Part shown: piece after piece, positions 1 to 64,000 of the stretch
Layout of the letters: the number at the start of each line of letters is the position of its first letter
Position numbering within the stretch: the stretch's first letter is position 1
Origin: an uncultured Hyphomicrobiales bacterium
Lineage (GTDB): Bacteria; Pseudomonadota; Alphaproteobacteria; Rhizobiales; Xanthobacteraceae
DNA length: 64,000 bases
Direction of reading: 5' to 3'
NCBI GenBank assembly: GCA_903878085.1
Contig: CAIRGJ010000012.1
Coordinates: forward strand, 62,001 to 126,000
Notes under the pieces: generated by a model
What the model was told of the DNA's origin: nothing
What the model saw: only the letters and a program-made list of their open reading frames with translations
The model's database searches: none
Program-made: the position numbers and the translations under genes

Positions 1-1
1 G

Positions 2-295
2 GTGAAGACCGCAATCGCCGGCGAGGACGCCAACTGGGGCCGCGTGGTCATGGCGGTCGGCAAAGCCGGCGAACCGGCTGACCGCGATAAATTGTCGATC
101 TGGTTCGGCGGCATTCGCGTCGCGCACAAGGGCGCACGCGATCCCGGTTATGACGAGGCCGCTGTCAGCGCCGAAATGAAAAAACCGGAGATTTTCCTGA
201 AAGTCGCACTCGGCCTCGGCAAAGGCCGCGACCGGGTGCTGACCTGCGATCTGACCAAGGAATACATCGCCATCAACGGCGACTACCGCTCGTAA
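2..295 (+). CDS. argJ: Glutamate N-acetyltransferase/amino-acid acetyltransferase ArgJ, C-terminal part
   Basis: This is the last 97 residues of ArgJ, which moves the acetyl group from N-acetylornithine to glutamate in the cyclic arginine pathway. The 5' end lies outside the window. The fragment runs from a segment with EDANWGR, typical of the beta chain, to the family-typical ending AINGDYRS. The self-cleavage Thr that splits alpha and beta chains would lie upstream and cannot be seen. The first GTG in the window is not a believable start. The identification rests on recognising this conserved C-terminus. Confidence 0.93.
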
Positions 296-386
296 TCATT
301 CATTAACTGCCGCGCCGGGCGGACCTGCCGCCGAGCGCGTTGAAGCCCTCTTAACCAAGGACTGCCACTCTTCTGGCGGAGGGGCT

Positions 387-791
387 GTGAGCGCCAAAAT
401 TCTTCTCGTTGCCGCCTGCGCCCTCGTCGATACCGACGGCCGCGTGCTGCTTGCACGGCGTCCCGAAGGCAAGGCGATGGCGGGCTTGTGGGAATTTCCC
501 GGCGGCAAGGTCGAGTCTGGCGAACGGCCCGAGGAGACCTTGATCCGCGAGTTGAAGGAAGAATTGGGAATCGCCGTCAGCGAGGCCTGTCTGGCCCCGC
601 TGACCTTCGCCAGCCACAGCTACCCCGATTTTCACCTGTTGATGCCGCTTTATGTCTGCCGGCGCTGGGAAGGAACGGTGACCGCGATGGAAGGACAGCA
701 ACTCGCCTGGGTGAAGCCGAACCGGCTGCGCGACTACGACATGCCGCCGGCGGACGTTCCGCTGATCGCCCATTTGATGGCGCTGCTTTGA
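387..791 (+). CDS. mutT: Nudix hydrolase, MutT-like (8-oxo-dGTP diphosphatase)
   Basis: A 134-residue Nudix protein. The Nudix box is complete: G40, E46, R54-E55, E58-E59 and G61 fit GX5EX7REUXEEXGU, so the metal site should work. Length and the WEFPGGKVE segment match MutT enzymes that hydrolyse 8-oxo-dGTP and so limit A:T to C:G mutations. The GTG start at 387 is supported by a GGAGGGG ribosome-binding site just upstream. It follows argJ with about 90 bp between, an order often seen in Hyphomicrobiales. The exact substrate cannot be read from the sequence. Confidence 0.88.
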   Translation: MSAKILLVAACALVDTDGRVLLARRPEGKAMAGLWEFPGGKVESGERPEETLIRELKEELGIAVSEACLAPLTFASHSYPDFHLLMPLYVCRRWEGTVTAMEGQQLAWVKPNRLRDYDMPPADVPLIAHLMALL

Positions 792-827
792 TTTCGATTG
801 ATCGATTTGCCTGAACAGGATGTTCCG

Positions 828-1031
828 ATGGGCCGCTTTTATTCGACCGCTATTTGCTTCCTGAAGGATGAAGGCGGCGCCACCGCGATCGAATATGCGC
901 TGATCGCCGGCGGCATCGCCGGCGCGATCATCCTGGCGGTCACCACGCTCGGCGGCAACGTCAATGCGATGTGGACGCGAGTCTCGACCGCCATGCGCTG
1001 GCGGCCCCGTTTGGTGCTATGCTCACCCTAA
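828..1031 (+). CDS. Flp/Fap-type (type IVb) pilin subunit, orphan
   Basis: A 67-residue prepilin starting at the ATG at 828; an upstream ATG at 798 would add ten residues that do not fit the family. The leader ends in Gly17, followed by ATAIEY with Glu22 at position +5 of the mature chain and Tyr next to it. This is the prepilin-peptidase signature of Flp pilins, followed by one hydrophobic helix. The last dozen residues (from about RWRPR) are longer and more basic than in most Flp subunits. No tad/cpa assembly genes or prepilin peptidase are nearby, so assembly would depend on genes elsewhere. Confidence 0.8.
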   Translation: MGRFYSTAICFLKDEGGATAIEYALIAGGIAGAIILAVTTLGGNVNAMWTRVSTAMRWRPRLVLCSP

Positions 1032-1066
1032 CGGCCCAACAGAGGCCGCAACCGGGGAGGTACGTC

Positions 1067-1561
1067 ATGACAGGCGATAGCTTCTTCTCGCGCCAGCTCG
1101 CAATGTATGCCAGCTATCATCGCGACACCCGCAATCGCGCGACCCATTTCATCGGCATTCCGGCGATCGTGTTTTCGATCCTGGTGCCGCTGGCGCTGGT
1201 GCCTATCGGCGGCGTATCCGCGGCGCCGTTGGTCGCACTCGCAGCCGTGATCGGCTGGATCGCCCTCGACCGCATTATCGGTCTCGCGATGCTGGTCATG
1301 ATGGTGCCCATGCTGCTGATCGCCGAATCGATCGCCGGCTATGGCAGCGCCACCGCGTGGACGGTGTTCGCGGTCTTTTTTGTCGGAGGCTGGGTATTCC
1401 AGCTCGTCGGTCATATCTGGGAGGGTCGGCGGCCGGCGCTGACAGATAATCTGTTTCAGGCCTTCATCGGCCCGATGTTCATCATGGCCGAAGTGCTGAT
1501 GGCACTGGGGTTAAAGCAGGATCTCAAGGCCACGATCGACGGCCCCTCGCCGGCACGGTGA
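1067..1561 (+). CDS. DUF962 / Mpo1-like (YGL010w) membrane protein
   Basis: A 164-residue membrane protein with the N-terminal signature YASYHRDTRNRATHFIGIP, characteristic of the DUF962 family. Yeast Mpo1 in this family is an Fe(II)-dependent dioxygenase that alpha-oxidises 2-hydroxy fatty acids. About four hydrophobic segments follow. The paired histidines in YHRDTRNRATH and the later VGHIWEGRRPAL segment are the likely metal ligands. The ATG at 1067 has GGGGAGG seven bases upstream, which decides the start over an earlier in-frame ATG at 971. The function in bacteria is inferred only from the family. Confidence 0.78.
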   Translation: MTGDSFFSRQLAMYASYHRDTRNRATHFIGIPAIVFSILVPLALVPIGGVSAAPLVALAAVIGWIALDRIIGLAMLVMMVPMLLIAESIAGYGSATAWTVFAVFFVGGWVFQLVGHIWEGRRPALTDNLFQAFIGPMFIMAEVLMALGLKQDLKATIDGPSPAR

Positions 1562-1570
1562 AATTGAATT

Positions 1571-2470
1571 TCATCGCCCGGCTTTTTCGCCGGTCGATAT
1601 TTCCTTGGCGCCAAGCGCGTCGGCCAGCCGCTGCGCGGCGGCGCCCGGCTTGAGCGGCTTCTGCTGGCTGTCATGCGGCGCCCAACCCGACAGCCAAACA
1701 ACTTCGAACGTCGCACGCAGGCGGCTGTCCGCGTCGGCAAAGCGCTGCGCGTAGATTTCCGCCATCCGCGCCAAAGTCGCGCGCTTGAGCGGCTTGCGCC
1801 GGCGTTCGCTTAAGATATTGGTCGCGCCCATGCGCCGCAGATCGCGCATCAGGCCGAACACGGAATCATAGCGCACCGTCAGACGGTCGGAATCCACCAC
1901 CGGCAGCGCGAAGCCCGCGCGTTGCAGCAGCGCGCCGAGTCCGCGCACATCGGCAAAGGGCGAAACCCGGGGCGAGATGCCGCCTTCGATCTCGCTCTCG
2001 GCTTGCGCGAAAGCGTCGCGCAATTCGGTCAGGCTGTCGCCGCCAATCATGGCCGCCAGCAGCAAGCCGTCGGGCTTCAGCGCACGGCGGATCTGAATCA
2101 GCGTGCCCGGCAAGTCATTCACAAACTGCAGCGTCAGAGCCGACACCACCAGATCGAGCGAGCCGTCGGCGAACGGCAGCGCTTCCTCGTCGGCGGCGAC
2201 GCGCAACGCTGCCGGCGCAAGGTGTGTCGCGGCCGTTTCGGCGGCAATGATCGTTGCGACTTTGCCGCTGGCCGAAAGCGCGCGGCACACAGTGTCGGCC
2301 GGGGTGCCGAGATCGACGGCGCGCTCGAACTGCCGCAGCACGACGCCAAGACGCTCGCCGAGTTCCTCGGCGACCCGGTCGAGCAGAAAAGTCTCAGCCC
2401 CGAGCGCCCGCGCGCGCCTCTGGCGCGTGCGCAGCAGTCTACGGTCGAATATGGCCGGGTTCGATGACAT
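1571..2470 (-). CDS. Class I SAM-dependent methyltransferase, BioC/NDUFAF5-like
   Basis: A 299-residue protein with an N-terminal FDRRLLRTRQRRA segment, a Rossmann-type SAM fold and a C-terminal extension. This layout is that of alphaproteobacterial homologues of BioC and of mitochondrial NDUFAF5, a complex I assembly factor that hydroxylates an Arg of NDUFS7. SAM motif I (VDLGTPAD) is altered from the usual DxGxGxG, also a feature of the NDUFAF5 group. LQFVNDLPGTLIQIRRALKP is the post-motif region. The start at 2470 is preferred because upstream codons of the longer frame overlap comF. It diverges from comF with 17 bp between start codons. Confidence 0.75.
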   Translation of the reverse strand: MSSNPAIFDRRLLRTRQRRARALGAETFLLDRVAEELGERLGVVLRQFERAVDLGTPADTVCRALSASGKVATIIAAETAATHLAPAALRVAADEEALPFADGSLDLVVSALTLQFVNDLPGTLIQIRRALKPDGLLLAAMIGGDSLTELRDAFAQAESEIEGGISPRVSPFADVRGLGALLQRAGFALPVVDSDRLTVRYDSVFGLMRDLRRMGATNILSERRRKPLKRATLARMAEIYAQRFADADSRLRATFEVVWLSGWAPHDSQQKPLKPGAAAQRLADALGAKEISTGEKAGR

Positions 2471-2487
2471 CTGGTAGCCTTTGCAGC

Positions 2488-3303
2488 ATGAACGAGCTTG
2501 TGTCGGCAAGCCAAGAACTTGAGCAAGAACAGGCGCCGTCACGCCGCGCGCGGCTTCGCGGCGGATTGCGCAGCGCGCTGCGGCTGGCACTCGACCTGGC
2601 GCTGCCGCCGCTATGCCCGTCCTGCCGCGCGCCGCTGGGTGACGGCGCCGGTCTGTGCGCGGAGTGCTGGTCGAAATTATCGCTCATCGAGAAGCCTTAT
2701 TGCGCACGGCTCGGCATACCCTTCACCTATGACCCTGGGCCGGGTTTGCTGTCGATGGAAGCCATCGCCGATCCCCCGGCCTATGACCGGGCGCGGGCCG
2801 CGGTGCGCTATGACGACGTTGCCCGCGCGCTGGTGGTTGTTTTCAAATTCAACGACCGGCTCGATCTGGCGCCGATGATGGGACGCTGGATGGCGCGGGC
2901 CGGCAGCGAGCTGCTCGCCGACGCCGACGGGCTGCTGCCGGTGCCGCTGCATTGGCGCAGGCTATGGGCACGGCGCTTCAACCAGGCGGCGGCGCTGGCC
3001 GGGGCAATATCGGAAGTCTCCGGCGTGCCCGTGCTGCATGGCAGCATCAACCGCGTGCGCGCTACGCCGCAGCAAGTCGGCCTGTCCAAGTCGGAATGAG
3101 CCGGCAATGTGCAGGGCGCGTTCCAGGTCCCGGCCGAGCGCAAGGCCCAGATCGCCGGCAAAAGGCTGGTGCTGATCGACGATGTGCTCACCTCGGGGGC
3201 CACGGTCGATACCTGCGCCCGCGCGCTGCTGCGGGCAGGCTGCGCCCATGTCGATGTGCTGGTCTTCGCCCGGGTTGTCGCGCCGCTGCGCAGCACCATA
3301 TAA
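2488..3303 (+). pseudogene. comF: ComF family phosphoribosyltransferase-like protein, interrupted by an in-frame TGA
   Basis: The reading frame encodes a complete ComF protein of about 271 codons, but codon 204 (3097-3099) is TGA. Upstream is the N-terminal zinc finger (Cys43, Cys46, Cys57, Cys60) and most of the phosphoribosyltransferase fold. Downstream, in the same frame, come NVQGAF and the PRPP-binding loop LIDDVLTSGATVDT. Family members normally read SxxERxxNVxxAF here, so the TGA replaces a codon expected to be Arg (CGA). A single C-to-T change explains it. ComF proteins take part in DNA uptake in some bacteria; in alphaproteobacteria the role is unclear. It could be a true nonsense mutation, a sequencing error or, less likely, readthrough. 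Confidence 0.85.
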
Positions 3304-3333
3304 ACTGGTGCTCGAAACCGCAGCGGAACAGTT

Positions 3334-3600
3334 ATGCCCCCCGTCGAAATCTACACCACCGGTTATTGCCCCTACTGCCACGCCGCCAAGGCCCTGCTTG
3401 CGCGCAAAGGCGTGGACTTCAAGGAAATCGACCTGGGCCGCGACTACGCCAAGCGCGAGGAGATGATCCAGCGCGCCAATGGCCGCACCACCGTGCCACA
3501 GATATTCATCGGACCGGTTCACGTCGGCGGCAGCGACGACCTGCACGCGCTGGAGCACGCCGGCAAGCTCGACACGCTGCTCCAGGGCCCATCCGCATGA
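3334..3600 (+). CDS. grxC: Glutaredoxin 3
   Basis: An 88-residue dithiol glutaredoxin. The active site CPYC lies at residues 12-15 after the first beta strand, and the cis-proline segment TVPQIFI and the GGSDD glutathione-contact motif are present. It reduces protein disulfides and glutathionylated substrates in the cytoplasm. It sits 30 bp after the broken comF and its stop overlaps the nitrilase start as ATGA, so the genes are probably co-transcribed. The comF-grxC-nitrilase-DUF1178 order is common in Hyphomicrobiales. Confidence 0.95.
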   Translation: MPPVEIYTTGYCPYCHAAKALLARKGVDFKEIDLGRDYAKREEMIQRANGRTTVPQIFIGPVHVGGSDDLHALEHAGKLDTLLQGPSA

Positions 3601-4475
3601 CGGAAACCTCATCCGCAACCTTCAAAGCCGCGATGATCCAGATGCGGTCGGGCCTGTCGCCTGCCGCCAATCTCGACGATGCCTTAGCGCTGATCGGCGA
3701 GGCCAAAGCCGCCGGCGCCGATTACGTACAGACGCCGGAAATGACCAACATCATGGAGGTCAAGCGCGAGCGACTGTTCGCCACCATCGTGGAAGAAAAT
3801 GCCGACGCCTCGCTGGCGGCATACCGGGACCTGGCGCACAAGCTCGGCATTTATATTCACGTCGGATCGTTGGCGATCAAGGTCTCGCCCGACCGGGCCG
3901 CCAACCGCGGCTTTTTGATCGGCCCTTCAGGGGATATCGCCGCGCGCTACGACAAGATCCACATGTTCGATGTCGATCTCGACAAAGGCGAAAGCTATCG
4001 CGAATCGCGCAGCTATCAGCCGGGCGAACAGGCCGTCATCTGCAATCTGCCGTGGGGCGTGTTGGGACTGACGATCTGCTACGACCTGCGCTTCCCTGCG
4101 CTCTATCGCGCCCTGGCCGAAGCCGGCGCCACCATGCTGGCTATTCCCTCCGCCTTCACCAAGCCGACCGGCGAAGCTCATTGGCATGTGCTGATGCGCG
4201 CCCGCGCCATCGAGAACGGCTGCTTCGTGTTCGCCGCGGCACAGGCCGGCAAGCATGAAAGCGGCCGCGAAACTTACGGCCATTCACTGATCGTTGACCC
4301 GTGGGGGCGTATTCTGGCGGAAGGCGGCACCGAGCCGGGCATCGTCATGGCCGAGATCGATATGGCCGAAGTATCGAAGGCGCGCGCACGGGTGCCATCG
4401 CTGCAGCATGGCCGGCGCTTCGAAATCGTCGAGCCGATCGCGGAACCCGCACACCTGCATCTGGTGCGCGAATGA
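3597..4475 (+). CDS. Carbon-nitrogen hydrolase (nitrilase superfamily, Nit1/Nit2-like)
   Basis: A 292-residue amidase of the nitrilase superfamily. The catalytic triad is visible: Glu48 (TPEMTN), Lys120 (YDKIHMFD) and Cys161 (ICYDLRFP). The KIHMFDVD and CYDLRFP signatures match the Nit1/Nit2 branch, whose members repair deaminated glutathione or hydrolyse omega-amides such as alpha-ketoglutaramate. The location directly after grxC suits a glutathione-linked role, though this is inference. The start ATG at 3597 overlaps the grxC stop by four bases, and the end overlaps the DUF1178 start the same way. Confidence 0.9.
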   Translation: MTETSSATFKAAMIQMRSGLSPAANLDDALALIGEAKAAGADYVQTPEMTNIMEVKRERLFATIVEENADASLAAYRDLAHKLGIYIHVGSLAIKVSPDRAANRGFLIGPSGDIAARYDKIHMFDVDLDKGESYRESRSYQPGEQAVICNLPWGVLGLTICYDLRFPALYRALAEAGATMLAIPSAFTKPTGEAHWHVLMRARAIENGCFVFAAAQAGKHESGRETYGHSLIVDPWGRILAEGGTEPGIVMAEIDMAEVSKARARVPSLQHGRRFEIVEPIAEPAHLHLVRE

Positions 4476-4942
4476 TCCGCTACGCCCTCGCCTGCGACAA
4501 AGGCCACAATTTCGAGAGCTGGTTTCCGGACTCCGTGGCCTACGACAAGCAGACCAAGCGCAAGCTGGTGACCTGCCCGTATTGCGGCTCGGCCAAGGTC
4601 GAGAAGGCGATCATGGCGCCGCGGCTGTCGTCGGCATCAAAAAAGCGCAGCGTGCCTTCCGAAGTACCGGCTGTCGCTGCGCCGGCGGCGAATTCGCCGG
4701 TGGCGATGATGTCGCCGCAAGAGCAGGAGTTCCGCAGCAAGCTCAAGGAATTGCGCGAGCATCTCACCAAGAACGCCGACAATGTCGGCCAGAAATTCCC
4801 CGACGAAGCCCGCAAGATGCATTACGGCGAGATCGAACATCGCTCGATCTATGGCGAGGCCACGCCTAAGGATGCCAAGGAACTGCTTGAAGAAGGCATC
4901 GAATTTCATCCGCTGCCGATTTTGCCGGACGAACGGAATTAA
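4472..4942 (+). CDS. DUF1178 family zinc-ribbon-like protein
   Basis: A 156-residue protein with the DUF1178 opening MIRYALACDKGHNFESWF. Cys8, His12, Cys35 and Cys38 (CPYCGS) could bind a metal. The middle is Ala/Pro-rich and low in complexity (about residues 65-80), followed by a charged helix and the conserved ending with EGIEFHPLP. The function of the family is not known. The start ATG overlaps the nitrilase stop (ATGA), which ties it to the grxC-nitrilase operon. Confidence 0.88.
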   Translation: MIRYALACDKGHNFESWFPDSVAYDKQTKRKLVTCPYCGSAKVEKAIMAPRLSSASKKRSVPSEVPAVAAPAANSPVAMMSPQEQEFRSKLKELREHLTKNADNVGQKFPDEARKMHYGEIEHRSIYGEATPKDAKELLEEGIEFHPLPILPDERN

Positions 4943-4994
4943 TCCGCCTGTTCTGCGGATCGCCAATTTCGGATGACTTAAGGCAGCTTCAGCT

Positions 4995-5150
4995 TCAATC
5001 TCTTCCGGATTGATGCGCCGCGTGGCGCATGCGCCATCCGAGAATCTCGAAAAGCCAGCGAAGGCCATGATGCCCGGTGCGGTTTGCCGCATAGGCTTTC
5101 ATACGTGCATAACGCAGAGCTTCAGCCGTTTCGTGTTCGACGGTCAGCAT
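4995..5150 (-). CDS. Possible small hypothetical protein
   Basis: An uncertain 51-codon frame from the ATG at 5150 (a TTG at 5201 would extend it to 68). It reads as a charged, helix-prone peptide starting MLTVEHETAEALRYARMKAY. A weak GAGAG lies about 11 bases upstream. I recognise no family. It fills most of the 346 bp gap between the DUF1178 gene and the DMT transporter, where I see nothing else except a 6 bp stem with a 7 nt loop at 4942-4960 just after DUF1178 (a weak candidate terminator with no T-run). It could be non-coding. Confidence 0.3.
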   Translation of the reverse strand: MLTVEHETAEALRYARMKAYAANRTGHHGLRWLFEILGWRMRHAAHQSGRD

Positions 5151-5289
5151 GGCATGCACCGCTCTCGTTTGGGTTGCCGGGAAAGGCCCGGTCGATGCCA
5201 AACTCTCGCAGCAATGACTTTTACCTTCGTTAAACCGATGAGGCCGCCGCTCAGCTTCTCGCCTTCAACGTGTATTTTTCGTTTCCAAG

Positions 5290-6174
5290 TCAATATGCCC
5301 ACACCAGCAGCGCGACACCGGCGACCACCAGCACGATGCCGAAGCCTTCCCGCAATGTCGTCGGCTGCTTGAAGATAAAGCGCGTCACGCCCTGCGCGAA
5401 CAACACCTCGACCAGCGCCAAAGTGCGCACATTTGCAGCGGTCGTAATCGCAAAGGCCAGGAACCAGAATTCCGATGCGAACGAGCCCATGAAGCCGGCG
5501 AGCATTGACGGCTTCCATAGCCGCATGATGTTGCGCAGCACCTGGGGGTCGCGCCAGGCCAGGTACAGCGACAACAGCGCCGCTTGCAGCACCAGTCCGA
5601 CAGTCAGTGTGAAGGTCGCCGCCAGTACGAAGTTCGGATGATCGAGCGACAGAATCGCGCCGCGATAGCCGATCGCCGATACCGCAAACATGGTGCCGCT
5701 ACCCAGCCCGATCAGCGTCGAACGCGTGGTGCTGCTGCTGGCCGCGCCGGGTTTCAGAGAAATTACGATGACGCCGGCAGTGGCGATGACGATCGCCAGG
5801 CCCGACAACGCCGTAATGTGATCGCCGAGAAAGATCAGCCCGAACAGTGCGACCTGCACCGGTTCGGTCTTGATATAAGCATAGGCGACCACGAAAGACC
5901 GCTCGCCCATCGCCGACAGCATCAGCGCGGTGGCGGCGATCTGGGTCGCGGCGCCGAGGACCACCCAGGGCCAGAACACCGGCGGCATCGCCGGCCAGCC
6001 ATAGCCGGTCGCCAGCACGACGCCAGCGAGAAACAGAATCGCGAATGGAAAGCCGAACAGGAACCGGACATGCGTCGCCCCGACCGTGCCGAGGCTCGCG
6101 GTCAGCTTGCGCTGCATGGCGTTGCGCGCGGTCTGCGCCGCGGCGGCGATCAGCGTAAAGACGGCCCAGAGCAT
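5290..6174 (-). CDS. EamA/DMT superfamily transporter
   Basis: A 294-residue inner-membrane protein with about ten hydrophobic helices arranged as two EamA repeats, the layout of drug/metabolite transporters (RhaT/YdcZ-like permeases). A glycine-rich helix near FGFPFAILFLAG and the charged loop with SFVVAYAYIKTEPVQVALFG mark the end of the first repeat. The substrate cannot be predicted. It is on the same strand as, and about 15 bp downstream of, the small protein gene that follows ubiG, so it may be the last gene of that run. Confidence 0.85.
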   Translation of the reverse strand: MLWAVFTLIAAAAQTARNAMQRKLTASLGTVGATHVRFLFGFPFAILFLAGVVLATGYGWPAMPPVFWPWVVLGAATQIAATALMLSAMGERSFVVAYAYIKTEPVQVALFGLIFLGDHITALSGLAIVIATAGVIVISLKPGAASSSTTRSTLIGLGSGTMFAVSAIGYRGAILSLDHPNFVLAATFTLTVGLVLQAALLSLYLAWRDPQVLRNIMRLWKPSMLAGFMGSFASEFWFLAFAITTAANVRTLALVEVLFAQGVTRFIFKQPTTLREGFGIVLVVAGVALLVWAY

Positions 6175-6190
6175 GCTGTGACGTTATCGC

Positions 6191-6532
6191 TCAGGCCGCC
6201 GTGAGGATTTCAGCAGCGGCGGAAAACTCGGTGACCTTGCCGCTCTCGTTGTCGACCAGCAGCATCAGATCGAAATAGCGAATGGTCGGCGCGCTGCCGC
6301 AACGCTTGATCACCGACTGGCGCCATTCTTCGTTATGCGCCTTCTGCGCCGCCGCGACCGACGGCCAGATATAGACGCCGGCGCCGGTTTTGCCGTTCAG
6401 CTCAAGCAGGAAATGCTTGCGCAGCAGATCCTTGTTGGCCTGCCATTTCGGCACCACGTGCTTGGCTTCCTCGGCGACCTGCGCGCGGCTCCACCCCTTC
6501 GGCGAATTGAATTCAACCAGTTCGAGGATCAT
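6191..6532 (-). CDS. Small alpha/beta protein of unknown function after ubiG
   Basis: A 113-residue protein whose start ATG at 6532 overlaps the ubiG stop by four bases, which decides the start over the upstream in-frame ATG at 6550. It begins [19 protein letters not shown] and contains the segment [18 protein letters not shown]. This beta-alpha-beta pattern resembles small dimeric alpha-beta barrel proteins (YdhR/antibiotic-monooxygenase-like), but no catalytic residues can be assigned. Translational coupling to ubiG suggests a link to quinone or redox metabolism, by inference only. Confidence 0.75.
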
Positions 6533-7296
6533 TTTGAACCGCCCTTCCACTCAGAATTATTTTCGCCGACCAGCATATAGTTCACGTCCATATCGGATGA
6601 GAGCTGCCAGCGATCGGCGAAGGGATTGTAGATCACGCCGCGCTCGCTAGTCACTTGCAGACCGGCGTTTTCGATGGCGAGTTCGAGTTCGTTCGGCGTC
6701 ACGAACTTGTCCCATTGGTGCGTGCCGCGCGGCAGCCAACGCAGCACATATTCGGCGCCGACGATGGCGAGCGCGAAGCTTTTTAGCGTGCGGTTCAAGG
6801 TGGCGGCGATCATCAGCCCGCCCGGCTTCACCATCGAGGCGCAGGTGGCAACAAATTCGCCGACGTCGTTGACGTGCTCGACCACTTCCATCGCCAGCAC
6901 CACGTCGAAGCGCTCGCCAGCCTCCGCCAGCGCCTCTGCCGTCGTGGCGCGGTAATCGACCGTAACGCCGCTGTCCTGCGCGTGCGCCGTCGCGACCGCA
7001 ATATTTTCCTCCGCCGGATCGGCGCCGACCATCGTTGCGCCGAGCCGCGCCAAGGGCTCCGACAGAATGCCGGCGCCACAGCCAATATCGAGCATGCGCA
7101 GGCCCTTGAGGCAGTCGAGCTTCTTGGGATCGCGCTCGAAGCGAGCCGCCGCCTTGTCGCGGATATAGCCAAGCCGCACCGGGTTGAGCTTGTGCAGCGG
7201 CGCCATCGGCCCGCGTGGATCCCACCACGTCGAGGCCAGGCGCGAAAATCGCTCCACTTCGGCGGTATCGATGCTGGATGCGCGCGTGTTCACCAT
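6529..7296 (-). CDS. ubiG: Bifunctional 2-polyprenyl-6-hydroxyphenol methylase / 3-demethylubiquinol O-methyltransferase UbiG
   Basis: UbiG carries out both O-methylation steps of ubiquinone synthesis at the membrane surface. The protein of about 255 residues has the family opening [26 protein letters not shown] motif [11 protein letters not shown], the acidic [10 protein letters not shown] turn and the C-terminal RGTHQWDKF segment. The start is uncertain: ATG at 7296 is used, ATG at 7305 adds MVR, and neither has a clear Shine-Dalgarno. It diverges from lysC, with about 115 bp between start codons. Confidence 0.92.
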
Positions 7297-7411
7297 TCGG
7301 ACCATTTCTATCGCGTTTTGAGCTGGGCAGGCCAAAGTTGCAGGTCAGCCACCCCGCCGTTATGTATACGCGCCTTTTGCCGTCTCCGGGAACGTCCAGG
7401 TCCTTAAAATA

Positions 7412-8665
7412 ATGCCTCGCCTCGTCATGAAATTCGGCGGAACGTCGGTCGCCGATCTCGACCGCATCCGTAATGTGGCGCGCCACGTCAAGCGCGAGGT
7501 CGATGCCGGCTATGACGTCGCCGTCGTGGTCTCGGCGATGTCGGGCGTCACCAATCAACTGGTCGCCTGGTGCCGCGAAGCCGCGCCGCTGCATGACGCG
7601 CGCGAATACGACGCCGTGGTGGCGACTGGCGAACAGGTCACCGCAGGTTTGCTCGCGCTGGTGCTGGAAGGCATGGGCGTCAACGCCCGCTCCTGGCAGG
7701 GTTGGCAATTGCCGATCCTGACCGACAACGCGCACGCCTCCGCCCGCATCATGGACGTTAACGGCGCCGAGCTGATCAAGCGCTTCGAGGAGCACCGCCA
7801 AGTCGCCGTCATCGCCGGCTTCCAGGGCCTGCACAAGGAGACCGGCCGCATCACCACACTCGGCCGCGGCGGCTCGGACACCTCCGCGGTGGCGATCGCC
7901 GCCGCCATCGGCGCCGAGCGCTGCGACATCTACACCGACGTCGACGGCGTCTACACCACCGATCCGCGCGTGGTGAAGACCGCGCACCGCATGGACAAGA
8001 TCGCCTTCGAGGAAATGCTCGAACTGGCCTCGCTCGGCGCCAAGGTCATGCAGGTGCGCTCAGTCGAACTCGGCATGGTGCACAATGTGCGCATCTTCGT
8101 GCGCTCCAGCTTCGTCAAGCCGGAGGACATCAACCCGCGATCCAACTTTATCGGAACACTTATCTGCGACGAGAGTGAAATCATGGAACAGCAAGTCGTC
8201 ACCGGCATCGCCTTCTCCAAGGACGAGGCGCAGATCTCGATTCGCCGCGTGCAGGACAAGCCCGGGGTTGCCGCCGCGATCTTCGGGCCGCTCGCGGACG
8301 CCAGTATCAATGTCGATATGATCGTGCAGAACGTCTCGGCCGACGGCGCCACCACCGACCTGACCTTTACGGTTCCCTCCGCCGACTACGAGCGCGCCCG
8401 CATGACCATCGAAAAGGCCAAGGGCACCATCGGCTATGAGCGCATGGATGGCGCCACCGACGTCGCCAAGGTCTCGGTCATCGGTATTGGGATGCGCAGC
8501 CATGCCGGCGTCGCCGCCCAGGCCTTCAAGGCGCTGTCCGAGCAGAAGATCAATATCCTGGCCATCACCACCTCCGAGATCAAGTTCTCGGTGCTGATCA
8601 ATGCCGCCCAGACAGACCAGGCGGTGCGCACGCTGCACACGCTGTACGGGCTGGATAAGGCCTGA
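7412..8665 (+). CDS. lysC: Aspartate kinase
   Basis: A 417-residue aspartokinase, the first step of the lysine/threonine/methionine pathway. The N-terminal kinase domain opens with VMKFGGTSVAD, followed by the GRGGSDTSAVA phosphate/aspartate-binding motif and DVDGVYTTDPR. Two ACT domains occupy roughly residues 265-417 and give feedback inhibition, probably by lysine plus threonine. An in-frame ATG around codon 265 (MEQQVVTG) sits where many LysC genes start a separate regulatory subunit. A GC hairpin follows the gene. Synteny ubiG/lysC-ptsP-prfA-prmC is conserved in Hyphomicrobiales. Confidence 0.96.
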   Translation: MPRLVMKFGGTSVADLDRIRNVARHVKREVDAGYDVAVVVSAMSGVTNQLVAWCREAAPLHDAREYDAVVATGEQVTAGLLALVLEGMGVNARSWQGWQLPILTDNAHASARIMDVNGAELIKRFEEHRQVAVIAGFQGLHKETGRITTLGRGGSDTSAVAIAAAIGAERCDIYTDVDGVYTTDPRVVKTAHRMDKIAFEEMLELASLGAKVMQVRSVELGMVHNVRIFVRSSFVKPEDINPRSNFIGTLICDESEIMEQQVVTGIAFSKDEAQISIRRVQDKPGVAAAIFGPLADASINVDMIVQNVSADGATTDLTFTVPSADYERARMTIEKAKGTIGYERMDGATDVAKVSVIGIGMRSHAGVAAQAFKALSEQKINILAITTSEIKFSVLINAAQTDQAVRTLHTLYGLDKA

Positions 8666-8682
8666 TTCGTCACCGCGACGGC

Positions 8683-8704
8683 GGCCCGGCTGAGCGGGCC
8701 CTTT
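8683..8704 (+). terminator. Candidate Rho-independent terminator after lysC
   Basis: A perfect 6 bp GC stem (GGCCCG 8683-8688 with CGGGCC 8695-8700) and a 6 nt loop, followed by CTTTC. It lies 18 bp after the lysC stop and before ptsP. The T-run is short, so termination may be partial. Confidence 0.45.
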
Positions 8705-8852
8705 CGTGGCCTAAACAGGCTCCTGGACCCATTCCTCGCCTTGCGGGCGTGGACAGGGCGAAGTTCCCTTGCCCCTGCCCTTGCCCATTGGCTATAGCCT
8801 GAGCCAGTGGCCCAAGGATCCGTTTCATTTGGCCGCTTTTAGGGATCAAACG

Positions 8853-11120
8853 ATGCGTGGCGCGCTTGGCGGCCCGCGCGTGCTGCTCCGCCGGCTTCGC
8901 GAAGTCATGGCGGAGCCGGTCAGCGCGCAGGATCGTCTCGACAAGGTAGTCGTCCTGATCGCCGCCAACATGGTGGCGGAGGTTTGCTCTGTCTACGTTT
9001 TACGCGTGGACGGAACCCTTGAGCTATACGCCACCGAAGGCCTGAAGCGCGAAGCCGTCCACGAAACCGTGCTGAAGGCCGACGAAGGCCTGGTCGGCCT
9101 GGTCGCCAGCGAGGCCAATCCGATCAACCTGTCGGACGCCCAGAACCACCCGGCCTTCTCGTTCCGGCCGGAAACCGGCGAAGAAATCTACCACTCTTTC
9201 CTCGGCGTGCCGGTACTGCGCGCCGGCAATACGCTCGGCGTGCTGACGGTGCAGAACCGCGCCCGCCGTACTTACACCGAGGAAGAAGAAGAGGCGCTGC
9301 AAACCACGGCGATGGTGCTCGCCGAGATGATCGCCTCGGGCGAGTTGTCGTCCATTGCCCGCCCCGGCGCCGAGCCTGCTGCGCGCCATGCGATGCATGT
9401 CACCGGCATGTCTTTGTCCGACGGCATTGCGCTCGGCCACGTCGTGCTGCACGAGCCGCGTGTGGTGATCACAAATGTGATCGCCGACGACGTGCCACGC
9501 GAGCTCAAGCGACTCGACACCGCTATTACCACCATGCGCGCCGATCTCGACCGCATGGTCGAGCATCGCGACGTCGCCGACGGCGGCGAGCACCGCGACG
9601 TCCTCGAAGCCTATCGCATGTTCTCCTACGACCAGGGCTGGCTGCACAAAATCCGTGAAGCCGTGACCACCGGCCTGACCGCCGAAGCCGGTGTCGAGCG
9701 CGTGCAGTCCGATACCCGGGCGCGGATGTTACGAGCGTCCGATCCATACCTACGTGATCGTCTTCATGATCTCGACGACCTGGCCAACCGCCTGATGCGG
9801 GTGCTGATGGGTCAGGATCATGCGCCGGGCAGAGAGCAACTGCCGGACAACGCCATCGTGGTGGCGCGCTCGATGGGCCCGGCGGCGCTGCTCGATTACG
9901 ACCGCAAGAAGCTGCGCGGCCTGATCCTGGAGGAAGGCGGCCCGACTTCGCATGTCTCGATCGTCGCACGCGCGCTCGGCATTCCGGCGGTCGGCGAGAT
10001 CGAGAATGCCACCGGCTTGGTCGAGCCCGGCGACGCCATCATCGTCGACGGCGCGACCGGCCAAGTGCACATGCGGCCACGCCAGGACATCCAGGCCGCC
10101 TATGGCGAACGGGTCAAACTGCGAGCCCGCCGGCAGGCGCAATACCGCGCCTTGCGCGACCGGCCTTGCATCACCAAAGACGGCGAGAAGATCACGCTGA
10201 TGATCAATGCCGGCCTGATGATCGATATGCCGCACCTGGAGGAAACCGGTGCTGCCGGCATCGGTCTATTCCGGACCGAGCTGCAGTTCATGGTGGCCGA
10301 TACGCTGCCGCGCGTCGGCGAACAACTCGCGTTGTATCGCTCCGTGCTCGATGCCGCGGCAAAAAAGCCGGTGACCTTCCGCACGCTGGATATCGGCGGC
10401 GACAAGGTGCTGCCCTATATGCGCAACTTCGAGGAGGAGAATCCCGCGCTCGGCTGGCGCGCTATCCGCCTCGGGCTCGACCGGCCGGGTCTGCTGCGCA
10501 GCCAGGTGCGCGCGATGCTGCGCGCCGCCGGCGGCCGCGAATTGCGGGTCATGTTCCCGATGATCGCCACGGTGGAGGAATTCGACAGGGCCAAGGCTTT
10601 GGTCGAGGTCGAGCTCACGCATCTGCGCCGGCACGGCCATGCGCTGCCCGAGCGGGTGCAAATCGGCACCATGCTCGAGGTGCCGTCGCTGCTGTTCCAG
10701 CTCGACGAATTGCTTGAGCGGGTGGATTTCCTGTCGGTCGGCTCCAACGATTTGATGCAGTTCCTCTACGCCGCCGACCGCGGCAACGCCCGCGTCGCGG
10801 AGCGGTTCGATGTGTTGTCGACGCCGGTGCTGCGCGCGCTCAAGGAGGTCGCCGACAAGGCCCGCAAGCACGACAAGCCGGTGGCGCTGTGCGGCGAACT
10901 GGCCTCGCAGCCGATCGGCGCGCTGGCACTGGCCATCATCGGCTATCGCGCGCTGTCGCTGTCGCCGTCGGCGATCGGCCCGGTAAAGGCGTTGCTGCTC
11001 GACCTCGACTGCAAGAAGGCCGCGGCGGAAATCCTGCCGTTCCTCGATCAGCCGGTCGGCAGCGTATCGATCCGCCACAAGCTCGAGGGCTTCGCGGCGG
11101 CCGAGGGACTTCAGCTTTGA
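8853..11120 (+). CDS. ptsP: Phosphoenolpyruvate-protein phosphotransferase PtsP (enzyme I-Ntr)
   Basis: PtsP starts the nitrogen phosphotransfer cascade (EI-Ntr to NPr to EIIA-Ntr), which controls potassium, nitrogen and carbon-storage responses. The 755-residue protein has an N-terminal GAF domain (about 25-165), the enzyme I N-terminal domain, the phosphohistidine segment [12 protein letters not shown] with His367, and the PEP-binding TIM barrel with [17 protein letters not shown] and Cys680 in ALCGELAS. The ATG at 8853 with AGGGA upstream is preferred over an in-frame TTG at 8769. Its stop overlaps the prfA TTG start as TTGA, so the two are translationally coupled. Confidence 0.95.
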
Positions 11121-12199
11121 TCGCACTTCCGCAACATCGCCTCGACGCCCTGCTCTCGCGCCACTCGATGGTGGAAAATGAGCTCGCCAGCGGGCTCGGC
11201 ACCGACGCTTACGTCAAGCTGTCGCGCGAATTCTCCGACCTCGGCCCGGTGATCGAGGCGATCAAGGCCTACCGCGCCGTCACCTCTGAACTCGCCGACC
11301 TCGATGCGCTGATTGCCGATCCCGGCAATGATGCCGAGATGCGCCAGATGGCGGAGGCCGACAAGCCCGCTTTGCAGGCGCAGTTGGAAAAGCTCGAACA
11401 TCAGATCCGTCTCGCGTTGATCCCCAAAGACGCGATGGACGATCACGACGCCATTCTCGAAATCCGCGCCGGCACCGGCGGCGACGAAGCCGCGCTATTC
11501 GCCGGCGATCTGTTCCGCATGTACGAGCGCTACGCCGCCAAGCAGGGCTGGAAGACCGAAGTGCTGTCAACGAGCGAGGGCTCCAAAGGCGGCCTCAAGG
11601 AAGTCATCGCCGAAGTGCACGGCCGCGGTGTGTTCGCCAAGCTGAAATTCGAATCCGGTGTGCATCGCGTGCAGCGGGTGCCCGACACCGAAACTCAAGG
11701 GCGCACCCACACCTCGGCCGCCACTGTCGCGGTGCTGCCAGAAGTCGAAGACGTAGATATTCAGATCAAGGATGACGATCTCAAGATCGACACCATGCGC
11801 GCACAAGGCGCCGGCGGTCAGCACGTCAACAAGACCGAATCCGCCATCCGCATCACCCATATCCCGACCAACACCATCGTCTTTGTGCAGGAAGATCGCT
11901 CGCAGCATAAGAACAAGGCCAAGGCCTTGAAGATGCTGCGCGCCAAGCTCTATGACGCACAGCGCAGCAAGCTCGACGCCGAGCGTGCGGCGGACCGGCG
12001 CGGCCAGATCGGCTCGGGCGACCGCTCCGAGCGCATCCGTACCTATAATTATCCGCAGGGTCGCGTCACCGACCACCGCATCAACCTGACGCTCTACAAG
12101 TTGCCGGCGGTGATGGAAGGCGAAGCGCTGCACGAACTGATCGACGCGTTGATCACCGAACATCAGGCCGAACTGCTGGCGGCAGAAGGCGCGACGTGA
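11117..12199 (+). CDS. prfA: Peptide chain release factor 1
   Basis: RF1 reads UAA and UAG and triggers peptide release. The 360-residue protein has the GGQ motif at residues 233-235 ([13 protein letters not shown]), the same numbering as in E. coli. The predicted start is a TTG overlapping the ptsP stop, because the N-terminus from there ([15 protein letters not shown]) aligns with the family; the next ATG at 11168 would lose part of helix 1. It overlaps prmC, whose product methylates the GGQ glutamine of this protein, by four bases. Confidence 0.97.
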
Positions 12200-13110
12200 T
12201 CGGGGTCGTCCCTGGACTGAAGGCCGGCGCAACACTGTCCGAGACGCTGCGCATGGTGGCGCAGACGTTTCGCATCGGCGGAATCGAATCGGCGGAGGCC
12301 GATGCCCGCCTGCTCGTCGGTCACGCCATGCACCTCGACCGCACCCAACTGCTGGTGGAGTCCAATGGGCTGCTTGAGGCGCGCGAGGTCGAAGCCGTCT
12401 CGGCGCTCGCGGCCCGCAGGCTCAGGCACGAGCCGGTCGCCCGCATCCTCGGCACCAAGGAATTCTGGAGCCTGCAACTGGCAATCAGCGACGCCGTGCT
12501 GGTGCCGCGACCCGACACCGAGACCGTGGTCGAGACCGCTTTGGATTTCATCGGCCGCGGCGGCTTGCGCATGGAGCCGTTGCGCATTCTGGATATCGGC
12601 ACCGGATCGGGCGCGCTGCTGCTGGCGCTGCTGACCGAGTTGCCGAATGCGCGTGGCACGGCGACCGATATCAGCGCCGCGGCTTTGGACATCGCGCGCG
12701 GCAATGCCGAACGCCTCGGCCTCGCGTCGCGCTGCACCTTCGTCGAATGCAATATCGCCGACGGCGTGGCAGGCCCGTTCGACCTGATCGTGTCCAACCC
12801 GCCCTATATTGCGCATAGCGATATCGCCACGCTCGAGCCGGAGGTGCGCGACTACGACCCCGGCATTGCGCTCGATGGCGGCAAGGATGGCCTCGACTAC
12901 TATCGCGCCATTGCCCGGGACGCCCGCCGTCTGCTGGCGGACGGCGGCCGCTTGATCGTGGAACTGGGCGCGGGCCAGGAGCCTGCGGTTCGCACGCTGT
13001 TAACCGAGGCCGGCATGACGGTAGACGCTCCGCTAAACGATCTGGCTGGCATTGCCCGCGTGCTCGGCGCAGCGTTTGGGCCTGAAAACCGGGCTAAAAG
13101 CGCCCCATGA
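12196..13110 (+). CDS. prmC: Peptide chain release factor N5-glutamine methyltransferase PrmC (HemK)
   Basis: PrmC methylates the GGQ glutamine of release factors, which raises termination efficiency. The 304-residue protein has an N-terminal helical domain, SAM motif [15 protein letters not shown] and the catalytic SNPPYI motif that holds the target glutamine. The start is GTG at 12196, overlapping the prfA stop (GTGA). The C-terminus, rich in basic residues ([10 protein letters not shown]), runs slightly past the usual end. It is the last gene of the ptsP-prfA-prmC run. Confidence 0.96.
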
Positions 13111-13637
13111 TCATGTCGCATTGCGACTTGGCGAAAAGCGCAGGGCGGTGTTTAAATTGAAAAAACCTCTTGGAATGTGGGCCGGAAACGACTAGCTTTC
13201 GGTAACGGAATCGACCCGGACGGGTGCATCGCCACGAAACCCCGGAGCCAAGACGCTCTGTGAGGCGGCGGCGCAAAGCCGATGACGAAGAGCCGAAAAA
13301 GACGGCAATCGAAATCGAACAAATACGGGTTTGGATGCTTCACCGATTGGGCGCATCAAAATTTTATGCTTAGCGAGATGCGCGTAACGAGAGGTTGGCA
13401 ACGCTGCGGCAAGTCCGCAGCCAAATTTGCAACCATGGGGTTGCTGTAGCAATCGCGAAACAAGAATCGAAAACGTATCGAACATTCGCGCGGACAACTG
13501 ACGTCCCGATTGGGCGTCTTCTCAGGTCCGGCCGCGCAGTGAATTTCGTTTGAACTCAAGGCTACTCACTTAGTGCACCTCACTCGGCGGCAAGCGCTGC
13601 AACAAAACGAAGCGAAAGGTCTGCGAAAAGGCACATC
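13111..13637. other. 527 bp leader/intergenic region ahead of the DUF4167 gene
   Basis: No convincing gene lies here. Overlapping minus-strand frames of 60-100 codons have no ribosome-binding site or recognisable family. The stretch is less GC-rich than its neighbours. It holds a hairpin at 13403-13421 (GCTGCGG with CCGCAGC, 5 nt loop) inside an outer GGTTG/CAACC pair (13393-13397 with 13430-13434), which may be a structured 5' leader. A promoter for the DUF4167 gene must lie here or further upstream, but I cannot place it. Confidence 0.5.
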
Positions 13638-14477
13638 ATGAGAAACGGTCAAAAGCGCATGCGGGGACGCAGCAACAATAACAATAATAACAACAACAAT
13701 AATAACAACTTCCGCAAAAGTCAGAACCCATTGACGCGGGTTTACGAGTCGAACGGACCCGACGTAAAAATCCGCGGCACCGCCTCGCACATCGCCGAGA
13801 AATATATCCAGCTCGCGCGCGACTCGCAGAGCTCCGGCGATCCGGTGGCGGCCGAAAATTACTATCAGCACGCCGAACATTATTTCCGCTTGATCGCGAC
13901 CGCGCAGGAGCAGTTCCGCCAGCAGAACCCCAACTACACCAGCCCGCCGAACCCGCAGGGCCAGAACACGCCGCAGGGCGCCGCCGACGACAACTTCGAC
14001 GACGACGATGACGGCCAGCCCTTCGCCGGTCAGAACGAACCGGGCTTCGCGCCGCAGCCGCCGGTGCCGCAAGCGCAGCCTTACTTGCCGCGCGATGCGC
14101 AGCCGTTCCCGCCGCGCGATCAGCACCAGCCGCGGCCGCAACACCACCAGCCGCAACATCAGCCCCAGCCGCAGCGCCAGCCTTACGTGCAGCCGAACCA
14201 GGGCGTCACGAGCACGCCCGACGTAAACGCGTTGCCGGCCTTCATCACCGGCGGCGGCCAGCCGCAGCCCGATATCGGCGCCAATGTTGGTCAGGCCGAA
14301 GGGCCGAACGGCCAGGATCAGGGCGACCGCCAGGATCGTTTCGGACATCGCCGGCGTCGGCGTCATCGCCCGGGCGGCGGCTTTCAGCGTCCGGATAATT
14401 TCGGCAATGTCAGCCCGCAAGGTGCAGCGCCATCTATCCCGAGCGAAGGCGGCGACGGCCCCGGTCAGCCGGACTGA
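13638..14477 (+). CDS. DUF4167 protein with poly-Asn tract and disordered Pro/Gln-rich tail
   Basis: A 279-residue protein with the DUF4167 core: residues 29-95 include NPLTRVYESNGPDVKIRGTA, AEKYIQLARD and AENYYQHAEHYFRL. Before it come a basic start (MRNGQKRMRGRS) and twelve consecutive Asn (residues 13-24). After it, the chain is low-complexity: an Asp run near 117-121, long Pro/Gln/His-rich stretches and a basic RRRRHRPGG segment. This layout suggests an RNA- or nucleoprotein-binding, largely disordered protein. The function of the family is not established. DUF4167 genes commonly follow prmC in Hyphomicrobiales. Confidence 0.9.
   Translation: MRNGQKRMRGRSNNNNNNNNNNNNFRKSQNPLTRVYESNGPDVKIRGTASHIAEKYIQLARDSQSSGDPVAAENYYQHAEHYFRLIATAQEQFRQQNPNYTSPPNPQGQNTPQGAADDNFDDDDDGQPFAGQNEPGFAPQPPVPQAQPYLPRDAQPFPPRDQHQPRPQHHQPQHQPQPQRQPYVQPNQGVTSTPDVNALPAFITGGGQPQPDIGANVGQAEGPNGQDQGDRQDRFGHRRRRRHRPGGGFQRPDNFGNVSPQGAAPSIPSEGGDGPGQPD
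13671..13709 (+). repeat. AAC/AAT trinucleotide repeat encoding poly-Asn
   Basis: Twelve in-frame Asn codons, mixing AAC and AAT, follow the AGC at codon 12 of the DUF4167 gene. The tract is very AT-rich in a GC-rich gene. Slippage by whole triplets would change tract length without breaking the frame. Confidence 0.85.
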
Positions 14478-14483
14478 CCGCGC

Positions 14484-15245
14484 TCAATCTCTATGGATCT
14501 GAAAGGCACGCACCGCACCACCCGGTGACGGCGTCAGCACCGGCTCGAGCGCCGGCACCAGCCGCCGCTTTTCGCGGCGCGCCGGGATCGCGCGATAGAC
14601 CTGCTTGGTCGCTTCGACCAGGTGCACGCCCGCGAACGGCGCCGACAGCGTCGCGCCGGTGCGCTCCCACGCCACCGCCGAACGCAGAAACCAGCCGCGC
14701 GCGATCGGCGGCACGTAGAGCGCTTCGCTCCAGCCGGTCGGCGTGAACCAAGTCTCGCGCAACAACTGATTGATCTGCGTGCGCGAATAGGGCCGGCCGT
14801 GACCGAATGGCGTTGTGTCCATGCGCGCCCACAGGCCGCGCCGGTTCGGCACCACCGCCAGCAGCCGTCCGCCCGCGGCCAGCACCCGCCACACTTCGCG
14901 CAACAACGTCGCCGGGTCGTTGGTCATTTCCAGACCATGCACCAGCAACACGCGGTCGACCGCGTTATCGGGCAGCGGCAAATCGTTTTCATCGACCAGC
15001 GCCGACAGCGCCGGCTTCGAGGTCGGCCATTTCACCACGCCCTGTCCCGCCGGCATGAAGGCCAGGCAGCGCTCGGCCTCCTCGCGGAACAGACCGAGAT
15101 AGGGCGTGGCATAGCCGATGCCGAGCACGCGCTGGCCGGCGGCGTCGCGCCACAGGCTGCGAATGCCACGACCGACGAAGCGGCGAGCCACCACGCCGAG
15201 GCGCTGGCCATAGAAGTTGCGCAGGTCCACAACATCGATCGACAT
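14484..15245 (-). CDS. Class I SAM-dependent methyltransferase (Methyltransf_11 type)
   Basis: A 253-residue protein with a degenerate SAM motif I (VLGIGYATPYLGLF), the typical central segment LPLPDNAVDRVLLVHGLE and the post-motif LREVWRVLAAGGRLLAVVPNR. This arrangement matches alphaproteobacterial methyltransferases of unknown substrate that commonly lie next to gloB. It diverges from gloB, with about 115 bp between start codons, and converges on the DUF4167 gene. The substrate cannot be inferred. Confidence 0.85.
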   Translation of the reverse strand: MSIDVVDLRNFYGQRLGVVARRFVGRGIRSLWRDAAGQRVLGIGYATPYLGLFREEAERCLAFMPAGQGVVKWPTSKPALSALVDENDLPLPDNAVDRVLLVHGLEMTNDPATLLREVWRVLAAGGRLLAVVPNRRGLWARMDTTPFGHGRPYSRTQINQLLRETWFTPTGWSEALYVPPIARGWFLRSAVAWERTGATLSAPFAGVHLVEATKQVYRAIPARREKRRLVPALEPVLTPSPGGAVRAFQIHRD

Positions 15246-15360
15246 GGAGCAAAACTACCATGAAACGATTAGCTAAAGCGTATCGCCGGCCAGGCCGGGC
15301 GTGTCGGGCGGTTCGCCCGCATGATACGGTTAACGCGCCATTCTGAAGAGGATTGAGACC

Positions 15361-16128
15361 ATGCCCGCGGAAATCCGCCTGTTTCGCTGCCGATCCGACA
15401 ATTACGGAGTGCTGCTGCATGACCCGGAGACCGGCGCCACCGCCTCGATCGACGCCCCGGAAGCAGCCCCGATCGAGGCCGCATTGAAGGCGACCGGCTG
15501 GAAGCTGACGGACATTCTCGTCACCCACCATCATGCCGACCACACCGACGGCATCCAGGAACTCAAGGACAAATACAAATGCCGCGTGGTGGCCCCGAGC
15601 GCGGAAGCCGACAAGATTCCGGGCGTGGACCAAGCTGTGCGCGAAGGCGACAAAGTGACGGTCGGCAAATTGACCGCCAATGTGATCGAGACGCCGGGCC
15701 ACACCAGCGGCCACATTGCCTATTGGTTTCACGCCAACAAGCTCGCCTTCGTCGGCGACACGCTGTTCGCGATCGGCTGCGGCCGCGTCATCGAGGGCAC
15801 GCCGGGGATGATGTGGCGCTCGCTGCTGAAGCTGCGCGATTTGCCGGACGACACCAAAATCTATTGCGGGCACGAATACTCCGCGGCCAACATCAAATTC
15901 GCCAAGACAATCGAACCGGACAACAAGGCGCTGGCCGCCCGCGAGGCGCAGACAACCCAGCAGCTTGCGAAAGGCGAGCCGACGATTCCCGTCACCATCG
16001 GCGAGGAGAAGCTCGCCAATCCGTTCCTGCGCGCCGATCTGCCGGACGTCGCGGCCGGCATCGGCATGACCGGCAAAGAGGCATCGCAGGTGTTTGCCGA
16101 AATCCGCGCGCGAAAGAACAAGTTCTAG
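15361..16128 (+). CDS. gloB: Hydroxyacylglutathione hydrolase (glyoxalase II)
   Basis: A 255-residue metallo-beta-lactamase-fold enzyme that hydrolyses S-D-lactoylglutathione, the second step of methylglyoxal detoxification. The metal motif THHHADHTDG gives His56, His58, Asp60 and His61; later ligands sit in TPGHTSGHIAY and in YCGHEYS, which is diagnostic for glyoxalase II. The C-terminal substrate domain with NPFLRAD is present. The DUF985 gene starts 2 bp after the stop, so the two are probably one transcript. Confidence 0.95.
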   Translation: MPAEIRLFRCRSDNYGVLLHDPETGATASIDAPEAAPIEAALKATGWKLTDILVTHHHADHTDGIQELKDKYKCRVVAPSAEADKIPGVDQAVREGDKVTVGKLTANVIETPGHTSGHIAYWFHANKLAFVGDTLFAIGCGRVIEGTPGMMWRSLLKLRDLPDDTKIYCGHEYSAANIKFAKTIEPDNKALAAREAQTTQQLAKGEPTIPVTIGEEKLANPFLRADLPDVAAGIGMTGKEASQVFAEIRARKNKF

Positions 16129-16130
16129 CG

Positions 16131-16565
16131 ATGCCTGTTGTCACCGCCGCCGACATCATCGCCAAACTCGAGCTCAAGCCGCATCCGGAGGGCGGGCATT
16201 ACCGCGAAACCTTCCGCGATACCAAGCTGATCGACGGCCGCGCCGCCTCGACGGCGATCCTGTTTCTGCTGGCGCGCGGCGAACGTTCGCACTGGCATCG
16301 CGTCGACGCGGTGGAAATCTGGCACTATCACGCCGGTGCGCCGCTGAAGCTGTCGATCGTCGATGGCTCGACCGAAGAGATCATCCGGCTCGGCGCCGAT
16401 ATTCATGCCGGCGAAATCCCGCAAGTGATGGTGCCGATGCGGGCCTGGCAGGCAGCGACAAGCCTGGGCGACTGGACCCTGGTCGGGTGCACAGTCGCAC
16501 CAGGCTTTACATTCGAAGGCTTCGAACTGGCGCCAGCGGGCTGGGCGCCGGCGAAGTCAGACTAG
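16131..16565 (+). CDS. DUF985 cupin-superfamily protein
   Basis: A 144-residue cupin-like protein with the DUF985 signatures KPHPEGGHYRETF, HWHRVDAVEIWHYHAGAPL and a C-terminal GCTVAPGFTFEGFELA. The histidines of HWHR and WHYH are placed to bind a metal, but the reaction is unknown. It follows gloB by 2 bp and its end overlaps the convergent lysine-rich gene by four bases. A role linked to glyoxalase II is possible only by context. Confidence 0.9.
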   Translation: MPVVTAADIIAKLELKPHPEGGHYRETFRDTKLIDGRAASTAILFLLARGERSHWHRVDAVEIWHYHAGAPLKLSIVDGSTEEIIRLGADIHAGEIPQVMVPMRAWQAATSLGDWTLVGCTVAPGFTFEGFELAPAGWAPAKSD

Positions 16566-16909
16566 AGCCGCTTCTTGCGCGCGCGCGCCGTCGGCGCCCT
16601 TTCAATTCGCCGCCTGAGATCGTTGGCGACCACACCGGCGATCGCCACCGCGGACAGCGCAGCCGTGAGGTATTTCCGTCGATGGGCATCGTTGGTTGCT
16701 ACGGCCGCCTGGCGGACGAAGCGCTGGTAGCGCTTGGTCGCGGCGTCGAGCATCTTGTTCGACTGCTTGAGAACTGCGCGTTCCGCAACCTGGTACAGGC
16801 TCGACGATGCGGCCGGCCTTACGGCCTTCTTCGCGGTTTTCTTGGCGCTATTCTTGGCAGTTTTCTTGGCTGTCTTCTTGCGTGACGTTTTCCGGCGTTT
16901 CGCCATCAT
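16562..16909 (-). CDS. Small protein with histone-H1-like lysine/alanine-rich N-terminus
   Basis: A 115-residue hypothetical protein. Residues 1-35 consist of repeated KKTAKK-type units, like a histone H1 tail. A mixed helical part and a short hydrophobic segment (LTAALSAVAIAGVVA) follow, and the chain ends in basic RRRIERAPTARARKKRL. It could bind nucleic acid, or anchor a membrane-proximal helix with a basic tail; the sequence alone does not decide. Gene 16975-17280 lies upstream on the same strand. The ATG at 16906 (second Met) may be the true start. Confidence 0.75.
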   Translation of the reverse strand: MMAKRRKTSRKKTAKKTAKNSAKKTAKKAVRPAASSSLYQVAERAVLKQSNKMLDAATKRYQRFVRQAAVATNDAHRRKYLTAALSAVAIAGVVANDLRRRIERAPTARARKKRL

Positions 16910-16974
16910 AGGCTCCTAAAAAATTTGGTTTATGGGTGGCCGGTCGACGGGTGAAAATTCCGCTCGCCGGGGCG

Positions 16975-17280
16975 CTAGTCAGTCGCGTGCTTGGTCTTAC
17001 GCGTCACCGCACGTTTGGCTTGTTTGCGCGGCTGCGGCTTGGGCGCCGGCAAAAATTTCAGCGCGCTCGCGACCGCCGACGGCATGGCATCGGCGAAAGC
17101 TTGCGGCACCTTCTTGGCTCCGTTTCTCAGATACTTTTTCGCCCCGGACGAGTTGCGGACCGCGATGCCCGCCAGCGAACCGAGTTCGAAAGCCAGCGTC
17201 GTCGCCAGCTTTGGATTGTCCTGCACAAAGGCCCAAAACAGTTCGACCATCGACTCGGATTTGGCTTTTCTTCGACTCAT
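16975..17280 (-). CDS. Small basic hypothetical protein
   Basis: A 101-residue protein starting MSRRKAKSESMVELFWAF at the ATG at 17280, supported by GGAG ten bases upstream; an ATG at 17331 gives an unlikely extension. The middle (about 15-60) is helical and mildly hydrophobic, and the end is rich in Lys/Arg/Pro (PAPKPQPRKQAKRAVTRKTK). I do not recognise a named family. It is 65 bp upstream of another lysine-rich gene on the same strand, and the two share a basic, alanine-rich composition. Confidence 0.75.
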   Translation of the reverse strand: MSRRKAKSESMVELFWAFVQDNPKLATTLAFELGSLAGIAVRNSSGAKKYLRNGAKKVPQAFADAMPSAVASALKFLPAPKPQPRKQAKRAVTRKTKHATD

Positions 17281-17396
17281 TAAAAAACGCTCCAATCCCC
17301 CGTGAACGGGGAATAATCCCGGCAGCGCCAAAGAGTTCCATGAGGGCTGGCCGCCCCGGCGGTAAACGCGCTAGAACCGAAAAAATTGAAGGGGAA

Positions 17397-18242
17397 ATGC
17401 CAGTGCCATTAACGCTCGACCAAGCCAAAGAAGTTCTCGCGCGCGCCAACCGCATGATCGCCAACGAAGGCGTGCTTGACGCCTTCGGCCACGTCACCAT
17501 GCGGCATCCGACCGACCCCGGCCGCTATCTGATGTCGCGCTCGCGTGGCCCGGAATTGGTGCAGCCCGAGGATATTCACGAGTTCACCCTCGACTCGCAG
17601 ATCATCAAGCCGATCGAGCCGCGTCTTTACGGCGAGCGCGTCATCCATGGCGAGATCTACAAGGCGCGGCCGGAAGTGAATGCGGTTTGCCACCACCATG
17701 CGCCGTCGATTTTGCCGTTCTGCATTTCCGGCATGGAGCTCAAGCCGGTCTATCACCTCGGCGCGACGCTGGGCCCGGCGGTGCCGTTCTGGGACAGCCG
17801 CGACGATTTCGGCGATACCACGCTGATCGTGGCCAAGCCCGAAGAAGGCGCCTCGCTGGCCAAGGCCTTGGGGCCGAACTGGATCGTGCTGATGCGCCGC
17901 CACGGCGCGACCGTCGCCGGCACCACGCTCGAGGAACTGACCTTCCGCACCATCTACACCGCGCGCAACGCCTCGATGCAGATTCAGGCGTATGGCCTCG
18001 GCCATGTCTCGCCGCTCACTGCCGCCGAAACCGAGCTGGCGGGCGAATATAATCTGCGGCCCGGGCCGGTGGCGCGCGCCTGGGAATACTGGTCGGTGCG
18101 GCTCGACAAGGCCGAAGGCAACTGGCGCGCGGCAAAACCCAAGACTTTGCCGAAGAAGCCGGCGAAAGCGGCAACCAAGAAGCGTCCCGTCATCAAGACG
18201 GCAGCCAAGAAGCGCAAGACGAAGGCCAAACGGTCGCGGTGA
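17397..18242 (+). CDS. Class II aldolase/adducin family protein with lysine-rich C-terminal tail
   Basis: A 281-residue protein. Residues 1-245 form a class II aldolase/adducin domain with the metal-binding VCHHHAPS segment and the later RRHGATVAG histidine, used by zinc-dependent sugar-phosphate aldolases and related decarboxylases/dehydratases. The first motif NRMIANEGVLDAFGHVTMR is typical. The last ~35 residues are a KKPAKAATKK-like tail not found in classic aldolases, echoing the two lysine-rich neighbours. The ATG at 17397 follows GAAGGGG. The substrate is unknown; the downstream Bug receptor hints at uptake and breakdown of an organic acid. Confidence 0.85.
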   Translation: MPVPLTLDQAKEVLARANRMIANEGVLDAFGHVTMRHPTDPGRYLMSRSRGPELVQPEDIHEFTLDSQIIKPIEPRLYGERVIHGEIYKARPEVNAVCHHHAPSILPFCISGMELKPVYHLGATLGPAVPFWDSRDDFGDTTLIVAKPEEGASLAKALGPNWIVLMRRHGATVAGTTLEELTFRTIYTARNASMQIQAYGLGHVSPLTAAETELAGEYNLRPGPVARAWEYWSVRLDKAEGNWRAAKPKTLPKKPAKAATKKRPVIKTAAKKRKTKAKRSR

Positions 18243-18329
18243 CCGCACGGCCCTTGCCGCGAAAACAGGATCGGCGATAATGCGGCATGAGCTGCGGGCC
18301 GGCGCGGCGGGACTTTTAGAGGGGCCGTC

Positions 18330-19298
18330 ATGAACTTGGCTTTGCGTGCTGTCCGCCGTTTTGCATTTGCCGCCGTCACGATCGTCCTCACCTCCGCGGC
18401 GATGGCGCAGAGCTATCCCGACAAACCGATCCGCGCCTACATCCCGTTCGGCGCCGGCAGCGCCACCGACGTCATCCACCGCGCCGTGTTCGACGCCGTG
18501 GCCGCCGAACTCGGCCAGCCGATCATTGTCGAGAACCGCGGCGGCGCCGGCGGCACACTCGCCACCGGCGCGGTTGTTCGCGCCGAACCGGACGGCTACA
18601 CCGTCCTCGCCAACTCGTCGGCCCATACCGTTTCGCCCTTCATCGTCAGCGCGCCTTACGACACCGCCAAGGACCTGTCCGGCGTCTTGATGGTCGGCCA
18701 GAACGCCAACGTCATGATCGTCAACCCGTCGAAGGGCTGGAAGACGATCAAGGACTTCGTCGCCGCCGCCAAAGCTAATCCGGGCTCGATCAATTACGGC
18801 TCGGCCGGCGTCGGCACCGCCACCCACATCAGCGCCGAGCGTTTCCGCCTCGCCGCCGGCATCCAGGCGACCCACGTTCCGTACAAAGGCGGTCCCGAGG
18901 CCATCACCGACATCCTGGGCGGCCGCATCGATTTCTATTTCTGTCCGATCTCAACCGCGCTGCCGCTGATCCGCGACGGCCGCGCCGTGGCGCTCCTGGT
19001 ATCGACGCCGACGCGTGCCTCGGATCTGCCCGACGTGCCGACTCCGGCCGAGGCGGGCTTTGCCAACGCGGATACCACGATCTGGTTTGCGGCGTTCATG
19101 CCGTCGAAGACGCCGCGGGCCATCATCGACAAATTCCACGCCGCGGGAATGAAAGTGCTGGCGACGCCGGCGATGAAAGCCAAATTGAAGCAACTCGCGG
19201 TCGATCCGATGCCGATGACGCCGGCGGAGATCGATCAGTTGGTGGTCAAAGAACTTTCATCCAACGAAAAGCTGATCAAGGCCGCCGGTATCAAATAG
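18330..19298 (+). CDS. Bug-family (TctC-like) tripartite tricarboxylate transporter receptor
   Basis: A 322-residue periplasmic solute receptor. The signal peptide covers about residues 1-27 (cut after AMA in SAAMAQSYP). The mature chain opens with the Bug signature YPDKPIRAYIPFGAGSATD and continues with NRGGAGGTLATGAV and YTVLANSSAH. These proteins bind carboxylated compounds through bridging waters. No TctA/TctB membrane genes are adjacent, which is usual for the many orphan Bug genes. AGAGGGG precedes the ATG. The ligand is unknown. Confidence 0.92.
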   Translation: MNLALRAVRRFAFAAVTIVLTSAAMAQSYPDKPIRAYIPFGAGSATDVIHRAVFDAVAAELGQPIIVENRGGAGGTLATGAVVRAEPDGYTVLANSSAHTVSPFIVSAPYDTAKDLSGVLMVGQNANVMIVNPSKGWKTIKDFVAAAKANPGSINYGSAGVGTATHISAERFRLAAGIQATHVPYKGGPEAITDILGGRIDFYFCPISTALPLIRDGRAVALLVSTPTRASDLPDVPTPAEAGFANADTTIWFAAFMPSKTPRAIIDKFHAAGMKVLATPAMKAKLKQLAVDPMPMTPAEIDQLVVKELSSNEKLIKAAGIK

Positions 19299-19377
19299 CC
19301 GCGGCGTCCTTCCCTGTCTCGATTTGCGGCGGCGGCAGTGCTATCGCAGGACCCGCATTCGCCAACCCGGGACGGAC

Positions 19378-20307
19378 ATGACCAATCCAATTCGCGGCAT
19401 GATCGCAGTCGACAAGATCGGCTGCAAAATCCTGTTTCTCAATCCGCAAACCTACGAGACTGAAACCGTTCTCGAAGGCTTTCAGCGCACGGTGCACGAA
19501 TTGCTGGTGATGCCGGAAGAAGGCTTAGCCTATGTACCGATCTTCGGCGACGGCATTCACGGCCGCAATCCCAACCCAGGCCATACGCTGCACGTCATCG
19601 ACCTGCTCGAGCGCAAGATCGCCGACAGCATCGATCTGTCGCCCTATCGCGCGCCGCATACTGTGCGGCTCGGCGCCGATGGGCTGATCTACATCACCTG
19701 CGAGAACAGCGCGGTGGTGGCGGTGATCGATCCCAAGACCAACGCGATGATCGACGCTATCCAATCCGGCTCGACCAACGGCCACCGGCTGGCCATCGCG
19801 CCGGACGGGCAACGGCTCTACACCGACAACGAGGAAGATGCCTCGGTCTCCGTGATCGACGTGCCGAACCGCAAGCTCATCGGCCAGATTAAGACGCCGC
19901 AGGCGCTGGCCGGCATCGCCGTCTCCAATGACGGCCGCACCGTGATCGCGGTCAGCGCCGAGCAGCCGGTGATATTCGCGATCGACCCTGTGGGCGGGAA
20001 AGTCACCCGCGAAATCCCGCTTGAGGGGGCGGAGAAGGCGGCGCAGATCGCGCGTTATTCGCCAGATGGCACGATGCTCGTTGTCAGCAACCTGAACGCC
20101 AATATGATCCACTTCATCGACGCCGCGTTCGGCGCGCAATTTTGCGTACCGGTCGGCAGCCAACCGATGGATTTCGCCTTCCGCGGCAACGAGTTGTTCG
20201 TCGGCTGCCAGGGCGACGGCTCGATGTACGTCATCGATATCCCCGGCCGCCGCGTGAAACACAGCTTCCAGGCAGGCTCGGGCTGCGAATCGGTGGGCTT
20301 TTTCTAG
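19378..20307 (+). CDS. YncE-like beta-propeller protein
   Basis: A 309-residue protein built of repeated 40-45-residue beta-propeller blades (for example PDGQRLYTDNEEDASVSVID, SNDGRTVIAVSAEQP, SPDGTMLVVSNLN). These are seven-bladed YVTN/YncE-type repeats. No signal peptide is seen at the ATG at 19378, so it is probably cytoplasmic, unlike E. coli YncE. It follows the Bug receptor with an 80 bp gap on the same strand. The function is unknown; such proteins can be lactonase-like or pure interaction scaffolds. Confidence 0.85.
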   Translation: MTNPIRGMIAVDKIGCKILFLNPQTYETETVLEGFQRTVHELLVMPEEGLAYVPIFGDGIHGRNPNPGHTLHVIDLLERKIADSIDLSPYRAPHTVRLGADGLIYITCENSAVVAVIDPKTNAMIDAIQSGSTNGHRLAIAPDGQRLYTDNEEDASVSVIDVPNRKLIGQIKTPQALAGIAVSNDGRTVIAVSAEQPVIFAIDPVGGKVTREIPLEGAEKAAQIARYSPDGTMLVVSNLNANMIHFIDAAFGAQFCVPVGSQPMDFAFRGNELFVGCQGDGSMYVIDIPGRRVKHSFQAGSGCESVGFF

Positions 20308-20396
20308 CCCTGCCATTTGGCACTTCCAGCGCCGCCAACACTGCCAACTGGCAACCGGGGCGCTGCCCCGCTAGATAGGCGGCTGGAGAGCCTTCA

Positions 20397-21236
20397 ATGA
20401 CGCGTGACGCCAAAGCCGCCAAAGAACGGGAAACCTGGGCCAAGCTCTGGCCGAGCCAGACGCCTGAGAAATCCGTGCCGCTGTTGCAGGCGTTGCATAT
20501 TCTCACCCGCGAAGCCACGCTGAACGCGGATTCGCGGCGCAAGCTGACCCAGGTGCTGCATCTGACGCAGTTGCTGCGCCCGGCGCTGGAGAGCCTACTC
20601 AAGGACGATGGCGATCCGGTCATCGCCGATGTCGGCGCGGGGAAATCCTATCTCGGCTTCATTCTCTACGACCTGATCCTGGGCCCGGCCGGACGCGGAA
20701 GCGTCGTCGGCATCGAGGCTCGGGAAAAGCTGGTCGAATCGTCGCGGGAATTGGCGACGCAATCCGGCTTCGAGCGCATGCAGTTCATCGCCGCGCCGAT
20801 CGCGGAGGCGACCCTGCCCAGCGGCCACGCACACATGGTGACGGCGCTGCATGCCTGCGACACCGCCACCGACGACGCCATCCGCTTCGCGCTGCGTCAC
20901 GAAGCCAAGACCATCGCACTGGTGCCCTGCTGTCAGGCCGAGGTGGCGCGGCTGCTGGAGGGCCAATCCGGGCCGTTGCGCCAGTTGTGGCGGCACCCGA
21001 TCCAGCGGCGCGAGTTCGGCGCCCACGTGACCAATGTGATCCGCGGCCTGGTGCTGGAAGCGCACGGCTACAAAGTGCGCGTCACCGAGTTCACCGGGCT
21101 CGAACACACGATGAAGAACGAGTTGATCCTGGCCGAGCGCCATCAGCGCAGCAACGCGCAGGCGCGCGGCGAGCTCAACCGGCTGATCGACCAGCTCGGC
21201 GTCAAGCCGGCGCTGCTCGACGTCATGGCTGCCTAG
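20397..21236 (+). CDS. SAM-dependent methyltransferase (METTL25/GSTCD-like, Methyltransf_32)
   Basis: A 279-residue protein with SAM motif I IADVGAGKSYLGFILYD, the segment HACDTATDDAIRFALRH and a VPCCQAEVA motif. This combination (AGxGxL, HACD, PCC) is the signature of the Methyltransf_32 family; eukaryotic relatives are METTL25 and GSTCD. An RNA substrate is plausible because two rRNA-modification-type genes follow directly: the next starts 3 bp after the stop. The substrate itself has not been shown. Confidence 0.88.
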   Translation: MTRDAKAAKERETWAKLWPSQTPEKSVPLLQALHILTREATLNADSRRKLTQVLHLTQLLRPALESLLKDDGDPVIADVGAGKSYLGFILYDLILGPAGRGSVVGIEAREKLVESSRELATQSGFERMQFIAAPIAEATLPSGHAHMVTALHACDTATDDAIRFALRHEAKTIALVPCCQAEVARLLEGQSGPLRQLWRHPIQRREFGAHVTNVIRGLVLEAHGYKVRVTEFTGLEHTMKNELILAERHQRSNAQARGELNRLIDQLGVKPALLDVMAA

Positions 21237-21239
21237 CGC

Positions 21240-22154
21240 ATGATCCCGAATATCGCGGGTATTTATGGCAAGCCGCCGGCCGATGTGGTGGACCTGCCCG
21301 CCGGTGCGGTTCAGTTCTCGCCGCTGATGCCGGGCGCATCGGAATTGGGGTCGCAGGCTGAAGGCACCCTCGCCTCCATGACCATGCTGGCGCCGCCGGG
21401 TACGCTGGAGCGGCGCTACACACTTGCGCAGGCGCTGCGCGCCGTCGCGCCGGGCGGGTCGTTCGTCGCGCTGGCACCCAAAGATCAAGGCGGCACACGG
21501 TTGCGCAAGGAGATGCAAGCTTTCGGCTGCACCATCGAGGAAGCCGCGCGGCGGCATCATCGCATCGCGATTTGCGCCCGGCCTGACCGCTTGACCGGCA
21601 TCGACGAAGCAATAACGGAAGGCGGCCCGCAATTGCTGTCCGATCTCGGCCTGTGGTCGCAGCCCGGCGTCTTCAGTTGGGACCGCATCGATCCGGGCAG
21701 CGCGCTGTTGCTGCAGCATTTGCCCGCGCAGAGCGGACGCGGCGCCGATTTCGGCTGCGGCGTCGGCGTGTTGGCGCGCGCGGTGCTGACCTCGCCCAAG
21801 GTCGCGCAGCTCACTTTGATCGACATCGACCGCCGCGCGATTCAATCCGCGCAACGCAATCTCGACGACCCGCGCTTGAGTTTCCGGTGGACCGACGTGC
21901 GCGAGCCCAACCCCGACCTGACGGCGCTCGACTTCGTGGTGATGAACGCGCCATTTCACGATGCCGGTACGGAAGACCGCGGGCTTGCTCTCAACTTCGT
22001 CAAGCGCGCCGCCGAATCGCTGCGCGCGGGCGGCGTCTGCTGGCTCACCGCCAACCGCCATTTGCCGTATGAAGCGGCCATGAAACCGCTGTTCAAGCGC
22101 GTCGATCTGAAGATCGAAACTGGCGGCTACAAGATCTACGAGGCGCACACGTGA
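21240..22154 (+). CDS. RsmC/RlmG-like rRNA (guanine-N2) methyltransferase
   Basis: A 304-residue protein with the two-domain layout of RsmC: a degenerate N-terminal methyltransferase-like half and a C-terminal active half with motif I GADFGCGVGVLARAVL, acidic LIDIDRRAIQ and the catalytic MNAPFHD motif (the NPPFH equivalent). RsmC modifies G1207 of 16S rRNA and RlmG modifies 23S rRNA; the assignment between them is open. Asn-Ala-Pro-Phe in place of Asn-Pro-Pro-Phe is a mild variant. It overlaps the pseudouridine synthase start by four bases (GTGA). Confidence 0.87.
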   Translation: MIPNIAGIYGKPPADVVDLPAGAVQFSPLMPGASELGSQAEGTLASMTMLAPPGTLERRYTLAQALRAVAPGGSFVALAPKDQGGTRLRKEMQAFGCTIEEAARRHHRIAICARPDRLTGIDEAITEGGPQLLSDLGLWSQPGVFSWDRIDPGSALLLQHLPAQSGRGADFGCGVGVLARAVLTSPKVAQLTLIDIDRRAIQSAQRNLDDPRLSFRWTDVREPNPDLTALDFVVMNAPFHDAGTEDRGLALNFVKRAAESLRAGGVCWLTANRHLPYEAAMKPLFKRVDLKIETGGYKIYEAHT

Positions 22155-22894
22155 GCAAAAGCCCGCCGACATTGCGGCTCGACCGCCTGCTCGCCAATCT
22201 CGGCTACGGCTCGCGCCGCGAAGTACAGCGGCTGGTCGTGATGGGCTTCGTCACGCTCGACGGCGTTCCGTTGACAGACAGCGACCAGCGCATCGTCATC
22301 ACACCTGATCTGTCGGCGCGCATGACGGTCGATGACGAGCCGCTCGACCCGCCGCCGGGCATGGTAGTGGTGATGAACAAGCCCATCGGCGTCACCTGCT
22401 CGCACAAGGAGCAAGGGCCGCTGGTTTACTCGCTGCTGCCGGAGCGCTGGCGGCGCCGCGAGCCGGCGATCTCGACCGTCGGCCGCCTCGACAAGGATAC
22501 CTCCGGCCTTCTGCTCATGACCGATGACGGCGCGCTGCTGCATAAGATCATCTCGCCGCGCAGTAACGTCACCAAGCGCTACGACGTGACGCTCGACCGG
22601 CCGTTGCGCGGGGCTGAGGAGAATATCTTCGCCTCCGGCGAGCTGATGCTGGAGAGCGAAACCACGCCGCTGCTGCCGGTACCGATGGAGGTGGCGTCGC
22701 CGACGCGCGCCTTCGTGACGCTCACCGAAGGCCGCTATCACCAGGTGCGGCGCATGTTCGCGGCGGTCGGCAATCACGTCACCGCGCTGCATCGCGACCG
22801 GATTGGAAGTCTGAGTTTGCCCGACGATCTGCCGGCCGGAGAATTCCGCATTCTCGGCGCGGCCGATCTGGCTTTGGTGTTTGCGCGGGCGTAG
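22151..22894 (+). CDS. Pseudouridine synthase, RsuA/RluB/E/F family
   Basis: A 247-residue enzyme with an N-terminal S4 RNA-binding domain (RLDRLLANLGYGSRREVQRLV) and a catalytic domain holding GRLDKDTSGLLLMT with the catalytic Asp. Later segments KRYDVTLDRP and EGRYHQVRRMFAAVGNHV are family-typical. RsuA makes pseudouridine 516 in 16S rRNA; RluB/E/F act on 23S, and the sequence does not settle the target. The start is GTG, overlapping the RsmC-like stop, so the two are coupled. The gene meets the convergent dehydrogenase with 8 bp between. Confidence 0.93.
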   Translation: MSKSPPTLRLDRLLANLGYGSRREVQRLVVMGFVTLDGVPLTDSDQRIVITPDLSARMTVDDEPLDPPPGMVVVMNKPIGVTCSHKEQGPLVYSLLPERWRRREPAISTVGRLDKDTSGLLLMTDDGALLHKIISPRSNVTKRYDVTLDRPLRGAEENIFASGELMLESETTPLLPVPMEVASPTRAFVTLTEGRYHQVRRMFAAVGNHVTALHRDRIGSLSLPDDLPAGEFRILGAADLALVFARA

Positions 22895-22902
22895 CTGCGC
22901 GC

Positions 22903-23979
22903 CTACGCCAGCGCGTCGGCGACCGCCTTGCCGCAGGTGACCGTGTCGGCCGAGCCTTTCAGATCGCGGGTGCGCAGCTTCTGCTCGATCAGCACCTTCT
23001 CGATCGCGTCGACGATGGCCTTGGCGGCCTCGGGCTCGCCGAGATGTTCCAGCATCATGGCGCCCGACCAGATCTGGCCGATCGGGTTGGCGATGCCTTG
23101 GCCGGCGATGTCCGGCGCCGAACCGTGCACCGGCTCGAACACCGACGGGAACAGGCGCTCGGGATTGATGTTGCCCGACGGCGCGATGCCGATAGTGCCG
23201 GTGCAAGCGGGCCCGAGATCGGACAAAATATCGCCGAACAAATTCGACGCGACCACGACGTTGAAGCGGTCCGGGTTCATGACGAAATGCGCGGCGAGAA
23301 TGTCGATGTGGAACTGATTCCACTTCACATCCGGATAGCCCTTCGCCATTTCCTTCACGCGTTCGTCCCAGTACGGCATGGTGATGGCGATGCCGTTGGA
23401 CTTGGTCGCCGACGTCAGATGTTTCTTCGGCGTCGAGCGCGCCAGTTCGAAGGCGAATTTAAGCACGCGGTCGACGCCGACGCGGCTCATCACCGTCTCC
23501 TGCACCACGACTTCGCGGTCGGTGCCGGCGAACATCTTGCCGCCGATCGCGGAATACTCGCCTTCGGTATTCTCGCGCACCACCCAGAAGTCGATGTCGC
23601 CGGGCTTGCGGCCGACGAGGGGACACGGCACGCCGGGCATCAGGCGCACGGGCCGCAGATTGACGTACTGGTCGAACTCGCGGCGGAACAGAATGAGTGA
23701 ACCCCAGAGAGAGATGTGATCCGGCACCCGGTCGGGCATGCCGACGGCGCCGAAATAGATCGCGTCGTGCTTGCCGATCCGGTCTTTCCAGTCCTCCGGC
23801 ATCATGCGGCCGTGCTTTTCGTAATAATCGCACGATGCAAAATCGAAATGATCCAGCCGCAATTCGAAGCCGTATTTCTTCGCCGCCGCCTCCAGCACGC
23901 GCACGCCTTCGGGCATGACTTCCTTGCCGATGCCGTCGCCGGGGATGACGGCGACGCGGTGAACGCGATTGGTGGTCAT
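22903..23979 (-). CDS. ttuC: Tartrate dehydrogenase / D-malate dehydrogenase (decarboxylating)
   Basis: A 358-residue NAD-dependent beta-decarboxylating dehydrogenase of the isocitrate/isopropylmalate family. It has IPGDGIGKEVMPEGVRVL at the start, the RENTEGEYSAIGG substrate loop, and the NVVVASNLFGDILSDLGP and EPVHGSAPDIAGQGIANP cofactor motifs. The SLWGSLILFRREFDQYVNLRP segment and the overall pattern match the TtuC/DmlA branch that oxidises tartrate or D-malate, rather than LeuB. The ATG at 23979 follows AAGGACCCTTCA. It sits just after phaB, probably as a separate function. Confidence 0.88.
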   Translation of the reverse strand: MTTNRVHRVAVIPGDGIGKEVMPEGVRVLEAAAKKYGFELRLDHFDFASCDYYEKHGRMMPEDWKDRIGKHDAIYFGAVGMPDRVPDHISLWGSLILFRREFDQYVNLRPVRLMPGVPCPLVGRKPGDIDFWVVRENTEGEYSAIGGKMFAGTDREVVVQETVMSRVGVDRVLKFAFELARSTPKKHLTSATKSNGIAITMPYWDERVKEMAKGYPDVKWNQFHIDILAAHFVMNPDRFNVVVASNLFGDILSDLGPACTGTIGIAPSGNINPERLFPSVFEPVHGSAPDIAGQGIANPIGQIWSGAMMLEHLGEPEAAKAIVDAIEKVLIEQKLRTRDLKGSADTVTCGKAVADALA

Positions 23980-23989
23980 TGAAGGGTCC

Positions 23990-24715
23990 TTAAACGAAGT
24001 ACTGCCCGCCATTGGCGGTGAGCGTCGAGCCGGTCATCAGCCCGGCGTCGTCGGACGCCAGGAACACGACGCAGCGCGCAATTTCCTCAGGCTCGCCCAA
24101 ACGTCCGATCGGGATCAGCGGCAGGACGCTTTTCTCCAGCACGTCCTTCGGCACCGCCTGCACCATTTCGGTGTTGATGTAGCCCGGGCAGATCGCGTTC
24201 ACGGTGATGCCGGAGCGCGCGCTTTCCTGCGCCAGCGCCTTGGTGAAGCCGAGTTCGCCGGCTTTCGCCGCAGAGTAGTTAGTCTGGCCGAACTGGCCCT
24301 TCTGGCCGTTGATCGACGAGATGTTGACGATGCGGCCGAACTTGCGCGCGCGCATGCCTTCGATCACCTGGCGGCACATGTTGAACAGCGAGCCGAGATT
24401 GGTGTTGATCACCGCCGTCCACTGCTCCGGCTTCATGCGGTGCAACTGGGAATCGCGCGTGATGCCGGCGTTGTTGACCAGGACGTCGATCGCGCCGACC
24501 TCGGCCTCGACCTTCTTCACGCCTTCCGCGCAAGCGTCGTACGACGACACGTCCCACTTGAACACCGGGATGCCGGTCTCGGCTTTGAATTTCTCTGCCG
24601 CCTCGTCGTTGCCGCCGTAATTGGCCGCGACTTTATAGCCTGCGGCCTTCAGCGCCTTGGCGATCGCCGCGCCGATACCGCGGGTGCCGCCGGTGACCAA
24701 TGCAACGCGAGACAT
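23990..24715 (-). CDS. phaB: Acetoacetyl-CoA reductase PhaB
   Basis: A 241-residue SDR that reduces acetoacetyl-CoA to (R)-3-hydroxybutyryl-CoA with NADPH for polyhydroxybutyrate synthesis. It shows the VALVTGGTRGIG nucleotide motif, NNAGITRD, active-site QTNYSAAKAG with the Tyr-Lys pair, and CPGYINTEMV. These and the length match PhaB. GGAGGA lies six bases before the ATG at 24715, so this start is preferred over the ATG at 24721 that abuts the ribosome-binding site. phaA lies upstream on the same strand, but a terminator separates them. Confidence 0.95.
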   Translation of the reverse strand: MSRVALVTGGTRGIGAAIAKALKAAGYKVAANYGGNDEAAEKFKAETGIPVFKWDVSSYDACAEGVKKVEAEVGAIDVLVNNAGITRDSQLHRMKPEQWTAVINTNLGSLFNMCRQVIEGMRARKFGRIVNISSINGQKGQFGQTNYSAAKAGELGFTKALAQESARSGITVNAICPGYINTEMVQAVPKDVLEKSVLPLIPIGRLGEPEEIARCVVFLASDDAGLMTGSTLTANGGQYFV

Positions 24716-24798
24716 CCTCATTCCTCCAGATTTGTTTTTGTTTTCTCATGGCGGCATTGTCACGTCCACCGTTTTGCATTCGGCGGCGCAAAAAACAA

Positions 24799-24822
24799 AA
24801 TGCCCGGCATGAACCGGGCATC
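24799..24822 (-). terminator. Rho-independent terminator of phaA
   Basis: On the minus strand a perfect 8 bp stem (ATGCCCGG with CCGGGCAT, loop TTCATG; 24800-24807 pairs with 24814-24821) is followed by TTTTGTTTTTTG. It lies about 80 bp after the phaA stop and 85 bp before the phaB start. The plus strand also has CTTTT after the stem, but no plus-strand gene ends nearby. Confidence 0.85.
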
Positions 24823-24899
24823 TTTTAGAATTTTTGCATTGCACCAGAGTGACGCTGCAATGCGGCGTAATTACGCTCGCTTAATTCTTGAGCGAGCGA

Positions 24900-26102
<1,203 letters not shown>

Positions 26103-26255
26103 CTACGGGGCGTGTCGGGCGAGAATTGGCTCTTTTTGGCACATTCCGCAAGCCCTTCGCACTGCAAAGGGGGTTTACCGCAACGCCACAAAATAGTGGC
26201 CCAGGGCTGCGGAATGCGACTATGCTTGAGATCTGGGCAGGGGAATGTGATCAAA

Positions 26256-26843
26256 ATGGCCGACGAAAAACAGCCTATTACGATCAAGAAATACGCGAAC
26301 CGGCGACTCTATAATACCGGCACGAGCACCTACGTCACGCTCGAGGACCTCGCCGTCATGGTCAAGAGCGGCGAGGATTTCGTGGTCTTCGACGCCAAGA
26401 CCGGCGAAGACATCACGCGCTCGGTGCTGGCGCAGATCGTGTCCGAGCAAGAGGGCAAAGAAGGCCAAAGCCTGTTGCCGATCGCCTTCCTGCGGCAGTT
26501 GATCCGCTTCTACGGCGACAGCATGCAGATGATGGTGCCGAGCTTCCTCGAGCAATCGATGCAATCGCTCACCAGCCAGCAGGGCAAGTTCCGCGAGCAG
26601 ATCACGCAGGCCTTCGGCGCCGGCGGCTTCGGCACGCTCGAAGAGCAAGTGCGCCGCAACATGGAGATGTTCGAAAAGACCTTCGCCATGTTCGCCCCGC
26701 CCTTCGCGCTCGGCGGCAAAACCGCGACCGGTACGCCCGGCGCGGCCGACAAACCGGCGGCAGGCGGCGGCGAGATGGACGAGCTGAAGCAGCAACTCGG
26801 CGAAATGCAGAAGCGGCTCGATAAGCTCGGCGGCAAGGAATAA
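26256..26843 (+). CDS. phaR: Polyhydroxyalkanoate synthesis repressor PhaR
   Basis: A 195-residue regulator with the N-terminal PHB/PHA accumulation DNA-binding domain (IKKYANRRLYNTGTSTYVTLEDL) and the adjacent PHB-binding region (RSVLAQIVSEQE, LLPIAFLRQLIRFYG). The C-terminal part is a helix ending in an EMDELKQQLGEMQKRLDKL coiled coil, likely for oligomerisation. PhaR represses phasin and PHB genes and is released by nascent PHB granules. The ATG at 26256 is used; an in-frame GTG at 26247 nearer to AGGGG is an alternative. It is divergent from phaA. Confidence 0.95.
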   Translation: MADEKQPITIKKYANRRLYNTGTSTYVTLEDLAVMVKSGEDFVVFDAKTGEDITRSVLAQIVSEQEGKEGQSLLPIAFLRQLIRFYGDSMQMMVPSFLEQSMQSLTSQQGKFREQITQAFGAGGFGTLEEQVRRNMEMFEKTFAMFAPPFALGGKTATGTPGAADKPAAGGGEMDELKQQLGEMQKRLDKLGGKE

Positions 26844-26846
26844 GTT

Positions 26847-28547
26847 TTACGCCGTCGCGGTGCGGTTGTTTTCCGTAAGCCACGGCCGCTCGCTGCTGGC
26901 CAGCCCAATCAGCGCGCCTTGCAGGAAATCGCAATTCCAGCCGGTCAGCAGTTGCGCGGCTTCTTCGTTCTGCACCCATTCGGCGACGGCCTTGAGGCCG
27001 AGCCGGTGCGACAGATCGATCATCGTATGAACGAAGGCGCGGTCGTCTTCCGACTTCATGATGTTCTGCACGAAGGCGCCATCGATCTTCACGATATCGA
27101 CGCCAAGCTTGCGCAGATTGCGGAACGAGGTGTTGCCGGCGCCGAAATCGTCGATGGCGATGCGGCAGCCGAGATCCTTCACCCGCTTGACGAAGCCGCG
27201 GGTGTCGTCGATGTCCTGGATCACGGCGGTCTCGGTGATCTCGATGATCAGCCGTTCGGCAACACCGGGGCTGGAGCTCAGCAAGCCGCCAAGACCGGTC
27301 CACCAATCGGGATCGACGGTCGAGGCCGGCGAGACGTTGACGCTGGCGGTCAGCGTCGGCGCTTCGGCGAGTTCGCCCACCACCAGCTCCAGCACGCGAT
27401 AGTCCAGCATCCGCACCAACCCGAGCCGCTCAGCCACTGGGATGATTTCGTTGGCGTGGCAGACGGTGCCGTCGGCGCGGTTGACCCGCATCAGACATTC
27501 GTAGAATGCCGGCTTGCGGCCGGCCGCTTCAACCACCGGCTCGAAAGCCAGCACGATGCGCCGCTCGTTGAGCGCCGCCACGATCTCGTCGGTAGCGCGC
27601 ACGCTTTCGCGGCGCAGCGCATCGCGTTCGACATTAGGCCGATAGGCGGCAAACGAGCCGTGGCGCTTGCCGCGCGCGGCGTGCAGCGCGTCTTGGGTGC
27701 GGCTGAGGATTTCGGGAACAGTGCGCGCATGGCGCGGCGCGGTCACGCCGCCAATGGTGACCGTGACGGCCACAGGCCCGGCGGGCGTCATGATCGGCTC
27801 GTCGCGCACGCCGGCCAGCAGCCGTTCGGCGGCGATGGTCAATTCGTCGGGCGTACAGCTGGTCAGCACCACGCCGAATTTGTTGCCGGTGAAGCGGCCG
27901 AGATGGTCCTTGCCGCGCAGCCGCGCGCGAATGCACTTGGCGACTTGCGCGATCACGCTCTCGGTGGTCTCGAAGCCGTAGGATTCATTGAGCCTAGCCA
28001 GATGGTCGATCGCGACCAGCAGGAAGCCACACGAGCCGCGAAATTTGATTGCTTCGTCAAGCGTCGCGCCCAGCACTTCGATGAGGCGTGTGCGGTTGAG
28101 CTCGCCGGTGAGCGGATCGAAATTCGCAAGCTGCGTCAGCTTGGCTTCGCGCGCGTGACGTTCGGTGATGGCGCGGATCACGCCATGCGCGCGCTGCGGC
28201 TTGCCGTCGGGACCGGCGAACCAGCGGCCGGTATCTTCCAGCCAGATATTCTCGTCGCCGCGCTTGAAGGCGTATTGCGCCTGATAGGCAACGCCACTGC
28301 CGCTGTCGCGGACGCCGGGCATGTTGACGGCATCGACCCGCGCCTGACCGCCGGTAGCATCTGTGCGGAGCGCGTAAGCCTTGCCGCTGGCGATCTCCGC
28401 CGTATCGGCGAGCCCCAGCACCGGCGCGGCATTGCCGCTCCAGGTTAACGCGTCGGTGTCGAGCCGCCATTCATAGGCGGCCTCGCCGATCGAGTTGAGA
28501 ATTTCCGCGGCGTCGGGGACGCCAGCTGGTTGTTCATTACGGGTCAC
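26847..28547 (-). CDS. GGDEF-EAL domain protein (c-di-GMP phosphodiesterase-like) with PAS-like N-terminus
   Basis: A 566-residue cytoplasmic protein: a PAS/PAC-like sensor region (about 10-135, ending in VIRAITERHAREAKL), a GGDEF domain (about 140-300) and an EAL domain (about 315-560). The GGDEF signature is degenerate (RFTGNKFG), so it should not make c-di-GMP. The EAL domain keeps YECLMRV (EAL reads ECL), NVSP, IIEITETAV, AIDDFGAG, VKIDGAF and AEWVQNEEAA, so the metal-binding and catalytic residues seem present and phosphodiesterase activity is likely. It is convergent with phaR, 3 bp apart. Confidence 0.9.
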   Translation of the reverse strand: MTRNEQPAGVPDAAEILNSIGEAAYEWRLDTDALTWSGNAAPVLGLADTAEIASGKAYALRTDATGGQARVDAVNMPGVRDSGSGVAYQAQYAFKRGDENIWLEDTGRWFAGPDGKPQRAHGVIRAITERHAREAKLTQLANFDPLTGELNRTRLIEVLGATLDEAIKFRGSCGFLLVAIDHLARLNESYGFETTESVIAQVAKCIRARLRGKDHLGRFTGNKFGVVLTSCTPDELTIAAERLLAGVRDEPIMTPAGPVAVTVTIGGVTAPRHARTVPEILSRTQDALHAARGKRHGSFAAYRPNVERDALRRESVRATDEIVAALNERRIVLAFEPVVEAAGRKPAFYECLMRVNRADGTVCHANEIIPVAERLGLVRMLDYRVLELVVGELAEAPTLTASVNVSPASTVDPDWWTGLGGLLSSSPGVAERLIIEITETAVIQDIDDTRGFVKRVKDLGCRIAIDDFGAGNTSFRNLRKLGVDIVKIDGAFVQNIMKSEDDRAFVHTMIDLSHRLGLKAVAEWVQNEEAAQLLTGWNCDFLQGALIGLASSERPWLTENNRTATA

Positions 28548-28711
28548 GCTCGCCCCTTTTTGGAACGCAGCGCCGGCTGAGGCGTTGGCTTGGAGAACTG
28601 AATACTACTGACGAACCTACAAGGGAATCACTAAACAACTGGAAAAACCGCCGCTGTATTCGCGTTAATGACGTTTCAGACGGGTGGTACGGGCCTTGCG
28701 ATGATCACGTA

Positions 28712-28728
28712 GACAACAATTAGTTGTC
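28712..28728. promoter_or_regulatory. Palindrome upstream of a small hypothetical gene
   Basis: GACAAC (28712-28717) and GTTGTC (28723-28728) form a perfect 6 bp inverted repeat with a 5 nt AT-rich centre, 23 bp before the ATG at 28752. It looks like an operator half-site pair. The binding protein is unknown. Confidence 0.4.
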
Positions 28729-28751
28729 GCGAATCGAGACAGGCACTGTAA

Positions 28752-29039
28752 ATGCGCAACGAGCAAACCAACAGACCAAGTTCACGGTTAACAGATTCTT
28801 CCGAGCCGGAATTCACACCCGAGCTTGTTAAGGATGTTGCCGGCCGCGCGCTGTTGGTCGTCGAACCGCGACCCGTTACCGAAGAGCCGGTGGTGTCGAA
28901 CTTTCGCCAGGCCCCGTTCCTGGCGCAGTTGATTGCCACCAAGGATCATCACCCGCAGACGCGCAATCGCCGCCGCGCCGCGCCGTCCGACGCCATCGAT
29001 GCTTACCGCGCCGTCGTGGCGATGACCGAATTCGACTGA
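28752..29039 (+). CDS. Small hypothetical protein
   Basis: A 95-residue soluble, charged protein with no membrane segment. The central part (residues 20-65: FTPELVKDVAGRALLVVEPRP and SNFRQAPFLAQLIATKDHHPQTRNRRR) looks structured and basic, and the ends look disordered. The segment APFLAQLIATKDHHPQTR reminds me of small conserved proteins of Bradyrhizobium-type genomes, but I cannot name a family. It is convergent with ggt, which ends 3 bp away. Confidence 0.7.
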   Translation: MRNEQTNRPSSRLTDSSEPEFTPELVKDVAGRALLVVEPRPVTEEPVVSNFRQAPFLAQLIATKDHHPQTRNRRRAAPSDAIDAYRAVVAMTEFD

Positions 29040-29042
29040 GGC

Positions 29043-30623
29043 TTAATAGCCGAGCGCGCAGCCGTCTTTGCGCGATTCCGAGCCGCCGATCAGCACGCCG
29101 CGATCCCAATCGATCTTGACCGTCTGCGCGCCGCCCCAGGGCTGGTCCGCCATCGCCACGGTATGCCCGCGTGCTTTTAGCCCTTCGATGGTCGCAGCCG
29201 AGGTGCCGGTTTCGACCACGGTCTGTTCGTCTTCGAAGAAGAAGCGCGGCGCGTCGATCGCCTGCTGCACGTCCATGCCGTAATCGAGCATATTGAGCAC
29301 GATCTGGACGTGGCCCATCGGCTGATAATGCGCGCCCATGACGCCGAAACTCATGTCGCAGCGGCCGTCGCGCATGGCAAGCGCCGGGATGATGGTGTGC
29401 ATCGGCCGCTTGTCGGGGCCGAAAGTGTTGGGATGATCCGCATCGAGCGTGAAGCAGGCGCCGCGATTGGTCAGCATGATGCCGGACTTCTCGGTGCAGA
29501 TGCCGAGGCCGAAACTCGAATACAGCGAATTGATGAACGACACCGCCATGCGGTCGCGGTCGACGACACTGAGATAGATGGTGTTGCTGCCGGGCGCGGG
29601 CGCAGTTGGCAAGGTCGAGCGCTTGCTCATGTCGATCAGCGACGCCAGCTTCTTGCCGAAGCTCTTGTCGAGCAGGTCGGCGACCGGCGTGCGCATGTGC
29701 GCTGCATCGGCAATATGCGTGTCGCGCACCGCGAAGCCTAAGCGGGCGGCCTCCAGCACCAGATGGAATCGCTCGGGCCCGAGCGGATCGAGCGCCTTGA
29801 GGTCGAAGTTCTCCAGGATGTTGAGCATCACCAGCGCGGTGAGGCCCTGCCCGTTCGGCGGAATCTCGACCAGATCGAGGCCGCGATAATTGGTCGAGAT
29901 CGGCGTGACGGCGTCGCCGCGATGCGCTGCGAAATCTTCCGCGGTCAGGAACGAGCCGCGCGCGGCGACGGTCGCCGCCATGTCGTCGGCGAGTTCGCCT
30001 TCGTAGAAAGCGCGCGCGCCTTTGGCGGCGATAGTCTTGAGCGTCGCCGCCAGCGCCGGAAAGCGGATAACGTCGCCTTGTTTCGGCGCGGCGCCGTTGA
30101 ACAGATAGTGCTTCGATGCGCCGGTATCGGCCTTGAGCTTGGCGACATGGCGCTGCCAATCCCAGGCCACACGCGCGGCCACCGGGAAGCCGCCTTCGGC
30201 ATATTTGATCGCCGCTTGCAGCGCGCGGTCGAGGCCGAAGCGGCCGTGGCTTTTGAGCAAGGCCTCCCAGGCATCGAGCGCGCCCGGCACGGTGACGGCG
30301 TGGATCGAGTTGCCGATCTCTTTCAAGCCTTGGGCACGCAGCGCTGGCGCCGATGCCTTGGCGCCGGCGCGGCCAGAGCCGTTATAGCCAGCGACCGGCT
30401 TGCCCGGCTGCGCCACCAGCCAATAGCAGTCGCCGCCGATGCCGGTCATGTGCGGCTCGACCACACAGAGCGTCGCCACCGCGGCGACCGCTGCGTCGGC
30501 CGCGGTGCCACCGGCGCGCAAGGCGTCCACCGCGGCGAGAGTTGCCAGCGGATGCGAGGTCGCCGCCATGCCGTCGCAGGCGATCACGGGCGAGCGGCCG
30601 GGCATCTGGAAGTCGCGGGTCAT
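29043..30623 (-). CDS. ggt: Gamma-glutamyltransferase family protein
   Basis: A 526-residue Ntn-hydrolase that normally cleaves or transfers the gamma-glutamyl group of glutathione. It has the large-subunit opening MAATSHPLATLAAVDALRAGGTAADAAVA and GGDCYWLV. The self-cleavage/nucleophile position reads GSNTIYLSVVDRDRM, where classic enzymes read TTHFSVVD; the Thr is kept but the second Thr and His are replaced. I see no clear signal peptide. The motif fits the GGT-like branch common in soil alphaproteobacteria, whose substrate may be another gamma-glutamyl or acylated compound. Confidence 0.85.
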   Translation of the reverse strand: MTRDFQMPGRSPVIACDGMAATSHPLATLAAVDALRAGGTAADAAVAAVATLCVVEPHMTGIGGDCYWLVAQPGKPVAGYNGSGRAGAKASAPALRAQGLKEIGNSIHAVTVPGALDAWEALLKSHGRFGLDRALQAAIKYAEGGFPVAARVAWDWQRHVAKLKADTGASKHYLFNGAAPKQGDVIRFPALAATLKTIAAKGARAFYEGELADDMAATVAARGSFLTAEDFAAHRGDAVTPISTNYRGLDLVEIPPNGQGLTALVMLNILENFDLKALDPLGPERFHLVLEAARLGFAVRDTHIADAAHMRTPVADLLDKSFGKKLASLIDMSKRSTLPTAPAPGSNTIYLSVVDRDRMAVSFINSLYSSFGLGICTEKSGIMLTNRGACFTLDADHPNTFGPDKRPMHTIIPALAMRDGRCDMSFGVMGAHYQPMGHVQIVLNMLDYGMDVQQAIDAPRFFFEDEQTVVETGTSAATIEGLKARGHTVAMADQPWGGAQTVKIDWDRGVLIGGSESRKDGCALGY

Positions 30624-30648
30624 GGAAAAATGTCGCTGCGAGGAACGA

Positions 30649-31065
30649 TCAGGACGAGACGTGCTCGATGCCTTCGACGGTGAGGTCGCGTTGCGCCGAG
30701 CGCAGCGTCACGGCGAAGCCGCCGAGCACATCGATGAAGCTGATGACCAGCAGCAGGAAGAAGGTGGCGGTGGCGGCCTGCTTGACCAGCAGGAACTCGG
30801 CCATGATACCGAGAAACAGGATCAGCGACAGGCCGTGATCGACCACGGTGCGGATGCCGATGCGGGTCGACTTCATCATCTCGCCGAACAGCATGATGAT
30901 CGACAGCGCGATCAGCATGTCGCCGGCGGACATCGACCAGTCGCCGCCCGACACCATGTGCACGGTGGTCAGCGGCGCGGTCCAGCCGAGGCCGGGCATC
31001 AGGAAGGCAATGATGTTGTAGATCGCGAAGGGAAGCAGCAGCAGAGGAAAGCCAAGGATGAACAT
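30649..31065 (-). CDS. Conserved membrane protein of unknown function
   Basis: A 138-residue protein with four predicted hydrophobic helices (about 2-24, 46-62, 77-92 and 96-118) and a polar C-terminus (SAQRDLTVEGIEHVSS). I do not recognise a characterised family. It lies between rpmF and ggt on the same strand, 25 bp upstream of ggt, so it may share a transcript with either. Confidence 0.75.
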   Translation of the reverse strand: MFILGFPLLLLPFAIYNIIAFLMPGLGWTAPLTTVHMVSGGDWSMSAGDMLIALSIIMLFGEMMKSTRIGIRTVVDHGLSLILFLGIMAEFLLVKQAATATFFLLLVISFIDVLGGFAVTLRSAQRDLTVEGIEHVSS

Positions 31066-31094
31066 TCCAGCTTTCCTCCCGCTTGAGACGAGAC

Positions 31095-31280
31095 TTACGA
31101 CTCGGTCTTCGCCTTGAGCACCTGACGGCCTTTGTACATGCCGGTCTTCAGGTCGATGTGGTGCGGACGGCGCAGCTCACCGGAGTCCTTGTCCTCGACA
31201 TAGGCCGGCCGCTTGAGCGCATCGGCGGAACGGCGCATGCCGCGGCGCGACGGCGAGGTTTTTCGTTTCGGCACAGCCAT
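31095..31280 (-). CDS. rpmF: 50S ribosomal protein L32
   Basis: A 61-residue ribosomal protein with the L32 opening [18 protein letters not shown] and the alphaproteobacterial continuation [18 protein letters not shown]. It lacks the zinc-binding cysteines, as expected for this class. GGGAG lies upstream of the ATG. The rpmF-mtgA-prenyl synthase neighbourhood is common in Hyphomicrobiales. Confidence 0.97.
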
Positions 31281-31383
31281 GGAAAGGAACTCCCAGAAAT
31301 CACGTCTTGTCGGTTGAAGCCGGGCTTATAGAGGATGGTGCAGCCTAAGGCTAGGGGCAAAAAGCCGGTCTTTTGGCCTTAAA

Positions 31384-32130
31384 CTAGCGGCTTTGGCGCA
31401 GGCAATTGGCCGCCTCGGGCGAACGGGCAGCGCGGGCGACGTAGAGCCCGGCCAGCCGCCGCAGGCCAGGCCCCGGCGATTTGGCGTCGCGGGTGACAGG
31501 ATTGGGCAGCATCGAAGCCAAAAGTGCCGCCTGGTAGGGCGACAACTCGCGCGCCGATTTGCCAAAAGCCCGGCGGCTACCCGCTTCGACGCCGAATTCG
31601 CCGTTCGGGCCCCATTCGGCGATGTTGAGGTAGATTTCCAGCACCCGCCGCTTGGTCAGCACCAGATCGATCCACAGCGCCAGCGGGAACTCCAGCGCCT
31701 TGCGCACGAAACTGCGGCCGCCCCACAAAAACAGGTTCTTGGCGACCTGCTGGGTGATGGTGGAGCCGCCGCGCAGGGCGTCCAGGTCGTCGGCATCGGC
31801 AATGGCGTCGCGCAGCTCCCGGAAATCGACGCCGTGGTGGCTGCAAAACCGGCCGTCCTCGGCGATGATCACGGCAAGAGCCAGCGCCGGTGAAATGCGG
31901 CTCAGCGGCACGAATTGGCGCTCGACCCGCTGACCGCTCATGTTCCGCCACAGCATCACGGTCGAGGGCGGATCGATCACCGCATAGAGCGGCGTCAGCA
32001 CATAGGGCGCCAGCAGCATGACCAGGACGGCGAAAAACACCGCCCGCAACGGCCGCGCCACCCGCGGCAGCCGCAGGATGTCGTAGGCAACCGTCAGCCG
32101 CTTGCCGGGGCGATAGTCGGGCCGATACAT
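31384..32130 (-). CDS. mtgA: Monofunctional biosynthetic peptidoglycan transglycosylase
   Basis: A 248-residue GT51 enzyme that polymerises lipid II into glycan strands. It has one N-terminal membrane anchor (about 30-50: [19 protein letters not shown]), the catalytic segment [18 protein letters not shown] with the first catalytic Glu, and [29 protein letters not shown] and [22 protein letters not shown]. No transpeptidase domain follows, as expected for MtgA. It is divergent from the prenyl synthase gene. Confidence 0.96.
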
Positions 32131-32188
32131 GGGGCTACACTAACCGATCCCGGCACGAATTGCGGTTTGCCGCCGCTCAAGGCTAACA

Positions 32189-33136
32189 ATGGCCCGCATG
32201 GAGCTTACCAAGGACTTTGCCAACGACTTTGCCGCCCGGCTGACCGCGGTCGCGACCGAGACCGAGACGCTGCTCGGCCGCCTGCTCGGCGGCGAGCCGT
32301 TGCCGGGCGAGACCGCGCGGCCGGAGCGCCTGCTCGCCGCCATGCGTCATGCCGTACTCGGCGGCGGCAAACGGCTGCGGCCGTTCCTGCTGGTCGAGAC
32401 TGCGGCGCTGTGCGGCGCGCCACGCGACGGCGCGCTTCTGGCGGGCGCGGCGCTCGAATGCCTGCATTGCTATTCGCTGGTGCATGACGACCTGCCGGCG
32501 ATGGATGACGACGAGCTGCGGCGTGGCCGCCCGACCGTGCACAAAGCGTTCGACCAAGCCACCGCGATTCTCGCCGGCGACGCGCTGCTCACTTTGGCGT
32601 TCGATATTCTGGCCCGCGTCGAAGTGCATGACGATGCGAACGTGCGCATCGCACTGGTGACGGAATTGGCGCGCGCGTCGGGACTTGGCGGCATGGCCGG
32701 CGGCCAGATGCTGGATCTCGCCGCCGAAGGCCGCTTCGTCGAACGGCGCGCGCTGGGCGAAATCGAAATCGCGATGTTGCAGGCGATGAAGACCGGCGCG
32801 CTGATCCGCTTCGCCTGCCGTGCCGGCGCGATCCTCGGCCAAGCCGGCAGCCCGGAGCGCGCCAGCATCGACCGCTATGGCGCGGCGATCGGCCAGGCAT
32901 TTCAAATCGCCGACGATCTGCTCGATGTCGAAGGCGACAGCGCCACGCTCGGCAAAGCCACCGCCAAAGATGCCGCCGCCGGCAAGGCCACATTGGTCAG
33001 CGCGCTCGGCGTCAAAGGCGCACACGCCCGGCTCGACGCGCTGATTGCCGAAGCCGATGCCGCGCTGGAGACGTTCGGCGCCAAAGCCGATACTCTGTGC
33101 GCCGCCGCCCGCTTTGTCGCGCAGCGGCGCAACTGA
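32189..33136 (+). CDS. ispA: Polyprenyl synthetase (farnesyl/geranylgeranyl diphosphate synthase)
   Basis: A 315-residue trans-prenyltransferase with the first aspartate-rich motif DDLPAMDDD and the second DDLLD, plus GGGKRLRPFLLVE, LAGDALLTLAFD and MKTGALIRFAC. The insertion in the first motif (DDxxxxD) is typical of bacterial FPP and some GGPP synthases. HCYSLVHDD places aromatic Tyr residues before the motif, which favours farnesyl diphosphate as product; this is not certain. The ATG at 32198 (MELTKDF) could be the true start. It is on the strand opposite mtgA. Confidence 0.9.
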   Translation: MARMELTKDFANDFAARLTAVATETETLLGRLLGGEPLPGETARPERLLAAMRHAVLGGGKRLRPFLLVETAALCGAPRDGALLAGAALECLHCYSLVHDDLPAMDDDELRRGRPTVHKAFDQATAILAGDALLTLAFDILARVEVHDDANVRIALVTELARASGLGGMAGGQMLDLAAEGRFVERRALGEIEIAMLQAMKTGALIRFACRAGAILGQAGSPERASIDRYGAAIGQAFQIADDLLDVEGDSATLGKATAKDAAAGKATLVSALGVKGAHARLDALIAEADAALETFGAKADTLCAAARFVAQRRN

Positions 33137-33154
33137 CGCGGTCGGGACGCAACC

Positions 33155-33835
33155 ATGGCCACCAAGAAAACCACGCCGCCGGTCCGTCGACCTCTTCCGG
33201 TTCGCGTCGTCAAACTGCATGCCAAACTGACGCTCGGCGCCATCGCCGGTCTGCTGACGATCTTCCTTCTCCCGTCCGTCTGGCATTTGCCGACGCGCAT
33301 GCTGATCGGCTGGGACACGGGCGTCGGGCTTTATCTGCTACAGACGTACACGATGTTCTGGCGGGCGAATGTCGGCAAATTGCAAAGACGCGCCAAGGAA
33401 CAGGACGAAGGCGAGTTCACGATTTTACTGCTGACGATGGTCGCAACGCTGGCCAGCATCGCCGCGATCGTCATCGAACTCGGCGGCGCTAAGCAAAGCG
33501 GGCACATCGCGCTGTCCGCGCTGCTCGCCACCGCCACGATCCTGCTGTCGTGGGGCTTCATGCACACGATGTTTTCGCTGCATTATGCGCACGAATATTA
33601 CGGCGAGCGCCGCGACGGCAAAATCGGCGGGCTCGATTTTCCCGGCACCGAGGAGCCGGATTATTGGGACTTCCTCTATTTCTCGCTGGTCATTGGCATG
33701 ACCAGCCAAGTGTCCGACGTGCAGATCACCAGCAAGGTGATCCGGCGCGCCGTAAGCGTTCACGGCGTGCTGTCGTTCTTCTTTAATCTCACCGTGCTGG
33801 CGCTGTCGGTGAACATGCTGTCGAATCTGATATGA
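33155..33835 (+). CDS. DUF1345 family membrane protein
   Basis: A 226-residue membrane protein with about five hydrophobic segments. The DUF1345 signatures are visible: WDTGVGLYLLQTYTMFWRAN near the first helices and YSLHYAHEYYG-like TMFSLHYAHEYYGE followed by GLDFPGTEEPDYWDFLYFSLVIGMTSQVSDV. The function of the family is unknown. The stop overlaps the antiporter start as ATGA, so the two are co-translated and may act together. Confidence 0.92.
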   Translation: MATKKTTPPVRRPLPVRVVKLHAKLTLGAIAGLLTIFLLPSVWHLPTRMLIGWDTGVGLYLLQTYTMFWRANVGKLQRRAKEQDEGEFTILLLTMVATLASIAAIVIELGGAKQSGHIALSALLATATILLSWGFMHTMFSLHYAHEYYGERRDGKIGGLDFPGTEEPDYWDFLYFSLVIGMTSQVSDVQITSKVIRRAVSVHGVLSFFFNLTVLALSVNMLSNLI

Positions 33836-35439
33836 CGGCGATCGCTCAGACCATTCTGTTGATGATGGCCGTGCTGGCGGCCGTGGCGGTCGCGGCCAAG
33901 CGGCTGCATGTCGCGCCGTCGATCCTGCTGGTGATCGCCGGCGTCGGCATGGCGCTGATCCCGGGCCTGCCCAAGGTGCAGCTCGCGCCCGAACTGGTGC
34001 TGCTGGTGATCCTGCCGCCGCTGATCTATTCGGCCGGCGTCGCCATGAGCTGGCGCGAATTCCGCTATAACCTGCGGCCGATTGCGCTGCTGGCCTTCGG
34101 CGCCGTGGTCTTCACCACCTGCGCCATTGCCGCGGCGGCGCATACTTGGCTGCACTTCGACTGGGCGACCGGCTTTGTGCTGGGCGCCATCATCGCGCCG
34201 CCCGATGTGGTGGCGCCTTTGGCCATCGCGCGGCGGCTCGGGCTGCCGCGCCGGTTGATGGTGGTGCTGGAAGGCGAAGGCCTCGCCAACGACGCCACCG
34301 CGCTGATCCTTTATCGCTTCGCCGTCATTGCGGTCAGCCTCGGCACGTTCTCGCTGCCGGAAGCCGCCGGGACGTTTTCGCTGATCGTGGTCGGCGAAGT
34401 CATCTACGGCATCGCCGTCGGCTGGCTGAGCCTGCGGTTGCGTAAATGGGCGCGCGAGCCGCGAGTCGAGATCACGCTGTCGCTGATGACGCCGTATCTG
34501 GCCTATTGGGTGCCCGAGCATTTCGGCGGCTCCGGCGTGCTGGCGACCGTCGCCTGCGGGCTTTACGTGAGCTGGATCGGGCCGCGGCTGATCGCGCCCG
34601 CGACGCGACTGCAAGGCATCTTCTTCTGGGATTTGATCGTCTATCTGATCGAGGGCTTCGTGTTCCTGCTGACCGGCCTGCAGGCGCGCACACTGGTCGA
34701 GCAGGCGCACGCGTTCTCGATCCGCGACCTGCTGATAGCGACCGCGCTGACCACGGCGATTGCGATCGCGGCGCGGTTCATCTGGGTTTTTCCCGCAACC
34801 TATATTCCGCGCTGGCTGATCCCGTCACTGGCCAAGCGCGATCCGGCGCCGCCGTGGCAGGGACCGTTTCTTTTAGGATTTACCGGCGTGCGCGGCGTGG
34901 TGTCGCTCGCCGCCGCTTTGGCCATTCCCTACACCGTCGCCAGCGGCGCGCCGTTCCCGCACCGCGAATTGATTTTGTACATCACCTTCGGCGTCATCGT
35001 CATCACGCTGGTCGGTCAAGGCCTGATGCTGCCCTTTGTCGTGCAATGGCTCGGGCTGACCAAGCTCGGCAAGGAAGAGCGCAAGCACGAGATCAAGGAC
35101 GAACTCGCCGCGCGCCAGGCCGCACTGAAAGAGGTCAAGAAGCGGCTGGAGAAGGCGATCAAGGATCACGAACTGCCGGCAGAGGCGGCGGACCATTTGC
35201 GCACGCGCAACCAGAGCCGCTCGCAGATCCTGCCGACGAACCTGACCGAAGGACTCGATCAGATGCGCCGGACCGCGGCGCTGAAAATCGAATTGATCGC
35301 CGCCGAGCGCGATTTCATTTATGAACTGCTGCGCGACGGCAAGATCACCGACGAAGCGCGGCGGCGCATCGAATACGAACTGGATCTGGAAGAAGCCGGC
35401 GTCGCCAATCGCGGCCAGGATGGCGGCGGCTGGATGTAG
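33832..35439 (+). CDS. Na+/H+ antiporter, CPA1 family
   Basis: A 535-residue cation:proton antiporter with about 12 membrane helices (1-405) and a cytoplasmic, helix-rich tail of ~120 residues (KEERKHEIKDELAARQ onward). Transport-domain motifs include GFVLGAIIAPPDVVAPLAIARRLGLP and the VVLEGEGLANDATALILYRF segment holding the ion-binding Asp. The closest group seems to be bacterial NhaP/YjcE-like exchangers. It overlaps the DUF1345 gene by four bases. The ion preference cannot be read from sequence. Confidence 0.93.
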   Translation: MTAIAQTILLMMAVLAAVAVAAKRLHVAPSILLVIAGVGMALIPGLPKVQLAPELVLLVILPPLIYSAGVAMSWREFRYNLRPIALLAFGAVVFTTCAIAAAAHTWLHFDWATGFVLGAIIAPPDVVAPLAIARRLGLPRRLMVVLEGEGLANDATALILYRFAVIAVSLGTFSLPEAAGTFSLIVVGEVIYGIAVGWLSLRLRKWAREPRVEITLSLMTPYLAYWVPEHFGGSGVLATVACGLYVSWIGPRLIAPATRLQGIFFWDLIVYLIEGFVFLLTGLQARTLVEQAHAFSIRDLLIATALTTAIAIAARFIWVFPATYIPRWLIPSLAKRDPAPPWQGPFLLGFTGVRGVVSLAAALAIPYTVASGAPFPHRELILYITFGVIVITLVGQGLMLPFVVQWLGLTKLGKEERKHEIKDELAARQAALKEVKKRLEKAIKDHELPAEAADHLRTRNQSRSQILPTNLTEGLDQMRRTAALKIELIAAERDFIYELLRDGKITDEARRRIEYELDLEEAGVANRGQDGGGWM

Positions 35440-35511
35440 GCGTGCGTCATCGCCCCTGTTCTTTGCGGCGCGGGGTCGCCGTCGTTCCCGTTTTCCTTTC
35501 CGCGAGGGAAT

Positions 35512-35633
35512 GGAGCGCCGGGAGGCGCCAGAGGGTTTGCGAGACCCTCTTAGCGAGGCTTGCGAGGCCCCCCTGCGCGCCCTGCGAAGGCGCGCGCCCC
35601 CATTGACGGAGGGGCGGCGCCTCCCGGCGCTCC
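35512..35633. repeat. Compound cloverleaf-like palindrome
   Basis: A perfect 18 bp inverted repeat (35512-35529 with 35616-35633, GGAGCGCCGGGAGGCGCC) encloses two further hairpins: AGAGGGT/ACCCTCT at 35530-35550 and GCGCGCC/GGCGCGC at 35575-35595. The layout is a long stem with side arms, placed 72 bp after the antiporter stop. It could be an extragenic mobile repeat or a strong transcript end. No coding sequence is seen in 35440-36008. Confidence 0.8.
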
Positions 35634-35823
35634 ACCACATCAAGCTTGCGCGCTCGGCGCAGGCTTGACCACGGCACGCATTGTCGGCGCGCCGGCCTTG
35701 GCTCTCGTTGGGCGTCACCTCGAGATGACGCCCGCCGCAATTAAGGCGGGATGAATATAAGCGCGGTTTGGCGCGCGGGGATAAGTTTTTTTCAGAGCAG
35801 CGAGTCGCTCGTCCTCGGCTCTG

Positions 35824-35973
35824 TCATTGCCGGGCTTGACCCGGCAATCCATGAAATGGTGCATCGCCGGAAGACTTACGTAAGACCGCCGTCGCCGTGA
35901 CTAAGTCATGGATGCCCGGGTCATAGGCGAGCGAAGCGACGCCGTTCTTCGAACGGCTATGCCCGGGCATGAC
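35824..35973. repeat. Intergenic palindromic repeats, GTCAT-NNCCGGG type
   Basis: Two inverted repeats in tandem: a 9 bp stem ATTGCCGGG/CCCGGCAAT (35826-35848), then a longer imperfect one from GTCATGGATGCCCGGG (35905) to CCCGGGCATGAC (ending 35973) with an inner hairpin. Related elements occur at 49902-49989 and 56883-56981. This type of extragenic palindrome is common in Bradyrhizobium-like genomes. Confidence 0.75.
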
Positions 35974-36008
35974 AGTTGAATATGATGCGCCAGCTTCGCT
36001 AACCGACG

Positions 36009-36428
36009 CTACTCGCGCACGACAAACATTACCTGCACCGTCTTGGTGACGTCGGTGCTTTTCAGCGTCGGTTGCTTTGCCGCGGGATTTTTCGTGTAGC
36101 TGATTTGCAGCGCCGAGTTCGACAGCCACTCGATCTTCGGCAAAGCGCGGTCGGCGGCGCAGGGCGCGGCATAAACCAGATAGGCTTTGTCGCGCTCGGC
36201 GAAGTCGTCGGGATAGACGCCGAGGATGACGGCGATGCCGTCGGCGCAGAACGGCGGCGCGCCGGCGCGCGTCAGCGTGATCTTGACCGCCTTGTATTTG
36301 TTGTCGGGTGCCGGAAACGCGGTGAAATATTTTTGCGCCGGCTCGACGGTAACGGCGAGGTAGACCGAAGCGGCGCCGAGCAGTGCGACCACGGCGAAGA
36401 ATCCGACGATGAACGGTTTCGCCTTCAC
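36009..36428 (-). CDS. Membrane-anchored or exported hypothetical protein
   Basis: A 139-residue protein starting with GTG. Residues 6-28 (FIVGFFAVVALLGAASVYLAVTV) form a signal peptide or anchor; the remainder is a beta-rich domain with two Cys (61 and about 90) that could pair in the periplasm. I recognise no named family. It follows ispG by 10 bp on the same strand and is probably co-transcribed with it. Confidence 0.7.
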   Translation of the reverse strand: MKAKPFIVGFFAVVALLGAASVYLAVTVEPAQKYFTAFPAPDNKYKAVKITLTRAGAPPFCADGIAVILGVYPDDFAERDKAYLVYAAPCAADRALPKIEWLSNSALQISYTKNPAAKQPTLKSTDVTKTVQVMFVVRE

Positions 36429-36438
36429 GCCGCCGCCA

Positions 36439-37680
36439 TCACTCAGCAGCCTTGGCGCCGGCGCCGAAGCGGCGCTCGATGTAATCGATCACCATCGCCT
36501 TGAAGTCGGCGGTCAGCGTCGGGCCGCGCAGAGTGGCGACCTTCTTGCCGTCGACGAAGACCGGCGCGGTCGGCGTTTCGCCGGTGCCGGGCAGCGAGAT
36601 GCCGATATCGGCGTGCTTGCTCTCGCCCGGGCCGTTGACGATACAGCCCATCACCGCGACGTTGAGCGTCTCGACGCCGGGGTAGCGCGCCTTCCATTCC
36701 GGCATCGAGGTGCGGATGAAGCTCTGGATGTCGGAGGCCAGTTCCTGGAACGTGGTGGACGTCGTGCGGCCGCAGCCGGGGCAGGCCGCAACCAGCGGCA
36801 CGAAGGTGCGCAGGCCCATCGTTTGCAGCAGCTCCTGCGCGACCTGCACTTCGAGGGTGCGGTCGCCATTGGGTTCGGGCGTAAGTGAAACGCGCACGGT
36901 GTCGCCGATGCCCTGTTGCAGCAGCACGCCCATCGCGGCGCTCGAGGCGACGATGCCCTTGGAGCCCATGCCGGCTTCGGTGAGGCCGAGATGCAGCGCA
37001 TAATCGGAGCGGCGCGCCAGTTCGACATAGACCGCGATCAGATCCTGCACCGCCGAAACTTTCGCCGAGAGAATAATGCGGTTCTTCGGCAGCCCGATCT
37101 CCTCGGCGCGCGAAGCCGACAACAGCGCCGACTGCACCATGGCCTCGTGCGTGACCTCGCGCGCGTCGAGCGGCTCGGGCGTGCGGGAATTGTCGTCCAT
37201 CAGCTTGGTGAGAAGCTCTTGATCGAGCGAGCCCCAGTTAACACCGATGCGCACTGGCTTGGAGTGCTTGATCGCCATCTCGACGATCTGGGTGAACTGC
37301 GGGTCGCGCTTGTTCTTGAAGCCGACATTGCCGGGATTGATGCGGTATTTGTCGAGCGCCTCGGCGCAGCCGGGATAATTCGTCAGCAGCGTGTGGCCGT
37401 TGTAATGGAAATCGCCGACAATCGGCACGCGCACGTTCATCTGCGCCAGCCGGTCGCGGATTTTCGGCACCGCGGCGGCGGCCTCGTCGCGGTCGACGGT
37501 GATGCGCACCAATTCGGAACCGGCCCGCGCGAGCGCCGCGACCTGACGCGCCGTGCCCTCGACGTCGGCGGTGTCGGTGTTGGTCATCGACTGCACGACG
37601 ATCGGGTGACCGCCGCCGACGATGACGCCGCCGACATCGACGGCCACCGATTTATGACGTTCTTGCGCTGCTGTGCTCAT
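36439..37680 (-). CDS. ispG: 4-hydroxy-3-methylbut-2-en-1-yl diphosphate synthase IspG (GcpE)
   Basis: IspG is the [4Fe-4S] enzyme that converts MEcPP to HMBPP in the MEP isoprenoid pathway. The 413-residue protein has the N-terminal TIM-barrel with [19 protein letters not shown] and the C-terminal cluster-binding CPGCGRTT, later paired with the Cys of [11 protein letters not shown]. All three cluster cysteines are thus present. It supplies precursors for the prenyl synthase encoded at 32.2 kb. A GTG-start small gene follows 10 bp later. Confidence 0.97.
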
Positions 37681-37733
37681 GTGCCACCGGAGTGCCAGAC
37701 AAATATAACCCGGTCAACGCGTCCGAAAGAGGC

Positions 37734-38642
37734 CTATTTCGCACGATTGACCAGCACCAGGCCGGCCGCCACCAGCGCCACCGCGGCGCCGAAAGCCGGC
37801 GTCAACGGCTCGCCCAGCACGAAATGGCCGGCGCCGACGCCGAAGAGCGGCGTCAGGAAGGTGAACACCGACAGGCGGTTGGCCGAATAGCGCGCGATCA
37901 GCGCGAACCAGATGACGAAAGTGACGCTGACCACCCACACGGTCTGGTAGGCCAGCGCGCCGAGCGCCAGCGCCGACGGCATCGCCACGATGCGTTCGCC
38001 GAAAATGAGCGCGGCCAGTCCCAGCAGCGGCGCCGACACCACCAGCTGATAGAGCATGACTTTTTCGGCCGGAGCGCGGTTGAGCGAACTGGCCTTGATG
38101 ATCAGCGTGGTCGTCGCCCATAAAACGGCGGCCACCACCATCATCAGATCGCCGATGGCCTGGCGCGGATCAAGCGCCGGCGTCGGCAGGCCGAACGCCA
38201 CCACCATGCCGGCGAAGGACAGGAACAGCCCGAGCCATTGCGCCGCGCGAAAACGGTCGGCCGGCAGAAAGATGCGGCCGCCGAGCACGACGAAGAACGG
38301 CGCCAGATAGATGAACAGCGTCGCGCGCAACGCCGTGGTGTAGGCGAGGCCCTGGAAGATGAAAATGAATTCCATGCCGAAGAAGAACCCGGCGGCAAGT
38401 CCGGGCAGCAACGTGCCGTCGCGCGTCAGCAGCGATATGCCGCGTAAGCGGCACCAGCCGGCGACGATCAGCGCCGCAATGACGGAACGGATCGTCCCCT
38501 GCGTCAGCGGCGGGATGTCGTGCATCGCCAGTTTGGTGGCGACCTGGTTGAAGCCCCAGGACAGGCACAGCACCACCACGATGGCGGCGGCGACCGCGTC
38601 GAGCGGACGCGTGGTGTGATGGGAGGATGGTGGGGTGGACAT
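37734..38642 (-). CDS. EamA/DMT superfamily transporter
   Basis: A 302-residue permease with about ten hydrophobic helices in two EamA repeats (VVLCLSWGFNQVATKLAMHDIPP is the first; LALGALAYQTVWVVSVTFVIWF is in the second). The ATG at 38642 is the sensible start; the longer frame to 38753 runs into an intergenic repeat. It is a second DMT transporter in this window, not closely similar to the one at 5.3 kb. The substrate is unknown. Confidence 0.88.
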   Translation of the reverse strand: MSTPPSSHHTTRPLDAVAAAIVVVLCLSWGFNQVATKLAMHDIPPLTQGTIRSVIAALIVAGWCRLRGISLLTRDGTLLPGLAAGFFFGMEFIFIFQGLAYTTALRATLFIYLAPFFVVLGGRIFLPADRFRAAQWLGLFLSFAGMVVAFGLPTPALDPRQAIGDLMMVVAAVLWATTTLIIKASSLNRAPAEKVMLYQLVVSAPLLGLAALIFGERIVAMPSALALGALAYQTVWVVSVTFVIWFALIARYSANRLSVFTFLTPLFGVGAGHFVLGEPLTPAFGAAVALVAAGLVLVNRAK

Positions 38643-38711
38643 TGATGAGAATTCCAGCGGAGCGGGAGCGTGTCTTAGCCCGCGAAGCAGCGCGAGGCCA
38701 TGCTCTCTGTT

Positions 38712-38898
38712 GTCGTCCCCGCGAAGGCGGGGACCCATAACCCCAGACCTCACTCGGCCTCATGGTGAGGAGCGCTGCGCAGCAGCGCGTCTCGAACCAT
38801 GGAGCCGCCTCGTCCTTCGAGACGCACGCTTCGCGTACTCCTCAGGATGAGGCGGAGATAGATTTCGGCGTATGGGTCCCCGCCTTCGCAGGGACGAC
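38712..38898. repeat. Long intergenic palindrome with GTCGTCCCCGC ends
   Basis: The ends are inverted copies: GTCGTCCCCGCGAAGGCGGG at 38712 and its near-complement ending GGGACGAC at 38898. Inside is a second palindromic module (CCTCATGGTGAGGAGCGC against CCTCAGGATGAGG, with an inner GCGCGTCTCGAA/TTCGAGACGC pair). A shorter copy with the same ends is at 53074-53167. It fills the gap between the DMT transporter and the Fur/Zur gene. Confidence 0.75.
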
Positions 38899-38906
38899 GG
38901 GAAATT

Positions 38907-39422
38907 TTACGCCGCCTTGCAATGCGCGCAGATGCCGCTGATCTCGATCACCGGCGTTTTCGGCGTGAAGCCCGCGGCGCGCGACGCGGTCTTGATGGTG
39001 TCGGCGACCGCGGCGGACGCCGCCTCGCCGACCGCGCCGCATTTCTCGCAGATCAGGAACACCACTGGATCGCCGCTGTCGTGATTGTGCACGCAGGCGA
39101 TGAAGGCGTTGCGGCTTTCGATGCGATGCACCAGGCCCTGCTCGCGCAGGAAATCGAGCGCGCGATAGATGGTGATCGGCGCCGGCGGCGCGCCGTGTTC
39201 GGCCAGCCGGTCGATCAGCTCATAGGCGCCGAGCGGCGCGTGGCTCGCCAGCAGCGCTTCCAGCACCTGACGGCGGATCGGCGTCAGCCGTTCCTTGCGC
39301 GCGACGCAGATCGCCTCGGCATGCGCGATGGCGTCGCTGGCGCAGCGGTCATGATCGTGACCGGGCGTCGGGAACACCGCGTGCGCATGTGTTTTTTTGG
39401 TCAAGGTTCGAGTCGCCTTCAT
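38907..39422 (-). CDS. zur: Fur family transcriptional regulator, probably Zur
   Basis: A 171-residue metalloregulator. It has an N-terminal His/Asp-rich tail (HAHAVFPTPGHDHD), a winged helix (RLTPIRRQVLEALLASH to ITIYRALDFLREQGLVHR), the metal-sensing segment CVHNHDSGDP, and two structural Cys pairs, CEKCG and CAHCKA. The spacing of these pairs and the His-rich N-terminus favour zinc sensing. The ATG at 39422 is used. It is divergent from bdhA; a palindrome 25 bp upstream of its start may be its operator. Confidence 0.9.
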   Translation of the reverse strand: MKATRTLTKKTHAHAVFPTPGHDHDRCASDAIAHAEAICVARKERLTPIRRQVLEALLASHAPLGAYELIDRLAEHGAPPAPITIYRALDFLREQGLVHRIESRNAFIACVHNHDSGDPVVFLICEKCGAVGEAASAAVADTIKTASRAAGFTPKTPVIEISGICAHCKAA

Positions 39423-39446
39423 ACGCAAGTCTAACCTAAAGGGGTT

Positions 39447-39467
39447 TGTATCCCGAAACCGGATACA
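39447..39467. promoter_or_regulatory. Operator-like palindrome between zur and bdhA
   Basis: TGTATCC (39447-39453) and GGATACA (39461-39467) form a perfect 7 bp inverted repeat separated by 7 nt, 25 bp upstream of the zur start codon and 93 bp from bdhA. The size fits a dimeric regulator. It does not match the AT-rich Zur consensus known from rhizobia, so autoregulation is a guess. Confidence 0.4.
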
Positions 39468-39559
39468 TAGATATTGCACTGCAACAAAAATAGGGGCAGG
39501 TTTCAGCGCTCTCCCCTATTCCCCCGGCCGGTTCGCGGCCGCCCGCAACGAGGACAGCC

Positions 39560-40342
39560 ATGCTTAAAGGCAAGACAGCGCTGGTCACCGGCTCGACGTC
39601 CGGCATCGGCCTCGCCACCGCGCGCGCGCTCGCACAAGACGGCGCCAACATCGTCATCAACGGCTTCGGCGACAAGGCCGCGATTGAGGCCGAACGCGCC
39701 GGGCTGGAGAAGGACTTCGGCATCAAGGCGATCTATTCGGCCGCAGACATGAGCAAGCCCGCCGAAATCGCCGAGATGGTCGCCACCGCCGAGAAGACGT
39801 TCGGCGCGCTCGACGTGCTGGTGAACAATGCCGGCATTCAGTTCGTCGCCAACATCGAAGACTTCCCGCCGGAGAAGTGGGACGCCATCATCGCCATCAA
39901 TCTGTCGTCGGCGTTTCATTCGATTCGCGCCGCCATGCCCAGCATGAAGAAGCGCAAATGGGGCCGCATCATCAACATCGCTTCGGCGCACGGTCTGGTC
40001 GCCAGCCCGCAGAAGGTTGCTTACGTCGCGGCCAAGCACGGCCTTGTCGGCTTGAGCAAAGTGGTGGCGCTTGAGTCAGCCAATGACGGCGTCACCTGCA
40101 ACGCCATCTGCCCCGGCTGGGTGCTGACGCCGCTGGTGCAGAAGCAGATCGACGACCGCACCAAGGCTTCCGGCAAATCGGTGCGCGAAGAAGAGATCGC
40201 GCTGCTGTCGGAGAAGCAGCCGATGCACCAATTCACCAAGCCGGAAGGCATCGGCGCGCTGGCGGTGTTCCTGTGCAGCGACGGCGCCGCCAGCATCACC
40301 GGCTCGGCCTATTCCATCGACGGCGGCTGGGTGGCGCAGTGA
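39560..40342 (+). CDS. bdhA: 3-hydroxybutyrate dehydrogenase
   Basis: A 260-residue SDR that oxidises D-3-hydroxybutyrate, the PHB breakdown product, to acetoacetate with NAD. The family pattern is clear: TALVTGSTSGIGLATARALA, LVNNAGIQFVANIEDFP, IASAHGLVASPQKVAYVAAKHG with the Tyr-Lys pair, and CPGWVLTPLVQKQI. The AHGLVAS and QKQI segments are typical of BdhA. A patatin-like gene follows 10 bp later, an arrangement common in alphaproteobacteria. Together with phaA/phaB/phaR it makes a PHB cycle. Confidence 0.95.
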   Translation: MLKGKTALVTGSTSGIGLATARALAQDGANIVINGFGDKAAIEAERAGLEKDFGIKAIYSAADMSKPAEIAEMVATAEKTFGALDVLVNNAGIQFVANIEDFPPEKWDAIIAINLSSAFHSIRAAMPSMKKRKWGRIINIASAHGLVASPQKVAYVAAKHGLVGLSKVVALESANDGVTCNAICPGWVLTPLVQKQIDDRTKASGKSVREEEIALLSEKQPMHQFTKPEGIGALAVFLCSDGAASITGSAYSIDGGWVAQ

Positions 40343-40352
40343 AGCGCATTCA

Positions 40353-41438
40353 ATGATCGACTTCCTTTCCCGCGTCCTGGGCGGCGACAAAGCGGACAAG
40401 CCGAAGGGCACCAAGCGCGTCAATCTGGCGCTGCAAGGCGGCGGCGCGCATGGCGCCTTCACCTGGGGCGTGCTCGATCATCTGCTCGAAGACGGGCGGC
40501 TGACGGTCGAAGGCATTTCCGGCACCTCGGCCGGCGCGGTCAACGCCGTGATGCTGGCCGACGGCTTGCGCCGCGGCGGGCCGGACGAAGCGCGCAAGCG
40601 GCTGTCGGATTTCTGGCGCGCCGCGAGTCTCGGCGGCGACCTGCCGGCGGTGCAGCGCGCGGTCACCGACCGGTTGTTCTCGCTGCTGCCCAGCGAAGGT
40701 TCACCGACGTTCAACTGGCTGTCGGCGTGGTCGCAGTACCTTTCGCCCTACGATCTCAATCCGCTCAACATCAATCCGCTCAAGGACATGATCGAGCGCT
40801 TCGTCGATTTCGACGGCTTGCGCGCCGACCCGCGGCAGATATTCATCGCCGCCACCAATGTGCAGACTGGCCGGCTGCATATTTTTCCGCACGACAAGAT
40901 TTCCGCCGAAGCGGTGATGGCCTCGGCCTGCCTGCCGGCGGTGTTCCGCGCGGTCGAGATCGACGGCGTGCCCTATTGGGACGGCGGCTATCTCGGCAAT
41001 CCGGTGCTCTACCCGTTCTTCCGCTCGACCGACGTCGAGGACGTGGTGATCGTCCAGATCAATCCGCTGGTGCGCAAGAAAATCCCGACCTCGACCCGCG
41101 ACATCATGGGCCGCGTCAGCGAGATCACGTTCAATTCGGCGTTGATGGCGGAACTGCGCGCCATCGAATTCGTCAACCGGTTGATCGATCAGGGCCGCAT
41201 TCCGCACGGCACCGGCCCGAACGAATATCGCCGCATCAACGTGCACCGCATCGTGCTCGAAGGTCTGGGCGAGCGGCTGTCGTCCTCCTCCAAGCTGCGC
41301 AATGACTTCGAGTCGCTCGAACTGCTGCGCAAGGTCGGCCAGCGCTCGGCACGGCGCTTCCTCGACGCGCATTTCGACGACATCGGCGTGCGCTCCAGCG
41401 TCGATCTCAAGACGGAAGTCTATTCCGAGCGGGGGTGA
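40353..41438 (+). CDS. Patatin-like phospholipase family protein
   Basis: A 361-residue serine hydrolase-like protein. The oxyanion loop GGGAHGAFTWGVLDHLL, nucleophile motif GISGTSAGAVNA (GxSxG) and catalytic-dyad Asp in YWDGGYLGNP are all present, so it should be active on lipids. It lies 10 bp after bdhA. This pairing suggests a link to PHB mobilisation or membrane turnover, but no polymer-binding domain is seen. No signal peptide. Confidence 0.92.
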   Translation: MIDFLSRVLGGDKADKPKGTKRVNLALQGGGAHGAFTWGVLDHLLEDGRLTVEGISGTSAGAVNAVMLADGLRRGGPDEARKRLSDFWRAASLGGDLPAVQRAVTDRLFSLLPSEGSPTFNWLSAWSQYLSPYDLNPLNINPLKDMIERFVDFDGLRADPRQIFIAATNVQTGRLHIFPHDKISAEAVMASACLPAVFRAVEIDGVPYWDGGYLGNPVLYPFFRSTDVEDVVIVQINPLVRKKIPTSTRDIMGRVSEITFNSALMAELRAIEFVNRLIDQGRIPHGTGPNEYRRINVHRIVLEGLGERLSSSSKLRNDFESLELLRKVGQRSARRFLDAHFDDIGVRSSVDLKTEVYSERG

Positions 41439-41447
41439 TGCGACGTG

Positions 41448-41585
41448 CTTGTCCCGGACGCGGCGCAATACGAAGCGCAGCGGAGTGGTGCGACGCAGAG
41501 CCGGGACCGTTCCAAACTCTGAATGTGTAAAGGTCCCGGTTCTGCAGCGCACCACGAAGCCGTGCTGCGCTGCGCCCGGGACAAG
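41448..41585. repeat. Intergenic palindrome, CTTGTCCCGG type, copy 1
   Basis: Inverted ends CTTGTCCCGGACGCGGCGC (41448) and GCGCTGCGCCCGGGACAAG (ending 41585) enclose an inner pair (GCCGGGACC at about 41500 against GGTCCCGG at about 41532). It ends 14 bp before the macrodomain gene. Copy 2 is at 42152-42274. Confidence 0.8.
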
Positions 41586-41599
41586 AGTAGACTTAACTC

Positions 41600-42148
41600 A
41601 TGACAGAACTGATCGCCGAAATCGGCAAGACGCTGCTGGAAATCCACGTCGCAGACATCACCACGCTCGACGTCGATGCCATCGTCAACGCGGCGAACCG
41701 CTCGCTATTGGGCGGCGGCGGCGTCGATGGCGCGATCCATCGCACCGCGGGCCCGGAACTGCTGGCGGAATGCGCGACGCTCGGCGGCTGCGACACGGGT
41801 AGCGCCAAGATCACCGGCGGGTACCGGCTCAAGGCCCGCGCCGTGATCCACGCGGTCGGCCCGGTGTGGCAGGGCGGGGGTGCGGATGAGGAGGCGCTGC
41901 TCGCGGGCTGTTATCGCACCGCGCTTGAGCTTGCCGCAGCGCACAGACTGAGTTCGATCGCCTATCCGGCGATCTCAACCGGCATCTATCGCTTTCCCGC
42001 CGATGTCGCGGCGCGCGTCGCAGTCGGCACTGTGGCATCGGAATTGGCGTCAGCGCCGCGCGGGATCGCGCGCGTCATCTTCTGCTGCTTCTCGGCCGGC
42101 AGCGCCGAGCACCATAAGGATGCGTTTGCGGAGTTGGGGTTGATCTAG
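41600..42148 (+). CDS. Macrodomain protein (O-acetyl-ADP-ribose deacetylase-like)
   Basis: A 182-residue single macrodomain of the YmdB/MacroD type. It shows DAIVNAANRSLLGGGGVDGAIH with the catalytic-loop Asn/Gly/Asp, ITGGYRLKARAVIHAVGP, and AYPAISTGIYRFP for the distal ribose loop. Such enzymes remove mono-ADP-ribose from acidic residues or deacetylate O-acetyl-ADP-ribose. It stands alone between two copies of the same palindromic repeat and is not in an operon. No sirtuin or ADP-ribosyltransferase is visible nearby. Confidence 0.93.
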   Translation: MTELIAEIGKTLLEIHVADITTLDVDAIVNAANRSLLGGGGVDGAIHRTAGPELLAECATLGGCDTGSAKITGGYRLKARAVIHAVGPVWQGGGADEEALLAGCYRTALELAAAHRLSSIAYPAISTGIYRFPADVAARVAVGTVASELASAPRGIARVIFCCFSAGSAEHHKDAFAELGLI

Positions 42149-42151
42149 CCC

Positions 42152-42274
42152 CTGTCCCGGACGCGGTGCAGCGTGAAACGCTGCGCCGCAGATCCGGGAC
42201 CTTACCACCCACTGAATGTGCGACGGTCCCGGTTCTGCAGCGCACCGCAAATGCGCTGCGCTGCGCCCGGGACA
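42152..42274. repeat. Intergenic palindrome, CTTGTCCCGG type, copy 2
   Basis: It starts 3 bp after the macrodomain stop with CTGTCCCGGACGCGGTGCAGC and ends with GCTGCGCCCGGGACA. The inner sequence (CTGAATGTGcgacGGTCCCGGTTCTGCAGCGCACC) is nearly identical to copy 1. Both copies have the same orientation. Confidence 0.8.
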
Positions 42275-42276
42275 AA

Positions 42277-43077
42277 TCAAGCCGTCGGCTCGACGTCCAG
42301 CCGCACGATCCAGTTTTCCAGCCCGGGCTTGGCCGCCGGATAGCGCTTCACCACATCGGGATCGTGGCCCGGCACGACGTGCTGGCGCGAACCGCCGGCG
42401 AGTTTCTGCAAGGTCTTGTAGCCCTCCAGCGTATCGCCGACCGAATACGTGATCGGGAACACGCGGCCCTCGTCGATGTGCGAATAGAGGTGGCAGCAGT
42501 CCGACGCCACCACGACAGGCCCGCGTTTGGTTTTCACGCGCACGCATTGCAGGCCCTTCGAATGGCCGCCGATCTTGTGCACGCTGATGCCGGGCGCGAG
42601 TTCGTCCGCGCCGTCGTGAAATTCGCAGCGATCGGAAAACACCTTGCTGACCATCGCGTGCACGTCGCTTTCGCTGAACGGAATGCGCAACATCTTGTGG
42701 CACATACAGCGGCCGGTGGCGTAGGCCATCTCGTCGTCCTGGATGTGATAACGCGCGTTCGGGAACAGATCGTAATTGCCGGCGTGATCCCAATGCATAT
42801 GCGTGGCGATGATGTTCTTGACCTCGCCGGGCTCGATGCCGAGCGCCTTGAGGCTGTCGCCGACCGGATGGATGATGGTGCGGCCGCGCTCCTTGGCGGC
42901 AGCGTGGTCGAAGCCGGTGTCGACGATGAAAGTGCCGTGCGCGCCCTTGATCGCCCAGACGTAATACGTGATCGACGTCATCTCATCGTGCGGATCGCCG
43001 AAGATGTAGTTCTCCGACCGCATGCGGCTGTGGCTAGCATAGGCCAGCGCAAAGACCTCGTGGATATCGTCGCTCAT
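42277..43077 (-). CDS. Metallo-beta-lactamase-fold hydrolase, AHL-lactonase-like
   Basis: A 266-residue enzyme of the N-acyl homoserine lactonase (AiiA/AttM) group of the MBL fold. The metal motif ATHMHWDHAGN gives HxHxDH; further ligands sit in KIGGHSKGLQ, VASDCCHLY and VVPGHDPD. The AHL branch has DTGFDH before the first motif, as here. The start at 43077 overlaps the stop of the dehydrogenase gene by four bases, so they form a two-gene operon. The lactone substrate, AHL or a sugar/aromatic lactone, is open. Confidence 0.88.
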   Translation of the reverse strand: MSDDIHEVFALAYASHSRMRSENYIFGDPHDEMTSITYYVWAIKGAHGTFIVDTGFDHAAAKERGRTIIHPVGDSLKALGIEPGEVKNIIATHMHWDHAGNYDLFPNARYHIQDDEMAYATGRCMCHKMLRIPFSESDVHAMVSKVFSDRCEFHDGADELAPGISVHKIGGHSKGLQCVRVKTKRGPVVVASDCCHLYSHIDEGRVFPITYSVGDTLEGYKTLQKLAGGSRQHVVPGHDPDVVKRYPAAKPGLENWIVRLDVEPTA

Positions 43078-43964
43078 TTTTTGGCGCCGACGATGACGCC
43101 GGCCCGGCTCTCGACGGTCTGCACGATGGTGGTGAAATCTTTGTCGGCGCCGATTTCCTTTGCCGTGCGCTCCCACAGGCTGGCGACCATGCCGATCATG
43201 TCATGCGGAACGCCGAGAGCCGTTGCTTCCGAAAGGCACAGCCGCACGTCCTTGAGCATCAGCGCGGTGGCAAAGCCGGCATCGAAGGTGCGCGGCAGAA
43301 TGTTGTTGGGAAATTTTCCGGTCGAAGCCGTGGTGCGGCCGGAGCCGGCATTGATGACGTCGATCATGATTTTGGGATCGAGCCCGGCCTTGACGCCCAT
43401 CACCACCGCTTCCGACGTTGCCGCCATCGACGAGGCCGACAGGAAATTATTGGCGAGCTTCATGGTTTGCGCCATGCCGGCTTTTGCGCCGACCACGAAC
43501 ACGGTGCCGAACACCGACAGCGCGTCCTTGACCACGTCGATGTCGGCCTGCGGACCGGAGACCATGACGGCCAGCGTGCCCTTGATCGCGCCGGCGACGC
43601 CACCGCTGACCGGCGAGTCGATCTGCGCGATGTTCTTTTTCGCGAGCTCGGCGGCGATCTCCGCAGCGACTCCAGGGCCGGTGGTCGACAGATCGATGAA
43701 ACGCTTAACGCGCTTGCCCTGGATGACGCCGCCCTCGCCGGTCGCGACCTTCTTGACGATGTGCGGTTCCGGCAGGCTGGCCATCACGGTCTCGACCCGA
43801 TCGGCGACATCCTGCGGCGACGAGGCGAGCTTGGCGCCCAGCGCCACCAGCGGCGCGACCGCGTCGTTGCGGGTGTCGTAGATGATCAGCGTGTGCCCCG
43901 CCGCGATCAGGCGCTTCGCCATCGGCTGGCCCATCATGCCAACCCCGATAAAGCCGATTTCCAT
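43074..43964 (-). CDS. NAD(P)-dependent oxidoreductase, 3-hydroxyisobutyrate dehydrogenase family
   Basis: A 296-residue beta-hydroxyacid dehydrogenase with the nucleotide-binding GFIGVGMMGQPMAKRLI, substrate-binding DSPVSGGVAGAIKGTLAVMV, and the catalytic Lys in GMAQTMKLANNFL. Members reduce tartronate semialdehyde, 3-hydroxyisobutyrate or similar; the exact substrate is not clear. It is the first gene of an operon with the lactonase-like gene and is divergent from the marR gene. Confidence 0.92.
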   Translation of the reverse strand: MEIGFIGVGMMGQPMAKRLIAAGHTLIIYDTRNDAVAPLVALGAKLASSPQDVADRVETVMASLPEPHIVKKVATGEGGVIQGKRVKRFIDLSTTGPGVAAEIAAELAKKNIAQIDSPVSGGVAGAIKGTLAVMVSGPQADIDVVKDALSVFGTVFVVGAKAGMAQTMKLANNFLSASSMAATSEAVVMGVKAGLDPKIMIDVINAGSGRTTASTGKFPNNILPRTFDAGFATALMLKDVRLCLSEATALGVPHDMIGMVASLWERTAKEIGADKDFTTIVQTVESRAGVIVGAKK

Positions 43965-44044
43965 GTCGTGTCCGTCCCTGTGAGATTTTTTGTGCGCCGA
44001 CTTTGCCTGACGCTGGCGGCGCCGTCACCCCGCCGGCAACCGTC

Positions 44045-44074
44045 TTGAAATTATTATAAGCTTGCTTATAATAA
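44045..44074 (+). promoter_or_regulatory. Promoter with embedded MarR operator
   Basis: A perfect 11 bp inverted repeat, TTATTATAAGC (44051-44061) and GCTTATAATAA (44064-44074), has a 2 nt centre. The right half holds TATAAT (44067-44072), and TTGAAA (44045-44050) lies 16 bp upstream, so the operator covers the spacer and -10 box. Transcription would start near 44079, about 3 nt before the marR ATG at 44082. Confidence 0.75.
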
Positions 44075-44081
44075 GCCTCGC

Positions 44082-44570
44082 ATGAAAGCCCAGCCCACCT
44101 TACAGCAATCCATCAAGCGCGAATTCGCCTTTACAATCATGGATGTAGCGCGGCTGCTGAAGACCTATGCCGACCAGCGGGCCCGGCAGTTCGGCATTTC
44201 GCGCGCGCAATGGGCAGTGCTGATCCGCATCGAGCGCACCGAGGGCCTGAAGCAGTCCGAGCTCGCCGAGATGCTCGACCTGCAGCCGATTTCGCTGACC
44301 CGCCTGCTCGACCGCCTGGCCGGCAGCGGGCTGATCGAACGCCGCGCCGATCCGAACGATCGCCGGGCTAACCGGTTATTCCTGAAGCCGGCGGCCAAGC
44401 CGGTGCTGGAGCAACTGGCCGCGCTTGGCGCCGGGATGATGGAAACGGTGCTCAGCGGCCTCGACGACCGCGGCATCGAACGAATGCTCAAGGAACTTGG
44501 ATTAGTGAAAGACAATCTGCGCAGCGCAATCCAGCGCAATTCCACACAACAACAAGCCGCCATCGGTTGA
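44082..44570 (+). CDS. MarR family transcriptional regulator
   Basis: A 162-residue winged-helix repressor. The HTH spans LKQSELAEMLDLQPISLTRLLDRLAGSGLIER (about 57-88) and the wing is RADPNDRRANRLFLKP, the MarR signature. It is the first gene of a marR-emrA-emrB unit and most likely represses it in the absence of a toxic ligand. A palindrome overlapping its -10 box lies 7 bp before the ATG. The proximity to the predicted start of transcription leaves no room for a Shine-Dalgarno, so the message may be leaderless. Confidence 0.93.
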   Translation: MKAQPTLQQSIKREFAFTIMDVARLLKTYADQRARQFGISRAQWAVLIRIERTEGLKQSELAEMLDLQPISLTRLLDRLAGSGLIERRADPNDRRANRLFLKPAAKPVLEQLAALGAGMMETVLSGLDDRGIERMLKELGLVKDNLRSAIQRNSTQQQAAIG

Positions 44571-44575
44571 ATGAC

Positions 44576-45721
44576 ATGAGCGAGAAAGTCTTGAAGGTCG
44601 TCCCGGCGCCGGAGTCGAAAACATCTCTGGACGGAACGACCGCAACGCCGGCAAAAGCCGGAATGTTCGCGCGGCTTGGCGGCAAGCGGATGCGAACAAT
44701 GCTGCTGGTCGCGCTGCCGGCGCTGGCGCTGGCGATCGGCCTCGTCCTCTATCTGATGGGCGGCCGCTTTATCTCGACCGACAATGCCTATGTCGGCGCG
44801 CAGAAGGTGCTGATCACGCCCGACATCTCCGGCAAGGTGATCAACGTCGCGGTGCGCGAAGGCCAGCGCGTCAATCCCGGCGACGTGCTGATGACGCTCG
44901 ACCCGCAGCCTTATCAACTCGCCTTGGCGCAGGCCCAGGCCAAGCTCGCGACCGCACGCAGCGATTACGACAAGGCCAAGTCCAATCTCGGCTCGCTGAA
45001 CACGCTGGTGAAACTCGCGCAGAAGAACGCCGATCTCAAGCAGCGCGACGTCGACCGCAAGACCAAGTTGGCGAGTTCGCTGGCGGGATCGCCGGCCGAC
45101 GTCGATACCGCCATGGCGGGATTGGTGACCGCGCAATTGCAGGCCGAGTTCACCGTTCAGCAGCGTGACAGCACGCTCAACTCGCTGCTTGGCGACGCCA
45201 ATCTGCCGCTCGAGCAATTTCCGGAATACGCCCAGGCCAAGGCGGCGCTCGATCAGGCGCAGCGCGATCTCGACCACACCACCTTGCGCGCGCCGATCGC
45301 CGGCACCGCCACCCAGGTCGACAACATCCAGCTTGGCCGCTTTATCGCCGCCGGCGGACCGATCCTGAGCGTGGTCGATGACGACGCGCCCTGGGTCGAC
45401 GCCAATCCGAAGGAAACCGACATCACCTATCTGCGCGTCGGCCAGAAGGCGACGCTCGACGTCGACAGCTTCCCCAATCACACCTTCAAGGGCACCGTCG
45501 TCGCGGTGAGCCCCGGCACCGGCGCGCAGTTCTCGATCCTGCCGGCGCAGAACGCCACCGGCAACTGGATCAAGGTGGTGCAGCGCGTTCCCGTGCGCAT
45601 CGCCTTCGACAAAGGCGAAGACGTGCATCTGCTGCGCTCCGGCATGAGCGTGAACGTCGAAATCGACACCGGCCATAGCCGCATTCCGTATATGTCGGCC
45701 AAACTCACCGACGCGCGATGA
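44576..45721 (+). CDS. emrA: HlyD/EmrA family efflux adaptor
   Basis: A 381-residue periplasmic adaptor (membrane fusion protein). Residues 40-63 form one membrane anchor (TMLLVALPALALAIGLVLYLM), followed by a biotinyl-lipoyl half (NAYVGAQKVLITPDISGKVINVAVREGQRV), an alpha-helical hairpin (about 105-230) and the second lipoyl half plus beta-barrel (LRAPIAGTATQVDNIQLGRFI). It bridges EmrB to an outer-membrane channel. The start at 44576 lies 5 bp after the marR stop. Its stop overlaps the emrB start (ATGA). Confidence 0.93.
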   Translation: MSEKVLKVVPAPESKTSLDGTTATPAKAGMFARLGGKRMRTMLLVALPALALAIGLVLYLMGGRFISTDNAYVGAQKVLITPDISGKVINVAVREGQRVNPGDVLMTLDPQPYQLALAQAQAKLATARSDYDKAKSNLGSLNTLVKLAQKNADLKQRDVDRKTKLASSLAGSPADVDTAMAGLVTAQLQAEFTVQQRDSTLNSLLGDANLPLEQFPEYAQAKAALDQAQRDLDHTTLRAPIAGTATQVDNIQLGRFIAAGGPILSVVDDDAPWVDANPKETDITYLRVGQKATLDVDSFPNHTFKGTVVAVSPGTGAQFSILPAQNATGNWIKVVQRVPVRIAFDKGEDVHLLRSGMSVNVEIDTGHSRIPYMSAKLTDAR

Positions 45722-47274
45722 GCCCGGCTGCGACATCAACGATGGCGCCGAAGACCCGGCGCCTGCTGATCACCGTCTGCGCCATGACGGCGACCATCAT
45801 GCAGGCGCTCGACACCACCATCGCCAATGTCGCGCTGCCTTATATGCAGGGCTCGCTGTCGGCCTCGCTCGACCAGATCAACTGGGTGCTGACCTCCTAC
45901 ATCGTCGCCGCCGCGATCATGACCGCGCCGGTCGGCTGGCTGGCCGATCGCTTCGGCCGCAAGGCGGTGTTCATCGCCTGCGTCGCCGGCTTCACCATCG
46001 CCTCGCTGCTGTGCGCGCTCGCGCAAAACATCGAAGAGATGGTGCTGTTCCGCCTGTTGCAGGGCATGGCGGGCGCGGCGCTGGTGCCGCTGTCGCAGTC
46101 GGTGCTACTCGACGCCTATTCGCTCGAGGAACGCGGCTCGGCCATGGCGATGTGGGGCGTCGGCGTGATGCTGGGACCGATCATGGGCCCGACCATCGGC
46201 GCCTGGCTGACCGACAATTATTCCTGGCACTGGGTGTTCCTGATCAACCTGCCGATCGGCATCGCCACGGTGGTCGGCATGACGCTGTTCATGACCGAGA
46301 CCAAGCGGCTGGAACATCTGCGCTTCGACTGGTTCGGCTTCCTGGCGCTGGCCGTCGGCATCGGCTCGCTGCAATTGCTGCTCGACCGCGGCGAGCAGGT
46401 GAGCTGGTTCGGCTCCACCGAAATCTGGGTCGAGGCGATCGTCTCCGTCACCGGGTTCTATTATTTCTTCGCCCATTCTTTGACCACCGACGAACCCTTC
46501 GTGCGCTTCGAGATGTTCAAGGACCGCAACTTCATCAGCGGCGTGGTGTTCATGGTGGTGATCGGCGTGGTGCTGTTCGGCACCATGGCGCTGGTCACGC
46601 CGTTCATGCAGAACCTGCTCGGCTATCCGATCCAGACCGCCGGCTTCCTGTTGGGCTCGCGCGGCGTCGGCACGCTACTGACTATGATGGCGGCGCCGCG
46701 ACTGATGAAGATGATCGAGCCGCGCTATCTCATTTTGTGCGGGCTGCTGATCACCGCCGCCACGCTGTATGAGATGTCCGGCTGGTCGCTCGACATTACG
46801 CAAACCAGGATCGTGGTCACCAGCATCGCGCAGGGCGTCGGCCTCGGCCTGCTGTTCGTGCCGATCACCGCGGTGGCGTTTCTGACGCTGCCCGGCCACA
46901 TGCGCAACGGCGCCACCTCGATCACCACGCTGGTGCGCAACATCGGTTCGTCGATCGGCATCTCGATGATGATCGCGCAGCTGACCAGCACCACGACGAT
47001 CATGCATGCGCGGCTGACCGAAGGCATAACGCCGTTCAACGGCGTGCTGCAGATGCAGGACATCGCCAGCAACCTGAATCTGGGCACCGACAGCGGCAAA
47101 GCCGTGCTCGACGGCATGATTACGCAGCAGGCGGCGCTGATCGCCTATCTCAACGATTTCAAGCTGCTGATGTTTCTGACGCTGGCGGTGATGCCGCTGG
47201 TGATGCTGATCGGCACCGCGAAGAAGGCGCCCGGCGCGGCGAAGCTGGACGAGCCGATCCACGCGATGGATTGA
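45718..47274 (+). CDS. emrB: MFS drug efflux permease, DHA2 (EmrB/QacA) family
   Basis: A 518-residue permease with 14 predicted membrane helices, the DHA2 layout. Motif C-like LDTTIANVALPYMQGSLSASLDQINWVLTSYIVAAAI, motif A GWLADRFGRKAVF and the GRxxQGxGGA-like FRLLQGMAGAALVPLSQ are present. It should expel hydrophobic toxic compounds through EmrA and a TolC-type channel. It overlaps emrA by four bases; a small membrane gene follows 44 bp after the stop. Confidence 0.95.
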   Translation: MSPAATSTMAPKTRRLLITVCAMTATIMQALDTTIANVALPYMQGSLSASLDQINWVLTSYIVAAAIMTAPVGWLADRFGRKAVFIACVAGFTIASLLCALAQNIEEMVLFRLLQGMAGAALVPLSQSVLLDAYSLEERGSAMAMWGVGVMLGPIMGPTIGAWLTDNYSWHWVFLINLPIGIATVVGMTLFMTETKRLEHLRFDWFGFLALAVGIGSLQLLLDRGEQVSWFGSTEIWVEAIVSVTGFYYFFAHSLTTDEPFVRFEMFKDRNFISGVVFMVVIGVVLFGTMALVTPFMQNLLGYPIQTAGFLLGSRGVGTLLTMMAAPRLMKMIEPRYLILCGLLITAATLYEMSGWSLDITQTRIVVTSIAQGVGLGLLFVPITAVAFLTLPGHMRNGATSITTLVRNIGSSIGISMMIAQLTSTTTIMHARLTEGITPFNGVLQMQDIASNLNLGTDSGKAVLDGMITQQAALIAYLNDFKLLMFLTLAVMPLVMLIGTAKKAPGAAKLDEPIHAMD

Positions 47275-47318
47275 GTGCGGCGCAGTTTACCGCCTGGATC
47301 AAAAATGCTAATCGTCGG

Positions 47319-47591
47319 ATGAGTAATCCGATGAGCATATTTCTCAAAGCAATCCTCGGTTTCGTACTGGGCTGCATTGGCGGCAGCGTAGGCGCCTTCG
47401 TGGTCAGTGCCGGTTTGATGCAGATTTTCATCTCGGCTGAAGAGTGCAGGTTTGAAGGCGGCTGCGGACTGGGCGCGGTGATGTTCGGCTTCTTCGGATT
47501 CTGGATCGGCGGCATCGTCGGTGCGATCTGGCTGGCAGTGCGCCAGGCAAAACGGCTCGAAGCCGCCCGCACCACGACGACCAATTCCTAG
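47319..47591 (+). CDS. Small two-helix membrane protein
   Basis: A 90-residue hypothetical protein with two hydrophobic helices (KAILGFVLGCIGGSVGAFVVSAGLM and MFGFFGFWIGGIVGAIWLAV) joined by a short loop with three Cys. The start is uncertain: ATG 47319 or 47331, neither with a clear ribosome-binding site. It follows emrB on the same strand and overlaps the convergent CoA-transferase gene end by four bases. I recognise no family. Confidence 0.6.
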   Translation: MSNPMSIFLKAILGFVLGCIGGSVGAFVVSAGLMQIFISAEECRFEGGCGLGAVMFGFFGFWIGGIVGAIWLAVRQAKRLEAARTTTTNS

Positions 47592-48709
47592 CGCGAAAAC
47601 TCTTTTCTGATATTTGCAGTGTGCTGCCCTAGCGCCGGCACCGCGCCGTAGTTGCGGGTTTCGTCCGCGCGCAGCGGCGCCGGCGCCGGCATCGAGGCCG
47701 GCCCGCTCGGGGTATCGACGGTGATCCGTCTTAAGTGAGGGTGCGTCGACAGCAGCGCGGAATCGTTGACCCGCGCGAAGCCGATCTCGGCGGCCTCCAG
47801 CATTTGCATCAGCGGCGCGACGTCATGGGCGGCAAAGACCGCGGCGACCTGGGCATCGGTCTCGCTGCGGTTCTCCAGACGTTTCGGCACGGTGGCGAAT
47901 TTCGGATCGGCCGCGAGCGCGGCATCGCCCAGCACTTTTTCTGCCAGCACGCGCCACTCGCGGTCGTTCTGGATCGCGATCAGGATGTCGGCATCGTCGC
48001 GCGTCTTGAACACGCCATAGGGCGCGATGGTCGGATGCGCCAGACCGATGCGCTTGAACGGATTGCCGTATTCTTCGTTCAGCAGTGGGATCGTCATCCA
48101 TTCCGCCATGCAGTCGAACATCGAGATGGAAATCGCGGCGCCTGCGCCGGTGCGCGAGCGCCCGATCAAGGCTTCGAGAATTGCCTCATAGGCGTTCAGG
48201 CCCGCGGCGATGTCGACGATGGACACGCCGACGCGCGCCGGGCCTTCCGGCCCGCCGGTGACCGAGGCCACGCCGGACTCGGCCTGGATCAAAAGGTCGT
48301 AGGCCTTGCGCTGTGCGTAAGGCCCGCTCTCGCCGTAGCCCGAAATCGAGCAGCAGATCAGCCGCGGATAATCCTGACGCAACCGCGCGACCGCGAAGCC
48401 GAGCTTGGCCAGCGCGCCGGGCTTGAGGTTCTGCACAAACACATCGGCTTTGGCGAGCATCGCTTCGAGCACGATCTTGTCGTCGGGCTTGCTCAGGTCA
48501 AGCACCACCGATTCCTTGCCGCGATTGAGCCAGACCAAGTGCGCGCTCTCGCCATGCACGATGTGATCGTAGCTGCGCGCGAAGTCTCCTTCCGGCCGCT
48601 CGACCTTGATGACGCGCGCGCCGGCGTCGGCCAGGCGACAGGTGCATTGCGGCGCCGCCACGGCCTGTTCCACGGAGACGACGAGGAGGCCTTCGAGCGG
48701 GAGCGTCAT
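47588..48709 (-). CDS. CaiB/BaiF family CoA transferase (family III)
   Basis: A 373-residue CoA transferase. Typical motifs: AAPQCTCRLADAGARVIKVERPEGDFARSYD, LVWLNRGKESVVLDL, ISGYGESGPYAQRKAYDLLIQAESG with the catalytic Asp in AYDL, and a C-terminal AEIGFARVND. It moves CoA between carboxylic acids in the cytoplasm, for example succinyl- to itaconyl- or mesaconyl-type acids. It starts 1 bp after the acyl-CoA dehydrogenase stop, so the two act on the same CoA ester pathway; the acid is unknown. Confidence 0.92.
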   Translation of the reverse strand: MTLPLEGLLVVSVEQAVAAPQCTCRLADAGARVIKVERPEGDFARSYDHIVHGESAHLVWLNRGKESVVLDLSKPDDKIVLEAMLAKADVFVQNLKPGALAKLGFAVARLRQDYPRLICCSISGYGESGPYAQRKAYDLLIQAESGVASVTGGPEGPARVGVSIVDIAAGLNAYEAILEALIGRSRTGAGAAISISMFDCMAEWMTIPLLNEEYGNPFKRIGLAHPTIAPYGVFKTRDDADILIAIQNDREWRVLAEKVLGDAALAADPKFATVPKRLENRSETDAQVAAVFAAHDVAPLMQMLEAAEIGFARVNDSALLSTHPHLRRITVDTPSGPASMPAPAPLRADETRNYGAVPALGQHTANIRKEFSR

Positions 48710-48710
48710 A

Positions 48711-49883
48711 TTAATACGATCTTGGCAGGCCGAGCACATGCTCGGCGAGATATGACAGGATCATGTTGGTGGAGATCGGCGCCACCTGATAGAGCCGGGT
48801 CTCGCGGAATTTGCGCTCGACGTCGTATTCCTCGGCAAAGCCGAAGCCGCCATGGGTCTGCACGCACATGTCGGCGGCGAACCACGAGGCGTCGGCGGCG
48901 AGCAGTTTCGCCATGTTGGCCTCGGGCCCGATATCCTCGCCGGCTTCGTATTTGCGCGCGGCCTCGTGCACCATCAGTTCGGCGGCGCGCATCTGCGCAT
49001 AGGCGCGCGCGATCGGAAACTGCACGCCCTGGTTCTGCCCGATCGGACGGCCGAACAGTTCGCGTTCCTTGGCGTAAGCCGTGGCCTTGGCGATGAACCA
49101 TTTGGCGTCGCCGACGCATTCGGCGGCGATCAGAATGCGCTCGGCATTCATGCCCGCCAGAATATAGCGGAAGCCGCTGCCCTCCTCGCCGATCAGATTT
49201 TCCGCCGGTACACGCAAATCGTCGAAGAACACCTGCGTGGTGGCGTGATTCATCATGGTGCGGATCGGCGTGATGTTCATTTTGGCGCTTTGCGCCAGCC
49301 GCATATCGACGAGGAACACCGACAGGCCGTCGGTGCGCTTCTTGACCTGATCGCGCGGCGTCGTGCGCGCCAGCAGCAGCATCAGGTCGGAATGCTCGGC
49401 GCGTGAGGTCCATATCTTCTGGCCGTTGATGACGTAGTGGTCGTTGCCTTCGCGCTTGGCCGTGGTGCGCAGAGCGAGCGTGTCGGTGCCCGAAGTCGGC
49501 TCGGTGACGCCGAAGGCCTGCAGCCGCAATTCGCCGCTGGCGATCTTCGGCAGATAGCGCGCTTTCTGCTCAGGCGAACCGTGCCGCAGGATCGTGCCCA
49601 TGGTGTACATCTGGGCGTGGCAGGCAGCGCCGTTGCAGCCAGCGGCGTGCACTTCTTCCAGAATGGCGGCGGCGGCGCTGATGGTCAGGCCGCTGCCGCC
49701 GAATTCTTCCGGGATCAGCGCGGCGAGATAGCCGGCTTCGGTCAGCGCATTGACGAAGTCGGTCGGATAGGCGCGGTCGCGATCGAGCGCGCGCCAATAT
49801 TCGCCGGGGAATTTAGCGCACAGCGCGCGCACCGATTCACGGATATCGGCATATTGGTCGGGTTCGGTGGGACGTTTACTCAT
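48711..49883 (-). CDS. Acyl-CoA dehydrogenase family protein
   Basis: A 390-residue flavoenzyme. N-terminal domain ALIPEEFGGSGLTISAAAAILEEVHAAG, FAD-binding QAFGVTEPTSGTDTLALRTTA and INGQKIWTSRAEHSDL, and the C-terminal QTHGGFGFAEEYDVERKFRETRLYQVAPISTNM segment are all standard. It oxidises an acyl-CoA to the 2,3-enoyl-CoA, passing electrons to ETF. The sequence resembles enzymes for short or branched acyl-CoAs. The ATG at 49883 is used; the longer frame reads through a palindromic repeat. It lies upstream of the CoA transferase. Confidence 0.93.
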   Translation of the reverse strand: MSKRPTEPDQYADIRESVRALCAKFPGEYWRALDRDRAYPTDFVNALTEAGYLAALIPEEFGGSGLTISAAAAILEEVHAAGCNGAACHAQMYTMGTILRHGSPEQKARYLPKIASGELRLQAFGVTEPTSGTDTLALRTTAKREGNDHYVINGQKIWTSRAEHSDLMLLLARTTPRDQVKKRTDGLSVFLVDMRLAQSAKMNITPIRTMMNHATTQVFFDDLRVPAENLIGEEGSGFRYILAGMNAERILIAAECVGDAKWFIAKATAYAKERELFGRPIGQNQGVQFPIARAYAQMRAAELMVHEAARKYEAGEDIGPEANMAKLLAADASWFAADMCVQTHGGFGFAEEYDVERKFRETRLYQVAPISTNMILSYLAEHVLGLPRSY

Positions 49884-49901
49884 CCGGCTAACTCTCGATT
49901 C

Positions 49902-49989
49902 GTCATGCCCGGCTTTATGCCGGGCATTCCCGCCTTGCTTTGCTGCCACTTGTAAGGACGTGGATGGCCGGCACAAGGCCGGCCATGAC
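49902..49989. repeat. Intergenic palindrome, GTCATGCCCGG type
   Basis: Two hairpins, ATGCCCGGCTTTATGCCGGGCAT and GGCCGGCACAAGGCCGGCC, with inverted outer ends GTCATG (49902) and CATGAC (ending 49989). It lies just upstream of the acyl-CoA dehydrogenase start and is related to elements at 35905-35973 and 56883-56981. Confidence 0.75.
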
Positions 49990-50022
49990 AGTGCTTAGGG
50001 GCGCAGGTTGCATTGCTCTAAA

Positions 50023-50937
50023 TCAAATCGGGTCCCAGTCGAATACCTCTTCGGAGCGCTCCAGCGGCGTCAGCGCGCCGCCGAACGCGCCCTTGAGTTG
50101 CGCCGCCAGCTTCTCCGGCGTCCAGCCGTCCGAGCGGTGAATGGTGCGGACCGGCCGCGGCTGGTTGAACAGGAACACTTCGTTGTTGCGCACCGACAGG
50201 ATCTGGCCGGAGACGCCGGACGCCGCGTCAGAGCCGAGATAGACCGCGAGCGGCGCGATCTTTTCTGGCGTCATTTCCTGGAACGCCTTGATGCGGCGCT
50301 TCTCCTCGTCCGTTTGCGCCGGGATCGACTCGATCATGCGGGTCCAGGCAAAGGGCGCGATGCAGTTCGAGCGCACGTTGAAGCGCGCCATGTCGAGCGC
50401 GATGCCGCGCGACAGGCCGACGATGCCCATCTTCGCCGCCATGTAATTGGCCTGGCCGAAATTGCCGACCAGACCGGAGGTCGAGGTCATGTGCACGTAA
50501 GCGCCGGAGTTTTGCTCGCGGAACAGGCCGGCGAGCGCGCGGCTCATGTTGAAGGCGCCGTTGAGGTGCACGTTGATGACGTCGGACCAATCCGACCAGC
50601 TCATCTTGTGGAAGATGACGTCGCGCAGAATGCCGGCATTGTTGACCAGGATGTCGACGCGGCCGAAGGCGTCGAGCGCGGCCTTGACGATCTGCTCGGC
50701 GTTTTTCGGATCGACGATCGACAGCGTCGAGGCGATGGCTTGACCGCCGGCTTGCTTGATCGCGGCGACGGTGTCCTGCGCCGGGCCGGCGTCGGCGCCC
50801 TCGCCTTGCAGGCTGGCGCCGATGTCGCAGACCACGACGCGCGCGCCTTCCTTAGCTAGCAGCATGGCGATGGCGCGGCCGATGCCGCGCCCGCCGCCGG
50901 TGACGATGGCGGTTTTGTTCGAAACAATGCCTGGCAT
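50023..50937 (-). CDS. SDR family oxidoreductase (HSD17B4/FabG-like)
   Basis: A 304-residue short-chain dehydrogenase. TAIVTGGGRGIGRAIAMLLA binds the cofactor; active-site residues appear in NNAGILRDVIFHKMSWSDWSDVI and SGLVGNFGQANYMAAKMG (Tyr-x3-Lys). The FHKMSWSDW and NFGQANYMAAK segments match the SDR part of peroxisomal multifunctional enzyme type 2, which oxidises 3-hydroxyacyl-CoA. The C-terminal ~60 residues are an extension seen in this group. With the ACAD and CoA transferase downstream on the same strand it makes an acyl-CoA degradation set. Confidence 0.9.
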   Translation of the reverse strand: MPGIVSNKTAIVTGGGRGIGRAIAMLLAKEGARVVVCDIGASLQGEGADAGPAQDTVAAIKQAGGQAIASTLSIVDPKNAEQIVKAALDAFGRVDILVNNAGILRDVIFHKMSWSDWSDVINVHLNGAFNMSRALAGLFREQNSGAYVHMTSTSGLVGNFGQANYMAAKMGIVGLSRGIALDMARFNVRSNCIAPFAWTRMIESIPAQTDEEKRRIKAFQEMTPEKIAPLAVYLGSDAASGVSGQILSVRNNEVFLFNQPRPVRTIHRSDGWTPEKLAAQLKGAFGGALTPLERSEEVFDWDPI

Positions 50938-51186
50938 TAATTCTGTCTCCCACACCGACCGCGCATGCTTCGCACTGCACGCGCTGCAATTCCTTAACCA
51001 AGGTCGCCGTCAATCTTGCCCTTGCAAGCTTGCCGTGTCGAGGCTCGCGCCTTTATTGACCGGCGAATACAGGCCTTCACTTGAAATGGTCCGGATTTCA
51101 CACATTTTTCACCGCAACATTTTACGCGGCCTTATTGCGGCGGGCGTTCAATCGAGATTGTCGGCGATCATTGGCTGGGGGGCCAA

Positions 51187-51948
51187 ATGTCATTCGGCAA
51201 TTTCGCTTCATTCGTAAAGACGCCTTTTGGTGCGCGATTGCTTCGCGGCGGCATCGCGGCCGCGCTGGCCGCTTGCACGATCTGCGCCGCCATAGGCAGC
51301 GGTCATGCCGCGCCCACCAGTTCCTTTGCAACGGTGCCGTTTCTCACGCCTGCATCGGCCGGAATAGATCAATCAACCGCAACGTCATTCAAAGAACGCT
51401 TCGAGGTTGCGCAAACATCGCGCGCCGGCGAGATGTTTGCGAGCCTGACTTATTACGTCCCGCAGACGGAACTAACGACGGCAAGCCTGCCACGCCGCCA
51501 AAAAATTGTACCGTCCGCCAAGGCACTTGTCGGGACCGCTTCGATGTACAACCCGACCGATCCAAAAGACATGGATGCCGGCAATGAAGAACTTGCGTCA
51601 GGGGAACGGTACGATCCGAACGGCTGGACCGCCGCGATCCGCACGGATTTGCGCGCCCAGTTCGGCGGCGTCCGCTTTGGCAGGAACTATCGCCCGGCAT
51701 TCGCCTTGGTGACGAGCGGCGGAAAACAGGTCGTTGTCAGAATCAACGACATCGGGCCGCTGAAGCGCGGCCGCATCATCGACCTGAATATACGGTCGAT
51801 GCGCTACTTCGACCCGACATTGCAGCTTGGACTCATTGGTAAAGTCAGCGTGACGCCTTTGGTTGGTCAGGATGTGGCGCTCGGCCCCGTCGACGACAGC
51901 CCACCGGTCAACGTCGCCAGCCGCTTTGACGAACTGCTGCTGCGCTAG
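51187..51948 (+). CDS. RlpA-like exported protein (double-psi beta-barrel)
   Basis: A 253-residue exported protein. A signal peptide covers about residues 1-42 (basic start, hydrophobic AALAACTICAAIGSGHA). The double-psi beta-barrel covers about 115-225: VGTASMYN, ELASGERYDPNGWTAAIRTDL and VVVRINDIGPLKRGRIIDLN, matching the septal lytic transglycosylase RlpA fold with its acidic catalytic positions. No lipobox Cys and no SPOR domain are seen, so it is a short secreted variant. It ends overlapping the convergent first MetE-like gene by four bases. Confidence 0.85.
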   Translation: MSFGNFASFVKTPFGARLLRGGIAAALAACTICAAIGSGHAAPTSSFATVPFLTPASAGIDQSTATSFKERFEVAQTSRAGEMFASLTYYVPQTELTTASLPRRQKIVPSAKALVGTASMYNPTDPKDMDAGNEELASGERYDPNGWTAAIRTDLRAQFGGVRFGRNYRPAFALVTSGGKQVVVRINDIGPLKRGRIIDLNIRSMRYFDPTLQLGLIGKVSVTPLVGQDVALGPVDDSPPVNVASRFDELLLR

Positions 51949-53045
51949 CCCCAAACTTCAGTCGCCACTTCGACGATCATCTTGAGCTTCGCCCACTGCT
52001 CGTCCTCGGCCAGCGTATTGCCTTCCTCGGTGGAGGCGAAGCCGCATTGCGGCGACAGGCAAAGCTGCTCGAGCGGAATGAACTTGGCGGCCTGATCGAT
52101 ACGGCGTTTGATCTCGTCTTTGGATTCGAGCCGTCCGGTCTTGCTGGTGACCAGACCGAGCACCACCATCTTGTCCTTCGGCACCATGCGCAGCGGCTCG
52201 AAGCCGCCGGCGCGGTCGCTGTCGTATTCCATGAAGAAGCCGTGGACGTTGATCTGGTTGAACAGAATTTCCTGCACCCCCTCGTAGCCGCCGGCGCCCA
52301 TATAGGTGGATTTATAATTACCGCGGCACATGTGCATGGTGATGGTCATGTCCTGCGGAATATCCGACATCGCGGTGTTGATCAGATCGCCGTACAGCGT
52401 GCCGAGCTTTGCCGGATCGTCGCCGCGCGCGGTCATCTGGTCGCGGTATTTCGAGTCGCACAGCATGGCGATGAAGACTTCGTCGAGCTGCAGATAGCGG
52501 CAGCCGGCATCGGCAAAACCGCGCACCGCCTGCCGGTAAGCCTGGCCGAGATCGGCGAAGAATTCATCCAGGCGCGGATAGATATTCTTGTCGATCGGCG
52601 TGCGCATTGGCCGGCCGTAGATCGCCGACGGCGCCGGAATAGTGATTTTCGGCGTGCGCTTCGTATGCGCCGCGACGAACTTGAAATGCTCGATCATCGG
52701 ATGATGGCGCGAGCCGAGCTTGCCGGTGACCTGCGCGCCTTCATTGCGGGTGGTGACGGCGGCGAACGCAACGCCGGTGTCCATGACGTGCTTCTCGACG
52801 CCGTCGAGGCCCCAGAGAAAATCGAGATGCCACCAGGAGCGGCGGAATTCGCCGTCGGTGATCGACTGCAGGCCGACGTCTTCCTGCTTCTTGATGACGC
52901 GCTCGATTTCGCGGTCTTCGACCGCCTTCAGCGCGGCGGCATCGATTTCGGCTTTGGCGAATTGCTCGCGGGCCTGCTTCAACGCGGCGGGACGCAACAG
53001 GCTGCCGACGTGGTCGGCGCGAAACGGCGGCTTGGTGCGGTGCAT
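51945..53045 (-). CDS. Cobalamin-independent methionine synthase II (MetE C-terminal-like) family protein, copy 4 in reading direction
   Basis: A 366-residue TIM-barrel methyltransferase-like protein, equal to the C-terminal half of MetE only. The zinc ligands appear in MHMCRGNYKST (His and Cys) and in the C-terminal CLSPQCGFASTEEG (Cys). The N-terminus RTKPPFRADHVGSLLRP is a hallmark of this stand-alone family. It moves a methyl or alkyl group to or from a zinc-bound thiolate. The presumed substrate loop SWWHLDFLWGLDG differs from the other three copies. Lacking the folate-binding N-terminal half of MetE, it is not a classic MetE. Confidence 0.88.
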   Translation of the reverse strand: MHRTKPPFRADHVGSLLRPAALKQAREQFAKAEIDAAALKAVEDREIERVIKKQEDVGLQSITDGEFRRSWWHLDFLWGLDGVEKHVMDTGVAFAAVTTRNEGAQVTGKLGSRHHPMIEHFKFVAAHTKRTPKITIPAPSAIYGRPMRTPIDKNIYPRLDEFFADLGQAYRQAVRGFADAGCRYLQLDEVFIAMLCDSKYRDQMTARGDDPAKLGTLYGDLINTAMSDIPQDMTITMHMCRGNYKSTYMGAGGYEGVQEILFNQINVHGFFMEYDSDRAGGFEPLRMVPKDKMVVLGLVTSKTGRLESKDEIKRRIDQAAKFIPLEQLCLSPQCGFASTEEGNTLAEDEQWAKLKMIVEVATEVWG

Positions 53046-53073
53046 GAGTTTCTCCCCCGCAGAATTGATTTTT

Positions 53074-53167
53074 GTCGTCCCGGCCGAGCGAAGCGAGAGC
53101 CGGGACCCATACTCCGTGTTCTATCGATAGGCCGCGACGTATGGGTCCCCGCCTTCGCGGGGACGAC
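53074..53167. repeat. Intergenic palindrome with GTCGTCCC ends
   Basis: GTCGTCCCGGCCGAGCGAAG (53074) and GTATGGGTCCCCGCC...GGGACGAC (ending 53167) are inverted ends, with the CCCATAC/GTATGGG pair inside. It matches the ends of the longer element at 38712-38898. It separates the first two MetE-like genes. Confidence 0.7.
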
Positions 53168-53169
53168 AG

Positions 53170-54276
53170 TTAATGGCCCCATACCTCTTCCGCCACCTCG
53201 ACGATGGTACGCAGCTTCGCCCACTGCTCGTCTTCGGCCAAGATATTGCCTTCCTCGGTGGAGGCGAAGCCGCATTGCGGCGACAGGCAAAGCTGCTCGA
53301 GATCGATGAACTTCGAAGCCTCATCGATGCGGCGCTTGAGTTCGTCCTTCGACTCGAGTCGGCCCGACTTCGACGTGACCAGCCCGAGCACCACCGTCTT
53401 GCCCTTGGGCACGAAACGCAACGGCTCGAAGCCGCCGGCGCGGTCGCTGTCGTATTCCATGAAGTAGCCGTGGACATTGATCGAATTGAACAGCACCTCG
53501 GCCACCGGCTCGTAACCGCCCGACGCGACGAAGGTCGATTGGAAATTGCCGCGGCACAGATGCATCGCGATGGTCATGTCCGGTGGAATGTCGGAGATCG
53601 CCGAGTTGATCAGCTTTGCGTAAATGCCCGGCAATTCTTCGGCGCTCTCGCCGCGCTCGGTGACCTGTGCGCGCAAGCTTGGGTCGCACAGATAAGCGAG
53701 GTTGACCTCGTCCAGCTGCAGGTAACGGCAGCCGGCGTCGGCGAAAGCTCGCACGGCTTTGCGGTAGGACTGACCCAGATCGGCATAGAACGCGCCCATC
53801 TCCGGATAGATCGATTCCGGGATGGCATCGCGGCCATAGCGGAAGTGCATCGACGACGGCGACGGGATCGTCATTTTCGGTACCACACGCGTATGCGCGG
53901 CGACATATTTGAAGTGCTCGATCATCGGGTGACCAGAGAAGGTGCCGAGCTTGCCGGTGACGCGCATCATCATCGGCTTGGGGTTGACGCCCTGGAACTT
54001 GATCTTGCGTTCGCCGAGATAGGCTTGCGCGCCATCGAGCGCGCCGAGGAAATCGTAATTCCAGAAGGCGCGGCGGAATTCGCCGTCGGTGACGGCTTTC
54101 AGTCCGACGTCTTCCTGCTTCTTGATGACGGCGGAGATCTCGCGGTCTTCAACGACTTTAAGTTGCTCAGGCGTGATCTCGCCGCGCTCGCGCTGGGCGC
54201 GGGCGTCTTTCAGCGCCTTGGGACGCAGCAGGCTGCCGACGTGGTCGGCGCGAAAGGGCGGCTTGGTGCGTTGCAT
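53170..54276 (-). CDS. Cobalamin-independent methionine synthase II family protein, copy 3
   Basis: A 368-residue paralogue with the same layout: MQRTKPPFRADHVGSLLRP at the start, zinc ligands in AMHLCRGNFQST and CLSPQCGFASTEEG. Its C-terminal third is the most like the 51.9 kb copy (INVHGYFMEYDSDRAGGFEPLRFVPKG). The active-site-adjacent segment reads AFWNYDFLGALDG, and the loop YLGERKIKFQGVNPKP differs strongly between copies. The ATG at 54276 is preferred over the frame start at 54288. The end lies 3 bp after the intergenic palindrome. Confidence 0.88.
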   Translation of the reverse strand: MQRTKPPFRADHVGSLLRPKALKDARAQRERGEITPEQLKVVEDREISAVIKKQEDVGLKAVTDGEFRRAFWNYDFLGALDGAQAYLGERKIKFQGVNPKPMMMRVTGKLGTFSGHPMIEHFKYVAAHTRVVPKMTIPSPSSMHFRYGRDAIPESIYPEMGAFYADLGQSYRKAVRAFADAGCRYLQLDEVNLAYLCDPSLRAQVTERGESAEELPGIYAKLINSAISDIPPDMTIAMHLCRGNFQSTFVASGGYEPVAEVLFNSINVHGYFMEYDSDRAGGFEPLRFVPKGKTVVLGLVTSKSGRLESKDELKRRIDEASKFIDLEQLCLSPQCGFASTEEGNILAEDEQWAKLRTIVEVAEEVWGH

Positions 54277-54363
54277 GGTTCGGCACACTTAAGGAGCTTC
54301 GGAAAAAAGCCGGCCGGCGTCTGGCGACGCCGACCGCTTATGATGTCAACTATAGGCGAAACT

Positions 54364-55635
54364 TTATTTCGCGATCGCCTTTTCGTAGGGGTAGATCACC
54401 TCGCCGCTCTTGAACTCCGGCGGATAGATGATCACTTCGGTCGACAGATCGCGGAAGTCGTCGATCTTGTTGCCCTTGATGTTCTGGAACTGCGCGGCCA
54501 TCACGCGTTCCACCACCCACTCACCGTCCTTGCCGAATTTGACGTCGCCGACAACGGTCTTGAACGTCGCTTTGCGGATGTAGTCGGCGAGTTTGCCGTC
54601 ATCGAGCGTCTTGGTCTCGCCGATCGCCTGGCCGAGCACCTGCAGATAGGAATAGGCCCAGACCGGCATGTAGTAGCCGAGCGGGTCGACGCCCTCGGCG
54701 CCGGCACGTTCCTGATACTTCTTCAGGAGTTCGAGCGAGCCCGGGAACGCCATCGATTTCTGCGGCAGCCAGGTTTCGAAGTTAACCAGACCGTTGAGCA
54801 TCGGGCCAAGCTGGGTCTTGAACACCGTCGCCTGCAGGCCGACCATCGCGCCGCCCCACATCTTCGGCTTGAAGCCGACTTCGAGCATGGCCTTGACCAT
54901 GCCGACCGAGTCGAGCGGATAGGAGCAGATCACGAACAAATCGGGATTGGTCGCCGCCACCGCACGCACGACGGGCGAGAAGTCGGTGGTCGCCGGCGGA
55001 TAGGTCTTGTTGTAAACGACCTTGAAGCCGGCGGTCTTGGCATTCTCCGCCGCGCCTTCGCAGGCATTGCGGCCGAACTCGGCGTCCGCCATCGCGATGG
55101 CGATGGTCTGCGGCTTCGGCGTCTGCTGCTCGGCCACTTTGAAGAAGCCGCGCGTGAAGGCCGGCTTCGGCGTCGGGCCATTCGCGATCATCGAGAAATA
55201 GCGATCGTATTTGAACTGCTCGTTCACGCCGGTGCCGAACAGGCTGATGAACAGCTTTTTCTTCTGGATCGCGATTGGAATCGCAGGCGCGATCTGGCCG
55301 GAAGCATAACCGCTGACGATCAGATCGACTTTGTCGATGTCCAGCAGCTTGGTGTAGATGCCGGGCACGGTCGACGGATTGCTCTGGTCGTCGAAGTAGA
55401 CGAGCTTGACTTGACGCCCCAGCAGCCCGCCCTTGGCGTTGGTGTCGTCTTCCCAGATTTTCATCGCCAGCAAAGACGACTTGCCGTTGGCCGACAACGG
55501 GCCGGTCAGCGACATACCGAAGCCGATCTTGATGGGCTCCTGCGCTTGGGCCGGCGCGGCGGCAAACAGCAGCGCGGCGGCCGCAGCCGAACACGCCAAC
55601 TGGCTTAAATTAGTCCATTGCGATCTCGTGGACAT
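54364..55635 (-). CDS. ABC transporter substrate-binding protein, branched-chain amino acid (LivJ/HAAT) type
   Basis: A 423-residue periplasmic binding protein. The signal peptide (about 1-32) ends AAPAQA. The mature chain starts EPIKIGFGMSLTGPLSANGKSSLLAMKIWEDD, the Peripla_BP_6 signature, and continues with GLLGRQVKLVYFDDQSNPSTVPGIYTKLLD and a C-terminal lobe with DPLGYYMPVWAYSYLQVLGQAI. No permease or ATPase genes are in the window. Members of this group bind amino acids, amides or aromatic acids. AGGAAGG supports the ATG at 55635 over the ATG at 55644. It sits between MetE-like genes 2 and 3. Confidence 0.92.
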   Translation of the reverse strand: MSTRSQWTNLSQLACSAAAAALLFAAAPAQAQEPIKIGFGMSLTGPLSANGKSSLLAMKIWEDDTNAKGGLLGRQVKLVYFDDQSNPSTVPGIYTKLLDIDKVDLIVSGYASGQIAPAIPIAIQKKKLFISLFGTGVNEQFKYDRYFSMIANGPTPKPAFTRGFFKVAEQQTPKPQTIAIAMADAEFGRNACEGAAENAKTAGFKVVYNKTYPPATTDFSPVVRAVAATNPDLFVICSYPLDSVGMVKAMLEVGFKPKMWGGAMVGLQATVFKTQLGPMLNGLVNFETWLPQKSMAFPGSLELLKKYQERAGAEGVDPLGYYMPVWAYSYLQVLGQAIGETKTLDDGKLADYIRKATFKTVVGDVKFGKDGEWVVERVMAAQFQNIKGNKIDDFRDLSTEVIIYPPEFKSGEVIYPYEKAIAK

Positions 55636-55749
55636 TTTTTCCATCCCTTCCTGTTGATTTCTCTGGATACGGCGTAATCAGGTTGTGATCTTCTACGATA
55701 TCCCGCGTGGCGACCCTATCGGCAAGCGGCCGGGTAGATTTGAGCAAGA

Positions 55750-56859
55750 TCAATAGCGGCCCCACACCTCGTCGGCCAGCTCCACGATCATCCGCAGCTT
55801 GGCCCACTGCTCGTCCTCGGCCAGCACGTTGCCTTCCTCGGTGGAGGCAAAGCCGCACTGCGGCGACAGGCAAAGCTGATCGAGCGCGACGTATTTGGTG
55901 GCCTCGTCGATGCGGCGCTTGATGTCGTCTTTGGATTCCAGCCGCCCGCTTTTAGACGTGACCAGACCGAGCACCAGTTGCTTCTTGCCCTTGGGGAAGA
56001 AGCGCAGCGGCTCGAAGCCGCCGGCGCGGTCGCTGTCGTATTCGAGGAAATAACCGTCGAGATTGGTATTGCCGAGCAATTCCGCGGCGACGAACTCGTA
56101 ACCGCCCTCGGCGATCCAGGTCGAGCGGAAATTACCGCGGCAGGAGTGCATGGTGATCGCCATGTCGGCGGGTTTGCCTTCGAGCGCGGCGCGGGTGACC
56201 TGCGCATAGATCGCCGGCAGCTTGTTTGGATCGTCACCGCGTTTGACCGATTCCTCGCGCTCGTGCGGGTCGCACATCATCGCCCAGGCGGTGTCGTCGA
56301 GTTGCAGATAACGGCAGCCGGCGTCGTAGAAGGCGCGGATCGCCTTGCGCCACGTCTCCGCAATGTCGTCAAAGAATACATCGATGTCCGGGTAAGCGTC
56401 CTTGCTGACCCGCGCCCGGCCCTGCCTGAAGTGGAAGGTCGACGGCGCCGGGATCGTCATCTTCGGCGTGACGTTGCAGTGCGCCTTAAGAAATTTGAAA
56501 TGCTCGAGGTGTGAATGACCGGCGAAGCCGACCTTGCCGTCGATCAGAATGCCTTCGCTCTTGGTCTCGACGCCGTGGAATTTGATCGCCGGCATCGGCA
56601 CCATCGTGACGCCTTGCAGCTCGCGGAAGAAATCGAAATGCCACCACGAGCGGCGGAATTCGCCGTCGGTGGCCAGCTGCAGGCCGACGTCCTGCTGCTT
56701 CTTGATGACCTTCTCGATTTCGCGGTCTTCGACCGCCTTCAACGCGGCGGCGTCGATTTCGCCTTTGGCGAATTTGGCACGGGCGTCTTTCAGCGCGGCC
56801 GGCCGCAACAAACTGCCGACATGATCGGCGCGGAACGGCGGTGTGGCGCGCTGGGACAT
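55750..56859 (-). CDS. Cobalamin-independent methionine synthase II family protein, copy 2
   Basis: A 369-residue paralogue starting MSQRATPPFRADHVGSLLRP. Zinc ligands: TMHSCRGNFRST and CLSPQCGFASTEEG. It shares SWWHFDFFRELQG with the 57 kb copy's SFWHFDFFSMLDG and LDGYFLEYDSDRAGGFEPLRFFPKG, so copies 1 and 2 form one pair and copies 3 and 4 the other. It lies directly upstream of the ABC binding-protein gene, with about 115 bp between stop and start codons. Confidence 0.88.
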   Translation of the reverse strand: MSQRATPPFRADHVGSLLRPAALKDARAKFAKGEIDAAALKAVEDREIEKVIKKQQDVGLQLATDGEFRRSWWHFDFFRELQGVTMVPMPAIKFHGVETKSEGILIDGKVGFAGHSHLEHFKFLKAHCNVTPKMTIPAPSTFHFRQGRARVSKDAYPDIDVFFDDIAETWRKAIRAFYDAGCRYLQLDDTAWAMMCDPHEREESVKRGDDPNKLPAIYAQVTRAALEGKPADMAITMHSCRGNFRSTWIAEGGYEFVAAELLGNTNLDGYFLEYDSDRAGGFEPLRFFPKGKKQLVLGLVTSKSGRLESKDDIKRRIDEATKYVALDQLCLSPQCGFASTEEGNVLAEDEQWAKLRMIVELADEVWGRY

Positions 56860-56882
56860 ATGTTTCGCTCCCTATTTTTCTT

Positions 56883-56981
56883 GTCATGGCCGGGCTTGAC
56901 CCGGCCATCCCGCGTAGGGACGCGTTGTGCTCTCCTAAGCGGGATCACCGGGTCACGCGCTTTGCGCGGCCCGGTGATGAC
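56883..56981. repeat. Intergenic palindromes, GTCATGGCCGGG type
   Basis: A hairpin ATGGCCGGGCTTGACCCGGCCAT at 56886-56908 and a second GGATCACCGGGTCACGCGC/GCGCGGCCCGGTGATGAC near 56942-56981. The outer ends are GTCATGG and its inverse. It separates MetE-like copies 1 and 2. Confidence 0.75.
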
Positions 56982-56992
56982 ACGTTATTAGA

Positions 56993-58105
56993 TTACTTCC
57001 CCCAAACTTCCTTGCTCAGATCCACGATCATCTTGAACTTGGCCCACATCTCGTCCTCGGCCAGCACGTTGCCTTCCTCGGTCGAGGCAAAGCCGCATTG
57101 CGGCGACAGCGCGAGCTGTTCGAGCGCGACGAACTTGGTCGCCTCCTGGATGCGCCGTTTGATGTCCTCGGGCTGCTCCAGCTGGCCGGACTTCGACGTG
57201 ATCAGGCCAAGCACAACGATCTTGTTGCCCTTCGGCAGGAAGCGCAGCGGTTCAAAACCGCCGGCGCGATCGGTGTCATATTCCAGGAAGTAGCCATCGT
57301 AGTTGCACTTGGCGAGCAGGCTTTCGGCCACCGGCTCATAACCGCCCGACGAGATGAACGTGGAGCGGAAATTGCCGCGGCAGACATGGGTGGTGATCGT
57401 CATGTCAGCGGGCTTGGCCTCAAGCGCCTTGTTGATGCACTTGGTGTAGGTGTCCTGCAGATGATCGACGTCGAGGCCGCGGTCGCGCGCCTTCTGCAAT
57501 TCCTCTTTCGAGCAGAGGTAGGCCCAGGCGGTGTCGTCAAACTGCAGATAGCGGCAGCCCGCCGCGTAGAACGCTTTGATCGCGTTCTGATAGGCGATGG
57601 CCAGATCGTCGAAGATGGCGTCGCGGCTGGCGTAAGCGGCTTTGTTGACCGAGCCCGGCTCCAAACGGAAATGCAGCACAGTCGGGCTGGGGATCGTCAT
57701 CTTCGGCGTCACCTTGGTGTGCGCCTTCAGAAACTTGAAATGCTCCAGCATCGGATGATTGGCGGAGAAGCCGATCTTGCCGTTGATGCGGATCGACTGC
57801 GCCTTGGTCTGCACGCCCTGAAACTGGATGCCGTGGTCAAGCTCATAGAGCTCGCAGCCATCGAGCATGCTGAAAAAATCGAAGTGCCAGAAGGAGCGGC
57901 GGAATTCGCCGTCGGTCGCAAGCTGCAGGCCGACGTCTTCCTGCTTCTTGATGATCTTCTCGATCTCGCGGTCTTCAACTTCCTTGAGCTGAGCCGCGGT
58001 GATCTCGCCCTTCTCGCGCCTCGCGCGAGCCTGCTTGACCGGCGCGGTGCGCAGAATGCTGCCGACATGGTCGGCGCGGAACGGCGGTTTGGTACGCTGC
58101 GTCAT
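56993..58105 (-). CDS. Cobalamin-independent methionine synthase II family protein, copy 1
   Basis: A 370-residue paralogue, first of the four in the reading direction, starting MTQRTKPPFRADHVGSILRT. Zinc ligands: TTHVCRGNFRST and ALSPQCGFASTEEG; the residue before LSPQC is Ala where the other three have Cys. Other differences: LGLITSKSGQLEQPEDIKRR and KCNYDGYFLEYDTDRAGG. A palindromic repeat lies just upstream, then the MetF-like gene on the same strand. Confidence 0.88.
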   Translation of the reverse strand: MTQRTKPPFRADHVGSILRTAPVKQARARREKGEITAAQLKEVEDREIEKIIKKQEDVGLQLATDGEFRRSFWHFDFFSMLDGCELYELDHGIQFQGVQTKAQSIRINGKIGFSANHPMLEHFKFLKAHTKVTPKMTIPSPTVLHFRLEPGSVNKAAYASRDAIFDDLAIAYQNAIKAFYAAGCRYLQFDDTAWAYLCSKEELQKARDRGLDVDHLQDTYTKCINKALEAKPADMTITTHVCRGNFRSTFISSGGYEPVAESLLAKCNYDGYFLEYDTDRAGGFEPLRFLPKGNKIVVLGLITSKSGQLEQPEDIKRRIQEATKFVALEQLALSPQCGFASTEEGNVLAEDEMWAKFKMIVDLSKEVWGK

Positions 58106-58128
58106 GAGATCCTCCAGGGTCGTTTTTT

Positions 58129-58177
58129 GCGCGTGATCTTATCCGAAAATCGGTGCCCACTTTTCGGGATCACGCGC
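58129..58177. repeat. GCGTGATC-type intergenic palindrome, copy 1
   Basis: GCGTGATC...GATCACGC inverted ends with an inner CCGAAAA/TTTTCGG pair (ATCCGAAAATCGGTGCCCACTTTTCGG-like core). It matches copies at 59034-59078 and 61394-61443. It sits between the MetF-like gene and MetE-like copy 1. Confidence 0.8.
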
Positions 58178-58185
58178 TTAGCACG

Positions 58186-59019
58186 TCAGGCGGCAATTCG
58201 TCCCGCAGCGGCTTCGCATGCATAGCGGGCGGTTTCAACTGCCCCGCCGAATGAAAAATAATGCGGGCTGGCGCCGAGGTCGCCGGCTGTTTCCAGGGCC
58301 GCCAGAATGGCATCCGGGCCGGCAGCTTGGCCGGCAACTTGGCCGATCAGACCGCGACCGGTGCCGGACATCAGGCCGCGCAAGGAGGCGGAGACGCCGC
58401 ATCGTTTGGCGTAGCGCAGCAGCCCGGTGACGCTGGCGGGGCCGGCCATGCCGACCTTCACCGGCACGGTGATGCCGCAGGCGCGCAATTGCCGCAGCCA
58501 GGCGACGATCCGCTCCGGCGAGAACGAGAACTGACTGACGATGCTGACCCGCAGACCGGCGGCGCGGGCCGCGGCGATCTTCTGGTCGAGCGCGGCTTCC
58601 AGCCGGCTCAGCGCGATGCGCGGATGGCCTTCCGGATAGCCGCCGATGCCGATGTCCTCGATGCCGGCCTCGCGTAATCCGCCGTTCTGGATCACCGACA
58701 GCGCATCGGCGAACGGCCCCGACGACTCGACGTCGCCGCCAATGATCAGAAGCCGCTTAATATCCGCCTCGCCGCGCAGTCCGGCGAGCAGTTCGCTCAG
58801 TTGCTTGGCGCTGGCGATACGCCGCGCGGCAATATGGGCGACCGGCTCCAGACCGGCCTTGCGCAGGCCCGCCGCAGCGCCGACCTGCGCCTGCGGATCG
58901 ACCGTCGGCACCGCGGTCAGATAAACCGGTGTGCCGGGCGGCAGGATTGCGGCCAGCGCGGCGATCTCGGCCGCGTCCGGCCGCGTGGCTTCGAGCGAGA
59001 AGTTCCGGGTAATGCCCAT
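58186..59019 (-). CDS. Methylenetetrahydrofolate reductase (MetF)-like protein
   Basis: A 277-residue protein with the MTHFR barrel pattern: FSLEATRP with the catalytic-position Glu, VAHIAAR, LLIIGGDVESSGPF (the GD position), IGGYPEGHP (the YPEVHP equivalent) and IVSQFSFSPERI (the TQFFFD equivalent). It should interconvert 5-methyl- and 5,10-methylene-tetrahydrofolate with FAD. The sequence is divergent from housekeeping MetF, with GIT in place of a longer N-terminus. The ATG at 59019 is used; upstream codons come from a palindrome. Its place beside four MetE-like genes suggests it handles 5-methyl-THF made there. Confidence 0.85.
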   Translation of the reverse strand: MGITRNFSLEATRPDAAEIAALAAILPPGTPVYLTAVPTVDPQAQVGAAAGLRKAGLEPVAHIAARRIASAKQLSELLAGLRGEADIKRLLIIGGDVESSGPFADALSVIQNGGLREAGIEDIGIGGYPEGHPRIALSRLEAALDQKIAAARAAGLRVSIVSQFSFSPERIVAWLRQLRACGITVPVKVGMAGPASVTGLLRYAKRCGVSASLRGLMSGTGRGLIGQVAGQAAGPDAILAALETAGDLGASPHYFSFGGAVETARYACEAAAGRIAA

Positions 59020-59033
59020 GCTTTTTTCTTCGC

Positions 59034-59078
59034 GCATGATCTGATCCGAAAACCGGTGACCACTTTTCTGGATCATGC
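59034..59078. repeat. GCGTGATC-type intergenic palindrome, copy 2
   Basis: GCATGATC...GATCATGC inverted ends with the CCGAAAACCGGTGACCACTTTTC-like core. It occupies almost the whole gap between the HTH-methyltransferase stop and the MetF-like start. Confidence 0.8.
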
Positions 59079-59079
59079 G

Positions 59080-60489
59080 TTACTCCCGCCGGCGCGAGAT
59101 CACGAAAGACTCGTCGTAGAACCACAGCCCGCCGTGCTGCTGCAGCACGTCGCGCGTCGCCTCGATGTAGCGGCGGTCGCTGTTGACGTCGGCCAGACGG
59201 TCGTCCTCGATTTGCGCCACGTAGATCGCGGCATTCCAGGCGGCGAGCAGCGTCGAGGTGCCGATCGACGATGATATTTCCGACGGCAGCGTGTGCATCT
59301 CGTAGCGGAACAGCGAACGCTCGTCGGAATAGGCGTTGAAGTTGAGATCGCGGGCGGCAGATCCGAGTTCGTGCTTCACCACCTTGAGCAATTCGTGGCG
59401 GCTATGCATGAACGGATTATCCTCCGGCCAGACCTTGTGAATAATCTCCATGCCGGGATCGCGTCCGTAGGAGTGGATCGCGATCATGCGGCCGCCCGGC
59501 CCGAGCGCCCGCGCCAAAGGCGCCAGCACGCGCTTGGCCTTGAACTCTACCGAGGCGCGCGCGCGATAGGGCTGCGACGCGATGACAAGATCGTAATCGG
59601 CGACCGTACCGCCCGGCTTGGGGATGACCTGATCGAGCAGGAACTTGTGATCGTTGCGATAGAGCACCAGCACCACCGGGCGCTCATAGACCGGATTGCC
59701 GCTTTTCGGCGAGACCCGCGCTTTCCAGTTTTCGCCGAGGAACGGTTCGAGCGCGGTGATCTGCTGCTCGAAACTGTGTGCGGTGTTGCCTTCCAGCGGC
59801 ATTTCTTTCCAGACCATGCTGGACGCGGCCGTCACCGACTTGACCGACAGCCACGGCGCTTCGGCGTAAGCGAGATTGGTCAGCACGATCACGCTGGACG
59901 GATGCTCGATGAATCGGTCGGCCATCTTCTGCAGCGTGAGGCGCACATCCTCGAGGCTGATTTCCTTGGCCACGATATAAAACGGCATGGTCGGATAGCG
60001 GTCATGCATCGAGCGCATCACGCGCGCCAGCACGGTGCCGTCGCCGACACCGGCATCGAACACGCGCACCGCCGGCGGCCGCGGGTGAATATTGGCGAGT
60101 TCGAGGCTGACGCGGTTGGCGACTTCCCATTTCTCGCTGCACGTATTCACGAACAGCAGATATTTCTGCCGGTTGTCGAAGAAGCGGAAATTGCGCTGCG
60201 GGTCGTCGCTCGCCTGGCCCGATGCGAGCGGCGGCGCCAGCGGCTTCATCGGCGGCATTGCGGTCTGCGTGGCGGGATCGAACAACATGCGGCGGCGCGC
60301 CGGCGCGGCGCCCGCATGGTGCGCCATGAAGGAGCGGATGCGGTCCAACGTATCGGTGGTGATGCGGCCGCCGTTGCGCAGGCGGCTGGCGAGCTTGCCG
60401 TCGTTGACGGCGCGGCGGCCGAAGGTCGATTCCGCCAGTCCGCGCTGGCGGCAGAATTCGCCGATCTCCTGAAGGATGGCTTCGTTCAT
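59080..60489 (-). CDS. SAM-dependent methyltransferase with N-terminal HTH-like domain
   Basis: A 469-residue protein. Residues 1-55 (EIGFCRQ-like EIGEFCRQRGLAESTFGRR, AVNDGKLASRLRNGGRITTDTLDRIRSFM) resemble a small HTH found in other alphaproteobacterial regulators. Residues ~60-100 are a Pro/Ala linker. The rest is a methyltransferase-like domain with motif I RVFDAGVGDGTVLARVM and a C-terminal GGRMIAIHSYGRDPGMEIIHKVWP. The ATG at 60489 follows AAGGA. I know no characterised homologue. Five GTGGGC hexamers lie in its 275 bp upstream region. Confidence 0.78.
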   Translation of the reverse strand: MNEAILQEIGEFCRQRGLAESTFGRRAVNDGKLASRLRNGGRITTDTLDRIRSFMAHHAGAAPARRRMLFDPATQTAMPPMKPLAPPLASGQASDDPQRNFRFFDNRQKYLLFVNTCSEKWEVANRVSLELANIHPRPPAVRVFDAGVGDGTVLARVMRSMHDRYPTMPFYIVAKEISLEDVRLTLQKMADRFIEHPSSVIVLTNLAYAEAPWLSVKSVTAASSMVWKEMPLEGNTAHSFEQQITALEPFLGENWKARVSPKSGNPVYERPVVLVLYRNDHKFLLDQVIPKPGGTVADYDLVIASQPYRARASVEFKAKRVLAPLARALGPGGRMIAIHSYGRDPGMEIIHKVWPEDNPFMHSRHELLKVVKHELGSAARDLNFNAYSDERSLFRYEMHTLPSEISSSIGTSTLLAAWNAAIYVAQIEDDRLADVNSDRRYIEATRDVLQQHGGLWFYDESFVISRRRE

Positions 60490-60594
60490 GGCGGCGCGTC
60501 CTTGCATTTCCTCTGCCGGCTCTGATGGCCGTTCAGATGCAAAGACAACCAAGCCGCTCGACACTCGTCAACAGCTGAACTCAACTCAAGATAG

Positions 60595-60744
60595 TTGGGC
60601 AGCGTGGGTGGGCAACCAATTTTGAGAAAAAATACATGGCTTCAATGCAGGATTGGCGAATAATTTTTTATGTTTCGTTTGCCCACCCAATATAGTGGGC
60701 TAAATCCCACATTCAGAGCCAGCGCGTGGGCGTGAGTGGGCAAC
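60595..60744. promoter_or_regulatory. GTGGGC-hexamer array upstream of the HTH-methyltransferase
   Basis: GTGGGC occurs on the plus strand at 60608, 60695, 60726 and 60736, and on the minus strand (GCCCAC) at 60681; TTGGGC lies at 60595. GGGTGGGCAACC (60606-60617) and GTTTGCCCACCC (60677-60688) form an inverted pair 60 bp apart, and GTGGGCTAAATCCCAC (60695-60710) is a further small palindrome. The region between is AT-rich. It lies between the HTH-methyltransferase and pcaG; no gene is seen in 60490-60764. Confidence 0.5.
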
Positions 60745-60764
60745 ACAGCCCCGCCATAACTTAT

Positions 60765-61379
60765 TCAGATATCGAAGAAAACCGTTTCGTTATCGCCCTG
60801 GACGTGGATGTCGAAGCGATAGCACGAAGGCTCGGTGCCGGCCTCTTTGTGGGCAATCAGCGTCCCACGCCGGTCGGCGGGCACGAGGTTCAGGATCGAA
60901 TCGGTGGCGTTAGCGGCCTCGTCGGAGAAATACAGCCGCGTATAAATCTGCCGCAGCATGCCGCGCGAGAAGATGCAGACCACGATGTGCGGCGCCTGCG
61001 ATTTGCCGTTCGGGCCAGCGACCGCGCCGGGCTTGACGGTGTCGAAGCCGAACACGCCGTTCTTGTCGGTGGCGGAACGGCCGAAACCGGTGAACTTGGC
61101 GTTCGGCCGCGGCTGCTCGCCGCGCGCGTGAAGATAGCGGCCTTGCGAATCGGCCTGCCAGATTTCGATCATGGCGTCGTTGATTTGCACGCCGTCGCCG
61201 TCGGTGATGCGGCCCTCGATGTGGATCTTCTGGCCTGTGGCGTCGGGCGTGATCAGATTGTCGCCGACGGTTTCCTTCCAGCTATAGCTGCCGTTGGGGG
61301 CCCACTCGCAGCGTCCTTTGGGCGTCAGGCCGTAGGCGAAGAACGGGCCGACGGTTTGTGAAGGCGTAATGTCTGACAT
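60765..61379 (-). CDS. pcaG: Protocatechuate 3,4-dioxygenase, alpha subunit
   Basis: A 204-residue intradiol dioxygenase alpha chain, starting SDITPSQTVGPFFAYGLTP. It pairs with PcaH to cut protocatechuate between its hydroxyls to 3-carboxy-cis,cis-muconate. It contains GDGVQINDAMIEIWQADSQGRY, PHIVVCIFSRGMLRQIYTRLYF and an ending CYRFDIHVQGDNETVFFDI; the Fe-binding Tyr/His set is not expected on the alpha chain. The ATG at 61379 is used. It follows pcaH with a palindromic repeat in the gap. Confidence 0.96.
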   Translation of the reverse strand: MSDITPSQTVGPFFAYGLTPKGRCEWAPNGSYSWKETVGDNLITPDATGQKIHIEGRITDGDGVQINDAMIEIWQADSQGRYLHARGEQPRPNAKFTGFGRSATDKNGVFGFDTVKPGAVAGPNGKSQAPHIVVCIFSRGMLRQIYTRLYFSDEAANATDSILNLVPADRRGTLIAHKEAGTEPSCYRFDIHVQGDNETVFFDI

Positions 61380-61393
61380 CATTGTTTCCTTAT

Positions 61394-61443
61394 GCGCGTG
61401 GTCCGATCCGAACGCCGGCTCTCCGGTTTTCGGGATCGGGCGC
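61394..61443. repeat. GCGTGATC-type intergenic palindrome, copy 3
   Basis: GCGCGTGGTCCGATCCGAAC...GGTTTTCGGGATCGGGCGC, inside the 63 bp gap between the pcaH stop and the pcaG start. It overlaps the first base of the pcaH stop. Confidence 0.7.
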
Positions 61444-62150
61444 TAGTGCTCGTCGTTGTCTAAGGGAGTCTGTTCACGGCCGCGCAGCACGATGTCCCAG
61501 CGGAAGCACAACGCCCAATCGGGAATGGTGTTTTCCAGATCGAAGGTCGAGACCATGCGCAGCCGCGCTTTTTCATCCGGCACCGAATTGAAGATCGGGT
61601 CGTAGGGGAACAGGTAATCGCCGGGGAAATACATCTGCGTGACCAGGCGGGTCAGGAACGACTGGCCGAACACCGAGAAGTGGATGTGATTGGGCCGCCA
61701 GGCGTTGTGATGATTGCCCCACGGATAGGCGCCGGGCTTCACCGTGATGAATTTGTAGTAGCCGTTCTTGTCGGTGATGGTGCGGCCAGTGCCGGTGAAG
61801 TTCGGATCGAGCGGCGCCGGGTGCTGATCGACGATGTGGACGTAGCGGCCGCAGGCATTGGCCTGCCAGATTTCCACCAGCGTGTCGGCGACCGGCCGCT
61901 TGTCCTCATCGTAAACGTGGCCGTGCACGATGATGCGCTCGCCCAGCGGCTCGCCTTTGTGCTGCTTGGTGAGATCGGCGTCGCCGTCCTGCACCGCGTC
62001 ATGGCCGAAAACCGGCCCGGTCAGTTCGGACAGCGTATGCGGCACGATGATCAGCGGCTTCGACGGCGAACGCTTGACCGTGCTTTTGTATTCCGGACTC
62101 AAGTGCTTCGGATAAGCGTTCAGGCTTTCCTTGGGATAGATCAGCGACAT
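61443..62150 (-). CDS. pcaH: Protocatechuate 3,4-dioxygenase, beta subunit
   Basis: A 235-residue catalytic chain with the Fe(III) ligands in the expected places: Tyr of GRYVHI, then Tyr and two His in KPGAYPWGN and RPNHIHFSVFG. The RVHGHVYDEDKRPVADTLVEIWQANACGRY-like segment is diagnostic of PcaH. The C-terminus ends in LRGREQTPLDNDEH. pcaF lies 12 bp upstream on the same strand, and pcaG follows, giving an operon order pcaF-pcaH-pcaG. Other beta-ketoadipate genes are not in the window. Confidence 0.97.
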   Translation of the reverse strand: MSLIYPKESLNAYPKHLSPEYKSTVKRSPSKPLIIVPHTLSELTGPVFGHDAVQDGDADLTKQHKGEPLGERIIVHGHVYDEDKRPVADTLVEIWQANACGRYVHIVDQHPAPLDPNFTGTGRTITDKNGYYKFITVKPGAYPWGNHHNAWRPNHIHFSVFGQSFLTRLVTQMYFPGDYLFPYDPIFNSVPDEKARLRMVSTFDLENTIPDWALCFRWDIVLRGREQTPLDNDEH

Positions 62151-62162
62151 TCCTGTTGTCCT

Positions 62163-63374
<1,212 letters not shown>

Positions 63375-63498
63375 TGACGGCCCCGGATTGCAATAATGCG
63401 GGCATTTGGCCCGGTTTTCGAAACCGTATTTACGGCCCGCCACGGACAGGGTCAAATGGCGAAACAGAGATAAGTTTGGGTTCCAACCAGTGGCAGCC

Positions 63499-63951
63499 AT
63501 GCTGGGCGCACATCCGATTTTCACCATTCATGCCGAGCTCGAGGCCCTCATGAATCTCGGCCGCACGCCCTATGGCGAGCGGCGCGTGATCGGCATTACC
63601 GGCGGCACCGTGCGCGGACCGAAGCTGAATGGCCGCGTCCTCCCGGGCGGCGCCGACTGGCAGATCATCCGCGGCGATGGCGCCGCCGATATCCAGGCGC
63701 GCTACACCATCGAGACGGAGGCCGGGGCGCGTATCCTGGTCACCAGCGACGGGCTGCGGCATGGTCCGCCGGACGTGATGAAGCGGCTGGCGGCGGGCGA
63801 CAGCGTCGATCCGTCGCTCTATTATTTTCGCACTGCGATGCGGTTCGAGACCGCCGACCCTTCAGTCGATTGGCTCAATCGCGTCCTTGCGGTAGCCCGC
63901 GGCGCACGTGAGGCACGGGCGGTGCGGCTCGACGTTTACGAAGTGGAATGA
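63499..63951 (+). CDS. DUF3237 family protein
   Basis: A 150-residue beta-barrel-like protein with the DUF3237 signatures GRTPYGERRVIGITGGTVRGPKLNGRVLPGGADWQ and YYFRTAMRFETADPSVDWLNR. The function of the family is unknown; members often lie near aromatic or lactone degradation genes. The ATG at 63499 is used, and an in-frame GTG at 63490 is also possible. It diverges from pcaF with about 125 bp between start codons. Confidence 0.88.
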   Translation: MLGAHPIFTIHAELEALMNLGRTPYGERRVIGITGGTVRGPKLNGRVLPGGADWQIIRGDGAADIQARYTIETEAGARILVTSDGLRHGPPDVMKRLAAGDSVDPSLYYFRTAMRFETADPSVDWLNRVLAVARGAREARAVRLDVYEVE

Positions 63952-63960
63952 CGGCGGCGG

Positions 63961-64000
63961 TCAGCCGAAGTCGCGCAGCAAATCCATCAACTGCCTGTGC
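63961..64000 (-). CDS. C-terminal end of a gene cut by the window edge
   Basis: On the minus strand an open frame reaches from the right edge to a TGA at 63961-63963 and ends ...HRQLMDLLRDFG. Thirteen codons are too few to name a product. It is convergent with the DUF3237 gene, 9 bp apart. Whether it is real depends on sequence outside the window. Confidence 0.35.
   Translation of the reverse strand, partial: HRQLMDLLRDFG

Follow-up and report, generated by a model that had tools for sequence, protein, structure and literature searches.

Known O-demethylation systems and MetE-like enzymes

In the excerpts of a review considered here, Rieske oxygenases, P450s and tetrahydrofolate-dependent demethylases are named as the three enzyme classes for O-demethylation (PMC12628177). 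Sphingobium SYK-6 possesses LigM together with an oxidising methylenetetrahydrofolate reductase (MTHFR) and has no glycine cleavage (PMC12585457). The LigM/S6MTHFR module of this bacterium and Atu1420/Atu1418/Atu1419 of Agrobacterium fabrum share with the locus described here a divergent MTHFR beside protocatechuate-forming catabolism. However, no LigM was found in searches of the genome analyzed here, and MetE-like copies as well as the orphan protein U494 are added.

Whole MetE is a two-barrel protein of about 750 amino acids with an N-terminal folate half. XecA, an epoxyalkane:coenzyme M transferase of the same superfamily with the same zinc ligands, uses coenzyme M as the acceptor of the alkyl group. 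The core methionine synthases MesA to MesD share the MetE barrel without the folate domain, as well as the zinc and homocysteine residues, as described in excerpts of PMC7857596. Members of the YxjG/YxjH family (PRK06520/NF005085) include the Listeria protein 1ypx and YxjH of Lactobacillus; in L. paracasei, yxjH carries a methionine T-box, and its level rises in methionine-poor medium (PMC6004538).

Four MetE-like genes in a conserved cluster

The window, i.e., the whole stretch of 64,000 nucleotides that was analyzed, carries four genes, E1 to E4, which a preliminary description had named as MetE-like paralogues between positions 51945 and 58105 (Table 1). This assignment is borne out, as the four reading frames are open at these positions, all four proteins match PF01717 above its cut-off in a Pfam profile search, and NF005085/PRK06520 is matched over the full length with 517.0, 537.2, 576.1, and 597.3 bits for E1 to E4, respectively (cut-off 313). 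An identity as whole MetE was rejected, since the proteins match its C-terminal half only and score 34.6–43.1 bits with TIGR01371 (cut-off 930). The structure model of E4 (pLDDT 84.4) resembles 1ypx with a Z of 40.8 and the C-terminal halves of MetE with a Z of 28–32. LigM/DesA, which has a GcvT-type fold, was rejected as well, since PF01717 is the family found for E1 to E4 and MetE barrels are the structural match of the E4 model. E1 to E4 belong to the PRK06520 (YxjG/YxjH) family as MetE-like proteins with a single barrel; they share the fold of its known members, and 1ypx is 49–55% identical to E1 and E4. YxjG/YxjH of Firmicutes has a methionine-regulated setting, whereas the window combines four copies that have diverged from each other in a single aromatic locus.

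Table 1. Features of the E1–E4 locus, ordered by position in the window.
Feature	Product	Position	Strand	Basis and remarks
CaiB	CaiB/BaiF-type CoA-transferase	47588..48739	-	NCBIfam; kept next to dehydrogenase gene in relatives
Dehydrogenase	acyl-CoA dehydrogenase, listed from TTG start	48711..49976	-	NCBIfam; counterpart in 19 of 29 related loci
SDR	SDR-family oxidoreductase	50023..50955	-	PF00106, 152 bits; kept beside array in relatives
E1	YxjG/YxjH-type (PRK06520) core MetE-like protein, 366 aa	51945..53045	-	ORF listing, PF01717, NF005085, motifs; own clade 100/100 (60-row tree)
E2	PRK06520 family, 372 aa, listed from GTG start	53170..54288	-	ORF listing, PF01717, NF005085, motifs; own clade 100/99 (60-row tree)
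Binding protein	periplasmic binding protein, amino-acid/amide-type ABC transporter, between the two E pairs	54364..55644	-	PF13458, 181.8 bits
E3	PRK06520 family, 369 aa	55750..56859	-	ORF listing, PF01717, NF005085, motifs; own clade 100/98 (60-row tree)
E4	PRK06520 family, 370 aa; nearest are single-copy homologues elsewhere	56993..58105	-	ORF listing, PF01717, NF005085, motifs, 60-row tree, structure model
Reductase	divergent MTHFR, 296 aa	58186..59076	-	PF02219, 27.5 bits (cut-off 24); PDB 7xg9
U494	orphan protein, 494 aa	59080..60564	-	no family match; 3 bases from reductase gene
pcaG	protocatechuate 3,4-dioxygenase alpha	60765..61382	-	TIGR02423, 250.2 bits (cut-off 126)
pcaH	protocatechuate 3,4-dioxygenase beta	61443..62150	-	TIGR02422, 371.9 bits (cut-off 296)
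pcaF	3-oxoadipyl-CoA thiolase	62163..63527	-	TIGR02430, 705.2 bits (cut-off 597)

In a superfamily tree, one side of a 100/100 split (19 rows) holds E1 to E4 together with the family members of Listeria and Priestia, and MesD, XecA, and MetE lie outside it. An identity as MesD, the one type among MesA to MesD that was included in the tree, was rejected, since E1 to E4 are separated from its three rows at 100/100; a MesX (DUF1852) partner was not named among the scanned neighbors in the window. A comparison with XecA, which the preliminary description had proposed, gave no support for close kinship. The gene taken as XecA, whose record reads 2-hydroxypropyl-CoM lyase, encodes a protein with 20.1–20.6% identity to E4, lies on the opposite side of the 100/100 split and has an asparagine where the E proteins keep serine 16. 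Enzymes of the XecA type, transferring an alkyl group to another thiol, would fit the common superfamily and zinc ligands, but against this background they are a highly improbable explanation.

The E array is only one part of a longer conserved cluster, whose gene order recurs in related loci. From pcaF to E1 all genes lie on one strand with gaps of at most 200 bases, and the SDR gene is separated from the array by a 989-base gap holding a gene on the + strand. A MaoC hydratase gene is present in related loci and absent from this one. The binding-protein gene between the pairs and the aromatic and folate surroundings were not mentioned in the preliminary description. In the PDB, the binding protein matches general Leu/Ile/Val- and urea-type binding proteins, and these matches do not separate aromatic from amino-acid ligands. 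No riboswitch was detected, as no Rfam family reached the gathering score in six loci (L111 and L116 left out), and in the window, sRNA families of Brucella and one of Burkholderia were matched below threshold only. The aromatic and folate neighbor genes are the best clue to the function of E1 to E4.

Catalytic residues and divergent loops

The zinc ligands H240, C242, E275, and C337 and the homocysteine residues S16, E67, and D190 (E4 numbering) are invariant in all 107 rows that represent the four orthologue groups; one odd row, L033, had been removed earlier. With this set, taken from the excerpted part of PMC7857596, E1 to E4 carry the zinc ligands and the Ser/Glu/Asp residues that mark MetE-superfamily homocysteine methyltransferases, and can be assigned to these as predicted members. 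The zinc site and the SPQCGF cysteine were thus correctly described before as kept in all four copies, and the quoted loop strings and the motifs SPQCGF, INVHG, and DGYFLEYD are all present.

The divergence of the loops also holds beyond the window, since the differences are maintained within the orthologue groups. The E1 loop SWWHLDFLWGLDG is the strictest, with each position conserved in at least 90% of 23 rows. The mapping called for in the preliminary description shows a weak lean towards the active site: 12 of 35 group-specific conserved positions are located in barrel loops on the active-site side (p 0.0015 among positions with varying consensus, p 0.049 among all positions). The letters DDT and DG of E3 and E4 are also present in the Listeria protein, and the likeness of these two copies is therefore partly a retained older state.

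Relationships among the four copies

Protein identity amounts to 67.2% between E1 and E2, 65.8% between E3 and E4, and 57.1–62.5% in the cross pairs. Orthologues in other loci share 69–89% identity with their counterpart in the window, exceeding every paralogue pair (57–67%), and each of E1 to E4 forms a separate clade at 100/98 or better in a tree of 60 out of 151 rows, the longest branches being among those left out. Two further sets were the E set A3 (28 of 85 E rows from L011–L039 plus the proteins of the window) and an E set without the MesD/core-MetE2 rows, L044, L131, and three identical rows. From these identities and clades it follows that four distinct forms were kept, and since each copy has its own clade common to several genera, the duplications are old. 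This agrees with the earlier proposal of repeated duplication instead of simple gene dosage.

The proposed arrangement in two pairs stands only in part. It is seen in the identities and for E1 and E2, which are neighbors in the trees, but E3 and E4 do not pair with each other alone: in the 60-row tree, E4 is joined by widespread homologues that other genera have as single copies (96/88). E3 falls on the E1/E2 side in the 60-row tree (96/91) and has no firm place in the superfamily tree with MesD and XecA. An AU test rejected E1 and E2 as one clade; as it considered the named rows only and other orthologues fall inside the clade, this result was not used. Redundant homocysteine methyltransferases acting on the same donor and kept for dosage or for different conditions would explain the identical catalytic residues, but are improbable in view of separate orthologue groups across genera with group-specific residues and a DNA identity of only 68–75% between the copies.

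Reductase, U494 and genome content

The best PDB match of the reductase is 7xg9 (E 2.4e-52, 181 bits; 101 of 259 aligned positions identical), presumably the MTHFR of Sphingobium SYK-6, followed by a match of 36 bits. The N-terminus of U494 resembles a helix-turn-helix, and its motif FDAGVGDGTVL is similar to that of class I methyltransferases; the protein has no match in Pfam, NCBIfam or the PDB, the latter searched also by profile. Methyltransf_12 is touched by 2 of 17 U494 relatives (E 0.14), and the poor structure model (pLDDT 51.4) gave no Foldseek match at 0.001 or better. The U494 set A2 comprised 23 of 27 rows from L011–L039 and the protein of the window.

In the genome that holds the window, MetH is present, so that methionine synthesis as such does not require the E copies. 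A VanA-type oxygenase (VanA_C) was not found in searches, no glycine-cleavage P-protein (GDC-P) exceeded its cut-off, and GCV_T gave one 29-bit match over the Pfam cut-off.

Conservation in related loci

Among 29 loci found by the reductase, U494 is present in 29, E4 in 28, and pcaGH in 26; the locus without E4 and the three without pcaGH all end at a contig edge at that point. Relatives also carry a GntR/FCD regulator, together with LigM a further likeness to the modules of Sphingobium and Agrobacterium. In 248 sampled genomes of the bacterial family, the reductase occurs in 59 of 85 genomes with at least two E copies and in 12 of the 163 others, a count which ignores shared ancestry. Among 13 loci outside the genus, which we picked from 53 reductase loci, 12 have U494 immediately 5′ of the reductase, and in other genera both genes are far from the E array. 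In one further survey, the E copy numbers are capped, since no more than eight candidates per genome were scored.

LigM occurs in relatives with a curated-level score (738 bits, cut-off 580), between reductase and E4 in L038, L039, L117, and L118 and adjoining E4 in L113, L114, L119, and L121, and a LigB-type extradiol dioxygenase is found in L120 and L121. In a first sample of 18 genomes of the genus, LigM carriers have 1, 1, 2, 2, 2, 2, and 6 E copies and the 11 others 3–6 (Fisher 3.8e-4). In a second, partly overlapping sample, all four E genes are present in 4 of 7 LigM loci, and at most two in 4 of 19 complete loci without LigM. A replacement of extra E copies by LigM, suggested by the first sample and not by the second, was not relied upon; as 4 of 7 LigM loci hold all four genes, LigM does not simply replace them.

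The E copies might spare the aromatic compounds and act as a methyl sink, by which 5-methyl-tetrahydrofolate from a demethylase elsewhere yields methionine and tetrahydrofolate is regenerated. The reductase and the LigM of relatives both handle 5-methyl-tetrahydrofolate, the acceptor site corresponds to the one in homocysteine enzymes, and co-expression of LigM with MetE in E. coli lowers the need for tetrahydrofolate about 500-fold (PMC12628177, in excerpt). Nevertheless, such a sink is unlikely here: the E proteins, with about 370 amino acids, lack the N-terminal half of MetE, MetH is available, neither LigM nor VanA_C was found in the genome as a source of methyl-folate, and four long-kept forms are unneeded for one sink.

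The oldest neighborhood of the E family is seen in genus g2, where all three loci have transporter, MetK, and AhcY genes, and on plasmids of Klebsiella, with a urt-type transporter; neither setting contains an aromatic gene. In g2, U494 stands beside E, MetK, and AhcY in all three loci. These transporters, the binding-protein gene within the array and the methionine T-box regulation of yxjH would suit donors methylated on nitrogen or sulfur (betaines and sulfonium compounds), imported by an amino-acid/amide-type ABC transporter, with the aromatic genes being neighbors from a common plant-litter niche. This explanation is rather unlikely, as the E1 to E3 clades travel with SDR, acyl-CoA dehydrogenase, and CaiB and often with pcaGH, LigB or LigM, none of which is needed for such donors.

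A possible route for methyl groups

These observations suggest that the methyl groups which E1 to E4 transfer may come from different compounds of plant origin, by a route undescribed so far. Our preferred explanation, held tentatively and somewhat short of probable, is that they are old, separately kept zinc-dependent methyltransferases recruited into a unit for the catabolism of lignin-type aromatics that carry methyl, probably methoxyl, groups; the methyl route given below is part of this explanation. In its favor we count the invariant zinc and homocysteine residues (unlike XecA), the four clades, the one-strand cluster, the co-occurrence, LigM and LigB in relatives, the gene set of the genome, and the SYK-6 precedent. 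Counted against it are the joint presence of LigM and four E genes, the distant reductase and U494 in other genera, the non-aromatic oldest setting, the missing MaoC, the GCV_T match, co-occurrence counts that take no account of shared ancestry, the putative nature of the fold and role of U494, and a zinc thiolate chemistry for which no precedent was found.

From the intact sites, the four orthologue groups and the gene company, we infer the substrates, the acceptor and the direction as follows. Each E enzyme would activate homocysteine as a zinc thiolate and accept the methyl group of a different donor, methoxybenzoates or methoxycinnamates, yielding methionine together with a phenol that is channelled to protocatechuate. 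The methionine would be converted to SAM, and U494 may be a SAM-binding methyltransferase passing the methyl group on, in the simplest case to tetrahydrofolate, whose product the reductase would oxidise to methylene-tetrahydrofolate. E4 may be the general or ancestral form and E1 to E3 specialized ones. In the literature searched, mostly at the level of listings, no O-demethylation by a MetE-like enzyme was found; these searches also gave no precedent for zinc thiolate attack on an aryl methyl ether.

Taken further, this would be a cobalamin-free and oxygen-free aromatic O-demethylation by a tandem zinc/homocysteine MetE-like set, with one enzyme per methoxyaromatic making methionine directly from lignin methoxyls, and with U494, as a SAM enzyme, and a reversed MTHFR bringing these groups into the one-carbon pool of bacteria that lack the glycine-cleavage P-protein. 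In this full form the proposal is possible but doubtful.

O-demethylation is a bottleneck in lignin use. If the proposal is true, the MetE-like proteins would represent a fourth class of O-demethylation enzymes with four natural specificities to compare, and a function would be given to the orphan U494 and to the YxjG/YxjH genes that occur in multiple copies in this bacterial family, in which 85 of 248 sampled genomes have at least two.

Family, catalytic site and divergence of the MetE-like proteins

The four MetE-like genes E1 to E4 are present where the preliminary description had placed them, read in a single direction and encoding 366–372 amino acids each. All four belong to PF01717 (Pfam profile match) and score 517–597 bits with NCBIfam PRK06520 (cut-off 313). 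The closest solved structure is 1ypx (Listeria), to which the predicted E4 model (pLDDT 84.4) aligns with a Z of 40.8 and an rmsd of 1.8 over 316 residues, compared to Z 32.5 for the MesD structure 3rpd and Z 28–32 for C-terminal halves of MetE.

Coordinates of the genes and further features
Feature	Location	Position	Strand	Remark
E1	window	51945-53045	-	MetE-like
E2	window	53170-54288	-	MetE-like
E3	window	55750-56859	-	MetE-like
E4	window	56993-58105	-	MetE-like
Reductase	window	58186..59076	-	divergent methylenetetrahydrofolate reductase
U494	window	59080..60564	-	orphan 494-aa protein
Intergenic region	window	53046-53169		GC-rich, palindromic
Intergenic region	window	58110-58187		GC-rich, palindromic; weak sub-threshold match to Brucella sRNA families BASRCI27/BASRCI408
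Intergenic region	window	58995-59090		as preceding row
Protein-coding gene	window	13638-14477		twelve-asparagine run close to the protein start
MesD-like gene	L105, contig C7, own genome	9287-10309
Regulator-like gene	L126, own genome	4087-5142		helix-turn-helix, ahead of MetH
YxjG-like gene	L133, Rhodococcus opacus plasmid	7989-9089		distant

The zinc-ligand and homocysteine residues of E. coli MetE, as listed in PMC7857596, served as site reference. All 107 rows from the four orthologue groups keep the zinc ligands H240, C242, E275 and C337 as well as S16, E67 and D190 of the homocysteine site (E4 numbering). The serine is also found in MesD, archaeal split MetE and MetE rows, with asparagine in XecA. 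Because these residues are invariant and the serine is kept, E1–E4 look built for homocysteine or methionine.

The loop differences after TDGE noted from the sequence are present as quoted and persist in the orthologues, most strictly in E1. There are 35 group-distinguishing positions, each conserved in three or more groups yet differing between groups; 12 of them lie in the active-site strand-end loops, which we delimited from the predicted E4 model (p 0.0015 among varying-consensus positions, 0.049 among all positions). This bias lends mild support to a possible specialisation of the copies.

The genes had further been described as two pairs, which holds for similarity: protein identity is 67.2% for E1-E2, 65.8% for E3-E4 and 57.1–62.5% for cross pairs (DNA identity among the four, 68–75%). 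Identity to counterparts in other loci (E1 77.5–89.0%, E2 68.9–89.3%, E3 73.6–88.3%, E4 71.3–86.2%) exceeds that of every paralogue pair in the window, and each group forms a single clade at 100/98 or better in a tree of 60 of the 151 rows. For descent the pairing is only half true, since in this tree E1 and E2 are neighbours, two foreign rows lying next to E2, while E4 joins single-copy homologues (96/88) and E3 falls with E1/E2 (96/91). When true outgroups are included, E1-E2 are grouped at 99/96 and E3 has no settled placement.

Gene order and distribution

The genes pcaF, pcaH, pcaG, U494, reductase, E4, E3, a binding-protein gene, E2 and E1 form a same-strand run with gaps of at most 200 bases. 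Beyond E1, 989 bases holding an opposite-strand gene are followed by SDR, acyl-CoA dehydrogenase and CaiB genes; the window locus lacks a MaoC gene. A reductase-based scan gave 29 loci, all from MAGs, 10 titled Pseudolabrys. U494 accompanies the reductase in all 29, and 28 have an E gene (L011 stops after the reductase). pcaG and pcaH occur in 26 (L015, L031 and L033 start at U494) and the acyl-CoA dehydrogenase gene in 19. The complete E1–E4 set was found in 15 of the 29, many contigs breaking off within the array. In three loci of three genera (L114, L119, L120) a second MetE-like family is inserted in the array, 28% identical to E4 and nearer MesD.

In an order-level sample, 45 of 199 genomes had a family match, 38 of them single-copy. 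The family-level sample yielded 178 of 248 genomes, with at least two copies in 85 and at least three in 69; the own genome has at least five members by the same profile (up to eight candidates scored per genome). Across the family-level sample, presence of the reductase and of at least two E copies is associated (59 of 85 vs. 12 of 163 genomes; counts uncorrected for relatedness).

Relatives are also located on plasmids. Klebsiella plasmids (CP146537.1, NZ_CP151665.1) carry a YxjG-like gene, 55% identical to the window proteins, that shares a stretch between IS5-family transposase genes with a urt-type ABC transporter and a gene for a helix-turn-helix protein; 31 Klebsiella plasmid records match it. 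The Rhodococcus opacus gene has folE, folP and an FdhF/YdeP oxidoreductase gene in its vicinity, a folate and formate setting.

Reductase, U494 and the methyl-group metabolism of the genome

The reductase scores 31.7 bits with TIGR00676 (cut-off 293.7), which places it far from canonical MetF. It matches the solved structure 7xg9 (E 2.4e-52, 101/259 positions identical), which we take to be the SYK-6 methylenetetrahydrofolate reductase. The SYK-6 enzyme oxidises 5-methyl-tetrahydrofolate made by the O-demethylase LigM and compensates for absent glycine cleavage (PMC12585457).

Outside the genus the reductase is located elsewhere, with U494 just 5′ of it in 12 of the 13 loci examined (of 53); the exception is L146, a 5.9-kb contig, and in L138 AhcY lies between the two. 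In genus g2, possibly Bradyrhizobium, the order transporter, E, U494, MetK, AhcY occurs in 3/3 loci. U494 is thus found in the company of methyl-folate and SAM-cycle genes. Profile searches gave it no family assignment. It carries a methyltransferase-like motif I, and its N-terminal part is helix-turn-helix-like (poor predicted model); it may be either an enzyme or a SAM-sensing regulator.

The own genome encodes MetH, preceded by a regulator-like gene that, from the start of its sequence, resembles an ArsR-type fusion, and a canonical reductase (315.9 bits). Profile searches of this genome gave zero matches for LigM and for the oxygenase profile VanA_C, nothing above the cut-off for GDC-P, and a single partial GCV_T match (29.3 bits, cut-off 25.6), presumably a YgfZ-like protein. 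GDC-P is absent from 14 of 18 genomes in a genus sample. VanA_C was found in 19 of 40 genus genomes, so other members may demethylate by oxygenase. The MesD-like gene groups with Comamonas MesD (100/99), and two more MetE-like proteins of ~390 aa (L106 on C7, L107 on C56) have the homocysteine-position D and E swapped; a binding-protein gene follows the former.

Aromatic genes in relatives and predicted function

One gene family adjoins the E array in 8 of 27 neighbourhood loci. Its member in L039 is LigM (738.1 bits, curated cut-off 580), and six further members lie at positions of LigM matches. A GntR/FCD regulator accompanies the gene in several loci, as in Agrobacterium fabrum (PMC7797058). 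PcaI/J-type CoA-transferase genes and a MaoC hydratase gene were found in L034, and a LigB-type dioxygenase in L120 and, by tblastn, L121. A replacement of E1–E3 by LigM, for which the first genome sample gave a sign, was not borne out in the second.

MetE is reported to aid LigM in E. coli (PMC12628177), which fits one of the two main alternatives, a use of E1–E4 as a methyl-folate sink; we regard this role as less probable than the reading that follows. Betaine-type donors, the other alternative, are likewise less probable. Transfer from methoxyaromatics is favoured because of the homocysteine site, the aromatic company, the folate reductase, the four kept forms and the lack of another O-demethylase among those searched for. 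E1–E4 would move the methyl group from methoxyaromatics onto homocysteine, and it would return to folate through SAM and, putatively, U494.

The arrangement is real and conserved, and appears unreported in the literature searched. The kind of enzyme is already known; the variant and its setting are new, with a predicted function for E1–E4.
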